The notes under the pieces: model-generated | What the model was told of the DNA's origin: nothing | Database searches by the model: none | The model's input: only the letters and a program-made list of their open reading frames with translations | Position numbers and translations under genes: made by a program | IMG/VR virus record: IMGVR_UViG_3300013126_000012 | Coordinates: 62,001 to 126,000 of that record | DNA: 64,000 bases | From: a virus | Direction: 5' to 3' (one strand) | Part shown: one piece after another, positions 1 to 64,000 of the stretch | Layout of the letters: every line of letters starts with the position of its first letter | How positions within the stretch are numbered: position 1 is the first letter of the stretch

Positions 1-50
1 TTCTTGATCTTCTCGCAATAAATTTTTCAATTTAATCATTTGTTGTCCTA

Positions 51-64
51 TATAATATAAATAT
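51..64 (-). promoter_or_regulatory. Late-promoter-like element, variant upstream half
   Basis: The plus strand has ATAAATAT at 57-64, the core of the repeated intergenic element. The usual TTT is replaced by TATAAT, exactly as in the copy at 63208-63221. It overlaps the stop codon of the gene ending at 64, so it should serve a gene that lies beyond the left edge of the window. Confidence 0.5.
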
Positions 65-450
65 TAGTTCCATGTAATTTTCTTGAAAAAGATCAAGTCA
101 ATTACGCGATATCCCGCATCATCGGTTAGGATGAAAGAATTTTGATATTTGGTCCAATCCAATCGATATGATTTGTCTAATACGCCATTATTAACAACCC
201 GAATAACTTCATTAAGTGCATTGACAGTATATAAAGTATTGGTTTCTTTTTTGCGGTGAATGCTAATTGTATTCTGTCCCCGTTGCGTTCCTGCATCTGC
301 ATTGTATGTGCAATATAAATTGTCTGCGGCTTCTGCATTGGCAAATACAAAGATTCTGCGTTCTGGTATGGTATAGCTTTGTTGTATGTAATCTGATATT
401 ATGTTTAAATCTGACTTATGTGCAAATGTGCAAAGTAATTGTGTTTTCAT
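64..450 (-). CDS. Hypothetical protein, 128 aa
   Basis: I do not recognise this gene. It encodes a soluble protein of 128 residues with alternating polar and hydrophobic stretches and no membrane segment, signal peptide or Cys cluster. It starts at ATG 450, six bases after the stop of the 359-residue gene upstream, so the two are probably cotranscribed from the element at 1554-1567. No clear Shine-Dalgarno sequence precedes it. The stop codon lies inside a late-promoter-like element that should drive the next, unseen gene. Coding status rests on length, spacing and the absence of a competing frame. Confidence 0.7.
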   Translation of the reverse strand: MKTQLLCTFAHKSDLNIISDYIQQSYTIPERRIFVFANAEAADNLYCTYNADAGTQRGQNTISIHRKKETNTLYTVNALNEVIRVVNNGVLDKSYRLDWTKYQNSFILTDDAGYRVIDLIFFKKITWN

Positions 451-456
451 TCTTCA

Positions 457-1536
457 TCAATCCTGCGGTTTTTTTGTTACTTTAGTGTTTAATTGGCTAC
501 CTAATACAAATAATTTATTTTGGTGAAAATTTGCGATTGCTGGCGATAATCGATCCTTGCGACATTTTAAAATAGGTGCCAATTCATCGGCAGCTTCTAA
601 AAACAACGTTTCATTTGACTTGATTATCATGCCCCACCAATTTACTGATGTAATTTTTTCAACAACCATTTTATCTACAATGTTGCAAAATGCATGAATC
701 ATAGTATCTAAATTATCATCTAATTGATAAAATGATTGTAGTTTTTTGCTTATATTTTGTAACATTGGAATATCTGAATCGTTGCCTAATTTAATAATAC
801 GACGAATATCTGTTTCGGTTTTTTCTGTATCTAAAAAATCCAAAACCGAATTAATTTGTTCTCGACCTTTCGATTTGCTAATATCTTGACCAGTTAATAG
901 TTTTGCCATTTCTAAAAAACTATTCAACAATTGTACGCCTTCAGAAGATAATGATCCAAAATCAAAAGTGATCTTTTCATAGTTTTTCAAAGAAACTGTT
1001 TGATCGCCAACTTCGATATCTGCTTCGATGCCAGATTCGCCAGCAACTGCCCCTTTAACTAAGCCGCCATATGAAATTGCAAACCATAATTCTGATTCAT
1101 CGCCATTTGGAATTTTAATCGTATTTTTGATTATATTATACAATGTACTATAAACTCCGCGAATAGGTACAACTCCGGTTGCTAATCGCATTTTTACTGG
1201 ACCAGTAATTAAATCAATTAATTGATCTGATTCGCTACTACTCATAACTGCATCATACATTGCAGATAATCCGATTATTTGCTGGCCTTCGACACTAAAC
1301 TTTGTTTTAATATATTGTTCAAATGATGTAGCATCATTAAATAGCGAATTAATATCAACTAATTCAGTTGCTTCCGTAATACCTTGAGCTCGATTAACAA
1401 CGCGTTGCGCTTCAAGTGGTGAAAGGTCTGTCATTTCTAAAATGATATCATACAACATCTTGTAATCTCGAGATTGCGTTGGATATCCTTTTGGTAATCT
1501 ATAACTCCATTCTGTTAATATTGAATCTATAGTCAT
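457..1536 (-). CDS. Hypothetical protein, possible PD-(D/E)XK-type nuclease fold
   Basis: A 359-residue soluble protein. The N-terminus (residues about 6-18, ILTEWSYRLPKGYPT) resembles an opening motif I associate with several phage proteins of unknown role. Around residues 160-190 there is an E-A-D strand followed by GDQTVSLKNY, a D-then-(S)LK arrangement reminiscent of the PD-(D/E)XK nuclease core; the surrounding GESGIEAD segment is also compatible. This is an inference from motif shape only, and no nuclease function is established. The gene has its own late-promoter-like element 17 bases upstream and sits downstream of the DNA polymerase and homing endonuclease genes. The start is the ATG at 1536. 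Confidence 0.7.
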   Translation of the reverse strand: MTIDSILTEWSYRLPKGYPTQSRDYKMLYDIILEMTDLSPLEAQRVVNRAQGITEATELVDINSLFNDATSFEQYIKTKFSVEGQQIIGLSAMYDAVMSSSESDQLIDLITGPVKMRLATGVVPIRGVYSTLYNIIKNTIKIPNGDESELWFAISYGGLVKGAVAGESGIEADIEVGDQTVSLKNYEKITFDFGSLSSEGVQLLNSFLEMAKLLTGQDISKSKGREQINSVLDFLDTEKTETDIRRIIKLGNDSDIPMLQNISKKLQSFYQLDDNLDTMIHAFCNIVDKMVVEKITSVNWWGMIIKSNETLFLEAADELAPILKCRKDRLSPAIANFHQNKLFVLGSQLNTKVTKKPQD

Positions 1537-1553
1537 AATGAGATAGTTTTCAT

Positions 1554-1567
1554 TTTATTATAAATAT
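1554..1567 (-). promoter_or_regulatory. Late-promoter-like element
   Basis: Coding strand reads ATATTTATAATAAA. It ends 17 bases before the ATG of the 359-residue gene at 1536 and falls just after the homing endonuclease stop at 1584. Confidence 0.55.
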
Positions 1568-1583
1568 AATGTACTTTATTTAC

Positions 1584-2222
1584 TTATTTTTTTTTACAGT
1601 TATCAAAATGCCATCTATACATATTTGCTGTACTTTTGCTAGATTTTTTACAATGTGGACATATAACATGTTTTTTAAAAAGCCAAGCATTTGACATATT
1701 TAATTTTTCTAGTTCTGATTTAGGTCTTTTATTTTTATTTCGTATTTTTTCTATAGATTCTGCGGAATGATTCCATGTACCTTTTCGTTTTCTCAAAACT
1801 TCCTTATGTTGTTCGGATATAATTTTTCCAGAATGTATAATTTTATTACGTAATGCTACATCTGGCCTAGGCCCTTTTGGTTTTCCTTTTTGCGTTAAAC
1901 CGCGTTTAATATTAGATTCTATAGAATTTTTCCCAGATTTAGATTCCGATGTGGTTAATCTACAATTTAATCCATTTGGTCCTAAAACATTATATAAATC
2001 TTGATAATATCGTTCTCGATTATTTAATTGATTAATATCACATTCTTCTAAAATAATAAATTGATGCCGATCTATACCATATTTATCAATTGATTTTTTT
2101 AATCTTGTTTGAAATTTAAAATTATTATTTCGTTTATATGATGTCCATCGTTTTTCAATATTAATTGATTGGCCTATATAAATTTTATTAGATGGCGATA
2201 TAATTTTATAAATTCCGATCAT
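1584..2222 (-). CDS. Free-standing GIY-YIG homing endonuclease
   Basis: A 212-residue protein. The GIY-YIG catalytic domain is at residues 3-90: GIYKI at the N-terminus, IYIGQS about 12 residues later, the conserved Arg in EKRW, and a later Glu/Asn segment (NNRERYYQDLY). The middle (about 110-185) has repeated GK..S.E...K segments typical of NUMOD3 DNA-binding modules. The C-terminus has a CPHC...H...C zinc finger (about 188-208). The start overlaps the stop of the polymerase gene as ATGA, so translation is probably coupled. The gene looks more AT-rich than the polymerase. There is no sign that it interrupts the polymerase, whose C-terminus looks complete, so this is a free-standing mobile endonuclease. 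Confidence 0.92.
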   Translation of the reverse strand: MIGIYKIISPSNKIYIGQSINIEKRWTSYKRNNNFKFQTRLKKSIDKYGIDRHQFIILEECDINQLNNRERYYQDLYNVLGPNGLNCRLTTSESKSGKNSIESNIKRGLTQKGKPKGPRPDVALRNKIIHSGKIISEQHKEVLRKRKGTWNHSAESIEKIRNKNKRPKSELEKLNMSNAWLFKKHVICPHCKKSSKSTANMYRWHFDNCKKK

Positions 2223-3538
2223 TTTTTTATCTTTTGAATATTATCATATGTAACACCATATTTCATTTTTATAGGAAATCCACCTTTTTCTAATAAATAT
2301 TGCAATTTTAGTATAATTTGTATTTCTGATAATTCTAAATCTATCAAAATACTATCGTATGTATATAACACTATGCAACTTTCTGTATCTTGTAACAACG
2401 CTTGTACTTGTTGCAATTTGCGTACGGATACTTCGGTTTCAATGGCCTGCAAATAGTAGTTAAACAATTTAAATGCTGTCATGTTTTGCACTGCATCTTT
2501 GCATATACTACGTTTTGTTATGGGCGTATGAATGCATCCGTTGCGTTTCCATTTATCCCATAATGCATACACAAAATCATTTACTTTGCGAAAAAATGGT
2601 ATTGATAAAAATTCAGAATCGATGCCACCATATAACAAACGAAACGTTATAGCTTTGCTTTCTGCTCGTTGTTCTTCTGTTAATGTATCCGTATCGAAAT
2701 AAAATCGACCTAAATAATCATGTATAGATGATGTGGGCAATTCATAACCAATAGCCGTTGCAATCAATCTAACATGATATGAATCAAAATCCATTTCAAC
2801 TAAAGCACCTCGTTCAAATCGACTACAAAATGCTGCTCGGGTACCATCTTCTTTGTTCATTGCAGCAAAATTGAATCCACCAAATGCATTACTAGGTCGA
2901 CCTGTTACGGTATGATAATTGTATTGTGAATATACTCGTTGATTGTGAATCAATTCTGGCATACGAAATTCATCAGTAACTGCCAATCCTGCAGATTCAA
3001 TACGTGCAAATACTTCCGGATATGTTGCATTGAACTGCAAATATGATTCTGTTAATTCTGCATTAACACACATTGGCCAAGCATAGTGTCGAATCTTTTG
3101 ACACATTGCTAAATGTTGCTGTAATGGCACAATGCTATTAACTGCAGGCAAATTTGTGTGTCGTCGCCAATAAAAGCGATGTGCTGCAGTTGGATAATGC
3201 GATTCATCATATGCTTCTGAATATGTATACCACCACAATGTCTTAACATCCCATACGGCGGCATTTCCTCCCGTTTGTAACCATTGCTTCTTGTCATGAA
3301 CAAAGATATTCTCTAATGCCAAAAACTCCGGGACAAGCTCAGTAAAGCCCCTTAGTTGTTCAGAATGACGAAATGGAATTATGCGCTCTACAGCATCTTC
3401 GGTATAAACATATACAGCACATAATGCGTTTACTGCAACATGTTGTGTGGGACTACAAAATACGGGAACTAGCAAAGTTTTGCGACCTTGAATGAACTTC
3501 AATGTAGCGCGAGCATCTTCTATAGTATCCACAATCAT
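2219..3538 (-). CDS. Short family A DNA polymerase
   Basis: A 439-residue protein with the polymerase motifs of family A. Motif A is at about 248-258 (MDFDSYHVRLIA, catalytic Asp first). Motif B is at about 294-305 (R..SKAITFRLLYGG, with the conserved Arg, Lys and YG). Motif C is at about 389-396 (YTYDSILID). The C-terminus GGFPIKMKYGVTYDN looks like a natural polymerase end. It is short for the family. I see no intact 3'-5' exonuclease motifs in the N-terminal 200 residues. Two usual residues are changed: the steric-gate Glu of motif A is His, and HDE in motif C is YDS. T4 itself uses a family B polymerase. Part of the enzyme, or a second polymerase, may lie outside the window. Confidence 0.88.
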   Translation of the reverse strand: MIVDTIEDARATLKFIQGRKTLLVPVFCSPTQHVAVNALCAVYVYTEDAVERIIPFRHSEQLRGFTELVPEFLALENIFVHDKKQWLQTGGNAAVWDVKTLWWYTYSEAYDESHYPTAAHRFYWRRHTNLPAVNSIVPLQQHLAMCQKIRHYAWPMCVNAELTESYLQFNATYPEVFARIESAGLAVTDEFRMPELIHNQRVYSQYNYHTVTGRPSNAFGGFNFAAMNKEDGTRAAFCSRFERGALVEMDFDSYHVRLIATAIGYELPTSSIHDYLGRFYFDTDTLTEEQRAESKAITFRLLYGGIDSEFLSIPFFRKVNDFVYALWDKWKRNGCIHTPITKRSICKDAVQNMTAFKLFNYYLQAIETEVSVRKLQQVQALLQDTESCIVLYTYDSILIDLELSEIQIILKLQYLLEKGGFPIKMKYGVTYDNIQKIKK

Positions 3539-3561
3539 ATATGAATAATAAGAAAAAAATC

Positions 3562-4182
3562 TTAAGAATCCAAACCGTTGATGTCCTTAGGTACGATAAT
3601 GTCGACATCAGAATAAAATTGAATTGGATTTGACAATACTACATTTATTCCTGGCATAGTTTCTTGAACTACTCGTATTGCATTTAAATTTTGTTGCATT
3701 ACACTAGGTATTTCTACTCCATTTTTATATTGAGTTTCAAGTGCTCCAGTTATAACCCATTTAATTGCAATGGTTTGATATAAATTTTTGTCAATTCGTT
3801 TAGCTAAATATGCATTGTATTGTTGTAAATCTATTTCTATAATCTTTGATTCGTTTGTTTTTTTAATAAAATATCTAGTTATAAATCCAGCAACGCGATC
3901 GGATTGATTTATAATTGGAGTATAAGATTGCGGCGTTTGTGTCTGAACCGTTATCGTTTTTAATTGTTTATATGATGTAACGGTTACTGATTCTGTAATA
4001 AATGGTAATAATTTGATTGATTTTTGAGGATTCCACTCTGTTTCAGAATATACTTCTCCAGTTGTATATGTATGATATGGTCCAATGTATTCTGCACCTG
4101 ATTCCGTTTGCCATTCTGAGCCAGTTGTGTATAATGCTTTTGTTATTTGGTTTGGAGTATAATGTAAACGCAATCTAGCCAT
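3562..4182 (-). CDS. Putative virion protein, 206 aa
   Basis: Not recognised with certainty. The N-terminal third (SGAEYIGPYHTYTTGEVYSETEW) resembles short beta-rich segments found in structural proteins of aquatic T4-like phages. There is no signal peptide or membrane segment. It starts seven bases after the stop of the 668-residue hub-like gene and is followed 23 bases later by the polymerase, so it is the last member of the baseplate gene run. Its position suggests a baseplate or tail accessory role. That role is inferred from context. Confidence 0.75.
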   Translation of the reverse strand: MARLRLHYTPNQITKALYTTGSEWQTESGAEYIGPYHTYTTGEVYSETEWNPQKSIKLLPFITESVTVTSYKQLKTITVQTQTPQSYTPIINQSDRVAGFITRYFIKKTNESKIIEIDLQQYNAYLAKRIDKNLYQTIAIKWVITGALETQYKNGVEIPSVMQQNLNAIRVVQETMPGINVVLSNPIQFYSDVDIIVPKDINGLDS

Positions 4183-4189
4183 ATCTTAC

Positions 4190-6196
4190 TTATTTTTTAA
4201 TTCGAACTCGAGGATTACATTTGATTTTTGTTTGCCATTGTCCGCTTGTTTGTATGGTATGTGTAATTCCTAAAACCGTAAATACAAATGCATCCGTATA
4301 TCGTTTTGGTAATCCATCAAAATTTAAAACATCGCCAAATTTAAATCCATTGATGCCGTCGATTGTAAATTCTAAATCCATTGGAAATATAGATTTTGTT
4401 TGTTCAATCGAATCTTCTATATTTTCATAGTAAAATGACACATAATTTTCCAATGCCTTTTCTAAATTATCAATTATTTCTGGCACATCTGGTTTTAAAA
4501 CGTAGTCATATTTTTTATCACCTAATTCTAACAATGCAGTTTTATGTCGGTTAGCCCAATCTTGTTGTAATTTAATTTTAGCATCGCCATCTGCATAAAT
4601 ATATGGATTATATGCAGTTTGTTTTTGAGTACCAGTATTCCATGATTCAACACCAAATATCATGTTTTTCACACTAGTTGGAACATTTGATGTTAATGTG
4701 AATTCTCTAACAACCGAAGTACCTGTTTTTGTTGCAAATGCTGGTAATGTAAATTCATCGATGTTGGTTGTAGATTTGGTATAAAATGAATCCGTATATA
4801 ATAACACATCCGGGGCTGTTGGATGTTGAACCAATACCATATTAATTGATTTACCGGTATGATTTAATATCATTTCGCTTATTCGAATCAATAAATTTTT
4901 TATAGTAGGCTGTTTACTTAAATCTCCAGGTGTTCCATCTAATGATGTAATAATATCTCTGATAACTAAAGTATCGATATAAATTCTACTAGGAAATGCT
5001 TCATTGTTAACAATAAATCCGGGAGAAACTGGTTCTACTTTTGGAAACATTTTTAAAATTTTATTTCGATCCGGTTGTTGAGCTCGCGTAGGATTTGAAT
5101 CAAAAAAGTATTGATCAGTTACGCTATCTGATTTTCCATGCCACAATAATACCTTTAAAGGATTGGCGGAAACTAATCGCTCATAAACATTGCTAAAACA
5201 AAACTTATCATCGCATGTAATAAGTGCAGCTTCATTAATATTAACAAGTAATTTTGTATTGATATGATCAATTAAATATGCTAAACTAATCATTTTTTTA
5301 AGTTTAGGAGTATTACTAGAACCTATATCATATGGTGTTCCTACGATAATTCCTTTATCAGTAGAACCGGGCACTAAATATTCAAATTCAGTTTGTGCAT
5401 TTTGTTCATATGTTTTTGAAATTGCATCAATATCTGCAATTAAACTTGTATATAAATTTTGAACTTGGCTAGTTTGTGTAGTACCTGTAGTATCAGTTTC
5501 TTCGCCTTTATTAATATAAACCTGAACATCTGCATATGTATTAGTTGTACCAATTGCATCAATTGATACTGAAACAGTACCGTCTGAATTATATGTAAAT
5601 GAAAATGATGATATTCTACCTTGAAAATAAAATTCATTCATTTTTCGTAAATTTGAAATATCAATGCCCGGATACAATTCTTGTATTTGTTTAGTCGATG
5701 GCAATTTATCATCATCTAACATTGGATCTGTTATGATAGCTTCGTTAGGATGTGCAATTTTTAAACGTATATGTCGACCTGGCTTACAATATATTTCTTC
5801 AATTTCAAATAAATCCGTGGTACCATCAAATACCATTATAGTAAATGTTGCTTTGTTTAAATGTCCTTTTGATTGATCTGTTGTTTCAATTGTTACGTCT
5901 TGTATTACCGGCGGAATTCTATGTGCTGGACGAACTGCATCGTTTAAATATCCTACTGGTCCAGATGGCATATATGAATTTGCAATTGGCGTTAAACCTC
6001 CCAATATTCCGAAACCACCAATTGGTGCAGAATCTGCAGTTGGTTTTGATGCATATGCTTCCAAAACAACACCAGCCATTTTACCTAACATAAAATCAAA
6101 AGCTTTAGTCGATCGATTAGAAACGCCTGTTGCACCGCGAGCTATTAATTCTCGTTGAACTGCTCCATTAACTTGTGAATAAAATAATGAACTCAT
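4190..6196 (-). CDS. Putative baseplate hub protein
   Basis: A 668-residue virion protein. Residues about 95-240 form a beta-rich region (IQDVTIETTDQSKGHLNKATFTIMVFDGTTDLFEIEEI, split here by description only as a long strand-rich segment), followed by PGRHIRLKI. The C-terminal 60 residues contain FTIDGINGFKFGDVLNF and FTVLGITHTI, resembling the gpD/gp27-type hub fold that holds the tail spike. The gene overlaps the gp53-like wedge gene by ATGA and lies in the tape measure-baseplate cluster. A hub (gp27-like) role is the best reading but the match is weak. It could be another large baseplate component. Confidence 0.65.
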   Translation of the reverse strand: MSSLFYSQVNGAVQRELIARGATGVSNRSTKAFDFMLGKMAGVVLEAYASKPTADSAPIGGFGILGGLTPIANSYMPSGPVGYLNDAVRPAHRIPPVIQDVTIETTDQSKGHLNKATFTIMVFDGTTDLFEIEEIYCKPGRHIRLKIAHPNEAIITDPMLDDDKLPSTKQIQELYPGIDISNLRKMNEFYFQGRISSFSFTYNSDGTVSVSIDAIGTTNTYADVQVYINKGEETDTTGTTQTSQVQNLYTSLIADIDAISKTYEQNAQTEFEYLVPGSTDKGIIVGTPYDIGSSNTPKLKKMISLAYLIDHINTKLLVNINEAALITCDDKFCFSNVYERLVSANPLKVLLWHGKSDSVTDQYFFDSNPTRAQQPDRNKILKMFPKVEPVSPGFIVNNEAFPSRIYIDTLVIRDIITSLDGTPGDLSKQPTIKNLLIRISEMILNHTGKSINMVLVQHPTAPDVLLYTDSFYTKSTTNIDEFTLPAFATKTGTSVVREFTLTSNVPTSVKNMIFGVESWNTGTQKQTAYNPYIYADGDAKIKLQQDWANRHKTALLELGDKKYDYVLKPDVPEIIDNLEKALENYVSFYYENIEDSIEQTKSIFPMDLEFTIDGINGFKFGDVLNFDGLPKRYTDAFVFTVLGITHTIQTSGQWQTKIKCNPRVRIKK

Positions 6197-6492
6197 CTAG
6201 ATGTATTTACTTTTTGTATCTGTGCTTCTAAATTAGAAACATCTGGTATTCTTAATAACGTATTTTGTGGAACAATTAAAGATCCTTTACCTAATCCATT
6301 TGCTGCAGCAATTACCCACCATAATGTAACATCGCCATATAAATCAAATGCCAATAAGTCTAGACGTTCTATAGTTGTTGTTTGAATATATGTATCATTT
6401 GGCGATAATTGAATGTTCGGTAAGATAATGGTAGATCTTCGTTGTTTACCATTTGCATTTTTTATAATTTTAGATTCAGCATATCGATTCAT
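6193..6492 (-). CDS. gp53-like baseplate wedge protein with LysM-like core
   Basis: A 99-residue protein. The segment RLDLLAFDLYGDVTLWWVI (residues about 44-62), followed by AAANG, is the hallmark of the LysM-like fold in baseplate wedge protein gp53 and related tail X-type proteins. It is followed by a short basic tail. The family joins wedge components around the hub; the LysM-like fold here is a protein-binding module rather than proof of peptidoglycan binding. The stop overlaps the start of the hub-like gene as ATGA, so the two are translationally coupled. No clear Shine-Dalgarno sequence is seen before the ATG at 6492. Confidence 0.82.
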   Translation of the reverse strand: MNRYAESKIIKNANGKQRRSTIILPNIQLSPNDTYIQTTTIERLDLLAFDLYGDVTLWWVIAAANGLGKGSLIVPQNTLLRIPDVSNLEAQIQKVNTSR

Positions 6493-6526
6493 AATATATC
6501 TTATTTAATTATTTTATTTATTTTAG

Positions 6527-8197
6527 TTACAAAATAAACGGAATATTTGCTATTTGTTGTGCAGTTTCCGTTGGGGTCGTAGATAATTCTCCAACATTTG
6601 TTGTTTTAGTTTTATTTTGACGACTTTCTTCTAACCAACGTTTCAATGTTACTGATTCATCATTTGTTCCAAAATCACTTAACCAATTATCCCCACCTTC
6701 AATTGGCGTACCAGTTTGACCATCAAATGTTTTAGCCAATGAATAGAATTTACCATGTTTTTGTGGTAGCCAATCTGTCAATACATTTAGTCCCATTTGC
6801 ACGGTAACTTTATGCGGAACTTCCATCATGGTGGGGTCTCCTTCTATATTAATTTCCCATGTTGTGTCGGCATCTGTTAATGTATATGATAATGAAGAAA
6901 TAATTACAGGCTGTTGTACAAATAAATCTCCAATTGTCATACGCAACCATGGTGATTTCATTGCAATGGTATTAACACTATATTCTGGAGTCGTGTACCC
7001 TGCAAGTGCATTAAGTTTTCGCCAAATTGGCTTTACTTCATCACGCGAAGTTGCATACACCGTAAAATTAATTTGAAGCTCACGCGAATATCCTGTATAA
7101 ATATAATTGGGGTCTGCTCGTCCTATCATTTGTGCTTCCGTCCATGACGGCGAATGCGTATCCGATAATGAATCAATTGTTGCACGGAATACGATAATAT
7201 CATCTTTATCGGCAGTATTACCAGCATGTAATTTTGGACCAGTAAAATAAAATTTTATAAAATCTTTTGTTAGGTCTGTTGCTGAAATAAAACTATTGAA
7301 TTTATCCCATTTTTGATTTCCAGCATTCCATTGTGGTCTCCAAACATATACGCTTTTTAATTTGCGTTGACCAAAATCAATTACGTTAATTTTATCACCT
7401 AAAAATTCGGTAGCTCGTTCTAATGGATTTGCAGTTGGAACCCATTTACCATCTTTTGGAGTAGGTCCGATTACCCAACGGGTTGCAACATTTGATCGTA
7501 TGGAAAAATCTCGTCGAAGTGCATTTGGATTTCCTTGATCTCCCCAACCATATATTGATTCAATGTTAAATACGGTATAAGCGCCCCCAGGTAATATCGA
7601 AGCGGCTGCATATGCAATACTATTTGCAACGCCTCGGGCATCTAAATTAAAAGCTCCGCGGGCTGCTGCCGATGCTCCATCTAATCTTACTGTGTCGACA
7701 TCGAATATATTGCCGGAATATCGAAATGATCTAAAATCTTTATATTTTGATAATGTCCAATTTTCAATGTCATCGATTCTATATATAGGCATTGCAACAT
7801 ATGGCTGACCCATATTTTCGTCACCGCCGGCTAACATGTATGCTGTTGTTTCTAATGGAATTGGAATTTTTGAAATTAATGGTTGAACAAATTGCTGGGT
7901 TAATGGATTTCCAATACCAGATGCAACACCCGAGATTGCATTTTTTCCTATAGTTAGCCATGTAGCACCTTTAGCTACATTTCCTCGGTTCTGCAATAGG
8001 CTGTATCTAGATGGGTATGTTGCACCAGCTGGATTTGTTAGCAATCGAAAATCATTTTCATTTACATTGGCATTGAGATTAACCACAGGAAATATAGTAT
8101 TAGCATATAACAATTGTTCGGAGGCCGTTTTTATAATAGATTGGTCCGGAAATGTAGTATTGCCATATGGATTATTTATATTGTATTGTGTTGGCAT
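6527..8197 (-). CDS. Baseplate or tail structural protein
   Basis: A 556-residue protein. The C-terminal half carries a conserved-looking pattern: VFRATIDSLSDTHSPSWTEA, then ADPNYIYTGYSRELQINFTV, then TSRDEVKPIWRKLNALAG, then LRMTIGDLFVQQPVIISSLS. I associate this pattern with baseplate proteins of marine T4-like phages. The segment IDDIENWTLSKYKDFRSFRY precedes it. The location, directly after the tape measure and before gp53, matches where T4 places gp48 and gp54. A tube-initiator role is possible but not shown. The start is supported by AAGGAAC seven bases before the ATG. Confidence 0.75.
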   Translation of the reverse strand: MPTQYNINNPYGNTTFPDQSIIKTASEQLLYANTIFPVVNLNANVNENDFRLLTNPAGATYPSRYSLLQNRGNVAKGATWLTIGKNAISGVASGIGNPLTQQFVQPLISKIPIPLETTAYMLAGGDENMGQPYVAMPIYRIDDIENWTLSKYKDFRSFRYSGNIFDVDTVRLDGASAAARGAFNLDARGVANSIAYAAASILPGGAYTVFNIESIYGWGDQGNPNALRRDFSIRSNVATRWVIGPTPKDGKWVPTANPLERATEFLGDKINVIDFGQRKLKSVYVWRPQWNAGNQKWDKFNSFISATDLTKDFIKFYFTGPKLHAGNTADKDDIIVFRATIDSLSDTHSPSWTEAQMIGRADPNYIYTGYSRELQINFTVYATSRDEVKPIWRKLNALAGYTTPEYSVNTIAMKSPWLRMTIGDLFVQQPVIISSLSYTLTDADTTWEINIEGDPTMMEVPHKVTVQMGLNVLTDWLPQKHGKFYSLAKTFDGQTGTPIEGGDNWLSDFGTNDESVTLKRWLEESRQNKTKTTNVGELSTTPTETAQQIANIPFIL

Positions 8198-8205
8198 TGT
8201 GTTCC

Positions 8206-9930
8206 TTATGCTATATTACCTAAATTGTTCATAGCTTGACCTTTTCTAATTTGCAATCTAGATGCAATTTTATCTCCATCAAATACGTTGGTTACTTGAA
8301 ACGACATTCCTTGTAATGCGGTAGCTACTGCAGATGCAATTACTCCTGCATCTACACCGCCGCCGGTAGCTCCTCGTATATTTGGTGCTGCTAAAACATC
8401 ATCTCTACCATCCAATGTAAATGATCCGAATGGTCCGGATACTACGGTATTAGCTCCGCCGGCGGGAATAAATAAATCTTGTTTTTTCGTATTTCCTAAT
8501 GCTTCATCATAACCGTCTTTATCGCTGCCGGCCTTAAGTACATCATAGATTGCAGTAAATGATTTAACTACACTACCGGCGCCATATAAATACTTCATCA
8601 TATTGCTACTACCTATAGCCGTAACCAACTTTTCTGAAGCGCCGAATAATTTATCGCTAATTGCTGTAGCATTAGCAGCCAAATCATTTACTTGTTTTTG
8701 ATATGACTCTGCATTATAACCCGTTTTAGGGTCGAGTATCGCATCGGTAATTTGTTGTTGTGCCTTATCTTGTTGTTTTTCAAGTTCTGTTTGTTTAGAT
8801 TCTAATGCAATTGCCGTCTCTTGCAATGTTAATTCTCTATCAGTTATGTTGTTTGCCGTTTTATAATCAGCTATTAATTTTTTGTTAAGTTCGAGACGTT
8901 CTGCTTCTTCAGCTTTTGTATCTTCAGTAACTTGATTATTTAATTGCATCTGAGAATACATTGCTAATAAATCTGCTTTTTGCATTCCTAATGCTTCAGC
9001 TGCCGATTGCAATAAGTATGGATTTTTTGCAAACTGTTCGCCGTTATTTTTAACAAAATTCGAAATTTCTTCAGTTATTGCTAATGCATCTCCTTCTAAA
9101 CGAGCTTTTTGTATTGCAGCAATATTTAAGTTGTCCGCTCCAAGTATTTGAAGTTCAATTTCCTTACCAATTGCCGATTCAATATCTAACATCGAATCGC
9201 CAACAGTTAATACATCACTTAATGCTATACCTAATTTTTTAGTTTTAATTACAGCTTCTGCTAATTTTTCAGGCATACGACCAAAAGTTGCTGCAACTTC
9301 TGCATCAACGCCACCTAGGCCGTCAATTAAATCGGTATATACACCTTGATATTCAGATTCATATTTTTTTGCAATACTTAAAATAGCTGCTTCTGATTTT
9401 TGAAATCCATCAGCTGCAGTTTTACCCATCAATGCTTGGTTTTGGTAAAATTTATTAACAACGTCAGAAGCGATACCTAATTTATTTCTATATTGTTCCG
9501 TAGTTTTTGCTAATTTTCCGGTGAATGTATTTTCATTTTTGATACTAGCAATAAATGCAGCTCGCCCTGGTAATAATGAATTTAATTCTACTGCATAATC
9601 TTTTAACTTTTGAGCATTAACTCCGATTTTTTTTGCTAATGTATCAAATTGAAATCCGAGTTTAGCTGATGCGGCAGTTGAGGCGCTAAAGCCTTGACGT
9701 AATGCATCATTACGTTCTTCAAGTATATTTATCTTATCATATGCATCTTGAGCTTGTTTTGCTAAAAAACCAAATGCATTATCTCGTACTACATCTTGAT
9801 AGCCTTTTGTATATCCTTTGAAAAGGTTATTTAATGCAGATGCTGCATTTTCAAATTCACCCATACCTAATCTAGGTTGCCGTTTTAGGCGTTTAATAAG
9901 ATGTAATTGTTCATTTTGCATGATTGCCAT
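8206..9930 (-). CDS. Tail tape measure protein (gp29-like)
   Basis: A 574-residue protein, close to the length of T4 gp29. It is dominated by long amphipathic helices rich in Ala, Lys, Glu and Gln (about 20-440), then a Gly-rich segment (GGANTVVSGPFGSFTLDGRDDVLAAPN) and a short C-terminal domain (FQVTNVFDGDKIASRLQIRKGQ). The family sets tail length and is assembled on the baseplate hub. It directly follows the gp26/gp51 chaperone genes, the usual tape measure context. The late-promoter-like element ends exactly at the first ATG (9930), so the second in-frame ATG at 9921 may be the real start. The N-terminal peptide LKRQPRLG recurs in the protein at 47798-49087. Confidence 0.82.
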   Translation of the reverse strand: MAIMQNEQLHLIKRLKRQPRLGMGEFENAASALNNLFKGYTKGYQDVVRDNAFGFLAKQAQDAYDKINILEERNDALRQGFSASTAASAKLGFQFDTLAKKIGVNAQKLKDYAVELNSLLPGRAAFIASIKNENTFTGKLAKTTEQYRNKLGIASDVVNKFYQNQALMGKTAADGFQKSEAAILSIAKKYESEYQGVYTDLIDGLGGVDAEVAATFGRMPEKLAEAVIKTKKLGIALSDVLTVGDSMLDIESAIGKEIELQILGADNLNIAAIQKARLEGDALAITEEISNFVKNNGEQFAKNPYLLQSAAEALGMQKADLLAMYSQMQLNNQVTEDTKAEEAERLELNKKLIADYKTANNITDRELTLQETAIALESKQTELEKQQDKAQQQITDAILDPKTGYNAESYQKQVNDLAANATAISDKLFGASEKLVTAIGSSNMMKYLYGAGSVVKSFTAIYDVLKAGSDKDGYDEALGNTKKQDLFIPAGGANTVVSGPFGSFTLDGRDDVLAAPNIRGATGGGVDAGVIASAVATALQGMSFQVTNVFDGDKIASRLQIRKGQAMNNLGNIA

Positions 9931-9944
9931 TTTTATATAAATAT
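9931..9944 (-). promoter_or_regulatory. Late-promoter-like element abutting a start codon
   Basis: Coding strand ATATTTATATAAAA runs straight into the tape measure ATG at 9930 with no gap. It also overlaps the stop codon of the gp51-like frame at 9944. A message starting at its end would be leaderless, or would use the ATG at 9921. Confidence 0.5.
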
Positions 9945-10357
9945 CATAATGGCGATTTTACGACCTTTCGTTTTCTACGAGCGTCAGCCATTGATTGTTG
10001 TTGCGATTTGCGTTGCTCTTCTTCAGCTATCATTTTTTCAATTCTACGAATCCAATAGCGTCTTAAATAAACTGGCATAGTATACAAAGTATTCCAGTCC
10101 CATCGGCCAGCACCATACCATAACATGTTAAATAAAGAATCGTGAAATTTTACTCGATCTTGTGGTTTAAAACCAAAAAAAGTCTGCTCCAATCGGAAAC
10201 CCGGAGATGAAGGTGCTCCCATCTTCACCTTCAAATTCATATCGCATAAGTAAATCTGGCATATTGTTTGCAATAAAATCTCGAAACTTTTTAGAATCTT
10301 TAGCAAAGAATTTATATCGAATAAATTCTTGAATCTCTGCTGTATTTCTTGATTCAT
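9944..10357 (-). CDS. gp51-like tail assembly chaperone domain, probably made by +1 frameshift
   Basis: The open frame spans 9944-10357, but only the part below about 10181 looks like real protein. That part has the sequence FFGFKPQDRVKFHDSLFNML followed by WYGAGRWDWNTLYTMPVYLR, a pattern I recognise from T4-type gp51 baseplate hub catalysts. The first 60 residues, which lie opposite the gp26-like frame, read like an out-of-frame translation. The ATG at 10357 has no Shine-Dalgarno sequence. The simplest reading is that the domain is attached to gp26 by a +1 slip at the T7 run at 10175-10181. The alternative is independent initiation inside gp26. Confidence 0.7.
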   Translation of the reverse strand: MNQEIQQRFKNLFDINSLLKILKSFEILLQTICQIYLCDMNLKVKMGAPSSPGFRLEQTFFGFKPQDRVKFHDSLFNMLWYGAGRWDWNTLYTMPVYLRRYWIRRIEKMIAEEEQRKSQQQSMADARRKRKVVKSPL

Positions 10358-10928
10358 TAACTTGCGTAATGCTTCGTTCTAAAAATTCTGATGTTTTTAA
10401 GTTAGTATCATCGCCCGCAGATAAAAATTTAAATTTTAGTTTAGTACCATCTGGTAATGCATAATCAAATTCTCCATTGTCATCTGATTGTAATTTAAAT
10501 TCGCCTGAATCTAATTTTGATAAATCTACAACCCGTTTTAATTCATTACGCGTTTTTGGGTCTCGAACTACAACATCATATTCTTTACCATAACTTAAAA
10601 TTCTTGCAGCAATGATTAATCCATTTTTATCTAAACGAGAAACCGTTGCATATTCTACGGGAGTTACAATCAAAGCTTCTAGCAATTTATCCAACACAAC
10701 ACCTTGTTCAAAATATGATGGATTTGTTAAAATATCTTCATCATATGCAGTCATATATCGCATTTCTATAGTACCACTCCGGAGCGGATGATCTTTAGGA
10801 TATACCATTCCGCGACTTAGCAACGGAATTATTTCGCTAGGTATATTGTTGCGTTTTTCTTGTTCGTATCGACGTTTTGCAAGTTGAATTAAATCTTGAT
10901 TTGTAACTCGATCTGTCATATTACTCAT
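10167..10928 (-). CDS. gp26-like baseplate hub/tail assembly chaperone
   Basis: A 253-residue protein. The segment LLSRGMVYPKDHPLRSGTIE followed by MRYMTAYDEDILTNPSYFEQGVVLDKLLEAL (described here in parts) is typical of gp26-type proteins of T4-like phages. C-terminal helices follow. In T4, genes 26 and 51 are adjacent and their products help to build the hub and tape measure complex. The zero-frame product ends in ADFFWF at a TAA directly after a heptameric T run, consistent with a frameshift into the gp51-like frame. The start is supported by AGGAG 9 bases before the ATG and by a late-promoter-like element 22 bases upstream. Confidence 0.85.
   Translation of the reverse strand: MSNMTDRVTNQDLIQLAKRRYEQEKRNNIPSEIIPLLSRGMVYPKDHPLRSGTIEMRYMTAYDEDILTNPSYFEQGVVLDKLLEALIVTPVEYATVSRLDKNGLIIAARILSYGKEYDVVVRDPKTRNELKRVVDLSKLDSGEFKLQSDDNGEFDYALPDGTKLKFKFLSAGDDTNLKTSEFLERSITQVNESRNTAEIQEFIRYKFFAKDSKKFRDFIANNMPDLLMRYEFEGEDGSTFISGFPIGADFFWF
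10170..10184 (-). other. Probable programmed +1 frameshift site
   Basis: Coding strand reads GAC TTT TTT TGG TTT TAA in the gp26 frame. Slippage of the second TTT codon by one base onto the next TTT keeps full pairing and moves the ribosome to GGT TTT AAA in the gp51-like frame, two codons before the zero-frame stop. The new frame is offset by +1 (equivalently -2). A -1 slip would not reach it. Confidence 0.65.
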
Positions 10929-10950
10929 TTGTATTTCTCCTATAACTTAA

Positions 10951-10964
10951 TTTATTATAAATAT
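10951..10964 (-). promoter_or_regulatory. Late-promoter-like element next to a perfect palindrome
   Basis: Coding strand ATATTTATAATAAA lies 22 bases before the gp26-like ATG, with AGGAG between. The 12-base palindrome ATGTTCGAACAT at 10963-10974 overlaps its upstream edge and could be a protein-binding site. Confidence 0.55.
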
Positions 10965-10975
10965 GTTCGAACATG

Positions 10976-10998
10976 AAAAATGGGGGCAAAAGCCCCCA
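10976..10998 (-). terminator. Intrinsic terminator after the tail tube gene
   Basis: Coding strand forms the hairpin TGGGGGC-TTTT-GCCCCCA (10998 to 10981) followed by TTTTT, just after the tail tube stop at 11012 and before the next promoter-like element. The all-GC core makes it the strongest terminator in the window. Confidence 0.9.
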
Positions 10999-11011
10999 AA
11001 TCACATAGATA

Positions 11012-11527
11012 TTAATATTGAAAGATTGCGTAATCGTATTTCAATGTTAACTGTACAGTCATTGCCTCTTCTGTTCCCCAATCCATATCACCAAATGTTG
11101 CTTCGTTGATAAATGTACCCTTCAATGTCCAGTTTTCAATCTTTTCACCTAATGAACTTAAAACATAAAATTGAACATCTCGTTTGTAGTCTGCAGAATA
11201 TCCATCTCGACCTGTTAATGATTCGTGATGCAAACGAACCCAATCCATAACTGCTTGAGCGCCAACTTTTTCAATTGGATCATACAAAGTTATTGTTATA
11301 TCATTCCATCTAGATTTTCCTTTAACTTTTCGGTCAATGTTAATGTGATCTAATACAATCTCACCATTTGTTATGCCCGGACGAGCTGAAGCTTTTACGA
11401 CGTATGATGGGATATTTGTACCAGCTAATTGCATAATAAATCGATTAGCATATTTCGGTTCCCAAGAAAACGCACTACCAAATAAATCGTTTTGACTAAT
11501 ACTAGGTAAAGTTGGTGTTAATGCCAT
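11012..11527 (-). CDS. Tail tube protein (gp19-like)
   Basis: A 171-residue protein of the length expected for T4 gp19. It has the usual tube-protein layout: an N-terminal loop (FGSAFSWEPKYANRFIMQL), a central WNDITITLYDPI strand pair, and a C-terminal TFGDMDWGTEEAMTVQLTLKYDYA strand ending the chain. It would polymerise into the inner tail tube inside the sheath. It sits alone between two strong terminators with its own promoter-like element 19 bases upstream and AAAGGA before the ATG, consistent with very high, independent late expression. Confidence 0.93.
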   Translation of the reverse strand: MALTPTLPSISQNDLFGSAFSWEPKYANRFIMQLAGTNIPSYVVKASARPGITNGEIVLDHINIDRKVKGKSRWNDITITLYDPIEKVGAQAVMDWVRLHHESLTGRDGYSADYKRDVQFYVLSSLGEKIENWTLKGTFINEATFGDMDWGTEEAMTVQLTLKYDYAIFQY

Positions 11528-11546
11528 TTTATTTTCCTTTGATTTG

Positions 11547-11560
11547 TTTTATATAAATAT
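11547..11560 (-). promoter_or_regulatory. Late-promoter-like element of the tail tube gene
   Basis: Coding strand ATATTTATATAAAA, 19 bases before the ATG at 11527. It lies between the sheath terminator and an AAAGGA ribosome binding site. CTTTG upstream and CAAAG downstream could form a weak 5-bp stem with the element in its loop. Confidence 0.6.
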
Positions 11561-11570
11561 CAGCAAAGTA

Positions 11571-11599
11571 AAAAAGGTAGAACCGAAGTCCTACCTTTC
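11571..11599 (-). terminator. Intrinsic terminator with UUCG loop after the sheath gene
   Basis: Coding strand AAAGGTAGGAC-TTCG-GTTCTACCTTT forms a stem of 8 bp or more capped by the very stable C(UUCG)G tetraloop and followed by TTTTTA. It lies between the sheath stop at 11617 and the tail tube promoter. Confidence 0.9.
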
Positions 11600-11616
11600 T
11601 TTTAAGTTAGTTTAAA

Positions 11617-14082
11617 CTATTCCGGGAAAGCTGCGCCCGTAGGTTGAATATTGAAATCCAATATAATGAATTCAGCCGTTCTAGTTGGTTGAAGAAGCAA
11701 TTGACCGTATAAGATGTTTTGATCAACCAAATCCGGTGTATTATTTGATTCATCCATAATAACACGGAATGCATTTAATCCTTGACGATTTTTTACATCA
11801 TCTAAATATGGATTAACGATACTTAAGAATCTTAATCGAGTTGCATCATTGTTTGGTTCAAATACCAAGTAACGAGTTGAAGATGCAATAAACTTCTTAA
11901 CTTCAATCAATAATCGACGCACATTGACTCGGTCTAACGCACTTGGAGTTGATTGTAGAGTCTTTTGCCCCCAAATAACTACGCCCTCATTAGGGAAGTT
12001 TGCAATAGGATTAACGCGCGCTGCATATAATGTATCTCTATCTGATTGAGTCAATCTTTTATATGTATCTGTTACAGAACTTAATCCTCCGCGGTTTAAA
12101 CCTGCCGGAGCATACCATGGAGCAGAAATTTGATCGGTAAATGCTAATACTCCTGGTACTACCGTTGATGGCGGAACCCATAATGGAGCATTAGTTGATG
12201 GATTTACAATACGCACCCATGGCCAATATGTTGACGTATAATTGCTATTGATTGTGGTAACTTGATTGGTAACCGTTGTAATATTATCAGTTAATGCATT
12301 CGAATCCATTACATAGAATGTATCTTGACGATTCTCAGCCAGTAAACGAGCTAATGATGTTACTGCAGAGTGAAGGCTATCAACGATACCCGGCGTAATC
12401 AATAAATTCATATCATAATAATCAGTATTTCCTAACAATGAAAATGCTTTATTATATGCAATTGTACCAGTGCTTGTTGAATTTGAACAATTGAAGCCGA
12501 ATGTATTTGCTGCTGTAATATACTGCCCTGAATATTTTTTCAGGTTTGGCTTAGCTCCATCGAAACCACCTTGCATTGGAACAATAAATTTGCGCGTTGT
12601 TAATGCAATATTTGTTGCAAATGTTGATCCAGTTAATGCACCTTCTAATGAAGCAGAATATGGTGCGGTTGCTGTAGGAAACCCTGCTGCCCCATCTTGA
12701 TTTACGCTACCTAAATAAAAATCAGCATTGCTTCCGGTGTTTGATCCCGAAGTTGGAGTTGCTGATAAATAATTCAAGTTATTAACATTGCTAAAGTTAT
12801 ATCCGAAATATGTATTTGAATTGAAACCCGTTGCGGATACTTGTGAACTAATCGTTGCTGTTGAAACTAAATTCAATGAACCGGAGGCCATAGGAATTGT
12901 TGATAATAATGCACGATAACCGAAAGGAATCAATGTTTTATCATTTGTTCTATTTGCAACACCATCAGATACTTCTACTCGAATATAATTTGATTGATTT
13001 GGATAATCTCCATATACTGTTAATACGCCATCATTATCTACGGTTTGATAACGATCGCCAATCACTCTAGCAATATATCTAGATGAATTTGGATTTAAGT
13101 TAACATTAGTAAATGCTTCTACTGCTGGAGATAAATCAGTATCGGTACGTAATCCGTAAACTGAATTTGGAATATTTGTTGTATTTACTCGTCGTACTTC
13201 TACTGTAAACGTACCATAACCATTTGGATCAGCTACTTCTGTAGCAGTACGAATATCTTTAATACCTATCTTAACATCGTAGTTAACAGCAGTACCTTGT
13301 GATATTGAATGGAATCGCAATAAATCTTTTGCAATTGCGCCAACTTTTTGCGACGTAATCCATGGCGTTGCTGCGGTTTGAAAGTCTTGTACAAATTCAT
13401 AATTTGAAAATTTGAAAAGCTCCATGGTTACATCACCTAAATTTGCAAATTGCGAATAGGCTGTTGGATTTTCATATTGCACATATACTGGATAATCAGT
13501 CGACTTTGGTGATTGACCAAATCGTTTTACAAGATAATCATTGCTTGTTGCAACAATTGATGACGAAATTGCAACAGCTTGAGATACTAAGAATGATCCA
13601 TTAAATCCAATTGCCGAATCTGATGCAGCGGAGAATGAACCTGAAACTTTGATTGCAAATGAACCAGATCCACCATCTAGCAATACCGATTCATTAAATA
13701 CATTGGTTGCTCCGTCAGTTGTTACTGCTTGTACTGGGTGTAATACGTGTGTTACAACTTGGGTTGAACCAGATTTTGCAATAATTGCTAAAGCGCCATT
13801 AGTTAATTTATATCCATCTTCATAAAGCAATCGTGTTACAGTAATTACATTTCCGCCATTTGCTAAATAGTTTTGAACTACATATGGTAAATATGAATCA
13901 TCTGTATATGTTCCAAATACTTGTTGGAACTGAAAGAACGATGTGATTTGTGTTGGAACTAAAGCAGGTCCTTTTACTGTTGGTCCTATGATTGCTGCTC
14001 CAATTTGTGATATTCCTCCGGCGAGAAACGATTGATCTACTTCATTCGTAAATACCCCCGCAGAAATTAAATTTTGTGCCAT
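11617..14082 (-). CDS. Tail sheath protein (gp18-like)
   Basis: An 821-residue protein. The N-terminus (SAGVFTNEVDQSFLAGGISQ, then GAAIIGPTVKGPALVPTQIT) and C-terminus (NVRRLLIEVKKFIASSTRYL, then FEPNNDATRLRF) are the classic contractile sheath signatures. The last 60 residues, ending in DFNIQPTGAAFPE, form the conserved handshake region. The middle is long and beta-rich, which makes it larger than T4 gp18 and suggests an extra surface domain. It is flanked by its own promoter-like element (20 bases upstream, AGGAG ribosome binding site) and a UUCG terminator, so it is probably a single-gene late unit. Confidence 0.95.
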   Translation of the reverse strand: MAQNLISAGVFTNEVDQSFLAGGISQIGAAIIGPTVKGPALVPTQITSFFQFQQVFGTYTDDSYLPYVVQNYLANGGNVITVTRLLYEDGYKLTNGALAIIAKSGSTQVVTHVLHPVQAVTTDGATNVFNESVLLDGGSGSFAIKVSGSFSAASDSAIGFNGSFLVSQAVAISSSIVATSNDYLVKRFGQSPKSTDYPVYVQYENPTAYSQFANLGDVTMELFKFSNYEFVQDFQTAATPWITSQKVGAIAKDLLRFHSISQGTAVNYDVKIGIKDIRTATEVADPNGYGTFTVEVRRVNTTNIPNSVYGLRTDTDLSPAVEAFTNVNLNPNSSRYIARVIGDRYQTVDNDGVLTVYGDYPNQSNYIRVEVSDGVANRTNDKTLIPFGYRALLSTIPMASGSLNLVSTATISSQVSATGFNSNTYFGYNFSNVNNLNYLSATPTSGSNTGSNADFYLGSVNQDGAAGFPTATAPYSASLEGALTGSTFATNIALTTRKFIVPMQGGFDGAKPNLKKYSGQYITAANTFGFNCSNSTSTGTIAYNKAFSLLGNTDYYDMNLLITPGIVDSLHSAVTSLARLLAENRQDTFYVMDSNALTDNITTVTNQVTTINSNYTSTYWPWVRIVNPSTNAPLWVPPSTVVPGVLAFTDQISAPWYAPAGLNRGGLSSVTDTYKRLTQSDRDTLYAARVNPIANFPNEGVVIWGQKTLQSTPSALDRVNVRRLLIEVKKFIASSTRYLVFEPNNDATRLRFLSIVNPYLDDVKNRQGLNAFRVIMDESNNTPDLVDQNILYGQLLLQPTRTAEFIILDFNIQPTGAAFPE

Positions 14083-14102
14083 TACATTACTCCTATGATT
14101 TT

Positions 14103-14116
14103 TTTATTATAAATAT
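14103..14116 (-). promoter_or_regulatory. Late-promoter-like element of the sheath gene
   Basis: Coding strand ATATTTATAATAAA, 20 bases before the ATG at 14082, with AGGAG seven bases before that ATG. Confidence 0.6.
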
Positions 14117-14120
14117 ATTG

Positions 14121-14402
14121 TTATTTATTCAAACCTTCTTCTGAAGTGAATGTTCCGTCGGCAATATTTATTTGACCATCACCATATCGTTTGCGCATCT
14201 TGTCAAGTAATTCTGATTCTTGTTTACGCAATGATTCGAATGCTGCGAAACAACGTTGCTGTTCTTGTTTTAAAAATTCAACGCGTTGTTCTAATGCTAA
14301 TTGTTCCATATGCAACGATCCCATTGTGTTTGAATTTGTAGCAAATTCATCTCGCAATGATTGAATTTCATCTAAATGTTCTTTATCTAATTTTCGAGTC
14401 AT
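14121..14402 (-). CDS. Small coiled-coil protein, 93 aa
   Basis: Not recognised by function. Residues about 3-70 form one continuous Glu/Leu/Arg/Gln-rich coiled coil, followed by GDGQINIADGTFTSEEGLNK, a short beta-like tail. There is no membrane segment. AAAAGG lies eight bases before the ATG at 14402. It sits between the fibre genes and the sheath. A fibre chaperone or small tail accessory protein is possible, but nothing in the sequence decides this. Confidence 0.75.
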   Translation of the reverse strand: MTRKLDKEHLDEIQSLRDEFATNSNTMGSLHMEQLALEQRVEFLKQEQQRCFAAFESLRKQESELLDKMRKRYGDGQINIADGTFTSEEGLNK

Positions 14403-14440
14403 AATAACCTTTTCTTGATATTATAATGAAAATGTTTGAA

Positions 14441-14488
14441 TTATCCAAGCATTTCGAGTTTACTTATGTCAACCGGATCCGCCTTCAT
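14441..14488 (-). CDS. Very small ORF, 15 aa, coupled
   Basis: The ATG at 14488 overlaps the stop of the 26-codon ORF (CAATGAAG), giving MKADPVDISKLEMLG and TAA. It is too short to judge on its own. The stop-start overlap suggests reinitiation, but it could be chance, or it could be the continuation of the upstream ORF after a frameshift. Confidence 0.25.
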   Translation of the reverse strand: MKADPVDISKLEMLG

Positions 14489-14565
14489 TGTATAATTATA
14501 GATGTTGCTGTTACTCCCGCAATGTTGGTAATGTTTTCTACTGGTACACCTGATTTATTTGCCAT
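14485..14565 (-). CDS. Small ORF, 26 aa, coupled to the fibre gene
   Basis: The coding strand reads TAA-C-ATG from the end of the 579-residue fibre gene into this ORF, MANKSGVPVENITNIAGVTA and TSIIIQ. The GVPVENITNIAGVTA segment looks like the short repeats seen in tail-fibre tails of aquatic phages, which argues that this stretch is or was protein coding. It may be the start of a longer fibre or fibre-tip gene that has been shortened by frameshift. It fills most of the 164-base gap between the genes at 14402 and 14567. Confidence 0.4.
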   Translation of the reverse strand: MANKSGVPVENITNIAGVTATSIIIQ

Positions 14566-14566
14566 G

Positions 14567-16306
14567 TTATATTTCTGTCCAATCATTAGATGGTCTAAAT
14601 TTCATAATCCATTCATCTGCTCCGCCACTATTCCAATAACAGTGTCCTACAATTCTAACATATCCTGATGCAGGTACGGTCGTGTCCATTGTGGTTCCAG
14701 AACCTGATTTGATGTATATTGGAAGGCCGTAACCTGCACTATCGACTATAGGATATGACCCTCCAATCGTTGACACTACTACATCACCTTCTATTATAAC
14801 AGAACCAGTTTGTGAAAATATGTTTTTAGCTATTCCTAGCATTTTTGTTGAAGAGTCTGTAGTTTGATCTACTTGATACCATTGACCGTCTGTGTTTAAA
14901 TAAACCAAATCATTATCGACAACATTTACATCAAAATACGACTCCCCTAGAATTTGTCCAGCATAGTTGTTAAATCCAAACAAAGTGACTCGCGTAGCTT
15001 CACTAACGTTTTGTTGATTGTACAAATATGTTTCATATGTTCCCGAAAAACCTCCCCAACCCAATGCATCTACACCAGCTGCATTTAATAATGTTCTATT
15101 TCCAAAATCTATACTAGCGCTAGCACCCTGGAATGGTGATCCATATAATTTGCGTTCATAGTTTATATCATCTACTTTGATAGCATCATATGGACCTACG
15201 TCAGGAGTAAATGGTGGAAAACCTGGAATTAAATCTCCTCGTACAATGAATGACCCAGATTCTATAATTACACCTGATTGCCAATTAAGTACCGGGTATT
15301 CACTACCGTTTTTAAGTTGTCGAGTACCCCAATCTATAGAAGTTCTAATTCCGGTAGAATCGACAGTCCATCGATTTTGCCAATTTACTGAATCATTCGA
15401 ACCCGTATCTCGTAATAATCCATCGCCCCAATCAACTGTGTAATCGCTGGAGCCGTTGTCAAATTTGAGTTGTCGGGTATTCCAATCAACGGATTGCGAT
15501 GCATTTGCATCATACATGCTTCGTAAAACACCCCACCGTACTGAAAAATTTCCATCGGAATCAAACAATGTTCTGCTATCCCAATTCACAGAATCTTCAG
15601 TACTACCAGGCATAGGACCAGAACCAATCAATATTTTATTGGTACCATCGATGCTGTCTAAAACACTAAATGATCCAGTTACTCCCAATGAGCCGCTAAT
15701 TTGCGCATCACCGGTAAATGGAAATGGGTTTCCGCCGGGCGCCCATGATGCCGATGTTGCAAACGATGCGGTGCCTGTGAATGTTGCGTTTTGCCAATCT
15801 AATATAATATTGCCATTGTTATCTGTTAACTGCCGCGAATTCCAATCAACGGCAATTTCATCAGCAGTTGGTATTGGTCCAGGGCCATAAAGATATCTAT
15901 TTTCCCAATCTACATAAGTTACCCCTGACGAATTTGCTAAAGTGCGTTGTTCCCAATCAACACTTGGAGTTGCTGCACCATCGGACAATGTTCTACCATC
16001 AGCATCAATGCTGCTAGTACCCATTACATCGTATATGGTTCTAGAAAAATCACTAATTGATATAGCAGGAACATAATTTGCTCCATCAAATGTTTGTGTA
16101 CTAAATGAACCAGTTACTCCTAATGAGCCTGTAATCTCCGCACTTCCGGAGTATGGAAATGCAGGTGTACTTGGAGCATATGACGCAGATAAAGCTTGTG
16201 TTGCGTATGATGCAGTACCTAATAAACTTCCAGTTATGCTTGGAGCATACAATGAATTTAACGTGGCATCAGAGCCAGACGTTATGATCTTTTTCCATGA
16301 CGGCAT
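14567..16306 (-). CDS. Tail fibre protein with tandem VDW-R repeats
   Basis: A 579-residue fibre-like protein. It opens with MPSWKKIITSGSDATLNSLY and a GSLLGTASYATQALSASYA module shared with other proteins here. Residues about 95-400 hold roughly a dozen short repeats of the form (S/A)(V/I)(D/N)W..R.L.(D/N)..G, probably a repeating beta structure along a fibre shaft. The C-terminal 150 residues (YINQQNVSE..., INLVYLNTDGQWYQVDQTTD-like strands, VIEGDVVVSTIGG) form a separate domain that might be the tip. It precedes sheath transcriptionally and follows another fibre gene. The start is backed by AAAAGGAAAACG before the ATG and a promoter-like element 77 bases upstream. Confidence 0.82.
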   Translation of the reverse strand: MPSWKKIITSGSDATLNSLYAPSITGSLLGTASYATQALSASYAPSTPAFPYSGSAEITGSLGVTGSFSTQTFDGANYVPAISISDFSRTIYDVMGTSSIDADGRTLSDGAATPSVDWEQRTLANSSGVTYVDWENRYLYGPGPIPTADEIAVDWNSRQLTDNNGNIILDWQNATFTGTASFATSASWAPGGNPFPFTGDAQISGSLGVTGSFSVLDSIDGTNKILIGSGPMPGSTEDSVNWDSRTLFDSDGNFSVRWGVLRSMYDANASQSVDWNTRQLKFDNGSSDYTVDWGDGLLRDTGSNDSVNWQNRWTVDSTGIRTSIDWGTRQLKNGSEYPVLNWQSGVIIESGSFIVRGDLIPGFPPFTPDVGPYDAIKVDDINYERKLYGSPFQGASASIDFGNRTLLNAAGVDALGWGGFSGTYETYLYNQQNVSEATRVTLFGFNNYAGQILGESYFDVNVVDNDLVYLNTDGQWYQVDQTTDSSTKMLGIAKNIFSQTGSVIIEGDVVVSTIGGSYPIVDSAGYGLPIYIKSGSGTTMDTTVPASGYVRIVGHCYWNSGGADEWIMKFRPSNDWTEI

Positions 16307-16383
16307 ATCGTTTTCCTTTTGTGCTGCGGTTGGTTACATACACTTATGCCGTGCGTGTGCCCACTTCCTTGCGGCCTACAACA
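16307..16383 (-). promoter_or_regulatory. GC-richer 5' leader of the fibre gene
   Basis: This leader separates the promoter-like element at 16384-16397 from the fibre ATG. It is clearly richer in G and C than any other gap in the window (GGCCGCAAGGAAGTGGGCAC and CGCACGGC on the coding strand) and is the second longest leader. No ORF or strong simple hairpin is evident by eye. It ends in AAAAGGAAAACG, a good ribosome binding site. Confidence 0.4.
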
Positions 16384-16397
16384 TTTATAATAAATAT
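16384..16397 (-). promoter_or_regulatory. Late-promoter-like element of the fibre gene
   Basis: Coding strand ATATTTATTATAAA, 77 bases before the ATG at 16306. It overlaps the stop codon of the small gene ending at 16397. Confidence 0.5.
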
Positions 16398-16573
16398 CAT
16401 TGTTTTAGATATTGTTCTTGCAATTTCAATATGATATTGTAGAATGTTTCTACTTGTTCTCCACGAATAGACACATCTTTAAGCAGCATCAACAAAAATT
16501 CAATTTCTTGTTTTGATAATTGTGATGCTGTTTGTGTTTCTGCTTTTGATTTTAATTTGTCAATTATGCTCAT
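16397..16573 (-). CDS. Small helical protein, 58 aa
   Basis: Not recognised. From the ATG at 16573 it reads MSIIDKLKSKAETQTASQLS and continues as two amphipathic helices (EIEFLLMLLKDVSI, VETFYNIILKLQEQYLK). This start follows the fibre gene stop at 16581 by seven bases and is preferred to a longer frame running back into that gene. It could be a helical assembly helper for the adjacent fibres. No motif supports a specific function. Confidence 0.7.
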   Translation of the reverse strand: MSIIDKLKSKAETQTASQLSKQEIEFLLMLLKDVSIRGEQVETFYNIILKLQEQYLKQ

Positions 16574-16580
16574 AACTTTT

Positions 16581-17411
16581 TTAAGAATAAATGTAAATAT
16601 CTCCACTCAATGTATCAACATGAATTGTTCCATATCCATTGCCTGAGCCACCATATATTGGAGCCGGAGATGGTGCGGCTGTGCTTGTTTCTACTGCTCC
16701 TGCATATACCGACGGGGTGAATGAATTGCCCGTGGCATCGAATGATGAAGTAAAGCCCCATCGCGTAGTACCAGAATCATATCCATACAATTCACCAATG
16801 TTTTGAGTACCTTGTTGTACAACAATACCACCATCTCCTGCAGTATTAGATCCAGATGCAAACAATACAAACCGATCTGCAACAAGCAAGTTTGCAGTGT
16901 TTTGAAATGATGCAGTACCTAATACAACCAAATTACCCGTCAATGTTAATCCAACAAACGAAGGAGAATCTGTTGTTTCTAATCCTAAATCGATTGTCGA
17001 CCCAGCTACGCCATTTGTTGTTAATAAAGCCTGACCCTGTCCTGGGCTAGATAACACTGATGCAGATACTACTGTACTACCTGCTAATATTTGTGTTTGA
17101 GTTACGCTACCACCTAATGATGTTGCATTACCTGCAATTGTTATAGATGAATTTGCTAAACTACCATTTGGAATACTACCTAATGTAAATGTAATCGTAT
17201 CTGAACCGGCATTTCCTGAAATATCTAATCCTGCGCCAGACGAAGATGCAAATGTTAATGTATCTACTGCACTATCTGCTAATACATTCGTGCCGTTAAT
17301 AGACATCGTAGCAAATGTATTTTGTGCAGTTATTGATGTTAAATAACCAGCATCATTATTTAATTGAGAAATATTACTTCCCGATACTACTACTTTTTTC
17401 CAAGTTGCCAT
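16581..17411 (-). CDS. Tail fibre or structural protein
   Basis: A 276-residue beta-rich protein starting MATWKKVVVSGSNISQLNND. The opening WKK(V/I)(V/I)(V/T)SGS is shared with the 579-residue fibre and marks this fibre family. Residues about 30-165 are strand-rich and Ser/Thr/Asn/Gly-rich (NAGSDTITFTLGSIPNGSL); a C-terminal region has VLFASGSNTAGDGGIVVQQG and ends GTIHVDTLSGDIYIYS, a pattern seen at fibre tips. A promoter-like element lies 13 bases upstream, with AGGAAC before the ATG. It is cotranscribed with the small gene downstream. Confidence 0.8.
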   Translation of the reverse strand: MATWKKVVVSGSNISQLNNDAGYLTSITAQNTFATMSINGTNVLADSAVDTLTFASSSGAGLDISGNAGSDTITFTLGSIPNGSLANSSITIAGNATSLGGSVTQTQILAGSTVVSASVLSSPGQGQALLTTNGVAGSTIDLGLETTDSPSFVGLTLTGNLVVLGTASFQNTANLLVADRFVLFASGSNTAGDGGIVVQQGTQNIGELYGYDSGTTRWGFTSSFDATGNSFTPSVYAGAVETSTAAPSPAPIYGGSGNGYGTIHVDTLSGDIYIYS

Positions 17412-17424
17412 TGTTATGTTCCTA

Positions 17425-17438
17425 TTTTATATAAATAT
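17425..17438 (-). promoter_or_regulatory. Late-promoter-like element
   Basis: Coding strand ATATTTATATAAAA, 13 bases before the ATG at 17411, followed at once by AGGAAC. Confidence 0.6.
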
Positions 17439-17443
17439 AAGCA

Positions 17444-17773
17444 TCAATCTAAACCTACAAAAAAAGATGCAGATGTAAAATAAATTGCACCGTTGGGTGC
17501 TGTTCCTGCAGGATCTAAACTTTGTGTTGCTACTACTATAGTGCCACTTTGTGATACTGTTAATACGGGTTGATTGTTAAAATTTTTAATTAAAAATATA
17601 TCATTAACATCACTTTTAATTTCTAAAGAGCCTGTAATTACAGCACTACCTGAGAACGGAAACAACGCTCCGCCGCCACCGTTAAGTGCAAATGAAGCTG
17701 TCACTGCATAACTTGAAGATATATTATACAACGAACCGGTTTGTAATTGTCCGGGTCTAAATTGTCGTGCCAT
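17444..17773 (-). CDS. Small fibre-like protein, 109 aa
   Basis: The start at ATG 17773 overlaps the stop of the gp15-like gene as TAATG and is preferred to an ATG three codons earlier. The N-terminus MARQFRPGQLQTGSLYNISS is followed by a SYAVTASFALNGG module and FPFSGSAVITGSLEIK, matching the SGSAEITGSLGVTGS module of the 579-residue fibre. The remainder is a short beta segment. It is probably a small fibre or fibre-attachment protein translated from the neck operon. Confidence 0.78.
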   Translation of the reverse strand: MARQFRPGQLQTGSLYNISSSYAVTASFALNGGGGALFPFSGSAVITGSLEIKSDVNDIFLIKNFNNQPVLTVSQSGTIVVATQSLDPAGTAPNGAIYFTSASFFVGLD

Positions 17774-18990
17774 TATGCCCACCTCCCTTTAACAATTATA
17801 ACATCTTGTGCAGTTAATGTATATCCTAATTCTGCAGTATCAAATACAATTGTTTGCGTATTAATGCCACTTGGCGTCCATGTATATACTACTTTATCAA
17901 TATATTGACCGTTAATAAATACATCAAATTCATTTTTAGTTGCATATTGTAATGATACCGGATTAATTGCCGGTATTCCGGATATCGTAACTGTTGTTGC
18001 GTTAGAATAAGTTGCAATTTTTTCCGTTATATTAATTAGATATGCCAATGTAGCAGCATCAATTGTAGCACTGCCACCCGCATTAGGAACAACAATTTGT
18101 CCACCTTGTTGAATGTAATTTTGTGCTTGAATTATTTGATTTGATATTTGTGTTGTATTAAATATATCATCGTCGACTGATACGCCAAAGGTAATTTTTT
18201 TTGGAGAAAACATTTTTTGAATAGTAGAGCGACGGGCTTCTTGTCCTGATAACAATGTTCCTAATACTGTTAATGGTACGGTTGTTCTAACCAACCTATC
18301 TTCCCCAACGGTATTTACAGTTTCAAATGCAAATGCACCAATTGTAGTAGTATAACGATTTTGTTCGTTACCCCAAGCAAATCTACTATATGGAAATATT
18401 TGATCCACTAATTCATTCATCTGTGTCGTAAAATCGCACCACATCATCATTTCATATTCTACTGTAACATATTTTGGTATATCTACTAAATATAATTTAT
18501 CAGACGGCTTTGGTTGATTTAATGGCACAGGAAACATTACATCTTCATATCGATTGCGTTCATTATACGTAGATTTATATACTCGTAAATTTTGTCCTTG
18601 TGGTCGATTAGCATCAAACCCTTTAACTGAATCTCGTTCTGTTACATTGCTTCGTTTTAAAACAATTATTGGAGATTGTAACATTCCTTTTTCATCGCGC
18701 ATATAACCTAATCTACGTACATTATCCCATTTTTCGCCTGCTGCAAAAATTACCGGTACTGGAATTGTTTGATCTTTATCTGTTATTTGCGGTTGTATTT
18801 CATTTTCAATAAACCATTTAATTGCATAATCAATGTCATATATGGTTCGTTTTGGAGTACGAATAATGTCATCATCTCGACGAGTTTGTAATGATCTATT
18901 CAGTGTCAAATCATTACCAATTCCTTCTGTTCTATTAGGATTTGGTTTATTTGTTTTTCGATCAATATCTTTTCTATTCAATCTAGGCAT
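17773..18990 (-). CDS. gp15-like tail terminator / sheath stabiliser
   Basis: A 405-residue protein. The segments IPVPVIFAAGEKW (about 75-87) and PKYVTVEYEMMMWCDFTTQM, then NELVDQIFPYSRFAWGN (about 165-205), match the T4 gp15 pattern of an IRVPITYAS strand followed by a MIYELSIFTRYEDDMFQIVEQILPYF core. The C-terminal 130 residues are extra compared with T4 gp15 and are beta-rich. The family caps the tail tube and sheath and connects to the neck. The start abuts the gp14-like stop at 18990, and it belongs to the gp13-gp14-gp15 operon. Confidence 0.8.
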   Translation of the reverse strand: MPRLNRKDIDRKTNKPNPNRTEGIGNDLTLNRSLQTRRDDDIIRTPKRTIYDIDYAIKWFIENEIQPQITDKDQTIPVPVIFAAGEKWDNVRRLGYMRDEKGMLQSPIIVLKRSNVTERDSVKGFDANRPQGQNLRVYKSTYNERNRYEDVMFPVPLNQPKPSDKLYLVDIPKYVTVEYEMMMWCDFTTQMNELVDQIFPYSRFAWGNEQNRYTTTIGAFAFETVNTVGEDRLVRTTVPLTVLGTLLSGQEARRSTIQKMFSPKKITFGVSVDDDIFNTTQISNQIIQAQNYIQQGGQIVVPNAGGSATIDAATLAYLINITEKIATYSNATTVTISGIPAINPVSLQYATKNEFDVFINGQYIDKVVYTWTPSGINTQTIVFDTAELGYTLTAQDVIIVKGRWA

Positions 18991-19511
18991 TAAAATCCTT
19001 TAAATGCAGGAGAATTATTATTGCCCCCTCGTCGTAAATTTGCAATACTTTGTGGTGTTTGTCGGGTTGCATGTGCATTGCATAAAATGGAAACGCTATA
19101 TCCAAATCCATTACCATTTGGCCAAGTATCTGGATTTTTTCCTACAAAATATTGATTTGCATCTACATTATCTAGTTCATAGTATTCATTATCCCAAAAT
19201 ACGATATCGCCAACTTCTGGATAAAATGCAGCTCGTTCTAGCAAATCGCGCGATATTGCAAACTGTGCCGTACGTGTATAATTATGTCCATAATCATCCA
19301 TGTTAGATGTTTTATCATCTTTAGTTATTAAGCACGGAATTAAAATAGAATTATAATATGTTTTTGCTTCCGATTCTCCGTATAAATTTGAATTGCTACG
19401 TTCAACAATCATTTTGAAGAATTCAATTTCAGTATCAATAATCGCATTAATCAATTCAGCGTTTACTGCTGCTAAAAATCTTGCATCTCTTTGACTTCCA
19501 AATAATGCCAT
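18990..19511 (-). CDS. gp14-like neck protein
   Basis: A 173-residue protein, shorter than T4 gp14. The segment AAFYPEVGDIVFWDNEYYEL and DNVDANQYFVGK (about 95-125) is typical of gp14-type neck proteins in aquatic T4-like phages. It ends in a Gly/Asn-rich tail. It would sit with gp13 at the head-tail joint. It lies five bases after the gp13-like stop and its stop touches the gp15-like start at 18990, so the three neck genes form one operon. Confidence 0.78.
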   Translation of the reverse strand: MALFGSQRDARFLAAVNAELINAIIDTEIEFFKMIVERSNSNLYGESEAKTYYNSILIPCLITKDDKTSNMDDYGHNYTRTAQFAISRDLLERAAFYPEVGDIVFWDNEYYELDNVDANQYFVGKNPDTWPNGNGFGYSVSILCNAHATRQTPQSIANLRRGGNNNSPAFKGF

Positions 19512-19516
19512 GATTA

Positions 19517-20743
19517 CTATCCTATATATATTAATAATGGCACTTTAGATAACATTTCATGCATCTGAGTTGCTTCTGCATTTTGACGTGTCATCATTTG
19601 TTCTTTTGTCAATTTATCTAAAAACTCTCTAAGTTGAGTTATTAATGCTTCTTTTTCTGTTTGGCCTTGTGATACTAAATCCGAACCGTTGAGTGTTACT
19701 TCGCCATTAGGAATTGGTACGCTACTGTATTTATTGCGAATATATCCTAACATTTCTTTAGCTAACGCAATTCCGTATTTAATAATCCACGCACGGCCCA
19801 TATCATTAATGTTACTGTAGTTTTGATATGTATATGGTATATTTGATGCGTCCGTTATAACATTGTTTACAAGTGCTGTATTGCCGAATAAAAGTGCTTC
19901 ATTGTTTTTATCATCATCAAATATAAAATCAACATATACATTTTTAAAATATGGTGTTGCAGAACTAGACCCGCTCGGCGCTACCGGTACAGGCCATAAT
20001 GTTATTTCATCTCCATGTATTTCAAATGAATAACTAGATTTACGTACCTGATCATTAAATTCAATTGCTTGTAATCTAAATAAATCTGCATTAATTGGCA
20101 TCATCATAAATGATACTGATGGAGAAAAACCTCCAAAATCAAATGCATCTAATAATTGTTGCGACCCTAAACCAGTTCCGACAAATGGATCAAAATATCT
20201 TACAATTGCAGGTGGTGCATTATGAAGCACCCGTTTTATTTCTACTGAGCTAGTTTGTACAATTATACCTAATGATGCCGAAATTGCATCTTTGATATTA
20301 TATGTTTGTTGGCCAGGGATAACATCAATTCTAAACTGTTTCCAATCTATGTTACCGCCACTATTAGCTTCAGTACCATATGCTTTTGAAAGCTTTGTAA
20401 TATATCCAAATGAATTTCCAACAAGTGCTCCAGTTAAACTAGAACCACTTAAAAATGCAGATGCTGTTTGTACACCTAATGTGTTGATCAAATTGTTAAC
20501 AATATTAACTTGATTAACTTGATTTGAATATTCGATAATTGCAGCTTCAAATGCAGTATAAAAATTAAGTGCTTGCATTTCAACATCCATTATTGGATAT
20601 CCTAAGTGTTGAGCTGCCGCGGATGCAAATTTATCCGCATGTTGTTGAAATAGTGGATCGTAATCAAAAAAGCCCCATGGCGTTTCTCCGGGTGCAAATG
20701 ATGAACTTCCTGGCCATATTGGACGATTTTCTGAATAATCCAT
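19517..20743 (-). CDS. gp13-like neck protein
   Basis: A 408-residue protein. The C-terminal part has RAWIIKYGIALAKEMLGYIR, NKYSSVPIPNGEVTLNGSDL and a following helical QTEKEALITQLREFL segment (about 300-380), which I recognise as the conserved end of gp13-type neck proteins. The N-terminal half carries helices and beta strands without a recognisable motif. It starts the neck operon with its own promoter-like element 13 bases upstream and AAGGAA before the ATG. Read-through messages could hide this start in a hairpin (20742-20774). Confidence 0.78.
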   Translation of the reverse strand: MDYSENRPIWPGSSSFAPGETPWGFFDYDPLFQQHADKFASAAAQHLGYPIMDVEMQALNFYTAFEAAIIEYSNQVNQVNIVNNLINTLGVQTASAFLSGSSLTGALVGNSFGYITKLSKAYGTEANSGGNIDWKQFRIDVIPGQQTYNIKDAISASLGIIVQTSSVEIKRVLHNAPPAIVRYFDPFVGTGLGSQQLLDAFDFGGFSPSVSFMMMPINADLFRLQAIEFNDQVRKSSYSFEIHGDEITLWPVPVAPSGSSSATPYFKNVYVDFIFDDDKNNEALLFGNTALVNNVITDASNIPYTYQNYSNINDMGRAWIIKYGIALAKEMLGYIRNKYSSVPIPNGEVTLNGSDLVSQGQTEKEALITQLREFLDKLTKEQMMTRQNAEATQMHEMLSKVPLLIYIG

Positions 20744-20774
20744 TGATATATTCCTTTTTCATATAAATATCAAT
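20742..20774 (-). promoter_or_regulatory. Hairpin enclosing the late-promoter-like element and covering the gp13 start
   Basis: Coding strand ATTGATAT (20774-20767) pairs perfectly with ATATCAAT (20749-20742), whose last bases are part of the gp13-like start codon. The promoter-like element (20757-20770) and the AAGGAA site lie in the stem-loop. Only a transcript that begins upstream of the element can form it. Confidence 0.5.
20757..20770 (-). promoter_or_regulatory. Late-promoter-like element of the neck operon
   Basis: Coding strand ATATTTATATGAAA, one base off the WWW consensus, 13 bases before the ATG at 20743. It sits just after the PhoH stop at 20770. Confidence 0.55.
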
Positions 20775-21435
20775 ACGTTTCATTTAGAAGTTTTAAAATT
20801 TCATTTAATGATTCGTGTCGATGATTATCTAATAATATTATTTCATTAACATACTGTGATTTTGTTAATTTAGGTACTTCGTGCACAGCTGAATCATTTG
20901 AGAATTTTAAATCTATTTGATAACGATCTCCCGTTAATATCATGATACTATCTTTACCTAAACGAGATACAACCATTTGAAGTTGTTGTTTAGTTAAATT
21001 TTGGAATTCATCTACGATACAAACAGCATGATCGAAAGTCCGACCTCGGAAATGTGCTAAAGAAACTAATTCAATGTGTTCTTCTCGTTCCAATTTATCT
21101 AATATATCCGGTTTATTATAAACTTTACGCATATTGCTACGTAAAGGAACTAACCATGGATCCATTTTTTCTGCTAAAGACCCGGGAAGAAATCCGTTAT
21201 CTTCATTTGATACTGTAGGCCGTGTTATGATAATTTTATTTATTTTTCTTTTAAAAAACATATCCAATGCAACTTGAACTGCTAACAATGTTTTACCAGA
21301 TCCAGCTTTACCTAAAATAAAATTAAATGGTGTTTCTATAATTTTTGATTTGGCTCGTTTTTGTTCTTGAGACAATGTTATTGAAAATTTAATGTCATTT
21401 TTTGGTGGAGTTTTTTCTCGATTTTGCGTAGTCAT
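20770..21435 (-). CDS. phoH: PhoH-like P-loop ATPase
   Basis: A 221-residue protein. Walker A is GKAGSGKT at about 41-48, the PhoH segment RPTVSNEDNGFLPGSLAEKM at about 75-95, Walker B IVDEFQN at about 140-146, and a sensor-like ILTGDRYQID at about 165. PhoH-type ATPases are very common in T4-like phages. The family is linked to phosphate stress and RNA metabolism in bacteria, but its phage role is unknown. It follows a 91-residue unknown gene and precedes the neck operon, the same neighbourhood (after the capsid gene) as in many aquatic T4-like phages. Confidence 0.95.
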   Translation of the reverse strand: MTTQNREKTPPKNDIKFSITLSQEQKRAKSKIIETPFNFILGKAGSGKTLLAVQVALDMFFKRKINKIIITRPTVSNEDNGFLPGSLAEKMDPWLVPLRSNMRKVYNKPDILDKLEREEHIELVSLAHFRGRTFDHAVCIVDEFQNLTKQQLQMVVSRLGKDSIMILTGDRYQIDLKFSNDSAVHEVPKLTKSQYVNEIILLDNHRHESLNEILKLLNETY

Positions 21436-21451
21436 AACTAACCTTTTTTCG

Positions 21452-21727
21452 TTAAAATAATTTTGTAAGTGTTGATTCGCGAAGTGTCATATCTTTCAAC
21501 GTCTCAATTTTACCTAAACAAGCTTGGCGTAACGCTTTATAAGTTTCTCTTGGAGCATATGGTGTCATTACTTTAATTGTAATTAATTCTTTGTCTTTAC
21601 CAAGATCTTGTTCAATATGAACCATTAAAACTAAACTTATTGCACGAATTCTATCTAACACATCTACTAATCTACCATTATAGCGTATAATAGTTTGCAT
21701 TGAATATTTGTTATATGATACTGCCAT
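21452..21727 (-). CDS. Hypothetical protein, 91 aa
   Basis: Not recognised. It is a soluble mixed alpha/beta protein with several basic residues (YNGRLVDVLDRIRAISLVLM, then IEQDLGKDKELITIKVMTPY). A promoter-like element lies only five bases upstream of the ATG. It is followed 16 bases later by phoH, so the two are cotranscribed. The capsid gene terminator lies just upstream, making this the first gene of the phoH unit. Confidence 0.75.
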   Translation of the reverse strand: MAVSYNKYSMQTIIRYNGRLVDVLDRIRAISLVLMVHIEQDLGKDKELITIKVMTPYAPRETYKALRQACLGKIETLKDMTLRESTLTKLF

Positions 21728-21732
21728 AATCT

Positions 21733-21746
21733 TTTAATATAAATAT
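21733..21746 (-). promoter_or_regulatory. Late-promoter-like element of the phoH unit
   Basis: Coding strand ATATTTATATTAAA, five bases before the ATG at 21727, immediately downstream of the capsid terminator. Confidence 0.55.
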
Positions 21747-21756
21747 ACAACCAGTA

Positions 21757-21785
21757 AAAAAGGGTGACCGAAGCCACCCTTTCTC
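21757..21785 (-). terminator. Intrinsic terminator with UUCG loop after the capsid gene
   Basis: Coding strand AAAGGGTGGC-TTCG-GTCACCCTTT forms a long stem with a C(UUCG)G tetraloop, followed by TTTTA. It lies 48 bases after the capsid stop at 21833 and is built on the same plan as the sheath terminator. Confidence 0.9.
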
Positions 21786-21832
21786 TTTTAATTAGTTAAT
21801 TCGTTAAATATAAAGCTAATCGAAGTTAACTA

Positions 21833-23500
21833 TTAAAGCGTGTTAAGACCGTGAACGTATACTTTTCCGTAGAATTCAGGACGAACTACTTTCTTCGCAT
21901 AACGTGTCATAACACCTTTACGTGGAGTGAAGTTTACTGGATCATATACAAGCGGAGTCATAATCAACGGAATATATGGGCTAAATACAGCACCTGTTTC
22001 AAGGAACTGTGCACCACGGAATCCCATAAGGATTACATTCTCTAACATGTATGGGTTTTTGTATACTGTATAACGGTTATTGATGCTACCAATTTTTTGA
22101 ACACCTGCAGCAAATTCCATTTTGTTACCATCTGTCTCAGCAGCAAATCCTGGGATAGACTCAAGGATAGTTGCAACTGCAGGAGATGTTACTAAGAAAT
22201 TAGCACCACCACGTAATGTTTTTTGGTGAATCTTATTAGATACTTTTTGAAGTTTGGTACCTAAAGTTTGGAACCATCCACCTTGGGTGTTGTAATATCC
22301 ATCACCAACCGCAGTAGCTGCACCAGCACCAGATTGAGTAAATCCAGAACCGTTCCAGAAGTTGTTGTTTAATGCTGACCAATACTCAGTTGTTGGAGCT
22401 GCTGAAATCAACATATCAAGGATTTCAAGATCGATTTCCATTGATACATATTCAGACAACATTGAAGTTAATTCAGCTTCAGCATCAATTGAATGGTATG
22501 CATTTAAATCTTGAGCAAATTCAGGAGTCCATACTGCTTTCAACTTACGAGTCTTAGCAACAATTGGCTCAGATTGCATTTCAAGGTTGATTTCTGGTAT
22601 ATCAATATCAACACCAGTGTTAATACCTGTATTAGCAGAAGATCCTTTGAATGGATTTTTGTCTTCAAAATCACCACGCGTGATATCGGTAGGTTGTTTG
22701 CTATAATTTAATTTGAAATTTCCAGCACCGATTGATGAAGAAATTGCAGCTGCTTGAGTTGTTGTTACAATAAATGATGCAGTGTAATTGCTAGTAATAG
22801 TTGAAAATGCTTGTACCGGGATAATTTCAGTCTCTCCAGATCCAGAAGCAAATGTCCAAGAACGTACTGCATATAAATCAGCATCAGTAGGTACATTGAC
22901 AGTTACGGTTTTGTAACTTGATAATGCTGTTGTAAAATTACCATCATAATTAACAGATGCTGAAGTAGCATTAGTTGAACTCGTTTCTGCAGTTACAGCG
23001 GTAGTTGTATAAGGAATTGAATATCCAAAACGACCAGCACCATAAAGACCGCCAGCTGCATCACTACCAGTTGTAGTAACACCAAACATTGAGTCTAATG
23101 CATTAGGATTTCCAAATGGATCTCCGGTACGATTTAAATTATCATCATCAAATCCCGGTACAGCTGTACCATATTTGAAGTCAAGATAGAAAATAAGACC
23201 TGATGGCAAATTCATTGGTTGAACTGAAACGAATTCTTTTGCTGCAAATTCAGCAAAAATACGACGTACCAATGGAAGTGCTACACCTGCCCACTCTTCT
23301 GATCCTTGTGCAGTTCCAGTTGCAGATGATTCTTTTACTAATTGACGTGCTTGGTTTTCAAGCAATTGTGCCATTCCGGCACGTTCGGTTTCGCCACGAA
23401 GACCTTCTAAAAGTCCCGTTCTTTCCCATTTCGTTACCAACGCTTTTGCATTGTTTCGTTGAACGAAATCATTTGTTTGTAATAAGTTTGAAATACTCAT
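21833..23500 (-). CDS. Major capsid protein (gp23-like)
   Basis: A 555-residue protein. The N-terminal arm (LVTKWERTGLLEGLRGETER, then AQLLENQARQLVKES) precedes PLVRRIFAEFAAKEFVSVQP and MNLPSGLIFYLDF, the standard gp23 pattern. The late segment GGANFLVTSPAVATILESIP is the conserved A-domain strand-helix. Residues about 145-290 are a Ser/Thr-rich insertion (SVNYDGNFTTALSSYKTVTV and following), possibly a surface domain. It forms the capsid shell after cleavage by the gp21-like protease. No promoter-like element precedes it directly, so it is probably read from the scaffold promoter. AAAAGGAAAACG precedes the ATG. Confidence 0.96.
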   Translation of the reverse strand: MSISNLLQTNDFVQRNNAKALVTKWERTGLLEGLRGETERAGMAQLLENQARQLVKESSATGTAQGSEEWAGVALPLVRRIFAEFAAKEFVSVQPMNLPSGLIFYLDFKYGTAVPGFDDDNLNRTGDPFGNPNALDSMFGVTTTGSDAAGGLYGAGRFGYSIPYTTTAVTAETSSTNATSASVNYDGNFTTALSSYKTVTVNVPTDADLYAVRSWTFASGSGETEIIPVQAFSTITSNYTASFIVTTTQAAAISSSIGAGNFKLNYSKQPTDITRGDFEDKNPFKGSSANTGINTGVDIDIPEINLEMQSEPIVAKTRKLKAVWTPEFAQDLNAYHSIDAEAELTSMLSEYVSMEIDLEILDMLISAAPTTEYWSALNNNFWNGSGFTQSGAGAATAVGDGYYNTQGGWFQTLGTKLQKVSNKIHQKTLRGGANFLVTSPAVATILESIPGFAAETDGNKMEFAAGVQKIGSINNRYTVYKNPYMLENVILMGFRGAQFLETGAVFSPYIPLIMTPLVYDPVNFTPRKGVMTRYAKKVVRPEFYGKVYVHGLNTL

Positions 23501-23530
23501 CGTTTTCCTTTTGTTTGTTTTTTTTTTGTT

Positions 23531-24568
23531 TTACAATAATCCAGCTAATTTTTTCCATCTGTTAGCTAATTCAAAGCCTTCAGATAAAACTTGGGTTGTT
23601 TCTACTCTTGGCGCCGTAGTTGTAATTGGTTTAGAAGCATATGATTCTTTAACTACTCGTTTCTTTGTTGGTCTTTTAAAACTTTCAGCCAATGTAGCAA
23701 AAACTAATTTTGCCTCTCTTGTATTGCCAGCTCTGTCAAAATTTTCAATTACTTTCATTTTTTGAGGTTCTGACAATTCAAAATTGCGGAATAACTTGTT
23801 TGTGTAAAGAAGTTTAGCATTAAGCAAGTTTACTTCATTGATAACAGTTTGAAGATGTTTAACTGTGCGATATGCTTCTGTAAGTTCTTCATTTTTTGCA
23901 TCCAATTCCATTTCCATTGCTTCCATTGGCGTTTGTTTTTTAGACGCCATCATATCTTCTTCATCCTCTTCACGAAGAATAGCTTCAATGATTTCATCAA
24001 TTGACTCAGAAGTCATATCATCTTCTGCATCATAGCCTTCCGCAGTCATATCATCTTCTGCATCATAGCCTTCCGCAGTCATTTCGTCTGATCCTAGATC
24101 GCCCGTAGTCATTTGGTCTGATTCTAGATCGCCTTCTAATTCACGAATGATTGATTCGATATTTAAATCGCCGTCATACATTCCTTCATTGTACTCGGCA
24201 GTCATTTCTTCGTCACTCGGTACTTCTTCTTCTGCAGTATCTGCAACTTCACCACCACCTTGTGAATAAATGTCGAATTCATCAAATTCACCATCACCAT
24301 CAACATCAATTGATAAATCACCAACATCATTTCCACCCGGAAGTGTTTCTGCTGCAGCAGCAGCATTCATGTCCTCACCAGCTTCTTTTCCGCCAGTCAT
24401 GTCCATGTCTTCTTCGCCTTCGATCTCGTTTGTTAACTTAGTTGATAACATTCTTTCTAATCTAGGTGCGAAGGCTTCTTGTAAAGCAATTTTTGCGTTT
24501 GCTAAAGCAGTTTCTTTAACAGCTTTTGCGTCAGCAATTGCTTCTTTTAGCAAGTCTGATTTTGCCAT
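23531..24568 (-). CDS. Prohead scaffold core protein (gp22-like)
   Basis: A 345-residue, highly acidic protein. The N-terminal helix (SDLLKEAIADAKAVKETALA) is followed by a very Asp/Glu/Met-rich central region (about 45-210) with a perfect tandem repeat, EDDMTAEGYDA twice and then EDDMTSES. Next comes a coiled coil (about 215-250). The C-terminus (LSEGFELANRWKKLAGLL) looks like a capsid-binding tail. The family forms the core on which the capsid assembles and is degraded by the gp21-like protease. It lies directly upstream of the capsid gene. AAGGAG precedes the ATG and the 5' leader is about 100 bases. Confidence 0.88.
   Translation of the reverse strand: MAKSDLLKEAIADAKAVKETALANAKIALQEAFAPRLERMLSTKLTNEIEGEEDMDMTGGKEAGEDMNAAAAAETLPGGNDVGDLSIDVDGDGEFDEFDIYSQGGGEVADTAEEEVPSDEEMTAEYNEGMYDGDLNIESIIRELEGDLESDQMTTGDLGSDEMTAEGYDAEDDMTAEGYDAEDDMTSESIDEIIEAILREEDEEDMMASKKQTPMEAMEMELDAKNEELTEAYRTVKHLQTVINEVNLLNAKLLYTNKLFRNFELSEPQKMKVIENFDRAGNTREAKLVFATLAESFKRPTKKRVVKESYASKPITTTAPRVETTQVLSEGFELANRWKKLAGLL
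23995..24083 (-). repeat. Short tandem repeat inside the scaffold gene
   Basis: Two identical 33-base units (coding for EDDMTAEGYDA) and a diverged third, around 24000-24080. The nucleotide identity of the first two copies suggests recent duplication. Confidence 0.75.
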
Positions 24569-24668
24569 CGTTTCTCCTTAAATTTTGTTTTTTGGAAATA
24601 AGATTATTTGAAATCTTAATAGAATATAAATAATAAGTATAAACGCTATATAAAGATGAATAGCGTAT
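24569..24668 (-). promoter_or_regulatory. Long leader of the scaffold-capsid unit
   Basis: About 100 bases with no ORF lie between the promoter-like element and the scaffold ATG. A second, imperfect copy of the element (coding strand TTATTTATATTC) lies at about 24621-24632, so two starts are possible. The leader ends in AAGGAGAAACG. Confidence 0.4.
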
Positions 24669-24682
24669 TCTAAAATAAATAT
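24669..24682 (-). promoter_or_regulatory. Late-promoter-like element of the scaffold-capsid unit
   Basis: Coding strand ATATTTATTTTAGA, 100 bases before the scaffold ATG and 20 bases after the terminator that follows the bS21 gene. The AAA half is imperfect. Confidence 0.5.
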
Positions 24683-24702
24683 AGCACCGTTTGAAAAACC
24701 AG

Positions 24703-24735
24703 TAAAAAAGCCCTAACTTTTTTTGTTAGGGCCTA
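24703..24735 (-). terminator. Intrinsic terminator after the bS21 gene
   Basis: Coding strand GCCCTAAC-AAAAAAA-GTTAGGGC (24732 to 24710) followed by TTTTTT. It closes the portal-protease-bS21 operon and insulates the scaffold-capsid unit. Confidence 0.92.
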
Positions 24736-24753
24736 CTTTTTTTGTTAAAAGAA

Positions 24754-24990
24754 TTAAAATGAATTTAAATCTTTAATTCGTTGAATGAATGCAGCTCGTT
24801 TTTTCTGTGCTCGTTTTTCAACACACGGTTTTATAAATTCTTTGCGTTGTTTAACTGCTTCTAAAACTCCTGCCGATTTTACTTTACGTTTCCAGGTTCT
24901 TAAAGCAAACCCTAAATCTTGATTTACTACGTTAACTGCCGTTGCATTACCTGGTAAAATGCTTTGATGTTGTTTTTGGTGTTTATTCAT
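24754..24990 (-). CDS. rpsU: Ribosomal protein bS21 homologue
   Basis: A 78-residue basic protein. Residues 19-75 match bS21: VNVVNQDLGFALRTWKRKVK, then SAGVLEAVKQRKEFIKPCVE and KRAQKKRAAFIQ. It begins with a short extra N-terminus. bS21 sits at the 30S platform next to the anti-Shine-Dalgarno end of 16S rRNA. Phage-encoded bS21 is known and is presumed to exchange into host ribosomes. From memory, the FIKP..KRAQ..AA(F/Y)IQ stretch is closest to Bacteroidota bS21. There is no Shine-Dalgarno sequence before its own ATG. It is the last gene of the portal-protease operon, followed by a strong terminator. Confidence 0.88.
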   Translation of the reverse strand: MNKHQKQHQSILPGNATAVNVVNQDLGFALRTWKRKVKSAGVLEAVKQRKEFIKPCVEKRAQKKRAAFIQRIKDLNSF

Positions 24991-25002
24991 GTATAACTAT
25001 TT

Positions 25003-25578
25003 TTAAATTTTTCTAGATGGTTTAGAATTTCTTACATTAAATCTAAAATGTTTTAATTCTGGTTTTTGTGCTAAATATCCTTGAAGTTTTTGAGATTCTA
25101 AAGCAGGATCTTGTCCTAAACGAAAATAAAAATAACCAATTTTCTTATTTGGAGAAATTATTTTTTTAATTATAGTAAAGCCTTTTCGTTTTGACCATTC
25201 TTGTATTTCTTGTGCAACTAATTCTGCAGTAGATGGATCTCGCAATACATATTCAATTCCGCCTCTATAATCTGTAATGTTATTAACTAGTTGTGCTTCG
25301 TCAATATCAATCTCTTTAATAGCCTTCTTACGTACGTTTCTGCGATTTTTTAAATAACGATCTGTTTTGGTATTTTTCTTTCCATCATTATCTATATCAT
25401 CATCTTCATGCCCAACTGGATCTAAATCTTCAGTTGTCATACCCGGCTTAACTAATTTAACAGTCATTCCTTTTTTAGCCATTTCTTCTGCTTGTTTTGG
25501 ATCTTCAGTTTCTATTTTACCAGCAGCTTCGGTTAAACCGAAAAAATCACGATATAATTTTTTTAATGAATTCATCAT
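25003..25578 (-). CDS. Head-associated protein with EF-hand/dockerin-like loop
   Basis: A 191-residue protein of unknown function. Residues about 58-80 contain DDDIDNDGKKNTKTDRYLKN followed by RR, a D.D.DG....D..L calcium-loop pattern as in EF-hand or dockerin modules, set in a charged, probably disordered N-terminal half. The C-terminal half (about 95-190) is a folded-looking basic alpha/beta domain (ELVAQEIQEWSKRKGFTIIK, then NKKIGYFYFRLG). It lies between the protease and scaffold genes, so a prohead role is likely by position. AAGGTAAGA precedes the double ATG. Confidence 0.75.
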   Translation of the reverse strand: MMNSLKKLYRDFFGLTEAAGKIETEDPKQAEEMAKKGMTVKLVKPGMTTEDLDPVGHEDDDIDNDGKKNTKTDRYLKNRRNVRKKAIKEIDIDEAQLVNNITDYRGGIEYVLRDPSTAELVAQEIQEWSKRKGFTIIKKIISPNKKIGYFYFRLGQDPALESQKLQGYLAQKPELKHFRFNVRNSKPSRKI

Positions 25579-25618
25579 TCTTACCTTTAATATAATAAGT
25601 TTTTTTCAAACAACCAAA

Positions 25619-25996
25619 TTATCCTACTTCGAAGTAACGATTCAAATGTTGTCCAATATTTTCATATGCAATTGCCATTCGATCTTGTGCTTCTTTTAAA
25701 TCTCGTGCAGCTTGTTCAAAATCACGATAATCTTCATGCATTCGTTTGTTACCTTTTTTATGAGCAACATTTGCCATCCAATCATCACTTTCGGTCATAA
25801 TTTTATCTGCACGATCTACAATTTGTTTAACACGTTCAACAATCTGCTCTAAGTCACCTTTACCATATACCCCATCACTCATTGCAGAAAAATTAGCAAT
25901 CTCTTGAACGAATGCTTGTTTTTCTTCACGTGTCATTGGCTTAGGTTGATCTTGCAGCAATGTTTCTAAAATGAATTTTAAATTTGGTGTTTTCAT
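25619..25996 (-). CDS. Hypothetical helical protein, 125 aa
   Basis: Not recognised. It is entirely helical in appearance, with MTREEKQAFVQEIANFSAM, DLEQIVERVKQIVDRADKIM and a long C-terminal helix (DYRDFEQAARDLKEAQDRMA). The start overlaps the protease stop as TAATG, so translation is coupled to that of the protease. It could be a prohead core component, since small helical core proteins (gp67/gp68 types) lie near gp21 in T4. That is inference from position. Confidence 0.75.
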   Translation of the reverse strand: MKTPNLKFILETLLQDQPKPMTREEKQAFVQEIANFSAMSDGVYGKGDLEQIVERVKQIVDRADKIMTESDDWMANVAHKKGNKRMHEDYRDFEQAARDLKEAQDRMAIAYENIGQHLNRYFEVG

Positions 25997-26628
25997 TATA
26001 TTATCCTACATTTTCCATCTTCACATAAAATTGATGTGATAATGTTATTTACTTTTGCGTATTTATTTGTTGTTATATTTTTATTTACTGATTCGTGCAT
26101 GTGCGTAGGACGCATAAAAGCTCCATGGGTAGACGGATTAGATACAAAGTCCCAACATATCAATTCAAAATCTTCTTGGACTTCTACGGTGCCTTCATTA
26201 CGTAATTCTTTAACTGACCCTAACCCTCGCGAGGAAATTCCCAATATAATTCCAGCTTTAAAAAGTTCCTTAAGAATTCTACCAGATGGCGTATCTAAAA
26301 TTTGTACAGCTCCATGTAAATCATCACCTTTCCACCAAATTTTTAAAACATTATGAGAAACGTTATTTAAGTTTACTACTGATGATTCTGGATGATCTAA
26401 TTCGCCTAATGCTCTATGTTGATCGATATATTCCATTTGATAACGTTGACATTCTCTTTCTAAAATACGTTTTGGATATATACGACCGTTTTGATTTTTA
26501 GCGCCTGCTCGTTGCAAAACTCCTTGAACAACAAAACCACCAGGTATTCCATATGCAGCACCCGATGATTCAGTTAATGAACCTATAGGTTTAAACGGAA
26601 TATATTCTACTATCAGTTGTTTTGACAT
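25996..26628 (-). CDS. Prohead maturation protease (gp21-like)
   Basis: A 210-residue serine protease of the T4 gp21 (U9/herpesvirus-like) type. The probable catalytic His is in GELDHPESS at about 76-84 and the Ser in GISSRGLGSV at about 130-140. The N-terminal FVVQGVLQRAGAKNQNGRIY, then PKRILERE is also typical. It cleaves scaffold and capsid proteins inside the prohead and then itself. The C-terminal 30 residues look like a removable tail. AGGAG precedes the ATG and it is cotranscribed with its neighbours on both sides. Confidence 0.93.
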   Translation of the reverse strand: MSKQLIVEYIPFKPIGSLTESSGAAYGIPGGFVVQGVLQRAGAKNQNGRIYPKRILERECQRYQMEYIDQHRALGELDHPESSVVNLNNVSHNVLKIWWKGDDLHGAVQILDTPSGRILKELFKAGIILGISSRGLGSVKELRNEGTVEVQEDFELICWDFVSNPSTHGAFMRPTHMHESVNKNITTNKYAKVNNIITSILCEDGKCRII

Positions 26629-26629
26629 T

Positions 26630-27322
26630 TTATTCTCCTAATGCTCTTACTCGCTCCGATATTTTAATTAATCTTTCTGATATTTTATTTAGTGCGTTAT
26701 CTACAGAAGGACCATAGCCGTTTCTAGCAACACCAGATTCGTTTTTTAATTGAGATGCATACTTTACTGTTTGTTCAATTGATTGAAGCTGTTTTGCAAC
26801 TTCTTTAATTGTATGTTTAATTTTAGATTCGGGCGTTAATTTTGCATTGCCGGTAGCATATGAACGATATGATTCAATAAGTTGTTCATATTTAGAATCT
26901 AGCATTTCATCAATATTATGTTTGATTTTTTTAGTTTTGTCTTTTTTACTAGCAGTTCTCGGCGTACCTGTTAAATTTTTTGACGGGTATTCATAGTTTT
27001 TATGTTGCCAAATACCATCGTTTTCTGCAAAAGAAAATTTATCAGTATATTCTTCTTCATCCTCTGGTTTTTGATAAGAGCCTAATGTCCAATCAGCTGG
27101 TTTATTTACAGATTCATATGTTTTATTTTTATTTCGCCATTTTCCTGGTGCTGCAAATGCTGCAGGTATATTATATCCGGCAACTCCGCCGGTACCGGAA
27201 ATTTCATCAATCTCTTGGCTTTTACAAATACATTGATCCATAGGACGATCACATGCATCACAATAATCTGCAGATTCTATCACAATGAATTTTTCTTCAA
27301 TTTGTTTTAAAAACGATTTCAT
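26630..27322 (-). CDS. Head-operon protein with N-terminal Cys cluster
   Basis: A 230-residue protein of unknown function. The N-terminus has CDACDRPMDQCIC at about 19-31, a likely zinc-binding knuckle. It is followed by EISGTGGVAGYNIPAAFAAP, a motif I associate with several phage structural proteins. The C-terminal 90 residues form a coiled coil (SKIKHTIKEVAKQLQSIEQT and on). The start touches the stop of the upstream gene at 27322 and the stop lies one base before the protease start. A prohead core or portal-associated role is plausible from context only. Confidence 0.75.
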   Translation of the reverse strand: MKSFLKQIEEKFIVIESADYCDACDRPMDQCICKSQEIDEISGTGGVAGYNIPAAFAAPGKWRNKNKTYESVNKPADWTLGSYQKPEDEEEYTDKFSFAENDGIWQHKNYEYPSKNLTGTPRTASKKDKTKKIKHNIDEMLDSKYEQLIESYRSYATGNAKLTPESKIKHTIKEVAKQLQSIEQTVKYASQLKNESGVARNGYGPSVDNALNKISERLIKISERVRALGE

Positions 27323-28173
27323 TAATGAATTCCTTTTAATTCTCTAATTAAATCAAAATAGCGCAACAATGAAAGTACATGAGATTCTTTAATCGATTTC
27401 ATATTTTCTACAGTACATAACATTTCTGAAAGTTTTTTTACTTTAATTTTTGTAGCTTTATCTGATATTTGATTTGCCTGTTGTGTCAGATCTGATTTGA
27501 TTTTAGGAATAATTTTTTCTACATATTCGCGTAATGCAACAGTATCATTAACATTTGTAATATACTTGTTCAACAATTGTTTTTGAGATTCATCTAATGT
27601 AGAAGAATATTTTGTATTAAATTTATCAACAAGTAATTTATATGTTAATAATCGAATGTCTTTTGTTTGAGATTTGAATACTTCGGTTAATGTATCTTTA
27701 ACATGAGATTTTTTTGTAGGCATCATAACATGCTCAACAATTACACTCTTATATGCTGATATTTGTTTCGGATTATCCGTTTCAGCATGTTCAAAAATCA
27801 TGTTAATTGATGCTAATGCCTTATAGTTCGAAATATGTATTTTGGCTAAATCGTCAAATACAAATTTTTCAGAAATTTCTTTAACTAAATTATATCGTTG
27901 TCGTTTTAATACAGACTGATTTAATTTATCGTGAGCAGCTTTTACTGTACGAATATAATCTAACGCGAGTGCTTCACTTTTAAATTGTTCTTTTATTAAT
28001 GAATTATATAAATACAATTCTTTTGCTAATTCTGTATTTTTACCGAAATATTTTTTAATAATATCAACAGTAACAGTTTTATTTGATGATAACGTTTCTG
28101 AAGTTAATTTTCTAACTAACATTTCAAAAAGAATTCCGGTATTCTTATATTTTGAATGTTTTAATTTCTTCAT
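27322..28173 (-). CDS. Conserved-looking helical protein, 283 aa
   Basis: Function unknown. The N-terminus KHSKYKNTGILFEMLVRKLT, then SETLSSNKT matches an opening I have seen in T4-like phages next to the portal gene. The whole protein is helical, rich in Lys and Ile, with no membrane segment or Cys pair. It has its own promoter-like element 21 bases upstream, although it follows the portal gene by 43 bases. It starts the unit that contains the protease and bS21. Confidence 0.78.
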   Translation of the reverse strand: MKKLKHSKYKNTGILFEMLVRKLTSETLSSNKTVTVDIIKKYFGKNTELAKELYLYNSLIKEQFKSEALALDYIRTVKAAHDKLNQSVLKRQRYNLVKEISEKFVFDDLAKIHISNYKALASINMIFEHAETDNPKQISAYKSVIVEHVMMPTKKSHVKDTLTEVFKSQTKDIRLLTYKLLVDKFNTKYSSTLDESQKQLLNKYITNVNDTVALREYVEKIIPKIKSDLTQQANQISDKATKIKVKKLSEMLCTVENMKSIKESHVLSLLRYFDLIRELKGIH

Positions 28174-28194
28174 GTTTATCCAATCATTTTTTTA

Positions 28195-28208
28195 TTTTAT
28201 ATAAATAT
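28195..28208 (-). promoter_or_regulatory. Late-promoter-like element of the protease-bS21 unit
   Basis: Coding strand ATATTTATATAAAA, 21 bases before the ATG at 28173. Confidence 0.55.
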
Positions 28209-28216
28209 GTATCTTT

Positions 28217-30058
28217 TTATAAAATGTTGTTTTCATCTAACAATGTGTTTTTATCTGAATCATCTTGTGTTTGTTTTGGTTTTAATGATTCCGTAATTAT
28301 AGACACGCCTTTATTTTTTATTTTTAAATGTTTTAATATGTCATGACCTTCTGCGGATACCGGACGATTGTTTCGATTCCATCTAGTATCCGGTTGAAAT
28401 GTTGTTTGTTGATTTTGTGGATTGAATACTTGTTTTAATTCTTTTCTACCGGTAAGATCCCATCCAAATGCATTTTTATGTTGACCGGACTTAATTCCTT
28501 CTTTTGGCCTGCCGCCTTTATCTTTTTCTTCTACTTCACCCGATGACATATGAATTGATGCTAAATCATGAGGAGTTCCATATGACACTCCAGTAACTGC
28601 AGGATCATTGCCTTCTTGTTCAATTTGGTTTTGACGGAATCTTAATTTTAAATCTTCTACAACATCACTTCGTTCTTGAAGCCATTGTTCTTCGGACATA
28701 TTAAATATGTATTCGTAAATGTATCTATCTGAAACTAGTTTTGAATCTTTCATAGCAGTTGCTAATGTCATTTTTTCAGTCATTAATGCAACTTTTTGTT
28801 GATCATATATGATTGATGGAGCCGTTAATTCCAATTGAAAACTAACCAAATCTTCACCTTCAAATCCTTGAGCATATAAATGTACAATTGCAATTTTAGT
28901 TAATTCAGAAATTGCAATTCTTTGAATTCGTTCGATTGTTCTAGCAAAACGAATATCCATTGCAGCTAATGTGGTTTTTCCCTCTACTCCTTCTTCATAT
29001 CCTAAAAATGCTTTTGGAATTTTTAAAGCCGCCATCATTTTATCTTTAACATAATTAATGTCATCCATTCCGGTAAAAGTCATACCCGGTAATGTATCAA
29101 TTGATGTTGTAGAGTTACCGCCGCGGACTGGTAAATAATAATCTTCTAACATATTGTTAAGATTAAATTTTAAATTGTAATTACCAGTTTGTTGATCGAT
29201 ATGTGGAATTTTTCTCATTTTATTAATAATCGTTTCCATAAATGAATCAACTTCATTTGGTGGAATGTTACCAATATCAATTTTAAATATACGTTTTTCT
29301 GGTGCACGCATAATACGATGAATTAACATCGCATCTTCCATCATCATTAATTTTTGAAATTCTTTACGAGCTCCTTCTAACATTGATCTGCCATATGGTA
29401 AAAAATTAGAATCTGATAACATTCGGAAATGTGCCATTTCAAAAACATCATACGTAATATTTGGACTACCAACGTGACGAAATTGAATTTTATATTCTCC
29501 CGTTGCTTCATCATATTCTTCAAATCGTTCTACTTCATATGCAGATAATGGTCGAACATTTAATACTCCAATCTCTTCTGCAATATCTAGTTTCAAAAAG
29601 AAATCCCCATATTTTACCATGTTTCGAATCCATGTCCATAAATTGAATTCTATATTTAAAACATCATAAAATAAATTATAAAGTATTTTTTGTACGTTTG
29701 ATTTGTCTGTTTTGATCGTTAGGATATCTCCAAATTGATCAGCTAATGTTGATTCATCTGAATATATATCGAGTGCTGAACTAATAATAGGATCTCGGTC
29801 CATCATTTCATAGTCAGCATAAAGCTGCATACGATTTTGATGCATATAGTAGTTAGAATCATAACCACCCATACCTCCAACCATGTGCTTATTTGCACCA
29901 TGCATTCTAGTATATCTATCTGCAACTTTGGTTTGATTTAAATTACCGACACCTTGTAGTCGGTTTGTATCTATTACTCGAAGTTTATCTTTACCATAAG
30001 CTCGAACAACCACATTCGTAGCAAATAGATTTTGTAAGCGTTTTCTTAGTGTCGGCAT
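28217..30058 (-). CDS. Portal vertex protein (gp20-like)
   Basis: A 613-residue portal, longer than T4 gp20. Typical segments are YADYEMMDRDPIISSALDIY followed by SDES (about 70-95), FNLWTWIRNMVKYGDFFLKL (about 135-155), APEKRIFKIDIGNIPPNEVD (about 255-275) and KIPKAFLGYEEGVEGKTTLA (about 345-365). It forms the dodecameric DNA channel and packaging motor dock. The last 130 residues are charged and low in complexity, an extension beyond the portal core. It has its own promoter-like element 13 bases upstream and follows terminase. Confidence 0.95.
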   Translation of the reverse strand: MPTLRKRLQNLFATNVVVRAYGKDKLRVIDTNRLQGVGNLNQTKVADRYTRMHGANKHMVGGMGGYDSNYYMHQNRMQLYADYEMMDRDPIISSALDIYSDESTLADQFGDILTIKTDKSNVQKILYNLFYDVLNIEFNLWTWIRNMVKYGDFFLKLDIAEEIGVLNVRPLSAYEVERFEEYDEATGEYKIQFRHVGSPNITYDVFEMAHFRMLSDSNFLPYGRSMLEGARKEFQKLMMMEDAMLIHRIMRAPEKRIFKIDIGNIPPNEVDSFMETIINKMRKIPHIDQQTGNYNLKFNLNNMLEDYYLPVRGGNSTTSIDTLPGMTFTGMDDINYVKDKMMAALKIPKAFLGYEEGVEGKTTLAAMDIRFARTIERIQRIAISELTKIAIVHLYAQGFEGEDLVSFQLELTAPSIIYDQQKVALMTEKMTLATAMKDSKLVSDRYIYEYIFNMSEEQWLQERSDVVEDLKLRFRQNQIEQEGNDPAVTGVSYGTPHDLASIHMSSGEVEEKDKGGRPKEGIKSGQHKNAFGWDLTGRKELKQVFNPQNQQTTFQPDTRWNRNNRPVSAEGHDILKHLKIKNKGVSIITESLKPKQTQDDSDKNTLLDENNIL

Positions 30059-30071
30059 AATAATATCGTAT

Positions 30072-30085
30072 TTAAATATAAATAT
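30072..30085 (-). promoter_or_regulatory. Late-promoter-like element of the portal gene
   Basis: Coding strand ATATTTATATTTAA, 13 bases before the ATG at 30058. The AAA end is offset by one base. Confidence 0.5.
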
Positions 30086-30091
30086 AACTTG

Positions 30092-31669
30092 TTACAGAAG
30101 CCAGGTTAAATTTTCATTGTCGCGGCCATTGTTCCAGTGCCAACCATCTGCATTTGTTGATGGCTTACCCGTAAAAATAACTGATTCTGTTGTTTTTGTG
30201 AATTGAGAAAGTGTACGTTTGTGTAATTCAATTCCTTGTTGTCGCAGTTTAAGCGAAGTATCTCGTAACCATAATCCGATACAAAATGACATAACGAGGT
30301 CATCATTATAACCATTTTGTGATTGTGCTTTGCCATTTAACCAGATAAACACAAACAATTCTTGTATCAATCTTTTTGAACGAATTACGGGCGTTTGTTC
30401 TCGCATATACATTTCAAGTGCTGATATCATTAATGGACGCGTACGTGAGGTTGTTGATACTCCTGGAACCATTTGTGATTTATCCTTCATATCATAACCT
30501 TTTTTAAGTTGCACATCTACATCAACATATCCATCATCTTTATATGTATAAAATAAATTTTCATAGCTTCGGTCTAATGCGGGTTGAATTGCTGCCCAAC
30601 CAATATTGGCATTTTCTATTGCTAGCAATGCGTTGTTCCATTCCGTTGCAACCGATACGAGCATATTGCCAAAATCTTTAGGAGGCAATTTACCTTTATA
30701 TTCTGCAACCTGTGATACGCTTTCAACATCAATAACATGAAAAGTAGACCAGTCGGCGCCATCTCCTCGTGCAACGTCGGCTACTACTATGTAATTTTTT
30801 TCATAGTTAGGATATTCCCAAATCCAATATGCATTATCAAATCCTCTGCGTTCAATTGGCTCACTGCATTTATTTTCATAATCTAAAAGAATAGAACCAT
30901 CTATTACAGTATGACCGGATGAAATAAAATCACAGTCACATTCTTGTGCTGCACTTCGTTCTCCTAGCAATTGAGTTTGTTCATCGCGCCATTGTTGATC
31001 TCGATCCGGATGTACGGTCCAATGCAATTTAATTGTGTGAAATCCGTTGATGTTTGATTCAGCATCTGCCCAAGTTTGATGAAACCAATTACCTACCCCA
31101 TTAGGTGTAGATAATACAACCGCACCGCCACCTGTTGATAATGTTGCTTGCGATGCTACCCATATTTCTTCAATGTTTCGAATAAATGCAGCCTCATCAA
31201 TAATTAACAACGATAATGCTTCTGAACGTGCGCCTGTGGTTGCAGATGAAACTGCTTTAATTTGCGAGCCATTTTTAAACTTCAACGAAAGTTTGTTGTC
31301 CGCTTCAATAGTTCCCTTCAACCAACTTGGTAAATTATCATGCATTACGCGCACTTTAGTTACCAAGTTTTTTGCTACTTCTTGAGTTGTTGCAATAACA
31401 AGAACATTGAAATCTTCTTTAAACAACATGCTCCATAAAGCAAAGCCGGCAGCTAACGTTGATATACCTAACTGACGAGATTTCAAAATTACATTGTATC
31501 GATTATCTCGCAATTCGGTTAATGTATTTTCCTGAAAATCGTAAAGATTAAACTTAATCTTACCTAATTTTGGATGTTGAATATAACAATATTGTCGCAT
31601 AAAGAAAACAGGATCTTTAGCACACATTGTATACTGTTGTTGAATGATCTGTTTTATGTTTTGTGACAT
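30092..31669 (-). CDS. Terminase large subunit (gp17-like)
   Basis: A 525-residue ATPase-nuclease. Walker A is in VILKSRQLGISTLAAGFALW (about 60-79), Walker B is LLIIDEAAF (about 154-162), and coupling motif VVLSTPNG follows near 185. The RNase H-like nuclease domain begins at YIVVADVARGDGADWSTFHV (about 290-310, catalytic Asp) and has NDDLVMS near 455. It packages DNA through the portal. The stop is 33 bases before the portal ATG. A small terminase subunit is not evident among its neighbours. Confidence 0.97.
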   Translation of the reverse strand: MSQNIKQIIQQQYTMCAKDPVFFMRQYCYIQHPKLGKIKFNLYDFQENTLTELRDNRYNVILKSRQLGISTLAAGFALWSMLFKEDFNVLVIATTQEVAKNLVTKVRVMHDNLPSWLKGTIEADNKLSLKFKNGSQIKAVSSATTGARSEALSLLIIDEAAFIRNIEEIWVASQATLSTGGGAVVLSTPNGVGNWFHQTWADAESNINGFHTIKLHWTVHPDRDQQWRDEQTQLLGERSAAQECDCDFISSGHTVIDGSILLDYENKCSEPIERRGFDNAYWIWEYPNYEKNYIVVADVARGDGADWSTFHVIDVESVSQVAEYKGKLPPKDFGNMLVSVATEWNNALLAIENANIGWAAIQPALDRSYENLFYTYKDDGYVDVDVQLKKGYDMKDKSQMVPGVSTTSRTRPLMISALEMYMREQTPVIRSKRLIQELFVFIWLNGKAQSQNGYNDDLVMSFCIGLWLRDTSLKLRQQGIELHKRTLSQFTKTTESVIFTGKPSTNADGWHWNNGRDNENLTWLL

Positions 31670-31670
31670 A

Positions 31671-32051
31671 TTATTTTAATAGTTCATTAATTAGTATTCC
31701 AGAACCTAATGTTGTGAATATGCCTGCAGCAAACCATAATCCTTTTGAATCATACCACTTTGGTTTAAGATATCGTTCTCTGCGTATGTATAGATCTACG
31801 TTTTCTTGTAACAATTTGATTTGTTGATTTTTATATACAAGCTGTATAGAATCTAATTTAATCAGTGCAGATTGTTGCGTCGTTAATGTTTTAAATGTTT
31901 CAATCATTGCATTGTTAATTGAATCTGCTGCATATAATGAATCTAATGTATATGAAATATCAACAATTTCTTGTTGAGTAAAACATGTATCTGGTGTGGT
32001 TTGTGCAACAACAAATACCGGAAACAATAATGCTACTAATAATCGTTTCAT
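31671..32051 (-). CDS. Exported coiled-coil membrane protein, possible lysis or spanin-type
   Basis: A 126-residue protein. It has a signal peptide (MKRLLVALLFPVFVVAQ, probable cut after Ala or Gln), then a coiled coil (about 30-90), then a C-terminal membrane segment (GLWFAAGIFTTLGSGILI). There is no lipobox, so it is not a classical outer-membrane spanin. It is paired with the small membrane protein upstream, and both sit just ahead of terminase. A role in lysis or in the envelope is plausible, but I cannot assign it. Signal peptides ending in AQ are common in Bacteroidota. Confidence 0.78.
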   Translation of the reverse strand: MKRLLVALLFPVFVVAQTTPDTCFTQQEIVDISYTLDSLYAADSINNAMIETFKTLTTQQSALIKLDSIQLVYKNQQIKLLQENVDLYIRRERYLKPKWYDSKGLWFAAGIFTTLGSGILINELLK

Positions 32052-32052
32052 G

Positions 32053-32388
32053 TTATTTTTTTGTTTTTCGTCCGCGACGGGTTTTGTTTAAAACGTTTTG
32101 TTTTGCTTGATCAACTGGCAATTCTGCGGGTTGAATATTTTCTTTTGCAGTTTGTAACGTTGCAATGTCTTGTTTAGTGTTTTGAATGTCTTGTTTAACT
32201 GCAATGCGTTGATCGTCAATTACTTCAGTTTTACCTTGAAGTACATCTATTTGTTGATTGTTGTCATCAATTTTTTTATCAATTTTTGAAACTTTCTTTT
32301 TGTTAAGTTTATCGTTTGCAAATATAATAGCAACGAGTGCTAAAATTGCTCCTACAATAGCAGCCCAATATTTTTTAATTGTTTTCAT
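32053..32388 (-). CDS. Small membrane-anchored coiled-coil protein
   Basis: A 111-residue protein with one N-terminal membrane segment (YWAAIVGAILALVAIIFA, about 7-24), a long polar coiled coil (about 35-85) and a very basic C-terminus (RRGRKTKK). The topology fits an inner-membrane spanin or a holin-like accessory protein. The start overlaps the end of the Cys-rich gene by 14 bases, and the stop is one base before the next gene, whose product has the complementary topology. Together they are the best lysis-protein candidates in the window. Confidence 0.75.
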   Translation of the reverse strand: MKTIKKYWAAIVGAILALVAIIFANDKLNKKKVSKIDKKIDDNNQQIDVLQGKTEVIDDQRIAVKQDIQNTKQDIATLQTAKENIQPAELPVDQAKQNVLNKTRRGRKTKK

Positions 32389-33025
32389 TGTGTTTTTCTT
32401 TTTTGTTTAATTTTTCTAAAAAATTTATTTTGAATTCTTCAAATTGTTTTTGAATAGTATTTTCAAATTCCTCTGGTGTCATTTTTTCTGACCAATGTTC
32501 AACTTGTCCATCTGAATTTGATACAAACTGTTGTACTTGCGTATATGTTTGTTTCAATAATTCGACATCTCGTTCTGCATCTCGCAACCACGCCATGGCA
32601 TTTTCTCGAATTTTATTTTGTTCATATTCTTCAAATTTACCGGCTTTTTTTAATTCATGTTCCATTTCAATTACACAATCAAAACACATTCCATGAATTT
32701 TTCTCATCTTTTGATCTAAATGATGCGTGCCGATGCATGTACATACGTCCTTTCTACAATTTGGAAATGATTGCAATTCATCTCGCACGGTTTGAAATAT
32801 TTCAGAATTTTTTGTTTTTCGAATTCTAAAACCATCACGTTGTTCTATGATATACACATTTCCGTGTAAATCAGTTTCTTCCCACGTATCTCCAATTTCT
32901 CGATGTTCAGATTGTTTTTTCTTAGATTTTGCATCAGAAAATCCAATTGTTTTTTTGGTTTGAAACTTATGAGTACCATCCAACATTTGTTGAACAGCTT
33001 TAACATTTTGTAACTTTTTTGACAT
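32375..33025 (-). CDS. Zinc-finger-like protein next to terminase
   Basis: A 216-residue protein of unknown function. Cysteines CRKDVCTC (about 90-97) and CFDC (about 114-117), with His residues between them, suggest a zinc site. The N-terminus LQNVKAVQQMLDGTHKFQTK and the IHGMCFDCVIEMEHELKKAG segment look like a family I have met in many aquatic T4-like phages. The C-terminal half is helical. Its position two genes before terminase makes a packaging-related role possible. It is not recognisably gp16. Confidence 0.78.
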   Translation of the reverse strand: MSKKLQNVKAVQQMLDGTHKFQTKKTIGFSDAKSKKKQSEHREIGDTWEETDLHGNVYIIEQRDGFRIRKTKNSEIFQTVRDELQSFPNCRKDVCTCIGTHHLDQKMRKIHGMCFDCVIEMEHELKKAGKFEEYEQNKIRENAMAWLRDAERDVELLKQTYTQVQQFVSNSDGQVEHWSEKMTPEEFENTIQKQFEEFKINFLEKLNKKEKHNENN

Positions 33026-33038
33026 AACTTGTTTTATT

Positions 33039-33911
33039 TTATTTAGAATCTTTTTTAGGATTCCCTTGTTGCAATTTTTTGAGTGCTAACGATTTCAACA
33101 TCATGAAAAAATTCTTAAAGTCTTCTGGTTCAGAATCTTTTAATACATTATTAATTACTTTCGAAATCGTTTTAAGTCTTGCAATATTTCCTGTTTCTTT
33201 TTCTCGCAAATGATCAACAAATTTTTGAATAGCTAATGCTTCTTGTGCGGCTGGATCTAATTTTGTTTCGTCGTCTTTATCGGATGTCGGAGTATCTGCA
33301 GATGAGTCAGCATCGGCTGCTGGAGCTTCTGGTGCAGGTGGTGTTGCTCCCGCAGGAGGTGCAGGCGGTGGTGGTGTTGCTCCCGCATCGGGCGCCGGAG
33401 TATCAGCTGGTTGAGTTCCTGTTAAGTCGGGCGTGCCCGGAGCAGGTGTAGGTGCTTCAGGTGCCGGTGCTTCTTCTGGTGTTTCTTCTGGTGCAGCTGG
33501 TTCTGTTTGCTCTCGCAATATCTTTACAATTTTTCTTCGAACATATTCTCTTATTAAGATTTCTCGTTGTTCTCTAGTTAGATTTTCAATTTTATCTTGC
33601 AATACATCTTCAACATCTTTTTCTTCTGTATCTTGTCGTTTTTTAAGACGCTTTGCAGCTGTTTTTGGATCATAATCGCCGTTTTCTAAATCTTTATAAA
33701 GACGATCATCATCATTATATGTTGGATATAATTTACCATCGTCTTGCATTGTTTTATCTGTTTTACGTAAAACGTTGGTTTGTTTTTCGCCAGTCGATTT
33801 AGGATTTAATCCACCTTTTTTATCATCCAATGTATAATCCTTAAGATCTTTTCTATACGTTGGTTTTTTATTTTCTGGTTTTTTGTACTTGCTTTTATGT
33901 TTTTCAGCCAT
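33039..33911 (-). CDS. Pro/Ala-linker protein of unknown function
   Basis: From the ATG at 33911 the protein has about 290 residues. The first 100 are basic and charged, then a helix (EQREILIREYVRRKIVKILR, about 115-140), then a long Pro/Ala/Glu linker (about 140-205) and a C-terminal helical domain (about 215-285). This ATG has GGAAAG nine bases upstream, and a longer frame would need a TTG. The layout, two helical parts joined by a flexible linker, fits a scaffold-like or head-associated protein. It is the first gene of the unit that contains terminase, with a promoter-like element 13 bases upstream. Confidence 0.75.
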   Translation of the reverse strand: MAEKHKSKYKKPENKKPTYRKDLKDYTLDDKKGGLNPKSTGEKQTNVLRKTDKTMQDDGKLYPTYNDDDRLYKDLENGDYDPKTAAKRLKKRQDTEEKDVEDVLQDKIENLTREQREILIREYVRRKIVKILREQTEPAAPEETPEEAPAPEAPTPAPGTPDLTGTQPADTPAPDAGATPPPPAPPAGATPPAPEAPAADADSSADTPTSDKDDETKLDPAAQEALAIQKFVDHLREKETGNIARLKTISKVINNVLKDSEPEDFKNFFMMLKSLALKKLQQGNPKKDSK

Positions 33912-33924
33912 GAGTCTTTCCAAT

Positions 33925-33938
33925 TTTAATATAAATAT
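33925..33938 (-). promoter_or_regulatory. Late-promoter-like element of the terminase unit
   Basis: Coding strand ATATTTATATTAAA, 13 bases before the ATG at 33911. It follows the stop of the nucleotidyltransferase-ligase gene by one base. Confidence 0.55.
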
Positions 33939-33939
33939 A

Positions 33940-35964
33940 TCATCGTGCGTATTTCAATACTCCTAGTATCTGATTCACCGGAGCAAATGCACCTGTTAAC
34001 TTATATGTATTTCCGCCATATGTAAATACTACACCTTCGGACGGCACAATTGCATCAAAACCACCCAATCGTTCAATACGCTTAAGTTCTAATTCTAGTT
34101 TTGCAACTGTCTGCGGATTAGGATTGTTTTGTAGTTCTCTTATAAGTTCAGCCATTTCTTGTTTAATTGTTTGAACTGTTTTTGATGGATTTGCTGCTAA
34201 GAAATTTTCTGCATTTTTTAATGCTACTGCGCCTAAACGTAAAAACAATGTTTCAAATGGTTCCATGTTTTGTTTGTAGTAACGTTTAAATTCATTTTTA
34301 TCAAATTCTTGCACCCAATTTAAAAATTCTGCATTATCTATTTGTTTTTTAAGTGTGGTCATGCTTTCTGATTTATCGAAAAATGCCCAACGATAAATTA
34401 ATGTGTTTAATATATTTTCTGGAATATCGTATCCCATTTTATTTGCTTGTGTTTTAATAACATCTGACCACCAAGCTCGATGATATTCAGTTAATCGATC
34501 AGTATCTTTTAAACCGTAACGATTTTGTAATTGTGCAACTTCATCAAAAAATGCTGCTTGTTGATCTTCAAAATTAGAAATTCTACCTATTTTAATTCGC
34601 TGTGGCGGAATGAATGAAAATGTTTTTTGAAGATGTGCATTAGCATCTTGGATAATGCCTTGCAAAGTACCACCACCTGTTAAATCTGTTTCTATTTGAT
34701 TGCCTTGTTCATCATATTCTATTAAATTGTGAAATTGTAACACTGCAACTTCATATGAAATAACATTTTTCGTAGCTGGATAGATAATTTCCATGTTTGC
34801 AAATACTCGACCATTCTTAAAAATTTGATTGAGTTTATCTTGTGGTACACGACTAAATGCTTCAGCTAAATCTTCTGCAGCATTCCCAAATGCATCTGAT
34901 ATTGGTCCTCGGCCTCCAAACTTATCTTGTATTTGTTGAACTGACATTGGTGTAATAACAGTACCTTTATTTCGTGCAAATCCAATTTGTCCGTTTTTCC
35001 ATGTAACTTGAATGTTTTGACCGTCGGTTTTTTCTGTCACTGCTTGTTCAATATCTAATCGGCCTTCTAAAGCACGAGATATAATTTCTTTGACATCGCT
35101 AAACGTTAACCCATGATCATCCCATGGATGTGCCATGTGTCCTGCTGCGCCACCTTCTTTAATTAATCGAATTCCTTCTGATAATGGCACTCCATAAACC
35201 GTTTTATCAAAATCTGCAAAGTCATATGTAAATGCTTTTCCGACGTGATTATCTAAAAATTTTCTTAATTTTTTAATTTTTGCTTGATGTTTTGCTGTTT
35301 GTTTTGGAGTAGGATATCCTTCAAATATTTGCATAACATCTTCTTGTAATTGTTTAGTCCACCACTCTTTGGTAAACAATGCTTCTTGTAAACCTGTTGC
35401 AATTTGCCACGCATTTTTTACTAGAGCATCTTTATATTGCGGATATGATGCACGGAATGTTTCATAATCGCGATCCGTAATAGCTTTGCGTACGATGGTT
35501 GCTGATATAGGTGTTCCGTCGGCATATGTTTCTGGATCTACATCGATACTTAATTCAGTTGCATCAACGCCCATAGGTATTTTGCGTCCTTTTTTATCAC
35601 CAATAGTTGCATATTTGTCTACATTAGGAACAAATGCTTTTGCTCTAACATAATCATCGCCTTTTGTAGATGCAGCCATTGCATAACGACCTTTAGCATC
35701 TGATGGAAGTTCAAACAAATATTCGTACGCTGCCATGATTGGCGAATTGAATTCAGTGGGTTGAATTCGTATGTCCGGATTATCATTGAGCAAGTTAAAC
35801 ATTTCAATGCTTTGTTCTCGTGTAATTCCTTCTCTAGGTTGAGGTCCTATAAGTAATATTACTTGACCTACCTGAGGCGATTCTGCATAACGTTGTGCTA
35901 ATGCTAAATGAGCTCCAGTTAATGGTTTAAATCCACCAGGAAATAAAACTGTTATTTTATCCAT
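33940..35964 (-). CDS. Fused NMNAT/cytidylyltransferase-like and polynucleotide ligase-like protein
   Basis: A 674-residue protein with two apparent catalytic regions. Residues 4-165 have the nucleotidyltransferase (HIGH) fold: FPGGFKPLTGAH at 8-19 replaces the usual G.F.P.H.GH, and ISATIVRKAI at about 152-161 matches the (I/S)S.T.(I/V)R motif. From about 265 on, covalent nucleotidyltransferase (ligase/capping) motifs appear in order: EKTDGQN (motif I, Lys at about 311), ANMEIIYP (III-like, about 390), ISYEVAVLQF (IIIa-like), SEGVVF (IV, about 645) and YKLTG (V, about 655). This suggests a bifunctional enzyme, perhaps for RNA repair, NAD metabolism or RNA-end modification. It is expressed with late genes from a promoter-like element nine bases upstream. 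Confidence 0.78.
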   Translation of the reverse strand: MDKITVLFPGGFKPLTGAHLALAQRYAESPQVGQVILLIGPQPREGITREQSIEMFNLLNDNPDIRIQPTEFNSPIMAAYEYLFELPSDAKGRYAMAASTKGDDYVRAKAFVPNVDKYATIGDKKGRKIPMGVDATELSIDVDPETYADGTPISATIVRKAITDRDYETFRASYPQYKDALVKNAWQIATGLQEALFTKEWWTKQLQEDVMQIFEGYPTPKQTAKHQAKIKKLRKFLDNHVGKAFTYDFADFDKTVYGVPLSEGIRLIKEGGAAGHMAHPWDDHGLTFSDVKEIISRALEGRLDIEQAVTEKTDGQNIQVTWKNGQIGFARNKGTVITPMSVQQIQDKFGGRGPISDAFGNAAEDLAEAFSRVPQDKLNQIFKNGRVFANMEIIYPATKNVISYEVAVLQFHNLIEYDEQGNQIETDLTGGGTLQGIIQDANAHLQKTFSFIPPQRIKIGRISNFEDQQAAFFDEVAQLQNRYGLKDTDRLTEYHRAWWSDVIKTQANKMGYDIPENILNTLIYRWAFFDKSESMTTLKKQIDNAEFLNWVQEFDKNEFKRYYKQNMEPFETLFLRLGAVALKNAENFLAANPSKTVQTIKQEMAELIRELQNNPNPQTVAKLELELKRIERLGGFDAIVPSEGVVFTYGGNTYKLTGAFAPVNQILGVLKYAR

Positions 35965-35973
35965 TATGTTCCG

Positions 35974-35987
35974 TTTTATATAAATAT
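35974..35987 (-). promoter_or_regulatory. Late-promoter-like element
   Basis: Coding strand ATATTTATATAAAA, nine bases before the ATG at 35964, with CGGAAC between. It lies directly after the stop of the 901-residue fibre gene. Confidence 0.6.
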
Positions 35988-35988
35988 G

Positions 35989-38694
35989 TTATGATACAAT
36001 ACCACCAGGTGGTGGCAGTGTGGAACTTCCAACTGCTCGACTTGTTCGATATACAAATCCTTTCATGGCTAACATATCACCAATATTTCCGGTTCCGTTT
36101 CTACTTGTAATCATGTATATTCTAACATATCGACCTTGATAATTTGCAAAGGTTGACGATGTTGTAGTAAAAGTACGAGTGCCACCTTGGTATGTTGCAG
36201 TAACATTGATTGATGTGATTATTTGATCCGATCCAAATAATTGTTGCGGTGCGCTCCATGAATCATATCCAGTACTAGTACCAGTACTTCCTGATATACT
36301 AGCAGATTGAATATACCATTGACCTCGCAAATCGCCAGTAGTGCTAGTAGCTGCATTAAAATTATACATCAATGAAACTTGCATTCTAGTTTCACCTGGT
36401 AATACGAACGTTTCAAAGATTGAAGATGTTTGTGATCCCGTAGTAGATAAACTTCCGGTGTATGTAAATTCTGATCGATCGAAATAAACAACTCGTCCAA
36501 CGTTTAATCCATCAACAAATTCACTGTTTGAATCAAATAGTACTTCTCCGCCTTGCACTGCAATAAAAGATGATGCAGTTACATTACCTTGTGCGGTTAA
36601 ATGAAATCCACTTGACGAAATTTCAATGTTACCGTTAGCCCCACTAATAAACGTTGTTGCAGGATTTCCAAAAAAGAATTTATCCGTCCGAACATCGATT
36701 TCCGAATCGGCAGTTGAATATCTAAAATAGCTTGAAGTGTTTGCATAAAGTTCTAAACCAACACCACTGTATGCTCCGCCGCCTTTTGTTCCAGCACTTC
36801 CTGGTAAGGCTGAACCAGACCAAAGTAAAAATCCAGGAAATCCTGCTGTAAATCCTTCGTATCCTAACGATCTAACAAAGCCTGAATTTGGATATCCACT
36901 GATTGCTACACCACTATTTAATGAATCTGCCACATATAAAGATCCAGTAAGCATTGAATAATCGCCATCAATGTATCGGTTACCACCTTCCCAATCTTTA
37001 TTATAAATGTATGATATTTGTTTGCTTTTAACGCCAGCTACATTGTAATATTCAACTTTAAATGAAATTTGATTATCAATTTTATGTGTAGTTTGAATAG
37101 GTGTTTTAAGTCTTGTATAATCTGGAGTATATCCTACATCATTATCTGTAACAACACGAATATCAGAAATTTGCCATTCGCCCGTTTCTACTACAAGTAA
37201 TAATACTCCAGTACCGGTATAATCTGCTGTAAAACTAAATGTTTGATCGTCAAATCTTTGTGAATCGCCTACTGTATTAATTTCTCCTATTCGTTTTCCA
37301 AATTTAGTAGGAAATTGTTGATTGAAATAATCAGTTGGATCTTGATAAAAACTACTACCTGATACATAAATTGCCAGTTTAGGTTGCAAATTATTACTTG
37401 TAGCAACTTTAGTTCCTAATGCATCTAATGTAACTTTATATGAGGCATCTTGTTTAAATATTCCAGCAAATGAACCGTTAATTTGTGCTACTTGTACTGA
37501 ACTACTATTTGCAATATTAATAGAACTAGATATTAACATTGCATTGCTTATCGATGCAGTTGTCCATTGTAACGTTGTTGGTGCAATTTCTATACCATTT
37601 TGATATGTATGTGCCGTCCAATATGTATCGATAATACTTTGCGATGTAAATATACCTATAGATTGATCGGGAAATAATGACGCAGTATTAGAAATAAATA
37701 TTTCTGTTTCATCTAATTCTACATCATTAACTAGATCCCAGGTGCCTACAGTACCATTATTATTCGTAAATACTTTGATTCTAGAAACATCGCCAGTAGC
37801 TGGTTCTAATCCGGTTATTTGTATTAATGCAAATGATTGAGAATTTTCTGTTGGTACGTATGTTGGAGCTGCTTCATAATTTAATGAAAATGCCGAATTA
37901 TCAAATTGAGTATATGTATGCGGAAATACACTTTGGCTGCTATATACTGTATAAACATCATCTAATAAGGCCAATGTTGGAGATAATATCTTTTTTATCG
38001 TAGATACATATGCCGTTGTAGATATAGTATAATTAGGATTAGGTGTAGGATTTTGTGGAGTAGAAACTGTTATTGTTCCTGTCGACATATCTCCCGTAAA
38101 CGTTCCTCCTGTAATTTCGATTGCAGGTTGATTATTATATTCAAAATACCGTACTTGCCCCGTAGTATATGTTGGAAACTGCGTATTATTTGGATACGTA
38201 CGATCTAATTGAACCCCAACTTGTTCTGAAACAGTTACAATTGGCAACGTTTCAAAAATTATTTCCGAATCGTTTGAGATATTAGGATTTACTGATATCG
38301 TACGTGTCCATTTTACATTAGCACGACCTTGCCATTCAACGGGTGTAGGTTGACCATTAATTACTGCAGCTTCTGCAATTAAAGTTACGGTACAATCGCC
38401 TGGAGAAGAATCTTCGTAAATATAAATTGCAATAACACGACCTTTGTCTTCATCTAAAAAATCTACTACTTCAGTATAAATTGGATTACCATTATAATCT
38501 AAAACTTCTAAATTTAATACGCCGCCAACTTTTAAGTTAGTAGGATTTCCTCGAAGTTTAAATAAATTCTTTCCTGCAGTTAATCGAAGCGGAAATTCGG
38601 ATATCTGAAAATAATCTGGAGATGTAGCAGATGTATCTGTAAAATAAACATCAATAAATTCTAAACCTTTATAAACTGTTTCTTTACGTTTCAT
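35989..38694 (-). CDS. Large tail fibre or receptor-binding protein
   Basis: A 901-residue beta-rich protein, high in Ser, Thr, Asn, Gly and Tyr. The N-terminal 150 residues (FPLRLTAGKNLFKLRGNPTN, GRVIAIYIYEDSSPGDCTVT) look like a folded attachment domain. The middle holds several beta domains (YKVTLDALGTKVATSNNLQP; FSFTADYTGTGVLLLVVETG). The segment about 590-740 is fibre-shaft-like (NGNIEISSSGFHLTAQGNVT). The C-terminal domain (about 750-890) is probably the tip. The start codon lies within a hairpin on read-through transcripts. A host-recognition role is inferred. Confidence 0.8.
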   Translation of the reverse strand: MKRKETVYKGLEFIDVYFTDTSATSPDYFQISEFPLRLTAGKNLFKLRGNPTNLKVGGVLNLEVLDYNGNPIYTEVVDFLDEDKGRVIAIYIYEDSSPGDCTVTLIAEAAVINGQPTPVEWQGRANVKWTRTISVNPNISNDSEIIFETLPIVTVSEQVGVQLDRTYPNNTQFPTYTTGQVRYFEYNNQPAIEITGGTFTGDMSTGTITVSTPQNPTPNPNYTISTTAYVSTIKKILSPTLALLDDVYTVYSSQSVFPHTYTQFDNSAFSLNYEAAPTYVPTENSQSFALIQITGLEPATGDVSRIKVFTNNNGTVGTWDLVNDVELDETEIFISNTASLFPDQSIGIFTSQSIIDTYWTAHTYQNGIEIAPTTLQWTTASISNAMLISSSINIANSSSVQVAQINGSFAGIFKQDASYKVTLDALGTKVATSNNLQPKLAIYVSGSSFYQDPTDYFNQQFPTKFGKRIGEINTVGDSQRFDDQTFSFTADYTGTGVLLLVVETGEWQISDIRVVTDNDVGYTPDYTRLKTPIQTTHKIDNQISFKVEYYNVAGVKSKQISYIYNKDWEGGNRYIDGDYSMLTGSLYVADSLNSGVAISGYPNSGFVRSLGYEGFTAGFPGFLLWSGSALPGSAGTKGGGAYSGVGLELYANTSSYFRYSTADSEIDVRTDKFFFGNPATTFISGANGNIEISSSGFHLTAQGNVTASSFIAVQGGEVLFDSNSEFVDGLNVGRVVYFDRSEFTYTGSLSTTGSQTSSIFETFVLPGETRMQVSLMYNFNAATSTTGDLRGQWYIQSASISGSTGTSTGYDSWSAPQQLFGSDQIITSINVTATYQGGTRTFTTTSSTFANYQGRYVRIYMITSRNGTGNIGDMLAMKGFVYRTSRAVGSSTLPPPGGIVS

Positions 38695-38727
38695 GAATTT
38701 GATACTTTATTATAAATATCAAACATG
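38692..38727 (-). promoter_or_regulatory. Hairpin enclosing the late-promoter-like element and covering the fibre start
   Basis: Coding strand TTTGATA (38723-38717) pairs with TATCAAA (38704-38698), and outer CATG copies (38727-38724 and 38695-38692) can extend the stem past a 2-base bulge. The second CATG contains the start codon at 38694. The promoter-like element occupies the loop. Confidence 0.5.
38706..38719 (-). promoter_or_regulatory. Late-promoter-like element of the fibre gene
   Basis: Coding strand ATATTTATAATAAA, 11 bases before the ATG at 38694. It overlaps the stop codon of the Mre11-Rad50-like gene. Confidence 0.55.
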
Positions 38728-41700
38728 ATTAATCTTGCTGAATCCGTTTGTTTTATTAACTTCAATCAAATTATCAACCATATCGCGCATCGAATCAACG
38801 TGTGAAATGATAATTGAAAAATCAAATTTAGTTCTAAAATAATCAAATAAGTTTACTACTGAAGAAATATGTTCTGCATCTAATGAACCCCACCCTTCAT
38901 CAATTGCAATGAAATTGGGACGTGGTAATGCTGAAACATTGATAAGTGCAATGCGAATTGCTAATGACGAAATAAAACGTTCCATACCAGATGTTAATTC
39001 CAATGGCCAAAAATTATCTTCATCGTAAATAATATATCCGTTGATGTTTTTGCCATCGGTGTTTAATACCATGTTAAATTCAACAATTTGATTGAGTACA
39101 TTATTGATTTCAGCTTCAATTTTTGGAATAGCTTTTGCAACTAATTCATATGGAATACCGTTACGTTTAACTGATTCTAAATAATATTCATATGCTTTGT
39201 ATTCTGTTTCAAGTTGTCGATAACGTTCCAATTGTTCTATTGCAGTGCCTTTATTTGTACGTGCAACTTCAATTGAGCCAAACAATGATTTAATTTGATC
39301 TTGAATTATTTTGATTTGTTGAGAACAAGTTGCAATTTTAGTTTTACATTCTTCAATTTCAGCGTCAACTAGTTGATTGTGTGTGATTGCGGTTTCATTT
39401 TTACGGAATGATTCTTGACGTTCAATTGCGGTTTCTAATTCTGATTCTCGTGTTTGCAAATCACTTTCTAGGATTTGAAGTTGCAATTCATTGCGTTCCA
39501 ATGTAATTTTTTTAGTTGCAATATTGGATTTCAATTTGTTGTATTGGTCTGCTATTTCAAATACAGGTTGTAATTTATTTAATTCTACGGTTGCAAATTC
39601 AATATGTTGTTGCAATTCCTCTAATATCGCTCTATCCGAATCAATTGTATTTTGAGCTTCGATTGCATTTTGCACGAAAACGTTAGATGTACAGTATTTG
39701 CAGTTTGGATCATATTCATGAGATTCGAGATGTTTAATTTTTTCTTGTTTTGCATTTACTTGTTCCTGTTGTTGTGTAAACTTTTGTGATTGTTTGTTTA
39801 TGTTAGATTCTAATTTTTGATATTGTTCAATTTGTGTTTTTATTAAATCTGCATCAATATTAACTAATTTAGATTCTAATAAATCAATGTTTTCTGACAA
39901 CGTTTCTAATTCTTGTTCTGCCGTTTCTATTTCCGTTTGGATTGATTCAATCTTATTAATTAGTACGCGTTCTTGTGATTGCAATTCTTTGATGTTTGGA
40001 CCATCGTACGTTGTTGGTAATTTAGTTTCAATTAACTGTACAATTTGTTCTTGTAATCCGTTTCGCTGATCTTGTTGTTGATCTTCAAGTTGTTCTAACG
40101 AAATAATAGTATTTTGATTTTCCATTATTACTGCATCGGCTTGCACAATTATTTCGGCAAAGTCAGTTTTTTTATAATCTTTTAATCGGCCTGCAGTTTC
40201 TTTGATTTCATCTGCTGCAAGTTGATAAAGTTGTTCAAACACCGTAATATCTAAAAACTGCGACAATAAATCTTTGCGTTCTTTTTGTGACTTTTCAATA
40301 AAGTTATTGTTGTCCGCTTGCAAAGAAAATGCCGTTAAAATAAAATCATCATATGTGCCCAAATAGCGACGAATGTTTTTATTTGTTTCACTGCGTTCTT
40401 CGCCATTTAGATTTTCTGAATCAGTGTAAAAATCTACATCAACTTTAACGTGCGTATCTTTCTTTTTGTTTTGCGTGCCGCGCCGTTCAATGGTATATGT
40501 TATGCCATTCATTTCAAAACGAAATACACCACGGAACCACGTTTTTTTGTTATTTAAAACTTCGTTTGCTTTGCTTGTTTTGCTGCATTTATCAAATATA
40601 ATATATGTAATTGCATCAAGTAAACTTGATTTGCCAGATGCATTTGTAGCAAAAAGTCCGCACACATCAGAAAGTTTGTCAAAGTTTAATGCGTTGCCTT
40701 CGCCATATGAAAACATGTTATCAAATTCAAATGATATAGGATGCCATGTAGTATGTCGTATTGATTCTACTGCTGGCAATTTTGAATTTATTGTGCGATT
40801 GATGTGTCTGATAGCATCAACTTCTTGCGGAGTAGCTTGTGGATAATTTGCGTCAATATATTCCGTCAATAACACATTTTGATATTCAACATCGCGCACA
40901 TTTCCAATTGCCAAGCTAGAAGATGCATTGGTTGCTGCAGCTCCTATAGTTCGTTGAATTGTAATGTCTTCTACTTGATATTTTTTGCGAATCGTTGCAA
41001 TCAACCGTTTCATATCTGCCGCGCTTGTTTCATTAAACTTGATGCGAATGCGTGGACGTTTCGGCATACGGTGAGGTGAAGATATAATTGCAGAGCCTTG
41101 AGTTTCTATAGTTACATAACCATAGTCATTTTCAATTTGCACAAAGTCTGCAGTACGTCGTTCCGTATCCCAAACCAAAATGCCATGATCTAATGCTTCG
41201 CCATGATTTTGTTGAATAAGTGAACCTGGATACGCAACGGTGCGTGCATCATCTAAAAACTGTGCCGGTTTATGAATATCTCCTAGCAACGTAATGTCAT
41301 GTCCTTCAAACAAATCAACGCCTACGTGTTCATTTGATATTTGATAACCAATATCAGTACGAGCTGTATTTACTGCACCATGGTGTAATGCAATTTTATA
41401 TGATGCCGAAAAATCTTTTGCACGAATGTATTCTGCGGGTGTTTTATCGACAGCCATATGATTCCAAGTTACGCCACCTAATTCAAACAATCCATTTTCT
41501 TTGATGAAATGAATATTAGGATTTTTAATCACATCGAGAACTGGACTAACTGCATCTACGCGATGCATATTGTTCAAATTCATATCGTGATTACCTAGAA
41601 TAACAATTGTAGGAATTGTGAATTCATTGAAGAAATCAACAAGCATTTGAACTAATTCTGGCGACATATCTAATTTGCTATGCACAATATCGCCAGTTAC

Positions 41701-41865
41701 AACCGCAATGCTGTTTGCAGTACAATTTGCTTTAATATAATCAAATAAATTTTTAAATACTTGACGATATTCGGTGTGTCGTTTCAATGTACGAATATGT
41801 ACATCGGATATATGAAAGATTTTGTCAATCCGTTCAATACCAGTTTCAATTTTTTTTATGTCCAT
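38719..41865 (-). CDS. Single-chain Mre11-Rad50 (gp47-gp46, SbcD-SbcC) recombination nuclease
   Basis: A 1048-residue fusion. Residues about 15-280 are an Mre11/SbcD phosphoesterase: SDVHIRT, TGDIVHSK, LGNHDMN, ALHHGAV and LGDIHKPAQ supply the metal ligands. From about 375 on it is Rad50/SbcC: Walker A GLFATNASGKSSLLDA (about 400-416), two long coiled coils flanking a zinc hook CKYC (about 722), signature LTSGMERFIS (about 957-966), and Walker B FIAIDEGWGSLD (about 985-997). In T4, gp47 and gp46 are separate proteins that resect DNA ends for recombination-dependent replication. Here one unbroken frame covers both. It overlaps the primase gene by 10 bases. Confidence 0.95.
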   Translation of the reverse strand: MDIKKIETGIERIDKIFHISDVHIRTLKRHTEYRQVFKNLFDYIKANCTANSIAVVTGDIVHSKLDMSPELVQMLVDFFNEFTIPTIVILGNHDMNLNNMHRVDAVSPVLDVIKNPNIHFIKENGLFELGGVTWNHMAVDKTPAEYIRAKDFSASYKIALHHGAVNTARTDIGYQISNEHVGVDLFEGHDITLLGDIHKPAQFLDDARTVAYPGSLIQQNHGEALDHGILVWDTERRTADFVQIENDYGYVTIETQGSAIISSPHRMPKRPRIRIKFNETSAADMKRLIATIRKKYQVEDITIQRTIGAAATNASSSLAIGNVRDVEYQNVLLTEYIDANYPQATPQEVDAIRHINRTINSKLPAVESIRHTTWHPISFEFDNMFSYGEGNALNFDKLSDVCGLFATNASGKSSLLDAITYIIFDKCSKTSKANEVLNNKKTWFRGVFRFEMNGITYTIERRGTQNKKKDTHVKVDVDFYTDSENLNGEERSETNKNIRRYLGTYDDFILTAFSLQADNNNFIEKSQKERKDLLSQFLDITVFEQLYQLAADEIKETAGRLKDYKKTDFAEIIVQADAVIMENQNTIISLEQLEDQQQDQRNGLQEQIVQLIETKLPTTYDGPNIKELQSQERVLINKIESIQTEIETAEQELETLSENIDLLESKLVNIDADLIKTQIEQYQKLESNINKQSQKFTQQQEQVNAKQEKIKHLESHEYDPNCKYCTSNVFVQNAIEAQNTIDSDRAILEELQQHIEFATVELNKLQPVFEIADQYNKLKSNIATKKITLERNELQLQILESDLQTRESELETAIERQESFRKNETAITHNQLVDAEIEECKTKIATCSQQIKIIQDQIKSLFGSIEVARTNKGTAIEQLERYRQLETEYKAYEYYLESVKRNGIPYELVAKAIPKIEAEINNVLNQIVEFNMVLNTDGKNINGYIIYDEDNFWPLELTSGMERFISSLAIRIALINVSALPRPNFIAIDEGWGSLDAEHISSVVNLFDYFRTKFDFSIIISHVDSMRDMVDNLIEVNKTNGFSKINHV

Positions 41866-42797
41866 AACATGTCCATTTTGAGTGCCATTATGCCTTCAAA
41901 TGTTAATATATCAGTATCGTTAATAATTTGTGTAATTTGTTCAAAACCTAATTCTGATGCATCTGCATCTTGCAATCGTACAAAATAAACATTTAAACCT
42001 TCTGCCATGAATCGTTCTGCAATTTGCACTGCATTGCGAAGTGCATCAGCATCCAAGCAAATATAGATATCTCGAACTCGTTTTTCAATGATTTTCTTTT
42101 GCAATGCCGGTTGAATGATTTTACCAAATAACGGTATTGCATTGCGTTTAATTGCAATTGCATCAAATGCTCCTTCACAAAGAACGATAGGTTGTGACCA
42201 ATTTATAGTTAAATCAAATCCAATGATGTCTTTTGATATTTTAGGATTTTTGTGTTTTTGTTTGTCTGCTCGATAAAATGCTCGAGATACAAAATAATTT
42301 AATTGTCCTGCTTCATCATAACTAGGAATAATTATTTTTCCAGAATATTCACCTTGTTCGCAATATCCAATTCGATACTTTAAAATATCCAACATACCAA
42401 CACCTCGTTGCTGCAAATAATGAATTGCATTGCGATAATCAGGTGTATTTTTTTTATTCCATAATGGAACATAATGTTCCGGCAAAGCCAATGTTACTGT
42501 TGATTTTGTTTCTGCAGTATTTCGATATCTAGCAGATTCAATTATTTTTGAAAGTTGTTCAAACCATTCTTTTGACAAGCCCATTTGCTTGAACAAACTG
42601 TTAATAGTTCGACCTTTCTTATCTGATATCCAACAATGCCATGGATTTTCTCCTGCATGATTAGTATTAACGTCGATTTCTAATTTTGGCTTGTAATGTG
42701 AAGTAAACGGAGAAAAGAATGCAATGTTATTGCCGGAAGTAGATTTGCCTTTACCTAAAACTGATTCTAATAATTGTAACAGTTTAAGATTCTTCAC
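41856..42797 (-). CDS. DnaG-type primase (gp61-like)
   Basis: A 313-residue primase. The N-terminal region (FFSPFTSHYKPKLEIDVNTN...PWHCWISDKKG) resembles the CHC2 zinc-binding module but keeps only one clear Cys, so it looks degenerate. The TOPRIM core includes IVLCEGAFDAIAIKRNAIPL (about 205-225, Glu) and IYICLDADA (about 245-253, DxD). It makes RNA primers at the replication fork. The start is a GTG at 42797 with no Shine-Dalgarno sequence. A sigma70-like promoter (42804-42832) places the transcription start almost at this codon, so a leaderless message is possible. Confidence 0.88.
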   Translation of the reverse strand: MKNLKLLQLLESVLGKGKSTSGNNIAFFSPFTSHYKPKLEIDVNTNHAGENPWHCWISDKKGRTINSLFKQMGLSKEWFEQLSKIIESARYRNTAETKSTVTLALPEHYVPLWNKKNTPDYRNAIHYLQQRGVGMLDILKYRIGYCEQGEYSGKIIIPSYDEAGQLNYFVSRAFYRADKQKHKNPKISKDIIGFDLTINWSQPIVLCEGAFDAIAIKRNAIPLFGKIIQPALQKKIIEKRVRDIYICLDADALRNAVQIAERFMAEGLNVYFVRLQDADASELGFEQITQIINDTDILTFEGIMALKMDMLWT

Positions 42798-42803
42798 ATT
42801 TAT

Positions 42804-42832
42804 ATTATAATGAAAAACTGTAAGGAATCCAA
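42804..42832 (-). promoter_or_regulatory. Sigma70-like promoter upstream of the primase gene
   Basis: Coding strand TTGGAT (42832-42827), a 17-base spacer and TATAAT (42809-42804). It differs clearly from the late element and fits early or middle expression of primase and the recombination nuclease by host-type sigma factor. Its predicted start lies at or very near the GTG at 42797. Bacteroidota promoters normally differ, which weakens the case if that is the host. Confidence 0.45.
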
Positions 42833-42858
42833 TTAATTATAATTAATATATAATATAT

Positions 42859-42890
42859 GTTAAGCACATACATTTCATTACTGGCTTAAC
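42859..42890. repeat. Inverted repeat, 7-bp arms, 18-base loop
   Basis: GTTAAGC and GCTTAAC pair perfectly. Abuts a second inverted repeat at 42891-42915. Confidence 0.7.
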
Positions 42891-42915
42891 GATTGAATCA
42901 ATAAATTCTTCAATC
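42891..42915. repeat. Inverted repeat, 7-bp arms, 11-base loop
   Basis: GATTGAA and TTCAATC pair perfectly. It starts at the base after the first repeat ends. No T run follows, so it is not a classical terminator. Confidence 0.7.
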
Positions 42916-42978
42916 TATTAATAAAATAAATTTCATTAACTTTCATGAATATATTAAAAATAATTCACAAAACAAACC

Positions 42979-43461
42979 TTAACTAAAAAAACGTTTTGGG
43001 TCTGCTGGTACTTCGCCTGTTTTTACGCATTCATTTAGCCATTCTGCAGGTATGTCTTTTTTTGCAACATGTTGAATACCTAGCTTGCGAGCAAATGCTT
43101 CATATGTAGTTGGGGACGTTTTTGACAATTTTTGATTAGGATTTTGAAATATCATTCGTATATCAATACCCGGATTTGATTGTAATACATGTTTCATTTT
43201 AGTTCGATCGGCCGTAGTCCAACGACCTTTCGTTTCGATATACATGGTTCCGCCATTGCGTTTCGTAAATACAAAATCCGGTGTATATTTCGCTTTGCGT
43301 TCTGGAACTACGTAATTCAATGTTTCAGTTTCATAACGCAATTCATATTCTGTTTGTTTTATTTGTTCTGATACAGTTAGTTCCAATCCTGATTTATAAC
43401 CATGTTTAAGTGCATTTGCTCGTTTAGAGTTTCCGGAACTATGAAAATGATTTCGTCTCAT
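42979..43461 (-). CDS. T7 endonuclease I-like Holliday junction resolvase
   Basis: A 160-residue nuclease. The T7 gp3 pattern is complete: SGLELTVSEQI (catalytic Glu, about 24-34), AKYTPDFVF (catalytic Asp, about 56-64), MYIETKGRW (Glu and Lys, about 72-80) and the downstream PTTYEAFARKLGIQH and IPAEWLNE. The N-terminus is basic. It resolves branched DNA before packaging and can break host DNA. T4 uses endonuclease VII (gp49) for this task, so a T7-type enzyme is a module swap. It lies 11 bases after the previous gene, with no promoter of its own. Confidence 0.95.
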   Translation of the reverse strand: MRRNHFHSSGNSKRANALKHGYKSGLELTVSEQIKQTEYELRYETETLNYVVPERKAKYTPDFVFTKRNGGTMYIETKGRWTTADRTKMKHVLQSNPGIDIRMIFQNPNQKLSKTSPTTYEAFARKLGIQHVAKKDIPAEWLNECVKTGEVPADPKRFFS

Positions 43462-43472
43462 TATATAACTTT

Positions 43473-45605
43473 TTACTTTTTAGGTAAATTAGTACGTTTA
43501 CCACCCGGCTTTCCCCATATTTTATTTTCATATGCAAATGCAATACGATCATAAACTTGTTTTGCCGAATAAGCTGATTTTAATTTTGGAGTAACGCCAT
43601 CGATAAATGCAAATTTAGGACTATATACTATACTTAATATCCTTCTAGCTGCTTTTGCCGTTTCCGAGCTATCATTTAATTCTAATTTCTTGCCATTACG
43701 ATACAATAATCCAGTTAAGCTTTGATATTTTAAATCATATGATTGAATTCCTTGTAAATACTCAACTGTTGTGCCAGTGGATCCATTTCTTGTAATAAAA
43801 TATTTAACTTGTTTTGGATATTTTTTTAACATGTAACGAAGATCTCCATAAATCAAACGTATAATCATATCTACATAAGCTGCATATGTTACCGCAAATG
43901 AAGGTGACTTTTTCAAAAAATATCTTTTGATAATACGATATACGGCTTCTCCGTCAATGCCGAATGCTAAAGTAGATCGTAAAGAATTTATTGCTTCAAT
44001 AAAACTAATTGACTTTGATATTAACTTCCATTGATATGTTGCTTGTGGCGTTATCTTTTTAGACTTATCAATATCTTTATCCATATCTTTTTTAGGCGTT
44101 GTATCTTTTTTAGTATCGTCTTTTTTATGCGTTGTATTTGTATCTTTTTTAGTATCATCTGTTTTAGTTACAATAACCGGGTTAGGATTGTCAGTTGTAG
44201 CAATTTGTTTAATAACATCTTTATTTGCAGCCACAAGTTGTTCATATAACTTATTATACATGTTAGAATTTTTAATTCTAGATTCGTTAATTCCTGTTTT
44301 TATTTCATTAGTAGATATACCAAATAACGCAGTTGTTAAAGAATTTGGCCAATTAGTTTCAGGCGTGTAACCTGTATAAACATTCAAATCTTTTAATAAA
44401 GCTTTAGATGTGTCACCCCAAGTTCCATACTGCGAAATAGGAACGTTAAGGAACTTTATAACTGAATTCCATTTTTCTACATCTGTGTAATTAGACAATA
44501 CAATTTTTAAAAACTGTTGAAATTCATATACAGTCTTAGAATCCCATGTTGATGGAGTTTCAGATTTTGCTAAAAAATAATTTTTAAAAAATTTAGTTTT
44601 TGCAGCAGATGCATCATTTCTAGAATCATATGATATAAATTCTATATATTTATCTTTAGGTTTTATGTCTAATTCGCAAGCTGCAATACGCGTTTTTAAT
44701 TCACCAGAGTTTGTAAATTCATATGATGCTCCTGGTGTTTTATCTGGATCCAATTTATTAATAGTTAATTGATATAATAAATTTGCTTTTGCAATAGAAT
44801 CAGAATCCCATGCTCCGGTAATTGTTAAACCTTGCTCTTTTTGAAATTGTTCGCAGGCCGCCCGTAATTCGCATCCAAATTTGTTTGAATTTTTTACTGA
44901 TGCTAAGTTATTTAGTTGCGAACTAGCATTAGGATTTGTATAAAAATATTTAAATAATGATAAAACTGCGCTATCCGAATCTCCAAATTTTAATTCTGTT
45001 TTAGGTACTGTTAATTTTTCTTGACCTTGAATCGTTTCTCCCGACGGGGTTCCTTTAAAGGATTTCCACTCTGAACTTTTTATTTTACTGCGATCGAATA
45101 ATAATGCACCTTTTCCAATTGTACCAATATATCCTGATGTAGATGAAGAAATAGATTTGTTTATTAAACTTCTACTAATATAAAATGCAGGGAATCTATA
45201 AGTTGCAAATAATCGTTTTTCTTTTGGTTTTTTTCTTTTATCTAATTTAGAATCTTGCATATCAAGAACCCAAACGTAATCAGAAGAAGTTTTTGCTAAA
45301 AGACCCGCATCGAGCGTATTAAGTTTAAAAAGAGCTTGTTTTTTTAAATCTTCCGCAGACATTTCGAATTTTTTATCATCCCCGCGTCCGAATCGTCTAG
45401 TAATAAGTATTGCAGTTCCATCGGCAGTAGAATAAGTAATATTACTTTGTTTATCCGGCGACAATATTAGTGCATGCAAATCTTTCATTAGTTTATCTTC
45501 TTCAGTATTTAATATTGCAGTTTGCACAATGATTGTAGCACCTTGTTCATGCAATGCTCTACGTATAATTTGCTCTAATATTATTTCAGGTTTCATTTGT
45601 TTCAT
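43473..45605 (-). CDS. Large protein with peptidoglycan-binding-like region
   Basis: A 710-residue protein of unknown function. Residues about 205-275 (FGDSDSAVLSLFKYFYTNPN, then CELRAACEQFQKEQGLTITG and AWDSDSIAKAN) look like a PF01471-type peptidoglycan-binding domain; a weaker second copy may lie at about 345-405. Residues about 480-530 are a Lys/Asp/Thr-rich low-complexity linker. The C-terminal 170 residues are helical. The N-terminus (KPEIILEQIIRRALHEQ) resembles those of virion-associated proteins. The promoter-like element ends on the first ATG (45605); the second ATG at 45596 may be used. A cell-wall-interacting virion protein is a reasonable guess. Confidence 0.75.
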   Translation of the reverse strand: MKQMKPEIILEQIIRRALHEQGATIIVQTAILNTEEDKLMKDLHALILSPDKQSNITYSTADGTAILITRRFGRGDDKKFEMSAEDLKKQALFKLNTLDAGLLAKTSSDYVWVLDMQDSKLDKRKKPKEKRLFATYRFPAFYISRSLINKSISSSTSGYIGTIGKGALLFDRSKIKSSEWKSFKGTPSGETIQGQEKLTVPKTELKFGDSDSAVLSLFKYFYTNPNASSQLNNLASVKNSNKFGCELRAACEQFQKEQGLTITGAWDSDSIAKANLLYQLTINKLDPDKTPGASYEFTNSGELKTRIAACELDIKPKDKYIEFISYDSRNDASAAKTKFFKNYFLAKSETPSTWDSKTVYEFQQFLKIVLSNYTDVEKWNSVIKFLNVPISQYGTWGDTSKALLKDLNVYTGYTPETNWPNSLTTALFGISTNEIKTGINESRIKNSNMYNKLYEQLVAANKDVIKQIATTDNPNPVIVTKTDDTKKDTNTTHKKDDTKKDTTPKKDMDKDIDKSKKITPQATYQWKLISKSISFIEAINSLRSTLAFGIDGEAVYRIIKRYFLKKSPSFAVTYAAYVDMIIRLIYGDLRYMLKKYPKQVKYFITRNGSTGTTVEYLQGIQSYDLKYQSLTGLLYRNGKKLELNDSSETAKAARRILSIVYSPKFAFIDGVTPKLKSAYSAKQVYDRIAFAYENKIWGKPGGKRTNLPKK

Positions 45606-45618
45606 TTTATATAAATAT
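45605..45618 (-). promoter_or_regulatory. Late-promoter-like element overlapping a start codon
   Basis: Coding strand ATATTTATATAAAA, whose last A is the first base of the ATG at 45605. Use of the ATG at 45596 would give an eight-base leader. Confidence 0.55.
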
Positions 45619-45620
45619 GA

Positions 45621-46163
45621 TTACCAATCAATCATTACAAGTTTATTATTCCACACCATCACGTTGTCAGTTTTAAAATCTAAATCTAATTCTAAATCTG
45701 GAATATCTATTTTTTTAATGTCTTGTTGTAATGCTCGTAAAAAATTAATCAATTGAATATTTGTGTCGCGAGCACCATCTGCATCTAAAAAATCAAATAT
45801 CGAAACTTCACCGCCTTGCTCTTGCGCATACGTTTTATAATTAGCAATGAATCGATTAACGACTATTTTTTGGTTACTTGATAATTCCGATGCTTTAGCC
45901 ATTATATACATGTTATTTCCATCTACATAATATACCGGAATAAAAGTTGTATATCTGCTATAATTATCTACTAATTGTTCAGCAACTCGGTATTCTTCTG
46001 TTTCTGTAGTTATTTTAAATAATTTATCTTCACCTTCAATTTCGTATACACGTCCATTATCGCCTTGTCCAAACAAAGAAAATTGTTTATTTTTAATTTT
46101 TTGCAAGATTCTGTTTAAATCTTTGCTATCTATTTCTACAAGTAAATTTCGTAAACGTATCAT
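45621..46163 (-). CDS. Minimal protein-kinase-like fold
   Basis: A 180-residue protein with kinase-like signatures in the right order. FGQGDNGRVYEI (about 31-42) is a glycine loop, KLFKIT (about 47-52) supplies the beta-3 Lys, FIPVYYVDGNNMYIMAKASE (about 74-93) fits the hinge region, DLDFKTDNVMVW (about 161-172) fits the catalytic loop (H.D....N), and the chain ends at MIDW, in the place of DFG. Nothing follows that would form a full C-lobe. It could be an active small kinase, a toxin-type kinase or a structural pseudokinase. It overlaps the LamG protein gene as TAATG. Confidence 0.72.
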   Translation of the reverse strand: MIRLRNLLVEIDSKDLNRILQKIKNKQFSLFGQGDNGRVYEIEGEDKLFKITTETEEYRVAEQLVDNYSRYTTFIPVYYVDGNNMYIMAKASELSSNQKIVVNRFIANYKTYAQEQGGEVSIFDFLDADGARDTNIQLINFLRALQQDIKKIDIPDLELDLDFKTDNVMVWNNKLVMIDW

Positions 46164-47737
46164 TATACACCTTTGAATGAAATATTTTTATCTAAATCTA
46201 ATCGTATCAAAAAATTCATATCAACATCGCTACGTTTTTTTATAGGTTGTGCTAATTTTCCAATAGCTAATAGTTGGCCCGCATCATCATATAAACCAAC
46301 TGTTGTGATATATGGCGCAAACGTGCTTCCACTTACAAACGGAAAGTATGTAGAATCATCATCTCGCGTCAATGTTATATTCGTAGACATATTAAAATCT
46401 CCAGCATCAACTTTTGCAATCGTAGAAAATTCATGAATTGTTACAGTACTACGATATGATGCAGTAAATGGAGATGCAATCAAATTGTTATAACGATAAT
46501 CTGCAGACGATATCACTACTAATCCGTGTTTATCGAATATGTTACCGACATTTGCTGTTTGTAAAAATGTCCCGCCCTCGCTACGGTCTGTTAAAGAACT
46601 TATATTGGCAGTTGTTAGTGACTTATTAAAGATTCTAACTTCATCAATAACACCGTTAAGGTTTGAACTATTGGTGCTAAAACCGCCTAAATATACATCG
46701 GACGTATTATCTATACGCGCAGATGCAGTAAACGGAGAAAACGTATTAACTAATAAATTATTTGATGCTGATGAATGCAACGTACCATTAATGTATAGCT
46801 GCATATTACTGCCAGATTTTTGACATACTACATGAGTCCATGATGCAGAAACTGCTATCGAAGATGTAATCTGCGAATAAAATGTAGTACTTCCAGCAAT
46901 AGTATATACAATCTGTTTGTTTGCATTTAATTCGATTTTAAACGGATATGATGCTTGTAAACTACTCGATGCTTTTGCTATTATCAATTCATTATTAGCT
47001 CCAACTGCTGAACTAGTTATAAAAAATGATACTGCATAATCATGATCACGATCATAAAATCCATCAACTGATTTTTTAATATAACCAGAACCCGTAAATG
47101 ATGCTGCATATCCTATAGGTAATTGTAATCCATTAGTTGTTGGAATTCCTAAAACATATGTTACATTTGCACTTTCATATGAAATTCTAGATGTATCAAA
47201 ATATTCATTAAATCCTTCATACCAACGTTCGCCAGTAGCAAATGATGAAGTATTAGTAGAAACATCATATACATTTCCGTATAAATCAGATGCTAATGTA
47301 AATGCAGATCCGGTTAATGTAAAAGATTTTGGTTTAATTCCTTCGCCGATTTTTATTTGCGGAAATGAAAATATTGATGCACTTTGATATAATGCTTTTT
47401 TAGTACGAGTTAAATCGGTAGGTCCATATGTTTTAAATGGTTGATCTTTGTACTTATAAAACATATGATTTATAGAAAAATATGTAACTGACTGCAAACT
47501 ACCATCTATATTCGAAGCATCATTATATGTTAAATTAGAACCCAATGCTGGAAGTTGATTAACATCGCTATAAATTCCTTGTAATACTAGCATGCTACTA
47601 GTACTACTACCAGAAATATTAATCCATGATTTATTTGCTTGAAATGAATTAATCATTACATCTACTGGGTCTATTTTTTTAAAGACTGTTGGATATATAC
47701 CTTGATATTCTTCTTGTGTTATTCTTGATTCAGCCAT
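46163..47737 (-). CDS. Virion protein with LamG-like (concanavalin-type) domain
   Basis: A 524-residue protein. Residues about 210-375 form a laminin G/concanavalin-like jelly roll: YDRDHDYAVSFFITSSA, IVYTIAGSTTFYSQIT, SWTHVVCQKSGSNMQLYING and LNGVIDEVRIFNKSLT are the diagnostic strands. The N-terminal part has GRKEYLQG-like assembly strands (YPTVFKKIDPVDVMINSFQA). The C-terminal 110 residues (STIAKVDAGDFNMSTNITLT; FAPYITTVGLYDDAGQLLAI, then KLAQPIKK) closely resemble the end of the protein at 47798-49087. It probably binds glycans on the virion surface. It is the first gene after a terminator-promoter hairpin. Confidence 0.8.
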   Translation of the reverse strand: MAESRITQEEYQGIYPTVFKKIDPVDVMINSFQANKSWINISGSSTSSMLVLQGIYSDVNQLPALGSNLTYNDASNIDGSLQSVTYFSINHMFYKYKDQPFKTYGPTDLTRTKKALYQSASIFSFPQIKIGEGIKPKSFTLTGSAFTLASDLYGNVYDVSTNTSSFATGERWYEGFNEYFDTSRISYESANVTYVLGIPTTNGLQLPIGYAASFTGSGYIKKSVDGFYDRDHDYAVSFFITSSAVGANNELIIAKASSSLQASYPFKIELNANKQIVYTIAGSTTFYSQITSSIAVSASWTHVVCQKSGSNMQLYINGTLHSSASNNLLVNTFSPFTASARIDNTSDVYLGGFSTNSSNLNGVIDEVRIFNKSLTTANISSLTDRSEGGTFLQTANVGNIFDKHGLVVISSADYRYNNLIASPFTASYRSTVTIHEFSTIAKVDAGDFNMSTNITLTRDDDSTYFPFVSGSTFAPYITTVGLYDDAGQLLAIGKLAQPIKKRSDVDMNFLIRLDLDKNISFKGV

Positions 47738-47749
47738 ATTCAGTAAAAA

Positions 47750-47780
47750 CCCTGCTACATTTAATATAAATATAACAGGG
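47750..47780 (-). promoter_or_regulatory. Terminator-like hairpin with the late-promoter-like element in its loop
   Basis: Coding strand CCCTGTTA (47780-47773) pairs with TAGCAGGG (47757-47750) over 8 bp including one G-U, followed by TTTTT. The loop contains the promoter-like element. The structure could end upstream transcription and, from the same DNA, start the next unit. Confidence 0.6.
47760..47773 (-). promoter_or_regulatory. Late-promoter-like element of the LamG gene
   Basis: Coding strand ATATTTATATTAAA, 22 bases before the ATG at 47737, inside a hairpin loop. Confidence 0.55.
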
Positions 47781-47797
47781 CTTAAATCAGTGTTGAT

Positions 47798-49087
47798 TTA
47801 AAAATCTAACTTAACTCGAACTAAAGCTTCGCGCTGAAATGATTTTAATAATGGTCTAGAAAGTTTTGCAACTGCTAACAATTCTTGATTATCATTATAT
47901 AATCCAACCGTTGTAATATATGTTTTAGGATCGCCAATAAACGTTGATTGTGCAATTTGACCAACGCTACCAGTAACATAAGATGGGTTGTTTGAAAAAT
48001 TATATTCTGCATTTTTAATTCGAACGAAATAATGCGTACTTGTTATTTTTTCTGAATTTCTTGCTTGAAACCCATATGGGTCCGCAGTTGATGGATCCGT
48101 AAAGAATGCCGAACCTGATATAGAATGAAATAATACAAAATGATTATTACCTTCTACACTTGAGCCAGTAACAGTTGCAAATCCTAATTGCTGATCTAAC
48201 ATTTTTCCATCTAATATCAATGTACCATAATCTGGATATGCTAATCCGTAATAAGTAGGCGCTGTCGGATTTACTACACCAGAATTAATTGACCCTGATA
48301 CAATATTATAAACTTTTCCACCATTGGTAGTTACACCCGTAGAAAGTGTTGAATCATCAATTAATTTAATAATAGTACTACCAGTAACAACAGATCCGGT
48401 TGCATTAGTAGTTCTAGATGTAATACTTATCAGAGGCATTTCCCAATTTCCTGGATCTAAACTTTCCTTGATTCTATTTCTTTTAAAGTTTACAACATAA
48501 ATATAATCTGTACTACCTGATCCAGCTGTTGTAAATCTCGTATCTGATGGATTCAATAAAAGTTGTCGATATTGAGAATAAATTGCTTTTGATGGTGAAT
48601 CATTAAGTTGACCTTGCGAATCAGATCCGCTACCTAATGCATGACCAAATGCTAATGCAAATTGTACTGCAGCTGTTGAACTTGATGGATTTGCTTGATA
48701 AACATCGATATAATATTTTCTTTGAGATGTTGTTTCAATCGATGATGTAAAGTATGTAGTTAAACTAGCAGCATTATCACTCCAAACGCCAGCCGTTACC
48801 GTCTCTACTTGATTTGCAACAACATCATTAACTAAATCAAATTTTGTAAATGTTCTACCATTACGAGCTAAGATTTGCGATTGTTGCATTTCAGCAACCA
48901 TTTGATTAGCTAACTGTTGTGCAAGTTGTTGTACTTGTTCATTGATAATTTGTGAAGAAGCAGCTGTAATATTTGTTGCATTTTGAACTGCTTGCGTAAC
49001 AGCTGGAGCTGCATTTAATGCTGTTCTAGGTACACCACCAATTCTTGGTTGTTGTTTTAATTTTGCAATGAATTCATTCATTTTCAT
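47798..49087 (-). CDS. Virion structural protein, 429 aa
   Basis: An unknown structural protein. The N-terminus MNEFIAKLKQQPRIGGVPRT shares the LK.QPR(I/L)G peptide with the tape measure. An Ala/Gln/Asn-rich helix follows (about 25-70), then a beta-rich body (FDLVNDVVANQVETVTAGVW; RKYYIDVYQANPSSSTAAVQ). The last 45 residues (YITTVGLYNDNQELLAVAKL, then SRPLLKSFQREALVRVKLDF) are nearly the same as the end of the LamG protein (VGLYDDAGQLLAIGKLAQPI), so the two share a C-terminal domain. It is likely a tail or baseplate-attached protein. Confidence 0.75.
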   Translation of the reverse strand: MKMNEFIAKLKQQPRIGGVPRTALNAAPAVTQAVQNATNITAASSQIINEQVQQLAQQLANQMVAEMQQSQILARNGRTFTKFDLVNDVVANQVETVTAGVWSDNAASLTTYFTSSIETTSQRKYYIDVYQANPSSSTAAVQFALAFGHALGSGSDSQGQLNDSPSKAIYSQYRQLLLNPSDTRFTTAGSGSTDYIYVVNFKRNRIKESLDPGNWEMPLISITSRTTNATGSVVTGSTIIKLIDDSTLSTGVTTNGGKVYNIVSGSINSGVVNPTAPTYYGLAYPDYGTLILDGKMLDQQLGFATVTGSSVEGNNHFVLFHSISGSAFFTDPSTADPYGFQARNSEKITSTHYFVRIKNAEYNFSNNPSYVTGSVGQIAQSTFIGDPKTYITTVGLYNDNQELLAVAKLSRPLLKSFQREALVRVKLDF

Positions 49088-49100
49088 GTTAATATCCGTT

Positions 49101-49751
49101 TTATAAAGTTGCGGTAGTTGCTTTTCTAACCGTTAAATTCACAGTAATACTACCACCAGTTTCATTACCAATAATTGTAATCGTTGCAGTTTTATCTTCA
49201 ATTAATTGAGTTTTAGCAACAACCCGGAACTCAAATCCAGCAACTGCGACACTTTGTGCATCTTCATTATCTCCAATAAAACGAGGTGTAGTTGGAAGTA
49301 CTGATGTTTGTAATGCTCTTGTTACTTGAATATCCGCAACTGAAGAATCTGATAATATTGCTGTATAACCTAGGTTTGCATTTCCGCCTTGGAAATTACT
49401 TGTATTCGGCGATATTGTAGTACTATCACCAGGTGCTAATAATGTAACTGATGTGTTACCTACTGTAACAACCGGTATATTAGTTGTTTGTTTTGGTAAT
49501 GTAATCAATTTATATTTTAGTGCCTGAGTTTCATCTGGAATCGCTTCTGTTATAGGCATATTTTCAATAATTGTGCCATAATATGCAGTTCCTAATGGAT
49601 GATCTGGATTCCAAAGTGAATAGTCAATTTCATCATCGCCTAATGCAAACTGCGTGATATTAAACGCATTGCCGCCTTTTGCTAGCAATTCGCGTCCTTT
49701 CAATGTTAAAATTGCGTCAATTGTAACGCTGGTATTATCTAAGTATCCCAT
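49101..49751 (-). CDS. Virion structural protein, 216 aa
   Basis: An unknown but coherent beta-rich protein. The N-terminus YLDNTSVTIDAILTLKGREL, then LAKGGNAFNITQFALGDDEI is a pattern I associate with baseplate or fibre-attachment proteins in aquatic T4-like phages. The C-terminal 60 residues form Ig-like strands (AGFEFRVVAKTQLIEDKTAT, then ITIIGNETGGSITVNLTVRK). AAGGTAA precedes the ATG, and a promoter-like element lies 14 bases upstream. It shares its unit with the 429-residue protein downstream. Confidence 0.75.
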   Translation of the reverse strand: MGYLDNTSVTIDAILTLKGRELLAKGGNAFNITQFALGDDEIDYSLWNPDHPLGTAYYGTIIENMPITEAIPDETQALKYKLITLPKQTTNIPVVTVGNTSVTLLAPGDSTTISPNTSNFQGGNANLGYTAILSDSSVADIQVTRALQTSVLPTTPRFIGDNEDAQSVAVAGFEFRVVAKTQLIEDKTATITIIGNETGGSITVNLTVRKATTATL

Positions 49752-49765
49752 ATGTTTTTACCTTA

Positions 49766-49779
49766 TTTAATATAAATAT
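49766..49779 (-). promoter_or_regulatory. Late-promoter-like element
   Basis: Coding strand ATATTTATATTAAA, 14 bases before the ATG at 49751, followed by AAGGTAA. It lies 13 bases after the stop of the 1195-residue gene. Confidence 0.6.
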
Positions 49780-49792
49780 ACGCCATACTAAT

Positions 49793-52700
49793 TTATCGAG
49801 CTAAAACAAAACTACCTTGATCACCATATGATTGGTAAATCAATTGATTCGGATTCGCAGAAGACCATTCTGCAACTGGACCACCATCGATGGTTTGAGT
49901 TGAATTAATATTAAAGCCTGGAGATGACATTTTGCAACCAGAATATCTTTGATTATCAATACCCGTTGGTAAATAATCTTGCACTCTAGCAAAACTTCCT
50001 GTAAATCTATTAGTTGAAGAAAATGTATACGAACTAGAACCATATGATCCAGTACCATAATAACCTATACTAACTGACGATGTGATATATTGCGTAGATT
50101 CTGAAGTAAATCTATATTCAGATAAAATACTATTTAAATATACTGGTTGTAAAGCATCACTTAACCAATATGGAGATGATGCTGTTATCCACGAACTGCC
50201 AGATCGTAATACGTACTCATATGAATATGGTGTACTATTATAAGTAGCATCGCCACCGGTTATATACGCTTGCCATTGATCATCATCTAGTCCCGCAATA
50301 GATAAAATATTTCCATCAAAACTAGCAGTATATAAAGAATATTCACCATTCGCCACCGGGCTAACGTTTTGCAACGATGCGGTATATGTTGAATCAAATC
50401 TTTCTATAACTGGCAATATGGTATCTTTACTACGTTCTAATATATTTGGTTGAATTAATAATCCAACCATTTTATCTGTTCGAGCAGGAAGTAATTGTTC
50501 TAATTGTCGGAAGAATGATAAATCAAACAATGTAAACATAGAAATGTATGCATTGATATCATTTTTATTTTGATATTTCTTCCAATATGATTGCGCTGCT
50601 TGAATTAACTGCGGATATGAATTTAAATCTGCATTGCCTGGATCTCCGATATATTGATCTAAGTCCGTAAATCCGAATTGTGCAATAACATCTTCGTCGA
50701 TCATTGTTTGTGGAGAAAAATAAACTCCTAATTTTTTACTATCTAATGGAGCTTTATCAAATTGACTACGCTCTGCTCTTGTTTTTATGTCTAAAACGCC
50801 AACCAATTCATTTTGCTCAATTCTAACTTTATTATCATCATATGTTCCTGCTCCTAAAGATATACCATCGTAGTAGTATGTTTCTTCAAGCGAATCATAT
50901 GGTGTATTTTGAGTCCAACTAGCAAATGATGCTGATATAGTTGATGTTGCAGGCTGACTGCCTTGTAAACTTGAGGTTAATGAATGATTAATTTTTTGAT
51001 TAAGAGGTAACCTAAACACTAATTCAGAATATGCATCGACATTGCCATCATATGCTCCTGGTGCTTTTACATGATTGTTAAAAGGCGAATCGGACAAACT
51101 AGATGTCCATAATCTCAATTCTTGTAACTGTCCATATAATCTACTAGCACCTGCAGATGTACTACCTAATGTCAATGTACCAGTAGTGGCAAATGAAGCA
51201 GTTGCCGATGCTGATACTGCAGCTACAATTTTACCATACTTAGATTTTTTTGCAACTACTTCAAGCTTTGAACCCGTAGTTCTAAGTAATGTTGAAATCC
51301 AATCACCATTAAACATTTCAATATTGCCAGAACCAGTACCATTAATTTGTATAGTACCTAATGTTCCGCTACTAAAATCAATAGTAACAACATTAGAACC
51401 AATTGTATACAAATTCATTGTGCTAGGCAATGTAGGATTTGTAATTACATCGTCTGTTCTAAATCGCAATTCAACTGATTGAATGGGCTGTGCGTAATTA
51501 ACTGTAACGGTACCGGCTGCACTAGAACTCAAATCTAATGCATAATCAAAGTTTAGTTTCTCATAAATTGGAGCACGTTCTAATCTAGGTCCTCCATATT
51601 CTTTGATACTAATTAAAGACTGTGGAATTCCGTAACAAGATAATAGTGCTTGAATACTACGTTTTGTACCTTTAGATTTTAATAATAACGGCAAGTTATT
51701 TACAATTCTTCGCCATATGGCATAAGTAATATCTTGACCTGGTACTGACGGATCACCAACCGAATTAGATCCAGTTAATGGTACGCCTGTTTCGGAAGTT
51801 CCTAAAACATATTGCCATAATTCTTGCGATTGATTTCCATCCGTTAAAGTCCACCCAAATTGTTTTGCTACAGAATATAACAATTCATTCGGCATACCTA
51901 ATTTAGGATTTTCTTCTCGCTTGTTAATGCGAGTCATATGATTTATGTATGTATACAAAATATCATAATGTTGACCAAGCATATTAACAAATGTAGTTAT
52001 ACCATCACTTAGTGCATCGAATCTAATATATTCTGGTAATGCATAAACTAGAGCGTTATAATTTAATGTATCATATAGCGATGCCGATGCATATACGCCA
52101 TCATACCAAGAAATAAATGCGCTACTAGTTGTAGATGCCAACGTATACGGCCTAGTTGAGTTTGTTTTAGGTGCAGGAAGAATATAACTTCCTGTTAACT
52201 CCGTTACTGTTGCAAATTCCGATGGTATTGGATTTGATGTTAAAATAGATGAAGATTGATAATATAAAAATTGCTCAAAATTATCAAATCCGCCAATTAG
52301 ATTAGATTTTTTATTTTCAAAATCTGCAACATTCGTAGTCGCAACACTTCCAGATATTTGAGATGCAACTAAACTTTGCGATGCATAAAATTCTATCAAT
52401 TCTAATTTGTACTTAAAATTAGAAACGCGTTCAGTTGCGGAACTATAAAATATAAAGTTATTAAAATCTGAGTAATCAATGTTTAACTTTATGCCAGATA
52501 AACTTCCAGAAAAATACGTATCAACAATTTGTTGCGATGTTTGTGTAGATGATCCTAATAAATCATTCCATGCACGTAATCCTGTTTCTGCAGATGTATT
52601 AAATGTAGCATTAGCATACCAATTTGGATTTGCCAATTGATTAAAAGATTTTTGAGGTATTATAGGAGTTATAGCTACTTTATCTATATAAGTAGGTTTT

Positions 52701-53380
52701 AATTCTTCTACAATCCAACATTTAAAATCTGTAACTATATTTTCTGTTAATGGTTCATATAATTTAATGTATATATATTCGCCAATAACTACCGTATTAA
52801 CAATAACTGCAGTTTGATTTCTACTAAAATTTAGTAAATATGATTTATAAAATTGTTGAGTAGGCGATGTTGGATTTACTGACTGAATAAAATTAACAAT
52901 CTGTTGTGCGTATATTGGATTATCAACATCAATTGCACGTAATCGAATCTCGGTTCTATCAGGAGATATTTCATCGATGCGCAAATATTGTTCATTATAA
53001 TCGCCAATCAGCGTTTTAAAGAAATTAACTGCAATTCTAAAATTACCTGCTGATAATTTTAAGTTATTAAATTCTTGCGAAATGTTAATTGCAATCGGCT
53101 GCGAAGGAAATCGAATCGGAGCTTTAGTATTTTGATCTACATAGTTTGGTATTTTAGATTGTAAAAGTATTTGATGATTACCCGTAATCCAAGTATCGCC
53201 AGCATATACATGAAACTCAACTTTAATATCCGATGATTGATTTGCAATATCCGGAACATGTATAAATTTTGTATCTAATGCAGAACTAAAAAATTCAGTT
53301 TTTGATTTTGCAATTCGTTCGCCTGTAGTAGATTTAGACGCTGATACAATTTGATTGATATTTTTATATTGCGTTAGCAT
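49793..53380 (-). CDS. Very large virion protein, 1195 aa
   Basis: The largest gene in the window. The N-terminal 330 residues are beta-rich; about 470-580 is helical (YIRFDALSDGITTFVNMLGQ; YAIWRRIVNNLPLLLKSKGT, then KRSIQALLSCYGIP). About 610-780 resembles a concanavalin-like domain (VDIDFSSGTLGTIQINGTGS; LYGQLQELRLWTSSLSDSPF). The end is Tyr/Ser-rich. The family is widespread in aquatic T4-like phages as an undefined structural protein. From its position after gp6 it may stand in for T4 gp7 or a wedge extension. An AGGAG ribosome binding site supports ATG 53380, which overlaps the upstream gene by 17 bases. Confidence 0.8.
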   Translation of the reverse strand: MLTQYKNINQIVSASKSTTGERIAKSKTEFFSSALDTKFIHVPDIANQSSDIKVEFHVYAGDTWITGNHQILLQSKIPNYVDQNTKAPIRFPSQPIAINISQEFNNLKLSAGNFRIAVNFFKTLIGDYNEQYLRIDEISPDRTEIRLRAIDVDNPIYAQQIVNFIQSVNPTSPTQQFYKSYLLNFSRNQTAVIVNTVVIGEYIYIKLYEPLTENIVTDFKCWIVEELKPTYIDKVAITPIIPQKSFNQLANPNWYANATFNTSAETGLRAWNDLLGSSTQTSQQIVDTYFSGSLSGIKLNIDYSDFNNFIFYSSATERVSNFKYKLELIEFYASQSLVASQISGSVATTNVADFENKKSNLIGGFDNFEQFLYYQSSSILTSNPIPSEFATVTELTGSYILPAPKTNSTRPYTLASTTSSAFISWYDGVYASASLYDTLNYNALVYALPEYIRFDALSDGITTFVNMLGQHYDILYTYINHMTRINKREENPKLGMPNELLYSVAKQFGWTLTDGNQSQELWQYVLGTSETGVPLTGSNSVGDPSVPGQDITYAIWRRIVNNLPLLLKSKGTKRSIQALLSCYGIPQSLISIKEYGGPRLERAPIYEKLNFDYALDLSSSAAGTVTVNYAQPIQSVELRFRTDDVITNPTLPSTMNLYTIGSNVVTIDFSSGTLGTIQINGTGSGNIEMFNGDWISTLLRTTGSKLEVVAKKSKYGKIVAAVSASATASFATTGTLTLGSTSAGASRLYGQLQELRLWTSSLSDSPFNNHVKAPGAYDGNVDAYSELVFRLPLNQKINHSLTSSLQGSQPATSTISASFASWTQNTPYDSLEETYYYDGISLGAGTYDDNKVRIEQNELVGVLDIKTRAERSQFDKAPLDSKKLGVYFSPQTMIDEDVIAQFGFTDLDQYIGDPGNADLNSYPQLIQAAQSYWKKYQNKNDINAYISMFTLFDLSFFRQLEQLLPARTDKMVGLLIQPNILERSKDTILPVIERFDSTYTASLQNVSPVANGEYSLYTASFDGNILSIAGLDDDQWQAYITGGDATYNSTPYSYEYVLRSGSSWITASSPYWLSDALQPVYLNSILSEYRFTSESTQYITSSVSIGYYGTGSYGSSSYTFSSTNRFTGSFARVQDYLPTGIDNQRYSGCKMSSPGFNINSTQTIDGGPVAEWSSANPNQLIYQSYGDQGSFVLAR

Positions 53381-54239
53381 TTATCTCCTGATTCCACAGA
53401 TCTACATTTTTACTTGCATCTGATATTACCCAATATGATTGTAATGCATTTATTGTATGATATTGTGTATTATTGTTTTGTCCCGCTTTAGCGCCTATTC
53501 CAAATCTATCACCTATTTCAAAATCTGCATTTGGAATAATAATATCAACTTCTAAATCTTGAACTTCGTATTGATTGATAGATCCTGGAGTATTAGGCAC
53601 ATACTGCGATGTATTTTCAAAAGTTTGAAATTCTCGATTTAAACCCTGTTCGCCTGTTTTGATTAAAGAAAAATATGCAGTACCAAATCCACTTGGTGCA
53701 TCATAACGATGTTGCAATTTAATTCTAAAGCGTAAATCTATCCCTGAGTTTTTAATTTCTTTTGTTATAGTATATGTGTTTGGCGTTTGTTGTGGCAAGC
53801 CTTCTTGTACATCATCCATTAATATACCAGCATAATCCGGAACTGCTAAAATTTTTCTATCTTCACTAGGACGGTATCTTGCAAATACTGGATCTTGTAA
53901 TTCTACTTGCAAATCTAAATCAAAATCTAAATCAACGGCTTCTTCTTCTATAATCGTAGTTCGAGCAGGAAATTTAAAATATCTAAATTGCGTATCTAAA
54001 ACCTTAAGAACAGATGCATTAGTAAATCGTTCGGTTACTGAATCAATTATTAATAACGGATTATTTGTATCATTTTCTTGCAAAACAATATTACCTACTT
54101 CATCTCTAGGAATGATGTTAGTATTATTTGAAATGTAGTTTAATCCTTGGCGTTGATATAACGATTGAATTTGTCCATCTACCGAATTTGGTAACGAACT
54201 ATTAACAACTGGTGATTTTTGTGAATCATTTTTTGCCAT
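53364..54239 (-). CDS. Virion-associated protein, 291 aa
   Basis: Not recognised. The N-terminal 60 residues are polar and probably disordered. About 85-115 is acidic (IEEEAVDLDFDLDLQVELQD). The rest is beta-rich (GIDLRFRIKLQHRYDAPSGF; YEVQDLEVDIIIPNADFEIG, then DRFGIGA), like a virion surface domain. The start overlaps the stop of the DNRLRE protein gene at 54239, and the stop is inside the next gene, so the three genes are translated together. Baseplate or fibre attachment is the contextual guess. Confidence 0.72.
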   Translation of the reverse strand: MAKNDSQKSPVVNSSLPNSVDGQIQSLYQRQGLNYISNNTNIIPRDEVGNIVLQENDTNNPLLIIDSVTERFTNASVLKVLDTQFRYFKFPARTTIIEEEAVDLDFDLDLQVELQDPVFARYRPSEDRKILAVPDYAGILMDDVQEGLPQQTPNTYTITKEIKNSGIDLRFRIKLQHRYDAPSGFGTAYFSLIKTGEQGLNREFQTFENTSQYVPNTPGSINQYEVQDLEVDIIIPNADFEIGDRFGIGAKAGQNNNTQYHTINALQSYWVISDASKNVDLWNQEINANAI

Positions 54240-55438
54240 TATCTAACTACTTTAAAATATATTTGATCATTTACATATTGTTCTGTAAATCCATCTACAA
54301 TTTTTAATTCTAAACGATAATAACGTTCCGGCATAAATCCATTCATATCAATATAAATGAAATTACTTGTATCATCGCAACTAACTTTATTATAAATATT
54401 ATCGTATGGAATAATAGCTTCATCCGTTAACGCATCAAACACTGCGTAATATGTTGTATTTGGTAAGTAATTAACAGTTTCTATAGGAAATAAATTAGTA
54501 GGAGATTTTTGTGGATATTTATCGCGAGCATATATACGTATTTTTGCAATCTCAGTATCTTTATATTGAGGTTTTAACTGCGTATATATAACATATGACT
54601 CTAAATCTGCCTGCGTTAATGAACCCGTTGTAAACGTAGTATTATCAAAGTACATCGTTATTTTAGGAACATAAATAGTATGTGTTTCTCTACTATAAAA
54701 TTTAATACGACCAGCAACTGCGTTATCGGATTCGTCTGAATCAGAAAATTTTAATATAAATCCATTATTTTCTATAGTTCGTCCGCCACTACCACTTAAC
54801 CACATTTTTATAGCATCGGTTACATCCATATTGATATCAGTAGTTCGATACGAAAATGATTCGTTTGTTTCTAAACCAGGTTGAGCAAAAAATACTTGAT
54901 TAAAATTAGATATATTAAAAAATCCACTACCAGATTGCCATAACCAACTACCACCAGCTCCTGATCCAGAAACATATAAAGAAGAACTATTTACTTGTAT
55001 TTGTTGTGAACTAGAAATCCACAAACTACCTGACATAGCATCTAACGACCAAGATGTATATGGTTTAGCCCATTGTACGCCATTACTTACAACTGGAGAA
55101 GTGTTTAGTGTGCCCGTACCATTAATCCATGGTTGTGCAACTACTTTTGCATCAATTGTATAATCGCTAGGTAAATTTTGTGCTTGTGTTGTAAATAATT
55201 GCAACATAAACTTACAATTATTTAAATCAGCTGAATATTTTTGTAATGCATCTTGAATTTCTTGCATATCAAATTGCACTAAGCATCTAGATTTTAATAA
55301 AGTACTTCCATCGGTATCTAAGTATTTACCAACTTCTAGTATTTCATCTAAACCGGTATTAGTAACAGACAGTGCACTACTAGTAGTAGCACCTTCATAT
55401 AAAGTTGCATCTTTACTTGCATAGAATATTCTAAACAT
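54239..55438 (-). CDS. Virion protein with DNRLRE-like domain
   Basis: A 399-residue protein. The N-terminal 260 residues follow the DNRLRE-domain pattern, a beta-sandwich often found in cell-surface adhesins: DATLYEG, then TNTGLDEILEVGKYL, SRCLVQFDMQEI, CKFMLQLFTTQAQNL with DYTIDAKVVAQPWINGTGTL, ITNMDVTDAIKMWLSG-type strand (INMDVTDAIKMWLSGSGG) and NNGFILKFSDSDES. The C-terminal 130 residues form another beta domain (YRLELKIVDGF). It may bind carbohydrate, as do other DNRLRE proteins. It starts eight bases after the small fibre gene. Confidence 0.75.
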   Translation of the reverse strand: MFRIFYASKDATLYEGATTSSALSVTNTGLDEILEVGKYLDTDGSTLLKSRCLVQFDMQEIQDALQKYSADLNNCKFMLQLFTTQAQNLPSDYTIDAKVVAQPWINGTGTLNTSPVVSNGVQWAKPYTSWSLDAMSGSLWISSSQQIQVNSSSLYVSGSGAGGSWLWQSGSGFFNISNFNQVFFAQPGLETNESFSYRTTDINMDVTDAIKMWLSGSGGRTIENNGFILKFSDSDESDNAVAGRIKFYSRETHTIYVPKITMYFDNTTFTTGSLTQADLESYVIYTQLKPQYKDTEIAKIRIYARDKYPQKSPTNLFPIETVNYLPNTTYYAVFDALTDEAIIPYDNIYNKVSCDDTSNFIYIDMNGFMPERYYRLELKIVDGFTEQYVNDQIYFKVVR

Positions 55439-55446
55439 AAATTACC

Positions 55447-55863
55447 TTAACTGCCAGAGCCCGTACTAATCATCAAATAACTACCGCTTCTCCATAGTTG
55501 ATTTACAACTGCTGGATCTGTTGTGGGTAGTGATGCAGTATACATAAATACGGTACCTTGTGTGATAAAATTACTAGAAACAGATACATAATTAAATGAA
55601 CCCGAAATGGTACGAACTGATGAACCTGAAACATATGATGATGTTGCAGCATATGATGAACTAACAGCATTTAATACATAAGAAGCTGTAGTGGCAGTCC
55701 CTAGTAAACTACCGGTAATGCTACCTGTAACAATTAATGAACCAGATATTGAAACTGATTCGGTTACGTTTCCGGTAAAAACATCATATAAATCTTTAAC
55801 AAAACTAGCAGAAATTAATCCACCAGCAACAATTTGTGAACGATTTGTATTCAATACGCCCAT
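55447..55863 (-). CDS. Small fibre-module protein, 138 aa
   Basis: A short protein made almost wholly of the repeating fibre module: VSISGSLIVTGSITGSLLGT, then ATTASYVLNAVSSSYAATSS and YVSGSSVRTISGSF. The GS(L/I)...GTA(S/T)YA...SSYA unit also occurs in the fibre genes at 14567 and 17444. It ends in a strand-rich MYTASLPTTDPAVVNQLWRS segment. It probably trimerises as a short fibre or collar. A 7-bp stem on read-through transcripts could hide the AAAAAGGA ribosome binding site. Confidence 0.78.
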   Translation of the reverse strand: MGVLNTNRSQIVAGGLISASFVKDLYDVFTGNVTESVSISGSLIVTGSITGSLLGTATTASYVLNAVSSSYAATSSYVSGSSVRTISGSFNYVSVSSNFITQGTVFMYTASLPTTDPAVVNQLWRSGSYLMISTGSGS

Positions 55864-55868
55864 TATAA

Positions 55869-55895
55869 TCCTTTTTACATATAAATATAAAAGGA
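55869..55895 (-). promoter_or_regulatory. Hairpin hiding the ribosome binding site, promoter-like element in loop
   Basis: Coding strand TCCTTTT (about 55895-55889) pairs with AAAAGGA (about 55876-55870), the ribosome binding site of the gene at 55863. The loop is the promoter-like element. A transcript starting at the element lacks the 5' arm. Confidence 0.55.
55875..55888 (-). promoter_or_regulatory. Late-promoter-like element
   Basis: Coding strand ATATTTATATGTAA, 11 bases before the ATG at 55863, followed by AAAAAGGA. The last half differs from WWWAAA. Confidence 0.55.
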
Positions 55896-57776
55896 CTAAT
55901 AATTTACAACTCTTCCTTTGATATCTCGATTTGGAAATTTAACTTCAAAAATACTAGGATCGAGCGATGGATAAATAACGCCATTTCTAGTAGCAGTAGT
56001 TAAATCATAAACATTTCCAGAATAACCTAAATCACTATCATATAAATTTGCAAGCGATACTCCAACTACACTTTGAACGCCTTTTACATTGGCTAATGTT
56101 GTAGTAACATCTGATTTTATAATAGGTTGATTTATTTGCCATCTATCAACACTAAATAAATCTTTCATTGCATTAATACAACGCAACAATACTTCATTAC
56201 TATTATAATTAGGTAACGCTGAAACTTCAAAAGAAACACCGACATTAATAATAAAGGCATCCTTAATATTAACGGCATCTGTTAACATTCTATAGTAATT
56301 TAAATATGTTTTTAAATTTTCCTTTACAGATTGATTTAGCGTTGTTAATTGTTTGCTTTCATTAAATCCTAATACATACATATTCATTGCTAATGGATTA
56401 AGTATTCTGCTACTTTCTAAATCTTGTTGAGAAATTTGATCATCCGGAACAATATACGCTTTTGCAACGCTACCATATTTAGATGGCATTGAATACGCTC
56501 GAATAATATAATCTTCGCGTGTTACTAAACGATTTTGTGTCGCAAAATTAGCCATTGCATTGTTTTTAATGTCTTGCAATGTGTCTGCAGTTTTAGCGCC
56601 TGATGCTAGATTTGGATTATTTACTGCAATCGTAGTTTTAACAAAATTTGTTAACGGAACACTATTTGATGAATTAACATCATCGTTATATTGAATAAAG
56701 TCGACTTTTGTTAAAACATTTGTCGGAACATTATCAGCAATTCCATTTCCTACCGTATATGTGACAGTTAAAGTTGTATTAGCAGGAGCTTGTCCATAAG
56801 TACGAGTATATAAAAAATTCGATGGATCAATATCAACATCCACTGCACGTCGCACACTCGTCAATCCATTTCCTACATTATCTGGATTCGGTACAATTTC
56901 TTCATCATTGTTATCAGATATACCTGCACCAAATTGTAATTCTAATTTATTATCGCTTCGCAATCTTGCCACATATCGTTTTGCAGTTTTACGTAATTTT
57001 AACAAACTAGGAGATGATGACCTGTATTGATATAAATCTGGATCATTTTCTAATAAATTAGGAACATCTTCAAAAATAGTGTCTTGTGCTAAAAATGGAA
57101 CTTGATACCAATTATCGCCATCTGATTCTTCTACTGAAATAATTTCGATGATATTAGTATCTGGTAAAACTACTTTATCATATGCAACAGGTGTTGTAAA
57201 ATCAAATGTAGCAGTTTTAATATCACCCGATACTGCTCTTACTTGTTTTTTTAACAAATAATATAACGGTAAATTTGTAGCAGGATCGGTTTCATATATG
57301 GTAACTTCTGTTGGATCAATTGAAGATGAAAAATCAAAATCAATACTATCCAATGTGCGAAATACAGAAGGTCCATTATTTTGTTTAACGCGCATTCCAG
57401 GTTTAATTGATAATGCATAATTGTAATCTGGCGCAACATTCGAACCCGATCCAATTGATGGTACTAGTTGAAATATATCCAACGTGACATATGCAGGAAC
57501 AACATTATTCGGAGTATATCCTAATGACTTTGCAATATCATATATATTAGCCCGTTCTGATGCTTGTTCTAATAATGATTCCTTAAGATTATTATCAGCA
57601 TAATACGATAAAACATCGCCAACATACGAAGCTAGTTCTAAAAAAATCATTCCAGGTGCAGCTTCATTAAAGTCACTATATGTTGTAGGAAAATATTGTT
57701 TAGTAAAATCAATCAGATTTTGTCGTAATTGTCCAAAATCTTTTCCTAAATATGATACGTCTTTTTTTGTTTCCAT
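55896..57776 (-). CDS. Baseplate wedge protein (gp6-like, baseplate J family)
   Basis: A 626-residue protein. The N-terminal segment VSYLGKDFGQLRQNLIDFTK, then PTTYSDFNEAAPGMIFLELA and SYVGDVLSYYADNNLKES is the diagnostic start of gp6-type baseplate J proteins. The middle has FGAGISDNNDEEIVPNP-like strands (LELQFGAGIS) and RNRLVTREDYIIRAYSMPSK, then YGSVAKAYI. The C-terminal part (about 480-620) is a fold typical of wedge dimerisation. gp6 forms the inner baseplate ring around the hub. The start is one base beyond the gp25-like stop. Confidence 0.93.
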   Translation of the reverse strand: METKKDVSYLGKDFGQLRQNLIDFTKQYFPTTYSDFNEAAPGMIFLELASYVGDVLSYYADNNLKESLLEQASERANIYDIAKSLGYTPNNVVPAYVTLDIFQLVPSIGSGSNVAPDYNYALSIKPGMRVKQNNGPSVFRTLDSIDFDFSSSIDPTEVTIYETDPATNLPLYYLLKKQVRAVSGDIKTATFDFTTPVAYDKVVLPDTNIIEIISVEESDGDNWYQVPFLAQDTIFEDVPNLLENDPDLYQYRSSSPSLLKLRKTAKRYVARLRSDNKLELQFGAGISDNNDEEIVPNPDNVGNGLTSVRRAVDVDIDPSNFLYTRTYGQAPANTTLTVTYTVGNGIADNVPTNVLTKVDFIQYNDDVNSSNSVPLTNFVKTTIAVNNPNLASGAKTADTLQDIKNNAMANFATQNRLVTREDYIIRAYSMPSKYGSVAKAYIVPDDQISQQDLESSRILNPLAMNMYVLGFNESKQLTTLNQSVKENLKTYLNYYRMLTDAVNIKDAFIINVGVSFEVSALPNYNSNEVLLRCINAMKDLFSVDRWQINQPIIKSDVTTTLANVKGVQSVVGVSLANLYDSDLGYSGNVYDLTTATRNGVIYPSLDPSIFEVKFPNRDIKGRVVNY

Positions 57777-57777
57777 G

Positions 57778-58233
57778 TTATGATACCGTTAATTGATTAT
57801 TTTCAACAAATATAGTTACGGTAGGATCTTCTGCTACAATCGAAGCTGATGGTACATTGAATGAAATTGATACTTTTATTTCATATGATAAATTTGGATC
57901 ATCTTCCGCAGTAACTATATCAATGTTAGTTATATTAATATATGGCAACCAATAAGAAACAGCATCTGTTATAATTTCTGTAATTATAGGTTTAAGATTT
58001 GCAAGATTTGGTTGAAATAATACTTGAGGTAAATCAGTACCAAAATTTGGTTGATTAATACGTTCACCTTTATATGTTAAAAGCAAATTTTTCAAATTGC
58101 TAATAGCTTGTTCTAAACTAGTAACCGTCGATGATATTATGCCAGTTGTTCCATTAAATGGCAATTTTATACCAATTGCTCCATTCGGATTTGTTTGACT
58201 TATATCATTAACATTTACTATTTGATATGGCAT
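57778..58233 (-). CDS. Baseplate wedge protein (gp25-like)
   Basis: A 151-residue protein. It has the gp25/lysozyme-like baseplate pattern: an N-terminal strand, TSLEQAISNLKNLLLTYKGE followed by RINQPNFGTDLPQVLFQP (about 40-75, with the conserved R..P.FG) and a C-terminal pair of strands (YEIKVSISFNV). gp25-type proteins join wedge to sheath and are shared by contractile systems including type VI secretion. The start touches the stop of the upstream gene at 58233, and gp6 follows at once, the usual order. Confidence 0.93.
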   Translation of the reverse strand: MPYQIVNVNDISQTNPNGAIGIKLPFNGTTGIISSTVTSLEQAISNLKNLLLTYKGERINQPNFGTDLPQVLFQPNLANLKPIITEIITDAVSYWLPYINITNIDIVTAEDDPNLSYEIKVSISFNVPSASIVAEDPTVTIFVENNQLTVS

Positions 58234-58757
58234 TATTTACCTTTCTTATTATTAATTGCTTTCATTAAAGCTGAATAATCTCGAGTCATTGCTTGTTGTA
58301 CTTCTTGCGGCACTTCGAATACCTTACCTGTTTCAGGATCTTCCATAACTTTAGGAGCAGCCGGCGTTATTCCCATTGCTTCTTTCATGTTTTGTCGCAT
58401 CGCCCCAAAATTAACGGCATCTCGAGATGTCATTCTAATTTCGTCCATCCCTTCATTCATAATGTCTTTAAAACTATTCATAGCCATGGGCTCTTGTTCC
58501 GATAAGCTGTCAGTTTCATTCAAAATATCTGCCCAACGATTTTCAGTAAAAAGTACTTTTTGTTTTTTTCCTGATTCGCTAACCATTTTAGGTTGAACTT
58601 GTATTACTTTATTTACATCTACTTTAGCTTGTTTTTTAGGCTGTGACATTTCTGAAATCGTAGATTGTAATCCTTCGCGAAGAATTTCGGTTAATTCTTC
58701 TTTTATAACTTCTCGTACAGCAACTTTAAGTGCTTTTACTAATGTTTTGGTATCCAT
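58233..58757 (-). CDS. Structural operon protein, 174 aa
   Basis: Not recognised by function. The N-terminus is a charged amphipathic helix (LVKALKVAVREVIKEELTEI), like those of several virion-associated proteins here. The middle is polar and probably disordered; a C-terminal helix ends in basic residues. It has its own promoter-like element eight bases upstream and begins the gp25-gp6 operon. An assembly helper for the baseplate wedge is possible. There is no enzymatic motif. Confidence 0.75.
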   Translation of the reverse strand: MDTKTLVKALKVAVREVIKEELTEILREGLQSTISEMSQPKKQAKVDVNKVIQVQPKMVSESGKKQKVLFTENRWADILNETDSLSEQEPMAMNSFKDIMNEGMDEIRMTSRDAVNFGAMRQNMKEAMGITPAAPKVMEDPETGKVFEVPQEVQQAMTRDYSALMKAINNKKGK

Positions 58758-58765
58758 ATGATTAC

Positions 58766-58779
58766 TTTTATATAAATAT
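58766..58779 (-). promoter_or_regulatory. Late-promoter-like element of the gp25-gp6 unit
   Basis: Coding strand ATATTTATATAAAA, eight bases before the ATG at 58757, with no clear Shine-Dalgarno sequence between. It lies six bases after the stop at 58785. Confidence 0.55.
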
Positions 58780-58784
58780 TAGGT

Positions 58785-59621
58785 TTAATAAATTATGCCC
58801 GCGGGCCATACGGTGTCGGAAATTTTAGGCCCATATATAGTACGCGTAGTTTGATTTATAAAATAATCGCCTTCTTTTCCTTGATCTGTTTGTGGTTGTT
58901 CGTTAGACGTTCCTACGATAACCCGACTAGGAGCTTCTAGTAAATCTAATAAAGATCTTTGATCTTCTTGCAACTGTGCGATTAAATCTTCTCGCAATTC
59001 AATATCAGATTCTGATACGTTTATTAAACGATAAAATTCAGATTCTATAGTAGATGTATTTGTAACTTCATTATTAATTGCATCAATTGCATTTTTTGTA
59101 TCTTGATTAACTGCAAATGTTTCTGAATTACAAATAGCCGATATAGAGTTAATTACAGTAGCAAGTAATCCTGATGCTAATGCTACAGCTCCACTGATTA
59201 CCGCTAAAATAATTGATGCTTGTGTCAAAGCCTTTGCAATATTTGCAACCAATTCATTTTGAACTGCTAATGCCTGACTAACAGCGGGCGGCGATGGGAT
59301 TGGTAAAGCAACTTGTCCATTAATTATAACTGCAGCAATTTGTGCTGCAACTGTTAGAATAGGAATAATAATATTTAGAATGCGTAAAATATTTTGAATT
59401 TGTGCAATATAACGTTGAATTTGTTCTAATATTTGTTTGATTTCTTTGATCCTAGGATCATCGCATGAAATATTATTTTTAGGTAATACATTTGATTTAC
59501 CAATAGCTTCAGAAACTTTTTGATTTAATTTAGAAACAACCTTGTTTAATGCAGTTTGCAATTTATTTATTGCAGCACCTGGTTTATTTGTAAGTTGATC
59601 AAACGGAAATGCAACAGCCAT
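58785..59621 (-). CDS. Hydrophobic virion or baseplate protein, 278 aa
   Basis: Not recognised. Residues about 75-105 (ILRILNIIIPILTVAAQIAA, then VIING) and about 130-165 (ALTQASIILAVISGAVALAS, then GLLATVINSISAI) are long hydrophobic segments that could insert in a membrane. The N-terminus is helical. The C-terminus (GDYFINQTTRTIYGPKISDT, then WPAGIIY) matches a fibre-tip-like strand pattern. It lies between the gp5-like spike and the gp25 operon, so a membrane-contacting baseplate or spike-associated role is attractive, for instance in DNA entry. This is inference. Confidence 0.72.
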   Translation of the reverse strand: MAVAFPFDQLTNKPGAAINKLQTALNKVVSKLNQKVSEAIGKSNVLPKNNISCDDPRIKEIKQILEQIQRYIAQIQNILRILNIIIPILTVAAQIAAVIINGQVALPIPSPPAVSQALAVQNELVANIAKALTQASIILAVISGAVALASGLLATVINSISAICNSETFAVNQDTKNAIDAINNEVTNTSTIESEFYRLINVSESDIELREDLIAQLQEDQRSLLDLLEAPSRVIVGTSNEQPQTDQGKEGDYFINQTTRTIYGPKISDTVWPAGIIY

Positions 59622-59622
59622 A

Positions 59623-60591
59623 TTATGTCTTTGTTATTTTATATTTTTTACTATTCAATGTTAATAATAAGTTTTGTATTTGAGACAATAACGGTGCTGC
59701 ATTAGTAACTCCGGGAGCACCACCCGGACCTGTAGTACCCGCTGCAATTGCTTGAACTATTAACTGTAGTATTTGTTGCAAAACTAAACCATGTGATAAT
59801 GGCTCCGATGCATCTTCGCCCCCAATGTAAATTTCATTTGGAGTATTTAAAATAATGCCATCTTGGGAATCAATTACAGCTACATCTCGTTTAGCTCGTA
59901 GTATAATACGATCAGCAACGCCAATAAACTGTGCACCGGTAAATATTCCGTTATGCACTGTTAAATTTTTTGTTAATTGTAATGATCCAATTTGTTGAGT
60001 ACTAGTTAAGTACAATGATGATGCATCATCTTTAACTGATTCAATTGTATATGAATCTTTTTTATAAGATCGGCCGTTAGATAAAATAATTATAGGATCG
60101 CCATTTTGCGAACTATCCCAATTTGGTCGTATAGAATATTGGCCGCCTTTTACTGTACTAGTTAATCGAATACTATTTCCAAAGCGACCTTCGATAATTG
60201 AATCGCCTTGAAATGGTTGTAATGCTGAAACTTCTTTTTCTTGAAACGATAATTCCTGAATGTCTGCAACATCTACTGTAGAAACGCCTTGCAATAAGTT
60301 TGCATTGACACTAGAATTTAATGAAAACGAAGAAACATAATACCATTTGACATATTGAGTTTCAGCCGTATTATCTGGAGTTAATCCACTAACTAATAGA
60401 ACATGTTCGCCAATTAATGGTATTTGTTTTGTATTAATATTAAATGGTATAGCACGTACGATTTGTTGATCAAAATAGTTGGTATATGTTTTTACAAAAA
60501 TTTCAAATTGATTTTCCACAACATATTCATATGTAGCAGATTCAGGAACTGAAATTACTTCGCCAACATGAAATTGAACATTATGATCCAC
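59623..60591 (-). CDS. gp5-like baseplate spike/hub protein without lysozyme
   Basis: A 322-residue protein. Residues about 5-110 are an OB-like barrel (GEVISVPESATYEYVVENQF; IPLIGEHVLLVSG). Next comes the spike-base pattern (about 145-185): GDSIIEGRFGNSIRLTS, GDPIIILSNG. The later part (about 235-290) has repeating strands (NGIFTGAQFIGVADRIILRA, then KRDVAVIDSQDGIILNTPNE), as in a triple-stranded beta-helix. T4 gp5 carries a lysozyme domain here absent. The start is a GTG with AAGGA five bases upstream, overlapping the previous gene by 11 bases. Confidence 0.82.
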   Translation of the reverse strand: MDHNVQFHVGEVISVPESATYEYVVENQFEIFVKTYTNYFDQQIVRAIPFNINTKQIPLIGEHVLLVSGLTPDNTAETQYVKWYYVSSFSLNSSVNANLLQGVSTVDVADIQELSFQEKEVSALQPFQGDSIIEGRFGNSIRLTSTVKGGQYSIRPNWDSSQNGDPIIILSNGRSYKKDSYTIESVKDDASSLYLTSTQQIGSLQLTKNLTVHNGIFTGAQFIGVADRIILRAKRDVAVIDSQDGIILNTPNEIYIGGEDASEPLSHGLVLQQILQLIVQAIAAGTTGPGGAPGVTNAAPLLSQIQNLLLTLNSKKYKITKT

Positions 60592-61018
60592 TCGAATCCT
60601 TTTTTGCTTTATCCATTGATGATTCTATACGCTGTTTTAATGCTGCAGATTCTTGTTCGATTGAATCCAATTCATCAGTTAATTCTGCAGACAATGTTTG
60701 TTCCGCAACACGAAGCAATTGTTGTTTTTCTTCGTCACTCAATAAACTATCAGCGCCTGATATTGTTTGTTTTGTAGAAATATAACGTTGAACAATTGCA
60801 GTTAATTTAACTAGATGATCGTCATTTTTAACTGCAACATCTAAATATTCTTTAATTAACGGAACAATAATTGTAGCATCCGATGCATTTTTTATTAATG
60901 GTTGCAACTGTGCAATAAGCTGATTTATTTGTCTATCTTTCTTTTTTGAATTATGATAAACATCGGACATTAAATCGGCAAAGGTAGTTCCTTTGAATAA
61001 TTCATCATTCTTGTCCAT
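60581..61018 (-). CDS. Conserved-looking helical protein, 145 aa
   Basis: Function unknown. The sequence MDKNDELFKGTTFADLMSDV, then YHNSKKKDRQINQLIAQLQP and LIKEYLDVAVKNDDHLVKLT looks like a family widespread in T4-like phages of aquatic bacteria. It is all-helical, ending in a charged coiled coil. The ATG at 61018 is preferred to an upstream TTG-type start because AAAGGGT lies eight bases before it and a promoter-like element 10 bases before. It sits between the late sigma factor and the gp5-like gene. Confidence 0.8.
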   Translation of the reverse strand: MDKNDELFKGTTFADLMSDVYHNSKKKDRQINQLIAQLQPLIKNASDATIIVPLIKEYLDVAVKNDDHLVKLTAIVQRYISTKQTISGADSLLSDEEKQQLLRVAEQTLSAELTDELDSIEQESAALKQRIESSMDKAKKDSSGS

Positions 61019-61028
61019 ACAAAAACCC

Positions 61029-61042
61029 TTTAAAATAAATAT
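61029..61042 (-). promoter_or_regulatory. Late-promoter-like element
   Basis: Coding strand ATATTTATTTTAAA, 10 bases before the ATG at 61018. It overlaps the stop of the sigma factor gene. Flanking CCTTT and AAAGG could pair weakly around it, covering the AAAGGGT site. Confidence 0.6.
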
Positions 61043-61737
61043 CAAAAAGGCAATTTTATGAAGTTTGATTGTTCATATTCACGAAATTTATCTTCGTAAA
61101 TTTGTTTTAAAACTTTAACTACCCGCGTAATATTTGTTGTTTCTAAATTAGTACGCTCGCGAATTAAGATATATAATGCTTTTTTATTAAAATCTTCAAT
61201 ATATTCTCTAGTCTCAAAAATATGCAAGATTGAATCAGCAACATGTATATCGGTTGCTGTAGAAAAAATATAGTTTAGATTATCATAACAATATTGAACG
61301 TATGCATTCATAAAATATTCTAGAATTTCACGCATTTCATCATTATGAATTTCTGCCATAATGTTGCGTTGTTCATCAATATTAATTTCTAACGAATTAG
61401 ATTTTAATTTAGAATAGCCTTTTTGATTTTCTGCAATTAGATAATTAAATGAAGTTCTAGTATAATAAGAATATGCTTTACCCGCATTTGGATTAAATTT
61501 GTCTAATCGAGCTGTTAAATAAGTAACTAAATCGGTTTGCAAATCTTGAAACGAAGAATCGATATAATCAGGCTTAACTTTGTTGATGATATTTTCAGAC
61601 ATTTTCATGAAAGCCGGATAAATAAATCTACGATAAATTTTTTCTCGTTGTGCTATATTTTCTGACTTATTATAAGCCGATATTGCAAAATCTGTTATTT
61701 TAGTAAAATATGATTTACTTTTCTTCGCTCTGGCCAT
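61042..61737 (-). CDS. Late-transcription sigma factor (gp55-like)
   Basis: A 231-residue sigma factor from the ATG at 61737. The segment IYRRFIYPAFMKMSENIINK, then DLQTDLVTYLTARLDKFNPN and AGKAYSYYTRTSFNYLIAEN (about 38-110) is the sigma region 2-like core typical of gp55. There is no long region 4, as expected. T4 gp55 directs host RNA polymerase to late promoters with a single TATAAATA-type element. The repeated ATATTTATWWWAAA element of this phage is the obvious candidate target. The gene overlaps the membrane protein gene by 23 bases and shares the unit with the HD hydrolase. Confidence 0.92.
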   Translation of the reverse strand: MARAKKSKSYFTKITDFAISAYNKSENIAQREKIYRRFIYPAFMKMSENIINKVKPDYIDSSFQDLQTDLVTYLTARLDKFNPNAGKAYSYYTRTSFNYLIAENQKGYSKLKSNSLEINIDEQRNIMAEIHNDEMREILEYFMNAYVQYCYDNLNYIFSTATDIHVADSILHIFETREYIEDFNKKALYILIRERTNLETTNITRVVKVLKQIYEDKFREYEQSNFIKLPF

Positions 61738-62011
61738 TGTCAAATTCTTCTTTTAGTTCATTAATAACTTGTTTAAGTAAATCAAATGTAGTTCCCGCTT
61801 CATCTTCAGCTTCAAATGCCCCTAATCGGTCAATTTGTTTCATTACATTATATGATTTTTCAATGCGTTCAAACATGAAACTATTTGTTGTTTCCAATTG
61901 TTCAATATAATCCTGAGCATCAGCTAATGCACCAGCAAGAAACCATACTCGGTAGCCTAAATATGACCCTGCACCGATTAGCAATATTGTTGTTATGATA
62001 AAAAATAACAT
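61715..62011 (-). CDS. Small membrane protein of a widespread phage family
   Basis: A 98-residue protein with one N-terminal membrane segment (FFIITTILLIGAGSYLGYRV, about 3-22), a coiled coil (about 30-60) and the motif QIDRLGAFEAEDEAGTTFDL (about 62-82). I recognise this DxxGxFExDDExGxxF-type pattern from many T4-like phages, where it remains uncharacterised. Its stop is inside the sigma factor gene and its start is one base from the HD hydrolase stop, so it is in the sigma operon. Membrane location is predicted. Confidence 0.82.
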   Translation of the reverse strand: MLFFIITTILLIGAGSYLGYRVWFLAGALADAQDYIEQLETTNSFMFERIEKSYNVMKQIDRLGAFEAEDEAGTTFDLLKQVINELKEEFDNGQSEEK

Positions 62012-62012
62012 A

Positions 62013-62789
62013 TTATTCCTCGTTAAATGCTTTAAAAATATCCGTTAATGACTGTTCAACACCTGGATTATTTTCAGCTAAATTCTTTAGTCCTGTTGAT
62101 TTTTGGACACGATTTTTTTCCGCAGCTGGTTTGGGAGATTCTTTGTCTTTATTTCTCCAACGTTCAAATTCAATTTGTGCTGCCATATGATCTGCATGAT
62201 GCAAAATGATAGGAAGATTTGTTTTCAATTTGGCTTGTGCCGAGCGAGCAACAAAATATGGTTTATTTGCTTCATCATACATTCCATCGTGAATCTTAAT
62301 TGCTTGATATTCCGTCCAAGACATTTTAACATCATATTCTTGTAGCAACCAAATTGAAAGATCTGGTACCATGGTAAACGGAATGTTTTCATTGTGACGA
62401 TACATTTTATTTTGATTCTTGCGATGCCAATCTGAAGTTTCTATTTGATATACTTCATTACCTTCGCCCGGAAATCCTACTTTGCCCAAATCATGATGCA
62501 TTGCAGCAAAGCGAAGTTCTTCAATAGTATAACCAGACATATCCGCACCCATCTCATTCCAAGATTCATAAAGTTTCTCAGCACATGCAATAACTCGAAG
62601 TACGTGATCTACATATCCTCCGGCAAATGCATTATGAAAATGAGCTATCGAAGATGCTGGCATCATTGCTATGCGATCTTCAAATTCATCATACATTTTA
62701 TTTAATTCTGTTTTGCGGGTAGGAAAATAAGTATTTACTAATTTGCGATACTGTTCCCAGTTTGATTTGATTTTTTCTGCTTGTAACAT
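62013..62789 (-). CDS. HD-domain phosphohydrolase
   Basis: A 258-residue metal-dependent hydrolase. HD ligands are GGYVDHVLRVIACA (about 53-66, His), FAAMHHDLGKVGFPGE (about 92-107, HHD.GK), and later MYRHNENIPFTM (His) and LPIILHHADHMAAQ (His and Asp, about 195-208). The family removes phosphate from nucleotides or related molecules; the substrate here is unknown. The C-terminal 45 residues are a charged tail (KPAAEKNRVQKS). It is in the operon with the sigma factor. It could adjust nucleotide pools or signal molecules during infection. Confidence 0.88.
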   Translation of the reverse strand: MLQAEKIKSNWEQYRKLVNTYFPTRKTELNKMYDEFEDRIAMMPASSIAHFHNAFAGGYVDHVLRVIACAEKLYESWNEMGADMSGYTIEELRFAAMHHDLGKVGFPGEGNEVYQIETSDWHRKNQNKMYRHNENIPFTMVPDLSIWLLQEYDVKMSWTEYQAIKIHDGMYDEANKPYFVARSAQAKLKTNLPIILHHADHMAAQIEFERWRNKDKESPKPAAEKNRVQKSTGLKNLAENNPGVEQSLTDIFKAFNEE

Positions 62790-62805
62790 AACTTATTATA
62801 TTGAT

Positions 62806-62970
62806 TTATTTTCGTATTTCCAATTGATGTCCATTGACAAGCTTTGATACACAACGGAAACAAGTAACAGCTGTTGCGTTTATATCTATTTTTTGACAAA
62901 TTTCATCACAATATTTGCATTGTAACTTTTTAAAGCCCCTTGGCGCAGGACTACTTTTTATTTTTTTCAT
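62806..62970 (-). CDS. Small zinc-ribbon-like protein, 54 aa
   Basis: From the ATG at 62970 the product is MKKIKSSPAPRGFKKLQCKY and a Cys pair CKYC...CFRC (about 18-21 and 36-39), typical of a zinc ribbon, ending in GHQLEIRK. A longer frame would need a TTG start. Function unknown; small zinc ribbons in phages often bind nucleic acid or RNA polymerase, but nothing here decides that. It lies between the HD hydrolase and a small helical gene. Confidence 0.72.
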   Translation of the reverse strand: MKKIKSSPAPRGFKKLQCKYCDEICQKIDINATAVTCFRCVSKLVNGHQLEIRK

Positions 62971-62980
62971 TTGTTTTAGA

Positions 62981-63172
62981 TTAACCGCGATCAATAAAAT
63001 AACGTGCCTCTTCTAATTTTTTAATTGCACGAGCTAAATTGTCTAAAGTTGAATTTTTATCAATCTTACCTTCGGAAATGGCTTTGCCTACATTTCTAAC
63101 AATTTCTTTTGCATCTTCTACATTGTCAATAACATTACTTTTGTATTTGTACTTTGGATCATAACTTGTCAT
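62981..63172 (-). CDS. Small helical protein, 63 aa
   Basis: Not recognised. It is charged and helical (VEDAKEIVRNVGKAISEGKI; LDNLARAIKKLEEARYFI). AAAGGTT lies nine bases before the ATG. The promoter-like element lies 35 bases upstream, so it is the first gene of the sigma-factor unit. Confidence 0.72.
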   Translation of the reverse strand: MTSYDPKYKYKSNVIDNVEDAKEIVRNVGKAISEGKIDKNSTLDNLARAIKKLEEARYFIDRG

Positions 63173-63207
63173 AATTTAACCTTTTTTATTTATTATTAAT
63201 ATCATTA

Positions 63208-63221
63208 TATAATATAAATAT
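63208..63221 (-). promoter_or_regulatory. Late-promoter-like element, variant
   Basis: Coding strand ATATTTATATTATA, 35 bases before the ATG at 63172. The flank matches the copy at 51-64. It ends just before the UV endonuclease stop. Confidence 0.5.
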
Positions 63222-63222
63222 C

Positions 63223-64000
63223 TTATTCTAAAATTAATTGGGCGTTTTGACAACATTCAACATTCAACGCAATCAATGATTGTTCTTTAGCCTTAGCTTC
63301 AACCATAACATCAAGATCTGCAACACCATATGTAGCAGGAAGCCGCGTAATATAGTCGGCATGAGCCTGCTCCTTGATCTTGGTAAACTCCTTGTATTGT
63401 TTGTGAAATGTAGGCCATTTGGGCAAGTCGGCAATGTCAATGTTGTGATGTGCAAACATACGCTCAATAAGAATTTGTGCTTCGCGTCGACGAGACTCGC
63501 TGTAATGAGTACATTGTGTGACACCATGACGTTGCCATGTCTCACGCGCCATAAAAAATGCTTCTTGTTCGGATAAGTCACCAGTATTGAATGTGTGATG
63601 CCAATAGTCAAACGTAATAGGTATAGCAATTTCGGTATGCAACATGGAATACAATTCGCGCACGGAATACATGGAGGCCTTGTCATCATTCTCGATAACT
63701 AAACGTGCCTTGCAAGAATCTGAAAGACGATCATAGTTATGTAACCACCGTGCAATGGTGCCGGGCTTGTCATTGTAAGTAGCACCAACGTGAATATTGA
63801 TCTTGTTCTCAAAGCTAGGAGCAAAGCCCATCATATCAAAGAGCTCAGAATGCCGTTCAAGACCAGTGATGCTATTATCAACTACCGTAGCATCAGGACT
63901 ACCTAGGATATGAAATGGACCAGGATGCGTTGTGATGCGATGGCCATGCGCACGAGCAAAGTCACCAGCAGCACGTAGATGCTGCACAATAAGATCGATG
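63223..64000 (-). CDS. UV-damage endonuclease (UvdE/UvsE family), 5' end missing
   Basis: The frame is open to the window edge, so the N-terminus is missing. The visible 259 residues match the TIM-barrel UvdE family: DFARAHGHRITTHPGPFHIL (His ligand), FENKINIHVGATYNDK (His), RLVIENDDKAS (Glu), IPITFDYWHHTFN (Asp and His) and QCTHYSESRRRE (His, Ser). UvdE nicks DNA 5' of UV photoproducts. T4 uses a different repair enzyme (DenV). A GTG at 63987 is inside the frame and is not likely to be the true start. Codon use looks richer in G and C than in the adjacent genes. Confidence 0.92.
   Translation of the reverse strand, partial: IDLIVQHLRAAGDFARAHGHRITTHPGPFHILGSPDATVVDNSITGLERHSELFDMMGFAPSFENKINIHVGATYNDKPGTIARWLHNYDRLSDSCKARLVIENDDKASMYSVRELYSMLHTEIAIPITFDYWHHTFNTGDLSEQEAFFMARETWQRHGVTQCTHYSESRRREAQILIERMFAHHNIDIADLPKWPTFHKQYKEFTKIKEQAHADYITRLPATYGVADLDVMVEAKAKEQSLIALNVECCQNAQLILE

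Follow-up and report, generated by a model that had tools for sequence, protein, structure and literature searches.

The head locus and its bS21 gene

The stretch of DNA analyzed (hereafter the window) comprises 64,000 bases, positions 62001-126000 of the 159,586-base record IMGVR_UViG_3300013126_000012 (G000), which belongs to a T4-like phage. A gene for ribosomal protein bS21 lies within its head locus (Table 1). In transcript order, the terminase, portal, and protease genes are located upstream of bS21, and the scaffold-position gene and the major capsid protein (MCP) gene downstream. The product of the scaffold-position gene had no match in the PHROGs comparison, and its putative role is assigned from its position.

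Table 1. Features of the head and tail region, in coordinates of the window
Feature	Position	Strand	Shine-Dalgarno (SD) site or leader	Basis
Large terminase (TerL)	30092..31669	(-)	Without SD	PHROG
Portal protein	28217..30058	(-)	Without SD	PHROG
Prohead protease	25996..26628	(-)	AGGAG	PHROG
Phage bS21, 78 aa	24754..24990	(-)	Leader without SD	
Terminator-like hairpin and T run, directly 3' of bS21	24708..24734	(-)		
Leader of the gene after bS21	24569..24690	(-)	Conserved: TATATTTATT motif, two hairpins, then AAGGAG	
Putative scaffold, 345 aa	23531..24568	(-)	AAGGAG	Position
MCP	21833..23500	(-)	AAGGA	PHROG
PhoH-like protein	20770..21435	(-)	4-mer AAGG	PHROG
Head-tail adaptor	19517..20743	(-)	AAGGA	PHROG
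Tail sheath	11617..14082	(-)	AGGAG	PHROG
Tail tube	11012..11527	(-)	AAGGA	PHROG
Baseplate hub	10167..10928	(-)	AGGAG	PHROG

The bS21 identity, first assigned from the sequence with exact coordinates, was confirmed by both Pfam (Ribosomal_S21, 39.2 bits; cut-off 27) and NCBIfam (S21p, 38.1 bits; cut-off 28.95). Among solved structures, the top match is the bS21 of Flavobacterium johnsoniae (7jil, 36.8 bits), with the runner-up at 28.2 bits. As far as the available description of the F. johnsoniae protein extends, the two share the core, the C-terminal helix, and the ribosomal site at which the anti-SD is hidden, but F. johnsoniae bS21 has no extension, a Tyr54, and a strong SD on its gene, whereas the window bS21 has an extension, a Phe, and no SD. 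The N-terminus of the window protein is about 14 residues longer than that of Flavobacterium bS21, with 24 residues ahead of the core compared with about 10 in host proteins, and the short N-terminus (MLIIPIKDGENID) is absent. Its Phe68 aligns with F. johnsoniae Tyr54, and thus the aromatic character is retained but not the tyrosine itself. AlphaFold prediction with 25 relatives gave a pLDDT of 81 for bS21; residues 3-9, in the extension, are predicted to form a short helix, and residues 26-39, 42-50, and 55-76 form others. The best host match reached 34.8 bits among 247 genomes of the phylum of a Flavobacteriales MAG and 26.7 bits among 249 genomes of the phylum of a Maricaulis MAG, the phyla resting on the titles of the MAGs on which the searches were centered. 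Judged by this similarity, the window bS21 is Bacteroidota-type, in agreement with the original prediction.

The bS21 gene had also been placed in a "head operon." It does lie within the head locus, but co-transcription with the capsid gene is improbable, because bS21 is directly succeeded by a terminator-like hairpin and the gene downstream carries a leader of its own. A similar terminator-like hairpin was found in 38 of the 70 relatives in view. The leader carries a late motif, two hairpins, and a TTTCC ahead of the SD, and matched no Rfam family at the gathering score. Compensatory changes were detected in four of the five pairs of the first hairpin, each in 4-11 of 33 sequences, and the second hairpin is nearly invariant. 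The TTTCC could pair with the SD of the scaffold-position gene; RNAalifold also pairs the leader TTCC with the SD (four pairs, weak).

This conserved leader, with its covarying hairpin and SD, adjoins bS21 and raises the alternative that the bS21 fold serves outside the ribosome, as an RNA-binding regulator of the leader or as a virion-packaged protein. The helix that AlphaFold places in the extension may suit such a role, and packaging is suggested in the available text of Chen 2022 (PMC9723584). However, SD use reaches far past the scaffold-position gene, and the leader is not dependent on bS21. Among the capsid relatives listed, a similar second hairpin was present in 34 of the 51 loci whose bS21 is N-terminally extended, in 0 of 19 with a short bS21, and, together with TTTCC, in 7 of 74 without bS21, which indicates that this hairpin either predates bS21 or is independent of it. 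We consider an extra-ribosomal role very improbable.

SD sites in the window and among relatives

For window genes of at least 60 aa, AGGAG or AAGGA was found at -19 to -5 in 13 of 59 genes, compared with 0 of 59 in an equal control window (-49 to -35). When any 4-mer of AAGGAGG was counted, 28 of the 59 genes had a site at SD distance versus five in the control. The sites are concentrated in the stretch running from the protease gene to that of the baseplate hub; at 10167-27322, an SD 4-mer precedes 17 of 19 genes, bS21 being among the two that lack one. The SD-led virion genes recognized by PHROGs are those of the baseplate hub, tail tube, sheath, head-tail adaptor, MCP, and protease. The earlier observation of AGGAG or AAGGA sites on at least a dozen genes, described there as virion genes, beside an SD-less bS21 is confirmed, several of the SD-led genes being virion genes by PHROGs. 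Across the whole record, 54 of 165 genes have an SD versus 11 in the control window.

Capsid relatives were then compared using mechanical gene calling, which started at the first ATG, took the longest ORFs that overlap little, and, where no other limit is given, required at least 90 aa. In a first scan of viral contigs, 56.7% of 504 genes at 39 bS21 loci were SD-led (control 10.9%), compared with 10.2% of 304 genes (control 10.5%) at 21 loci classed as lacking bS21, for which 5 kb ahead of the capsid gene was required; 19 loci were unclassed. With three further scans, at least 270 capsid-relative loci were obtained, or 216 after merging capsid proteins at least 97% identical. Among the 216 listed, 51.8% of 1019 genes were SD-led at 70 bS21 loci (control 8.8%) and 13.4% of 1108 genes at 74 loci without bS21 (control 8.5%; 4 kb required), while 72 loci, left unclassed because the sequence ahead of the capsid gene was too short, had 25.1% of 518 genes SD-led.

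Extended and short bS21 forms were separated by hand. Among the capsid relatives listed, all 51 extended-bS21 loci were SD-rich (L298, cut at the edge, being assigned to the extended class) versus 7 of 75 without bS21, rows with fewer than six genes having been removed from this table and from the tree test below. The MCP gene had an SD at 44 of 44 extended-bS21 loci versus 14 of 70 without bS21 among those listed. Likewise, anti-SD pairing of -5 kcal/mol or lower was predicted for 47.8% of 693 genes (control 9.4%) at the extended-bS21 loci listed and for 10.8% of 1108 genes (control 9.9%) at the bS21-less ones. The short-bS21 loci listed comprised 12 SD-high and seven SD-low loci, the former including three assigned to the short class with L331 and L334 having no Met in view and L340 having 23 residues. 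All seven SD-low bS21 loci listed have a short N-terminus of 8-17 residues ahead of the core, and perhaps some short-bS21 loci come from SD-using hosts. The notion that any phage bS21 brings SD use was rejected, as 7 of the 19 short forms listed are SD-low. Of the seven SD-high loci listed without bS21, one belongs to a record with bS21 elsewhere, and six are fragments of 10-49 kb. The proposed tie between bS21 and SD use is thus upheld in that the SD signal tracks the extended phage bS21 across the relatives listed. The option that the phage protein covers the anti-SD was not borne out, since SD use is higher where the extended bS21 is present.

The loci of this comparison are not independent evidence one by one, because the capsid tree contains only five independent well-supported pairs, of which about four were concordant, 0.1 opposed, and 1.0 without difference (p = 0.125). 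In a first, smaller capsid tree, three independent pairs were all concordant in most pairings.

Residue 54 in the SD-rich loci listed is Tyr, Phe, Arg, Lys, Leu, or Ala. As both aromatic and non-aromatic residues occur in SD-rich loci, Tyr54 loss was discarded as the sole cause; given this variety and the aromatic Phe of the window protein, it is not the common route either.

Among named phages, Mel-JY01 and immuto have the nearest terminases, 58.7% and 53.5% identical, respectively. Microcystis phage Mel-JY01 (PP395634) shares with the window phage an annotated RpsU at the same place of the head locus and a high proportion of SD-led genes (73 of 199, 37%, versus 11 in the control), but its bS21 is of another clade, has Arg at position 54, and has its own SD. 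Flavobacterium phage immuto (MW353175, Immutovirus) shares a capsid protein 61% identical, a comparable arrangement of the head-locus genes, a similar late motif, and similar early promoters, but lacks bS21 and avoids SD sites before genes (4-mers in 7 of 163 genes, 4.3%, versus 26 of 163, 16%, in the control window). G011 is similar to immuto in that SD-like 4-mers are scarcer directly before genes than further upstream (10 versus 27 of 160), which hints at avoidance in both phages.

Over whole records, nine extended-bS21 phages have 27-40% SD genes, and G016, a record without bS21, has 18.5% versus 3.7% in the control. The cultured Bacteroidota phages phiST (0/47), phi17:2 (2/33), and crAss001 (11/39; control 14), surveyed over 44-50 kb each, thus have no SD excess by the measure used. 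T4, the positive control, has SDs in 29 of 40 genes (44-50 kb), and other T4-like phages of SD-using hosts include HTVC008M (18/41, with bS21) and P-SSM4 (10/29). These values, similar to or higher than those of the extended-bS21 phages, agree with an alternative in which the host accounts for the pattern. Extended-bS21 phages would infect bacteria with an open anti-SD, either of other phyla or of SD-using groups related to Bacteroidota, and bS21-less phages would infect SD-less Flavobacteria, with no causal tie to bS21. The non-significant phylogenetic test is also in line with this explanation, which we regard as possible but doubtful. If true, SD use would be an inexpensive way to tell which type of host an uncultured phage has.

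Genes with and without SD sites

Among the distinct extended bS21 genes of the first set, only 1 of 83 has an SD (Mel-JY01), compared with 68-96% of their neighbors (two genes before, 53/77 and 55/81; two genes after, 61/70 and 45/47). In the capsid-based set listed, the bS21 gene is SD-led in 0 of 19 and 1 of 19 cases in the two clades near the window and in 11 of 12 in the Mel-like clade. A rule that bS21 never has an SD therefore holds near the window and fails in the Mel-like clade. On the Bacteroidota side, host rpsU has a GGAGGT leader in 15 of the 20 loci shown (L480-L499), in agreement with PMC9976891, and the SD-less phage bS21 genes of the window clades are thus the opposite of host rpsU in this respect.

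In the nine extended-bS21 records, SDs precede the genes of the capsid (9/9), tube (9/9), sheath (8/9), SSB (7/9), GroEL (5/7), and RecA (6/9) proteins but hardly those of terminase (0/9), portal (1/9), DnaB-like helicase (0/9), and clamp loader (0/9). With promoter motifs that were defined after inspection of the same records, SDs were found behind 10 of 72 early-type promoters and 117 of 245 late motifs in eight extended-bS21 records (Mel-JY01 left out), compared with 1 of 54 and 5 of 152 in bS21-less records. The late-infection role envisaged earlier is retained to the extent that SDs are scarce on early-promoter genes and abundant on late-motif genes. It holds only in part, and SDs confined to late genes were rejected, since SSB, RecA, and GroEL genes are SD-led and TerL and portal genes are not; lateness alone is insufficient for an SD, and the pattern reflects high demand as much as lateness. 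It fits both high demand and delay after infection. That SDs are present on SSB, RecA, and GroEL genes, not on late genes alone, is also compatible with a host effect, but in a phage of an ordinary SD-using host it would be odd for early genes to be SD-poor and for bS21 genes to lack an SD.

Host assignment

Bacteroidota promoters have the elements TTTG or TTG and TAnnTTTG. Sites of the form TTG-N18..22-TANNTTTG number 19 in Mel-JY01 (0.8 expected from shuffles) and 11 in G003 (0.2 expected). The early promoters of immuto read TTG-N-TANNTTTA, and similar sites occur in G004, G003, and G001 and, more weakly, in G000, where three sites also match TTGA-N-TATAAT. The suspected Bacteroidota link is strengthened by this resemblance to a cultured Flavobacterium phage, and as both the promoters and the bS21 similarity point there, the window phage probably infects Bacteroidota. 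The Bacteroidota-type promoters of Mel-JY01 and G003, the immuto-like ones of G004, G000, and others, and the G000 bS21 being nearest Bacteroidota speak against the alternative that the SD pattern merely follows hosts of different kinds.

Three other host clues lean toward that alternative: Mel-JY01 is registered from Microcystis, its bS21 scores higher with the proteobacterial than with the Bacteroidota profile, and the binned relatives, six GTDB contigs of which one has bS21, carry mixed host labels. The Bacteroidota profile is preferred by 30 of the 53 extended bS21s listed. No match to the NeuB-like gene of the record was found at 1e-60 in the 247 and 249 genomes, and no bS21-bearing relative that could serve as a host clue was found in genome contigs. 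In the case of Mel-JY01, whose promoters are Bacteroidota-like and whose relatives include a Flavobacterium phage, the bacterium actually infected may be a companion in the Microcystis culture.

A proposed switch of ribosome specificity

Phage bS21 has already been proposed to take over Bacteroidetes ribosomes for late translation, and its aromatic residue 54 was argued to keep the anti-SD blocked (Chen 2022, PMC9723584, available text). The phages described there share with the window phage a bS21 near the TerL, portal, protease, and capsid genes, nearest to Bacteroidetes versions and with an aromatic residue 54. They differ in that bS21 lies opposite to the structural genes (clades a-e) and on the same strand here. 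Their complete genomes are 293-331 kb; our record, whose completeness is not given, has 159.6 kb. A count of SDs in phage genes was not found in the available text of that study. According to the available text of McNutt 2023 (PMC9976891), phages carry bS21 more often than any other ribosomal protein, and ribosomes of F. johnsoniae with altered or missing bS21 can use SDs; SD-led translation rises when the bS21 C-terminus is truncated, with the Y54A change, or when bS21 is depleted, and the bS21 gene has a very strong SD with autoregulation. The bS21 of pelagiphage HTVC008M was shown to enter Escherichia coli ribosomes, as the available text of PMC6375957 reports. HTVC008M is likewise a T4-like phage with bS21, but it has an alphaproteobacterial host, SD-rich genes, and a bS21 of 67 aa, by its length not the extended form. 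In the literature searched, no link of phage bS21 to SD use, no co-occurrence of extended phage bS21 with SD-led genes, and no SD-less phage bS21 gene was found.

In Bacteroidota, host bS21 helps keep the 3' tail of 16S rRNA, with the anti-SD, in the bS18/bS6 pocket. We propose that the N-terminally extended phage bS21 displaces host bS21 on 30S subunits, so that the tail would be free to pair. SD-led phage mRNAs (capsid, sheath, tube, scaffold, SSB, RecA, and GroEL) would then be preferred over SD-less host mRNAs. In clades like that of the window, bS21 and the majority of genes behind early-type promoters have no SD and could be read by unmodified host ribosomes. This would let the switch begin and may restrict bS21 once SD-preferring ribosomes dominate. 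Our analysis establishes the protein itself, the enrichment of SDs and how it goes with extended bS21, and the lack of an SD on bS21 and its scarcity on early genes; we infer the host phylum, incorporation, the freeing of the anti-SD, and the preference for SD-led mRNAs. The data fit anti-SD freeing better than the blocking reading of Chen 2022 (PMC9723584, available text) and suggest a re-tuning of the host ribosome by the phage. The chances appear evenly balanced that phage bS21 makes an SD-reading ribosome while being itself translated without an SD. With somewhat more doubt than belief, we extend this to an altered initiation code in a phylum that hides its anti-SD, in which extended bS21 enables SD recognition, high-demand genes are SD-led, and the switch message is SD-less.

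Several observations stand against this mechanism, namely the tree-corrected p of 0.125, the aromatic residue 54 retained in the window bS21, the mixed SD levels of the short-bS21 loci, the better score of Mel-JY01 bS21 with a proteobacterial profile, the Bacteroidota profile being favored by only 30 of the 53 extended bS21s listed, the SD-high loci without bS21 (seven listed), and the SD excess of bS21-less G016. Furthermore, HTVC008M has bS21 although its host is SD-using, and bS21 genes of the Mel-like clade are SD-led in 11 of 12 cases. The retained aromatic residue would also suit a scheme in which the phage removes or titrates host bS21, so that bS21-less ribosomes translate the SD-led genes and the phage bS21, with its blocking residue, keeps the remaining ribosomes working. 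The gain of SD use by F. johnsoniae ribosomes without bS21 and the speculation about phage products acting against host bS21 (both in the available text of PMC9976891) favor this scheme, as does the strong SD of host rpsU compared with none on phage bS21. But the SD signal tracks the presence of extended bS21, and no depletion factor was identified, and we think it improbable. The proposed replacement of host bS21 offers a specific, testable function, virus-made specialized ribosomes read out by a known sequence signal, and F. johnsoniae, with ready genetics and a known structure, is a candidate test host.

Other regions of the record

At 27.4-36.4 kb of the record, 5' of the window, lies a group of sugar genes including a NeuB-like gene, a hydroxyacid dehydrogenase, two epimerases, and glycosyltransferases. 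Past the window (126-159 kb of G000), and at 99-111 kb of G004, repeated early-type promoters are followed by AGAGAG leaders and then small genes. Some of these repeated promoters match both TTG-N20-TANNTTTA and the sigma-70 pattern.

Follow-up and report, generated by a model that had tools for sequence, protein, structure and literature searches.

A phage fusion of a HIGH-superfamily nucleotidyltransferase and a ligase-type domain, and its recurrent pairing across phages

What task could be served by a phage protein in which two nucleotidyl-transfer domains are joined in a single chain? The question is raised by a gene on the minus strand of the window, by which we mean the whole stretch of 64,000 nucleotides that was analysed. 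A first-pass annotation had read it as a fusion of a HIGH-type nucleotidyltransferase (NTase) with a ligase or capping domain, and had suggested either that one half might provide or regenerate a cofactor used by the other or that the protein modifies RNA ends. The source is a virus record of 159,586 bases (159.6 kb) from a T4-like freshwater phage, which carries a T4-like head set consisting of a gp23-type capsid protein, a gp20-type portal, a gp21-type prohead protease and a T4-type terminase large subunit. The gene had been described as lying next to the terminase; it is indeed near the gene for the large subunit (30092-31669), but four small open reading frames (ORFs) intervene. In the ORF check, the plus strand was closed in that frame over 33940-35964.

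Two nucleotidyl-transfer domains in one chain

33940..35964, minus strand: NTase-ligase fusion gene, 674 aa plus stop (ATG ORF and translation)
35395..35964, minus strand: HIGH-superfamily nucleotidyltransferase domain, aa 1-190, NMNAT/NadD/CoaD fold (model, Foldseek and profile)
35908..35937, minus strand: GGFKPLTGAH motif, aa 10-19, the TxxH form of (H/T)xGH; G10, F12, P14 and H19 invariant, n=30
35488..35508, minus strand: ISATIVR motif, aa 153-159; S154 and R159 invariant
33943..35154, minus strand: ligase-like covalent nucleotidyltransferase domain, aa 271-674 (model, top PDB folds RNA/DNA ligases, alignment)
35020..35034, minus strand: motif I, EKTDG, with the predicted nucleotidyl lysine K312; E, K, D and G invariant, n=31
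34783..34797, minus strand: motif III-like NMEII, aa 390-394; E392 invariant
34060..34677, minus strand: block of ~200 mostly helical residues separating motif IIIa from motif IV, ~aa 430-635 (model secondary structure)
34024..34038, minus strand: motif IV, EGVVF, aa 643-647; E643 and G644 invariant
33991..34005, minus strand: motif V-like YKLTG, aa 654-658; K655, T657 and G658 invariant

All the motifs quoted in the first-pass annotation (GGFKPLTGAH, ISATIVR, EKTDGQN, MEII, EGVVF and YKLTG) are present, those of the ligase/capping type in the correct order, and the existence of two nucleotidyl-transfer domains in one protein was borne out by folds as well as by conserved motifs. Structure prediction for aa 1-190 and 271-674 gave confident models with the expected folds (the ligase matches being weak, E 2e-3), and both motif sets are kept among the homologues: the Lys and the EG do not vary in any of 31 relatives, even at 25% identity. 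We regard the two-domain anatomy as virtually certain.

The AlphaFold2 model of aa 1-190 (pLDDT 90.7, pTM 0.86) returned 56 Foldseek matches in the PDB at E<=0.001, and the top 50 all belong to the NMNAT/NadD/CoaD families; the best is NadM 2qjo (E 7e-6), with NadD and PPAT matching alike (prob 1.00). A profile built from eight distant NTase members led to the archaeal NMNAT MJ0541 1f9a (E 1e-9) and NadM 2qjt (E 1e-9), followed by CoaD. Both HIGH-superfamily signatures, (H/T)xGH and ISxTxxR, are present on a Rossmann-like NTase fold, the first as a TGAH variant. In the alignment of 30 sequences, G10, F12, P14, H19, R107, S154, R159 and F170 are invariant; G10, F12, P14 and H19 were found in 70/70 aligned relatives and R159 in 73/73. 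The fold and the GxFxPxxxxH and ISxTxxR motifs are common to this half and to NMNAT, NadM, NadD and CoaD, but the phage domain has the TGAH variant, falls below the NMNAT model cut-offs and has a ligase-like half as its fusion partner rather than a Nudix or kinase domain. In fact, it reached no curated equivalog cut-off, and that for NMN/NaMN adenylyltransferase was missed by far (TIGR00482, 13.9 bits vs 112.45). A Pictet-Spenglerase-type match to aa 86-162, obtained by phmmer with the whole protein, was rejected as spurious.

For the C-terminal half, residue numbers are those of the window protein, that is, the model number + 270. Among 31 ligase domains that are 25-89% identical to that of the window, E311, K312, D314, G315, R331, E392, E643, G644, K655, T657 and G658 are invariant and reproduce motifs I, Ia, III, IV and V in the sequence known from ligases and capping enzymes. 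EKTDGQN covers aa 311-317; the predicted catalytic lysine, which had been expected near residue 311, is at position 312, with a glutamate at 311. The first 33 PDB fold matches of the model (pLDDT 90.7, pTM 0.87) are all RNA or DNA ligases, with probabilities of up to 0.97, and the ranking is led by the Palaeococcus RNA ligase, T4 Rnl1, archaeal Rnl and T4 Rnl2. This ranking suggests an adenylyltransferase (ATP-grasp/RAGNYA) fold, although the scores are weak (best E 2.2e-3 and TM ~0.2, for the full half rather than the core), which we attribute to the ~200-residue helical block between motifs IIIa and IV.

The motif order EKxDG...E...EG...K is shared with the Rnl1, Rnl2 and archaeal RNA ligases (T4 gp63, T4 gp24.1 and Palaeococcus 8uce), which also provide the best solved folds, but there are several differences. 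In addition to the helical insertion, a (nearly) invariant GHMxHPxDD forms an unusual lead-in to motif I, motif V reads KLTG with a single Lys, and in the model motif V is followed by a single helix and no further domain, neither the specific C-terminal domain of the Rnl1/Rnl2 type nor, elsewhere, an NAD+-ligase Ia domain being seen. With the window protein, PHROGs, PADLOC, NCBIfam and Pfam gave no match in the ligase half; the RNA-ligase family PF09414 matched weakly in only 2/33 members (best E 0.0032), and a PDB profile search with the ligase alignment found nothing credible, that is, no solved sequence relative. A reading of the protein as a defence system was discarded, as there was no PADLOC match. 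By its motifs and model, the C-terminal half is a divergent ligase-type nucleotidyltransferase, of a distant family with an unusual helical insertion, and it is very likely that its predicted chemistry proceeds through a lysyl-nucleotide.

Relatives and recurrence of the pair

A first IMG/VR scan gave 138 relatives, and the 80 best of them were retained (best-segment identity 61-92%); when a profile made from the C-terminal half was used, the number of IMG/VR relatives rose to at least 556, a recurrence far greater than chance would give. When the window gene was compared with five relatives, omega was 0.09-0.21 in the NTase part and 0.04-0.15 in the ligase part, and both halves are therefore under purifying selection for function; the linker (0.19-0.53) is weakly constrained except at particular sites. 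No plasmid matches were found, and a scan of genome contigs with the ligase half gave ten matches in metagenome-assembled genomes, most of which we take to be mis-binned phage contigs. In one locus (L079:5977-8317), the gene is broken between the halves, with a shifted frame, which may be natural or may come from misassembly.

Some database proteins are the closest counterparts found. The phage proteins A0A6J5MBE6 and A0A6J5MCV5, annotated as "Cytidyltransferase-like domain-containing proteins", match the ligase half over its full length (BFVD E 8e-41, TMq 0.94, 39% identity), and WWT39297.1 of Microcystis phage Mel-JY01, which among the phages found is the closest one in culture, has the two domains in the same order as in the window, with a ligase half of 37% identity. 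Nevertheless, all three differ in their insertions and are named for the NTase only, their ligase halves being unannotated. Among the relatives as a whole, the arrangement may be NTase-ligase, ligase-NTase (L163, L168 and L171) or two separate proteins (L002, L142 and L155), and the longest relatives reach 1,909 aa. The pair is fused in L164 to a CCA-adding enzyme (PolyA_pol E 1.5e-29 plus an RNA-binding domain; CCA tRNA nucleotidyltransferase model E 3.7e-51) and in L150 to a P-loop kinase of the AAA_33/zeta type; CCA-adding fusions were found in 1/33 members and kinase fusions in 2/33.

Other insertions were also observed. L068-L084 have an extra domain of ~145 aa in the linker (KFTHFIDRLNDPRNE...), which bears a weak resemblance to phrog_23027 and phrog_14518; L055 and L070 have a zinc-ribbon-like CxxC insert between the halves, and the insert of L098 reads as SGNH hydrolase-like. 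The separate NTase proteins (L002:9256-11214, L142:5561-7330 and L155:7209-9056) have an N-terminal motif of their own, of the EKxNG or a related type (EKLNGTG in L142, ENLDGS in L002), and this region is possibly a second, degenerate ligase-like domain.

A similar association is found in phages in which the genes are separate. In T4-like cyanophages, a gene encoding a KWDG protein of the DUF6267 family (PF19782, E 5e-140) directly precedes a HIGH NTase gene in all 66 of the 66 loci with enough flank, and relatives of the DUF6267 protein occur in 468 phage records. The BFVD fold search with the ligase half also listed a structural match to the cytidyltransferase-like A0A0M6VVW4 of S-PM2 (E 7e-5). 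The cyanophage pair (T4-GC 71 and T4-GC 190) resembles the fusion in that a KxDG/EGFV/K-type gene lies beside a HIGH NTase, with KWDG, QGD, EGFV and KLV in the same order as in the ligase half, but the genes are separate, QGD replaces the Glu of motif III, and hhalign aligned only the EG...K end of DUF6267 with the ligase half (P 0.07). In Stenotrophomonas phages, the gene for a KMDG...EGV...KIK protein overlaps an adjoining HIGH NTase gene. In hhalign comparisons, homology with the ligase half was demonstrated neither for DUF6267 nor for the Stenotrophomonas phage protein, and we therefore claim only a recurrent association for the three ligase-like families. At this level, a HIGH NTase and a ligase-type domain recur together across many phages, either fused or as neighbours.

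Among openly available papers, we found none that describes this pairing. The fusion unites known kinds of enzyme, a HIGH NTase and a ligase-type nucleotidyltransferase, in a widespread and uncharacterised pairing.

The linker and a possible link to the virion

35155..35394, minus strand: variable linker, aa 191-270, with [LI]xE[AGS] sites after aa 194, 215, 263 and 270 (relaxed omega)
35380..35391, minus strand: candidate prohead-protease site 1, LQE|A, aa 192-195; E in 72/72
35149..35163, minus strand: site 2, likewise a candidate for the prohead protease, IKE|GG, aa 268-272, just ahead of the ligase half; 73/74
25996..26628, minus strand: T4 gp21-type prohead protease, candidate processing enzyme (PF03420 Peptidase_S77, E 3.8e-33; phrog_207)
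21833..23500, minus strand: major capsid protein gp23 with a conserved VKE|S site (PF07068, E 4e-74)

The gp21 protease of T4 cuts after L/I-X-E (PMC9026906), and sites of this kind are conserved in the linker of the fusion. At the end of the NTase half, site 1 ([LVI]QE|[AS]) has A, S or T at +1 in 72/72 relatives and mostly L, V or I at -3, and it is similar to the VKE|[AS] site found at the expected place in the capsid protein of the phage (E in 77/77). Site 2, [LI]xE|GG, directly precedes the ligase half in 73/74 aligned relatives; when 116 non-redundant relatives were compared, 107 had E at position -1, 8 had M and 1 had C, all 116 had L, I or V at position -3, and position -2 was variable. 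Altogether, four [LI]xE[AGS] sites lie within a linker of ~100 residues, against 0.24 per 100 aa expected from the other window proteins (P ~1e-4 by a simple Poisson estimate, for a region that was picked after the sites had been seen). [LI]xE|GG is not a universal site, since a clade consisting of L141, L147, L156, L157, L159, L162 and L166 has LLLM|GG instead of LLxE|GG before the ligase half, so that the cleavage site would be lost there, and the GG after the Glu may be structural.

Neither the conserved Glu-cleavage-type site that separates the halves nor the connection with virions had been noticed in the first-pass annotation. The window protein starts with MDKITVLFPGG and lacks an N-terminal capsid-targeting leader, the leader pattern being matched by 2/38 members of its clade, and its entry into the capsid would therefore need an internal signal. 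Divergent homologues, in contrast, have T4-type leaders ending in L/I-x-E (MKIYNTFEHFLTE, MGFYNYSQFVSE and MSKTLTEWLVKPLLE), and in T4 internal proteins a 10-residue leader of this kind serves packaging (PMC9026906, PMC10229621). The pattern is present in 14/22 divergent homologues vs 53/143 other ORFs of the same loci (p 0.02). Of the cyanophage NTases, 30/39 have leaders of this type, for example MKTFLQFISE or MKSFSRFLSE, vs 28/191 other ORFs (p 4e-14). Both p-values overstate independence, because the sequences are related to one another. The window protein thus shares the L/I-X-E motif with T4 internal proteins and Alt, as its divergent homologues share their leaders (PMC9026906), but its sites lie inside the linker.

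Published virion data also bear on this question. The cyanophage cytidylyltransferase T4-GC190 was found in virions of S-SM1 (PMC3037559), and in S-ShM2 the GC190 gene follows the DUF6267-type gene, GC 71. NMNAT-like proteins have been reported from other cyanophage virions (PMC9602691, PMC10665884), with the authors' caution that they may have co-purified (PMC10665884). T4-GC15, the second new virion protein of S-SM1, was considered as the DUF6267-type protein and rejected, as the latter is GC 71 in S-ShM2. We consider that the fusion protein is probably delivered in the head, its packaging into virions being moderately likely, and that it is possibly cut in two at E270, the chance of cleavage between the halves lying a little short of even.

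In the same phage, about ten otherwise unlike proteins, including one lysozyme with LysM and one DUF5872 protein, have a common N-terminal leader, M-I-R/K-L-K-x-L-L-x-E:

L334:14470-15246, 15246-15647, 16337-16732 and 16732-17148, minus strand: shared-leader ORFs
L336:13334-13864, minus strand: shared-leader ORF
L337:1345-1617 and 1650-2039, minus strand: shared-leader ORFs
L338:13916-14413 and 14421-14975, minus strand: shared-leader ORFs
L339:6593-6976, minus strand: shared-leader ORF
45621-46163 of the window, minus strand: shared-leader ORF

The pattern was found in 7/157 minus-strand ORFs vs 0.4 in shuffles, and judging from its sequence it may be the capsid-targeting leader of this phage. 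The linker of the fusion reads GIRLIKE|GG at the start of the ligase half.

Candidate functions of the pair

The most likely mechanism, as suggested by motifs and models, would be that of a bifunctional RNA-end enzyme. K312 would become nucleotidylated, ATP being the most probable donor; the ligase half would join or cap RNA ends, with the HIGH half activating the partner nucleotide or end group. The fusion protein would enter the prohead, where a gp21-type protease would cut it after E270, and probably also after E194, so that the two enzymes would separate in the mature head; both would then enter the cell with the DNA and repair tRNA or other RNA that host nucleases have damaged. Taken as a whole, this explanation, with two enzymes for RNA-end processing delivered in the head and cut apart during maturation, stands at about an even chance.

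A CCA-adding enzyme or a P-loop kinase in a few relatives points to RNA-end repair, and such partners are described for RNA ligases in the accessible text of a review on phage RNA repair, which does not describe a HIGH NTase in that role (PMC7824862). These fusions and the RNA-ligase fold ranking therefore favour RNA ends over DNA ends, and RNA is a somewhat more probable substrate than DNA; of the two ideas put forward in the first-pass annotation, modification of RNA ends is the better supported. Against it, the CCA-adding and kinase fusions are rare, and the 159.6-kb record has one tRNA and no match to an AAA_33 kinase, a CCA enzyme or RtcB.

The other idea has the HIGH half, as an NMN adenylyltransferase, converting NMN and ATP into NAD+, which the ligase half would use, releasing NMN (or it would use ATP). 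We think this unlikely. The nearest profile matches are indeed NMNAT MJ0541 and NadM, the top fold is NadM 2qjo, and the fusion and the strict neighbourhood would fit a shared metabolite; against this, the NMNAT equivalog cut-off was missed (13.9 of 112 bits), PPAT and NadD folds match about equally well, and the NAD+-ligase Ia domain was not seen. Furthermore, the record has no NAPRTase/NadV, and reviewed phage NadM always occurs with NadV (PMC9503650). The exchange of a cofactor between the halves thus gained no positive support, separate halves and halves in reversed order being found as well. It is less probable still that the ligase half acts on DNA, sealing nicks in that of the phage or of the host, such as at the ends of the injected genome: DNA ligases belong to the same superfamily and appear among the lower fold matches, and no PF01068 DNA ligase was found in the record, but RNA ligases rank above DNA ligases in both PDB and viral fold searches, the model has no OB domain after motif V, and the company kept in relatives is that of RNA repair.

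KxDG nucleotidyltransferases include capping enzymes, and the ligase half might cap or label RNA 5′ ends with a nucleotide taken from NAD+ or from a CDP- or ADP-linked donor that the HIGH half would make. A motif V of KLTG rather than the usual KxK and the unexplained GHMxHPxDD before motif I would agree with this, but the best PDB fold matches are ligases, with no dedicated cellular capping enzyme among them, and we consider this reading about as improbable as DNA sealing. Lowest of all we place a head protein of minor catalytic importance, in which the enzyme folds are kept mainly for structure in head assembly; homologous NTases have been reported in virions (PMC3037559, PMC9602691), but even very divergent relatives keep the catalytic residues of each half unchanged, and purifying selection is strong.

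The bifunctional RNA-end enzyme could also be part of something broader. Our tentative proposal, which we hold to be rather less probable than an even chance, is that T4-like phages carry a head-packaged RNA-repair polyprotein, in which an NTase and a ligase, with further cassettes in some cases (a CCA-adding enzyme, a kinase, a zinc ribbon or other inserts), are parted by internal sites for the prohead protease, cut and injected with the DNA, so that damage to host RNA would be mended before phage genes are expressed. If so, the DUF6267/cytidyltransferase pair of T4-like cyanophages would be its split version. More generally, a testable function can now be proposed for a very common pair of phage genes, annotated only as "cytidyltransferase" and "hypothetical/DUF6267", and the NMNAT-like proteins published as virion-associated and left unexplained are now linked to a ligase-like partner. 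Should packaging of the halves and their cleavage by the prohead protease take place, RNA repair would be available from injection on, a point of relevance to phage survival under anticodon-nuclease defences. Polyvalent proteins are likewise long multi-enzyme phage proteins that are predicted to be injected, but the NTase-ligase pair was not found among them in the accessible text of their description (PMC5512222), and their hub domains MPTase, ArdC and ART were not found here.

Some other genes of this phage are worth recording. A protein of 1048 aa (38719-41865, minus strand) combines a metallophosphatase domain with an SMC/Rad50-type ATPase, as if T4 gp47 and gp46 had been fused, and a short ORF with a HIGH-type start (GNFDVIHPGY; L336:6612-7025, minus strand) seems similar to glycerol-3-phosphate-type cytidylyltransferases. 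L335 appears to be filled with sugar-nucleotide and glycosyltransferase-like genes, and L334:4726-6333 (minus strand) holds a GroEL chaperonin-like ORF, in a phage of ~160 kb.
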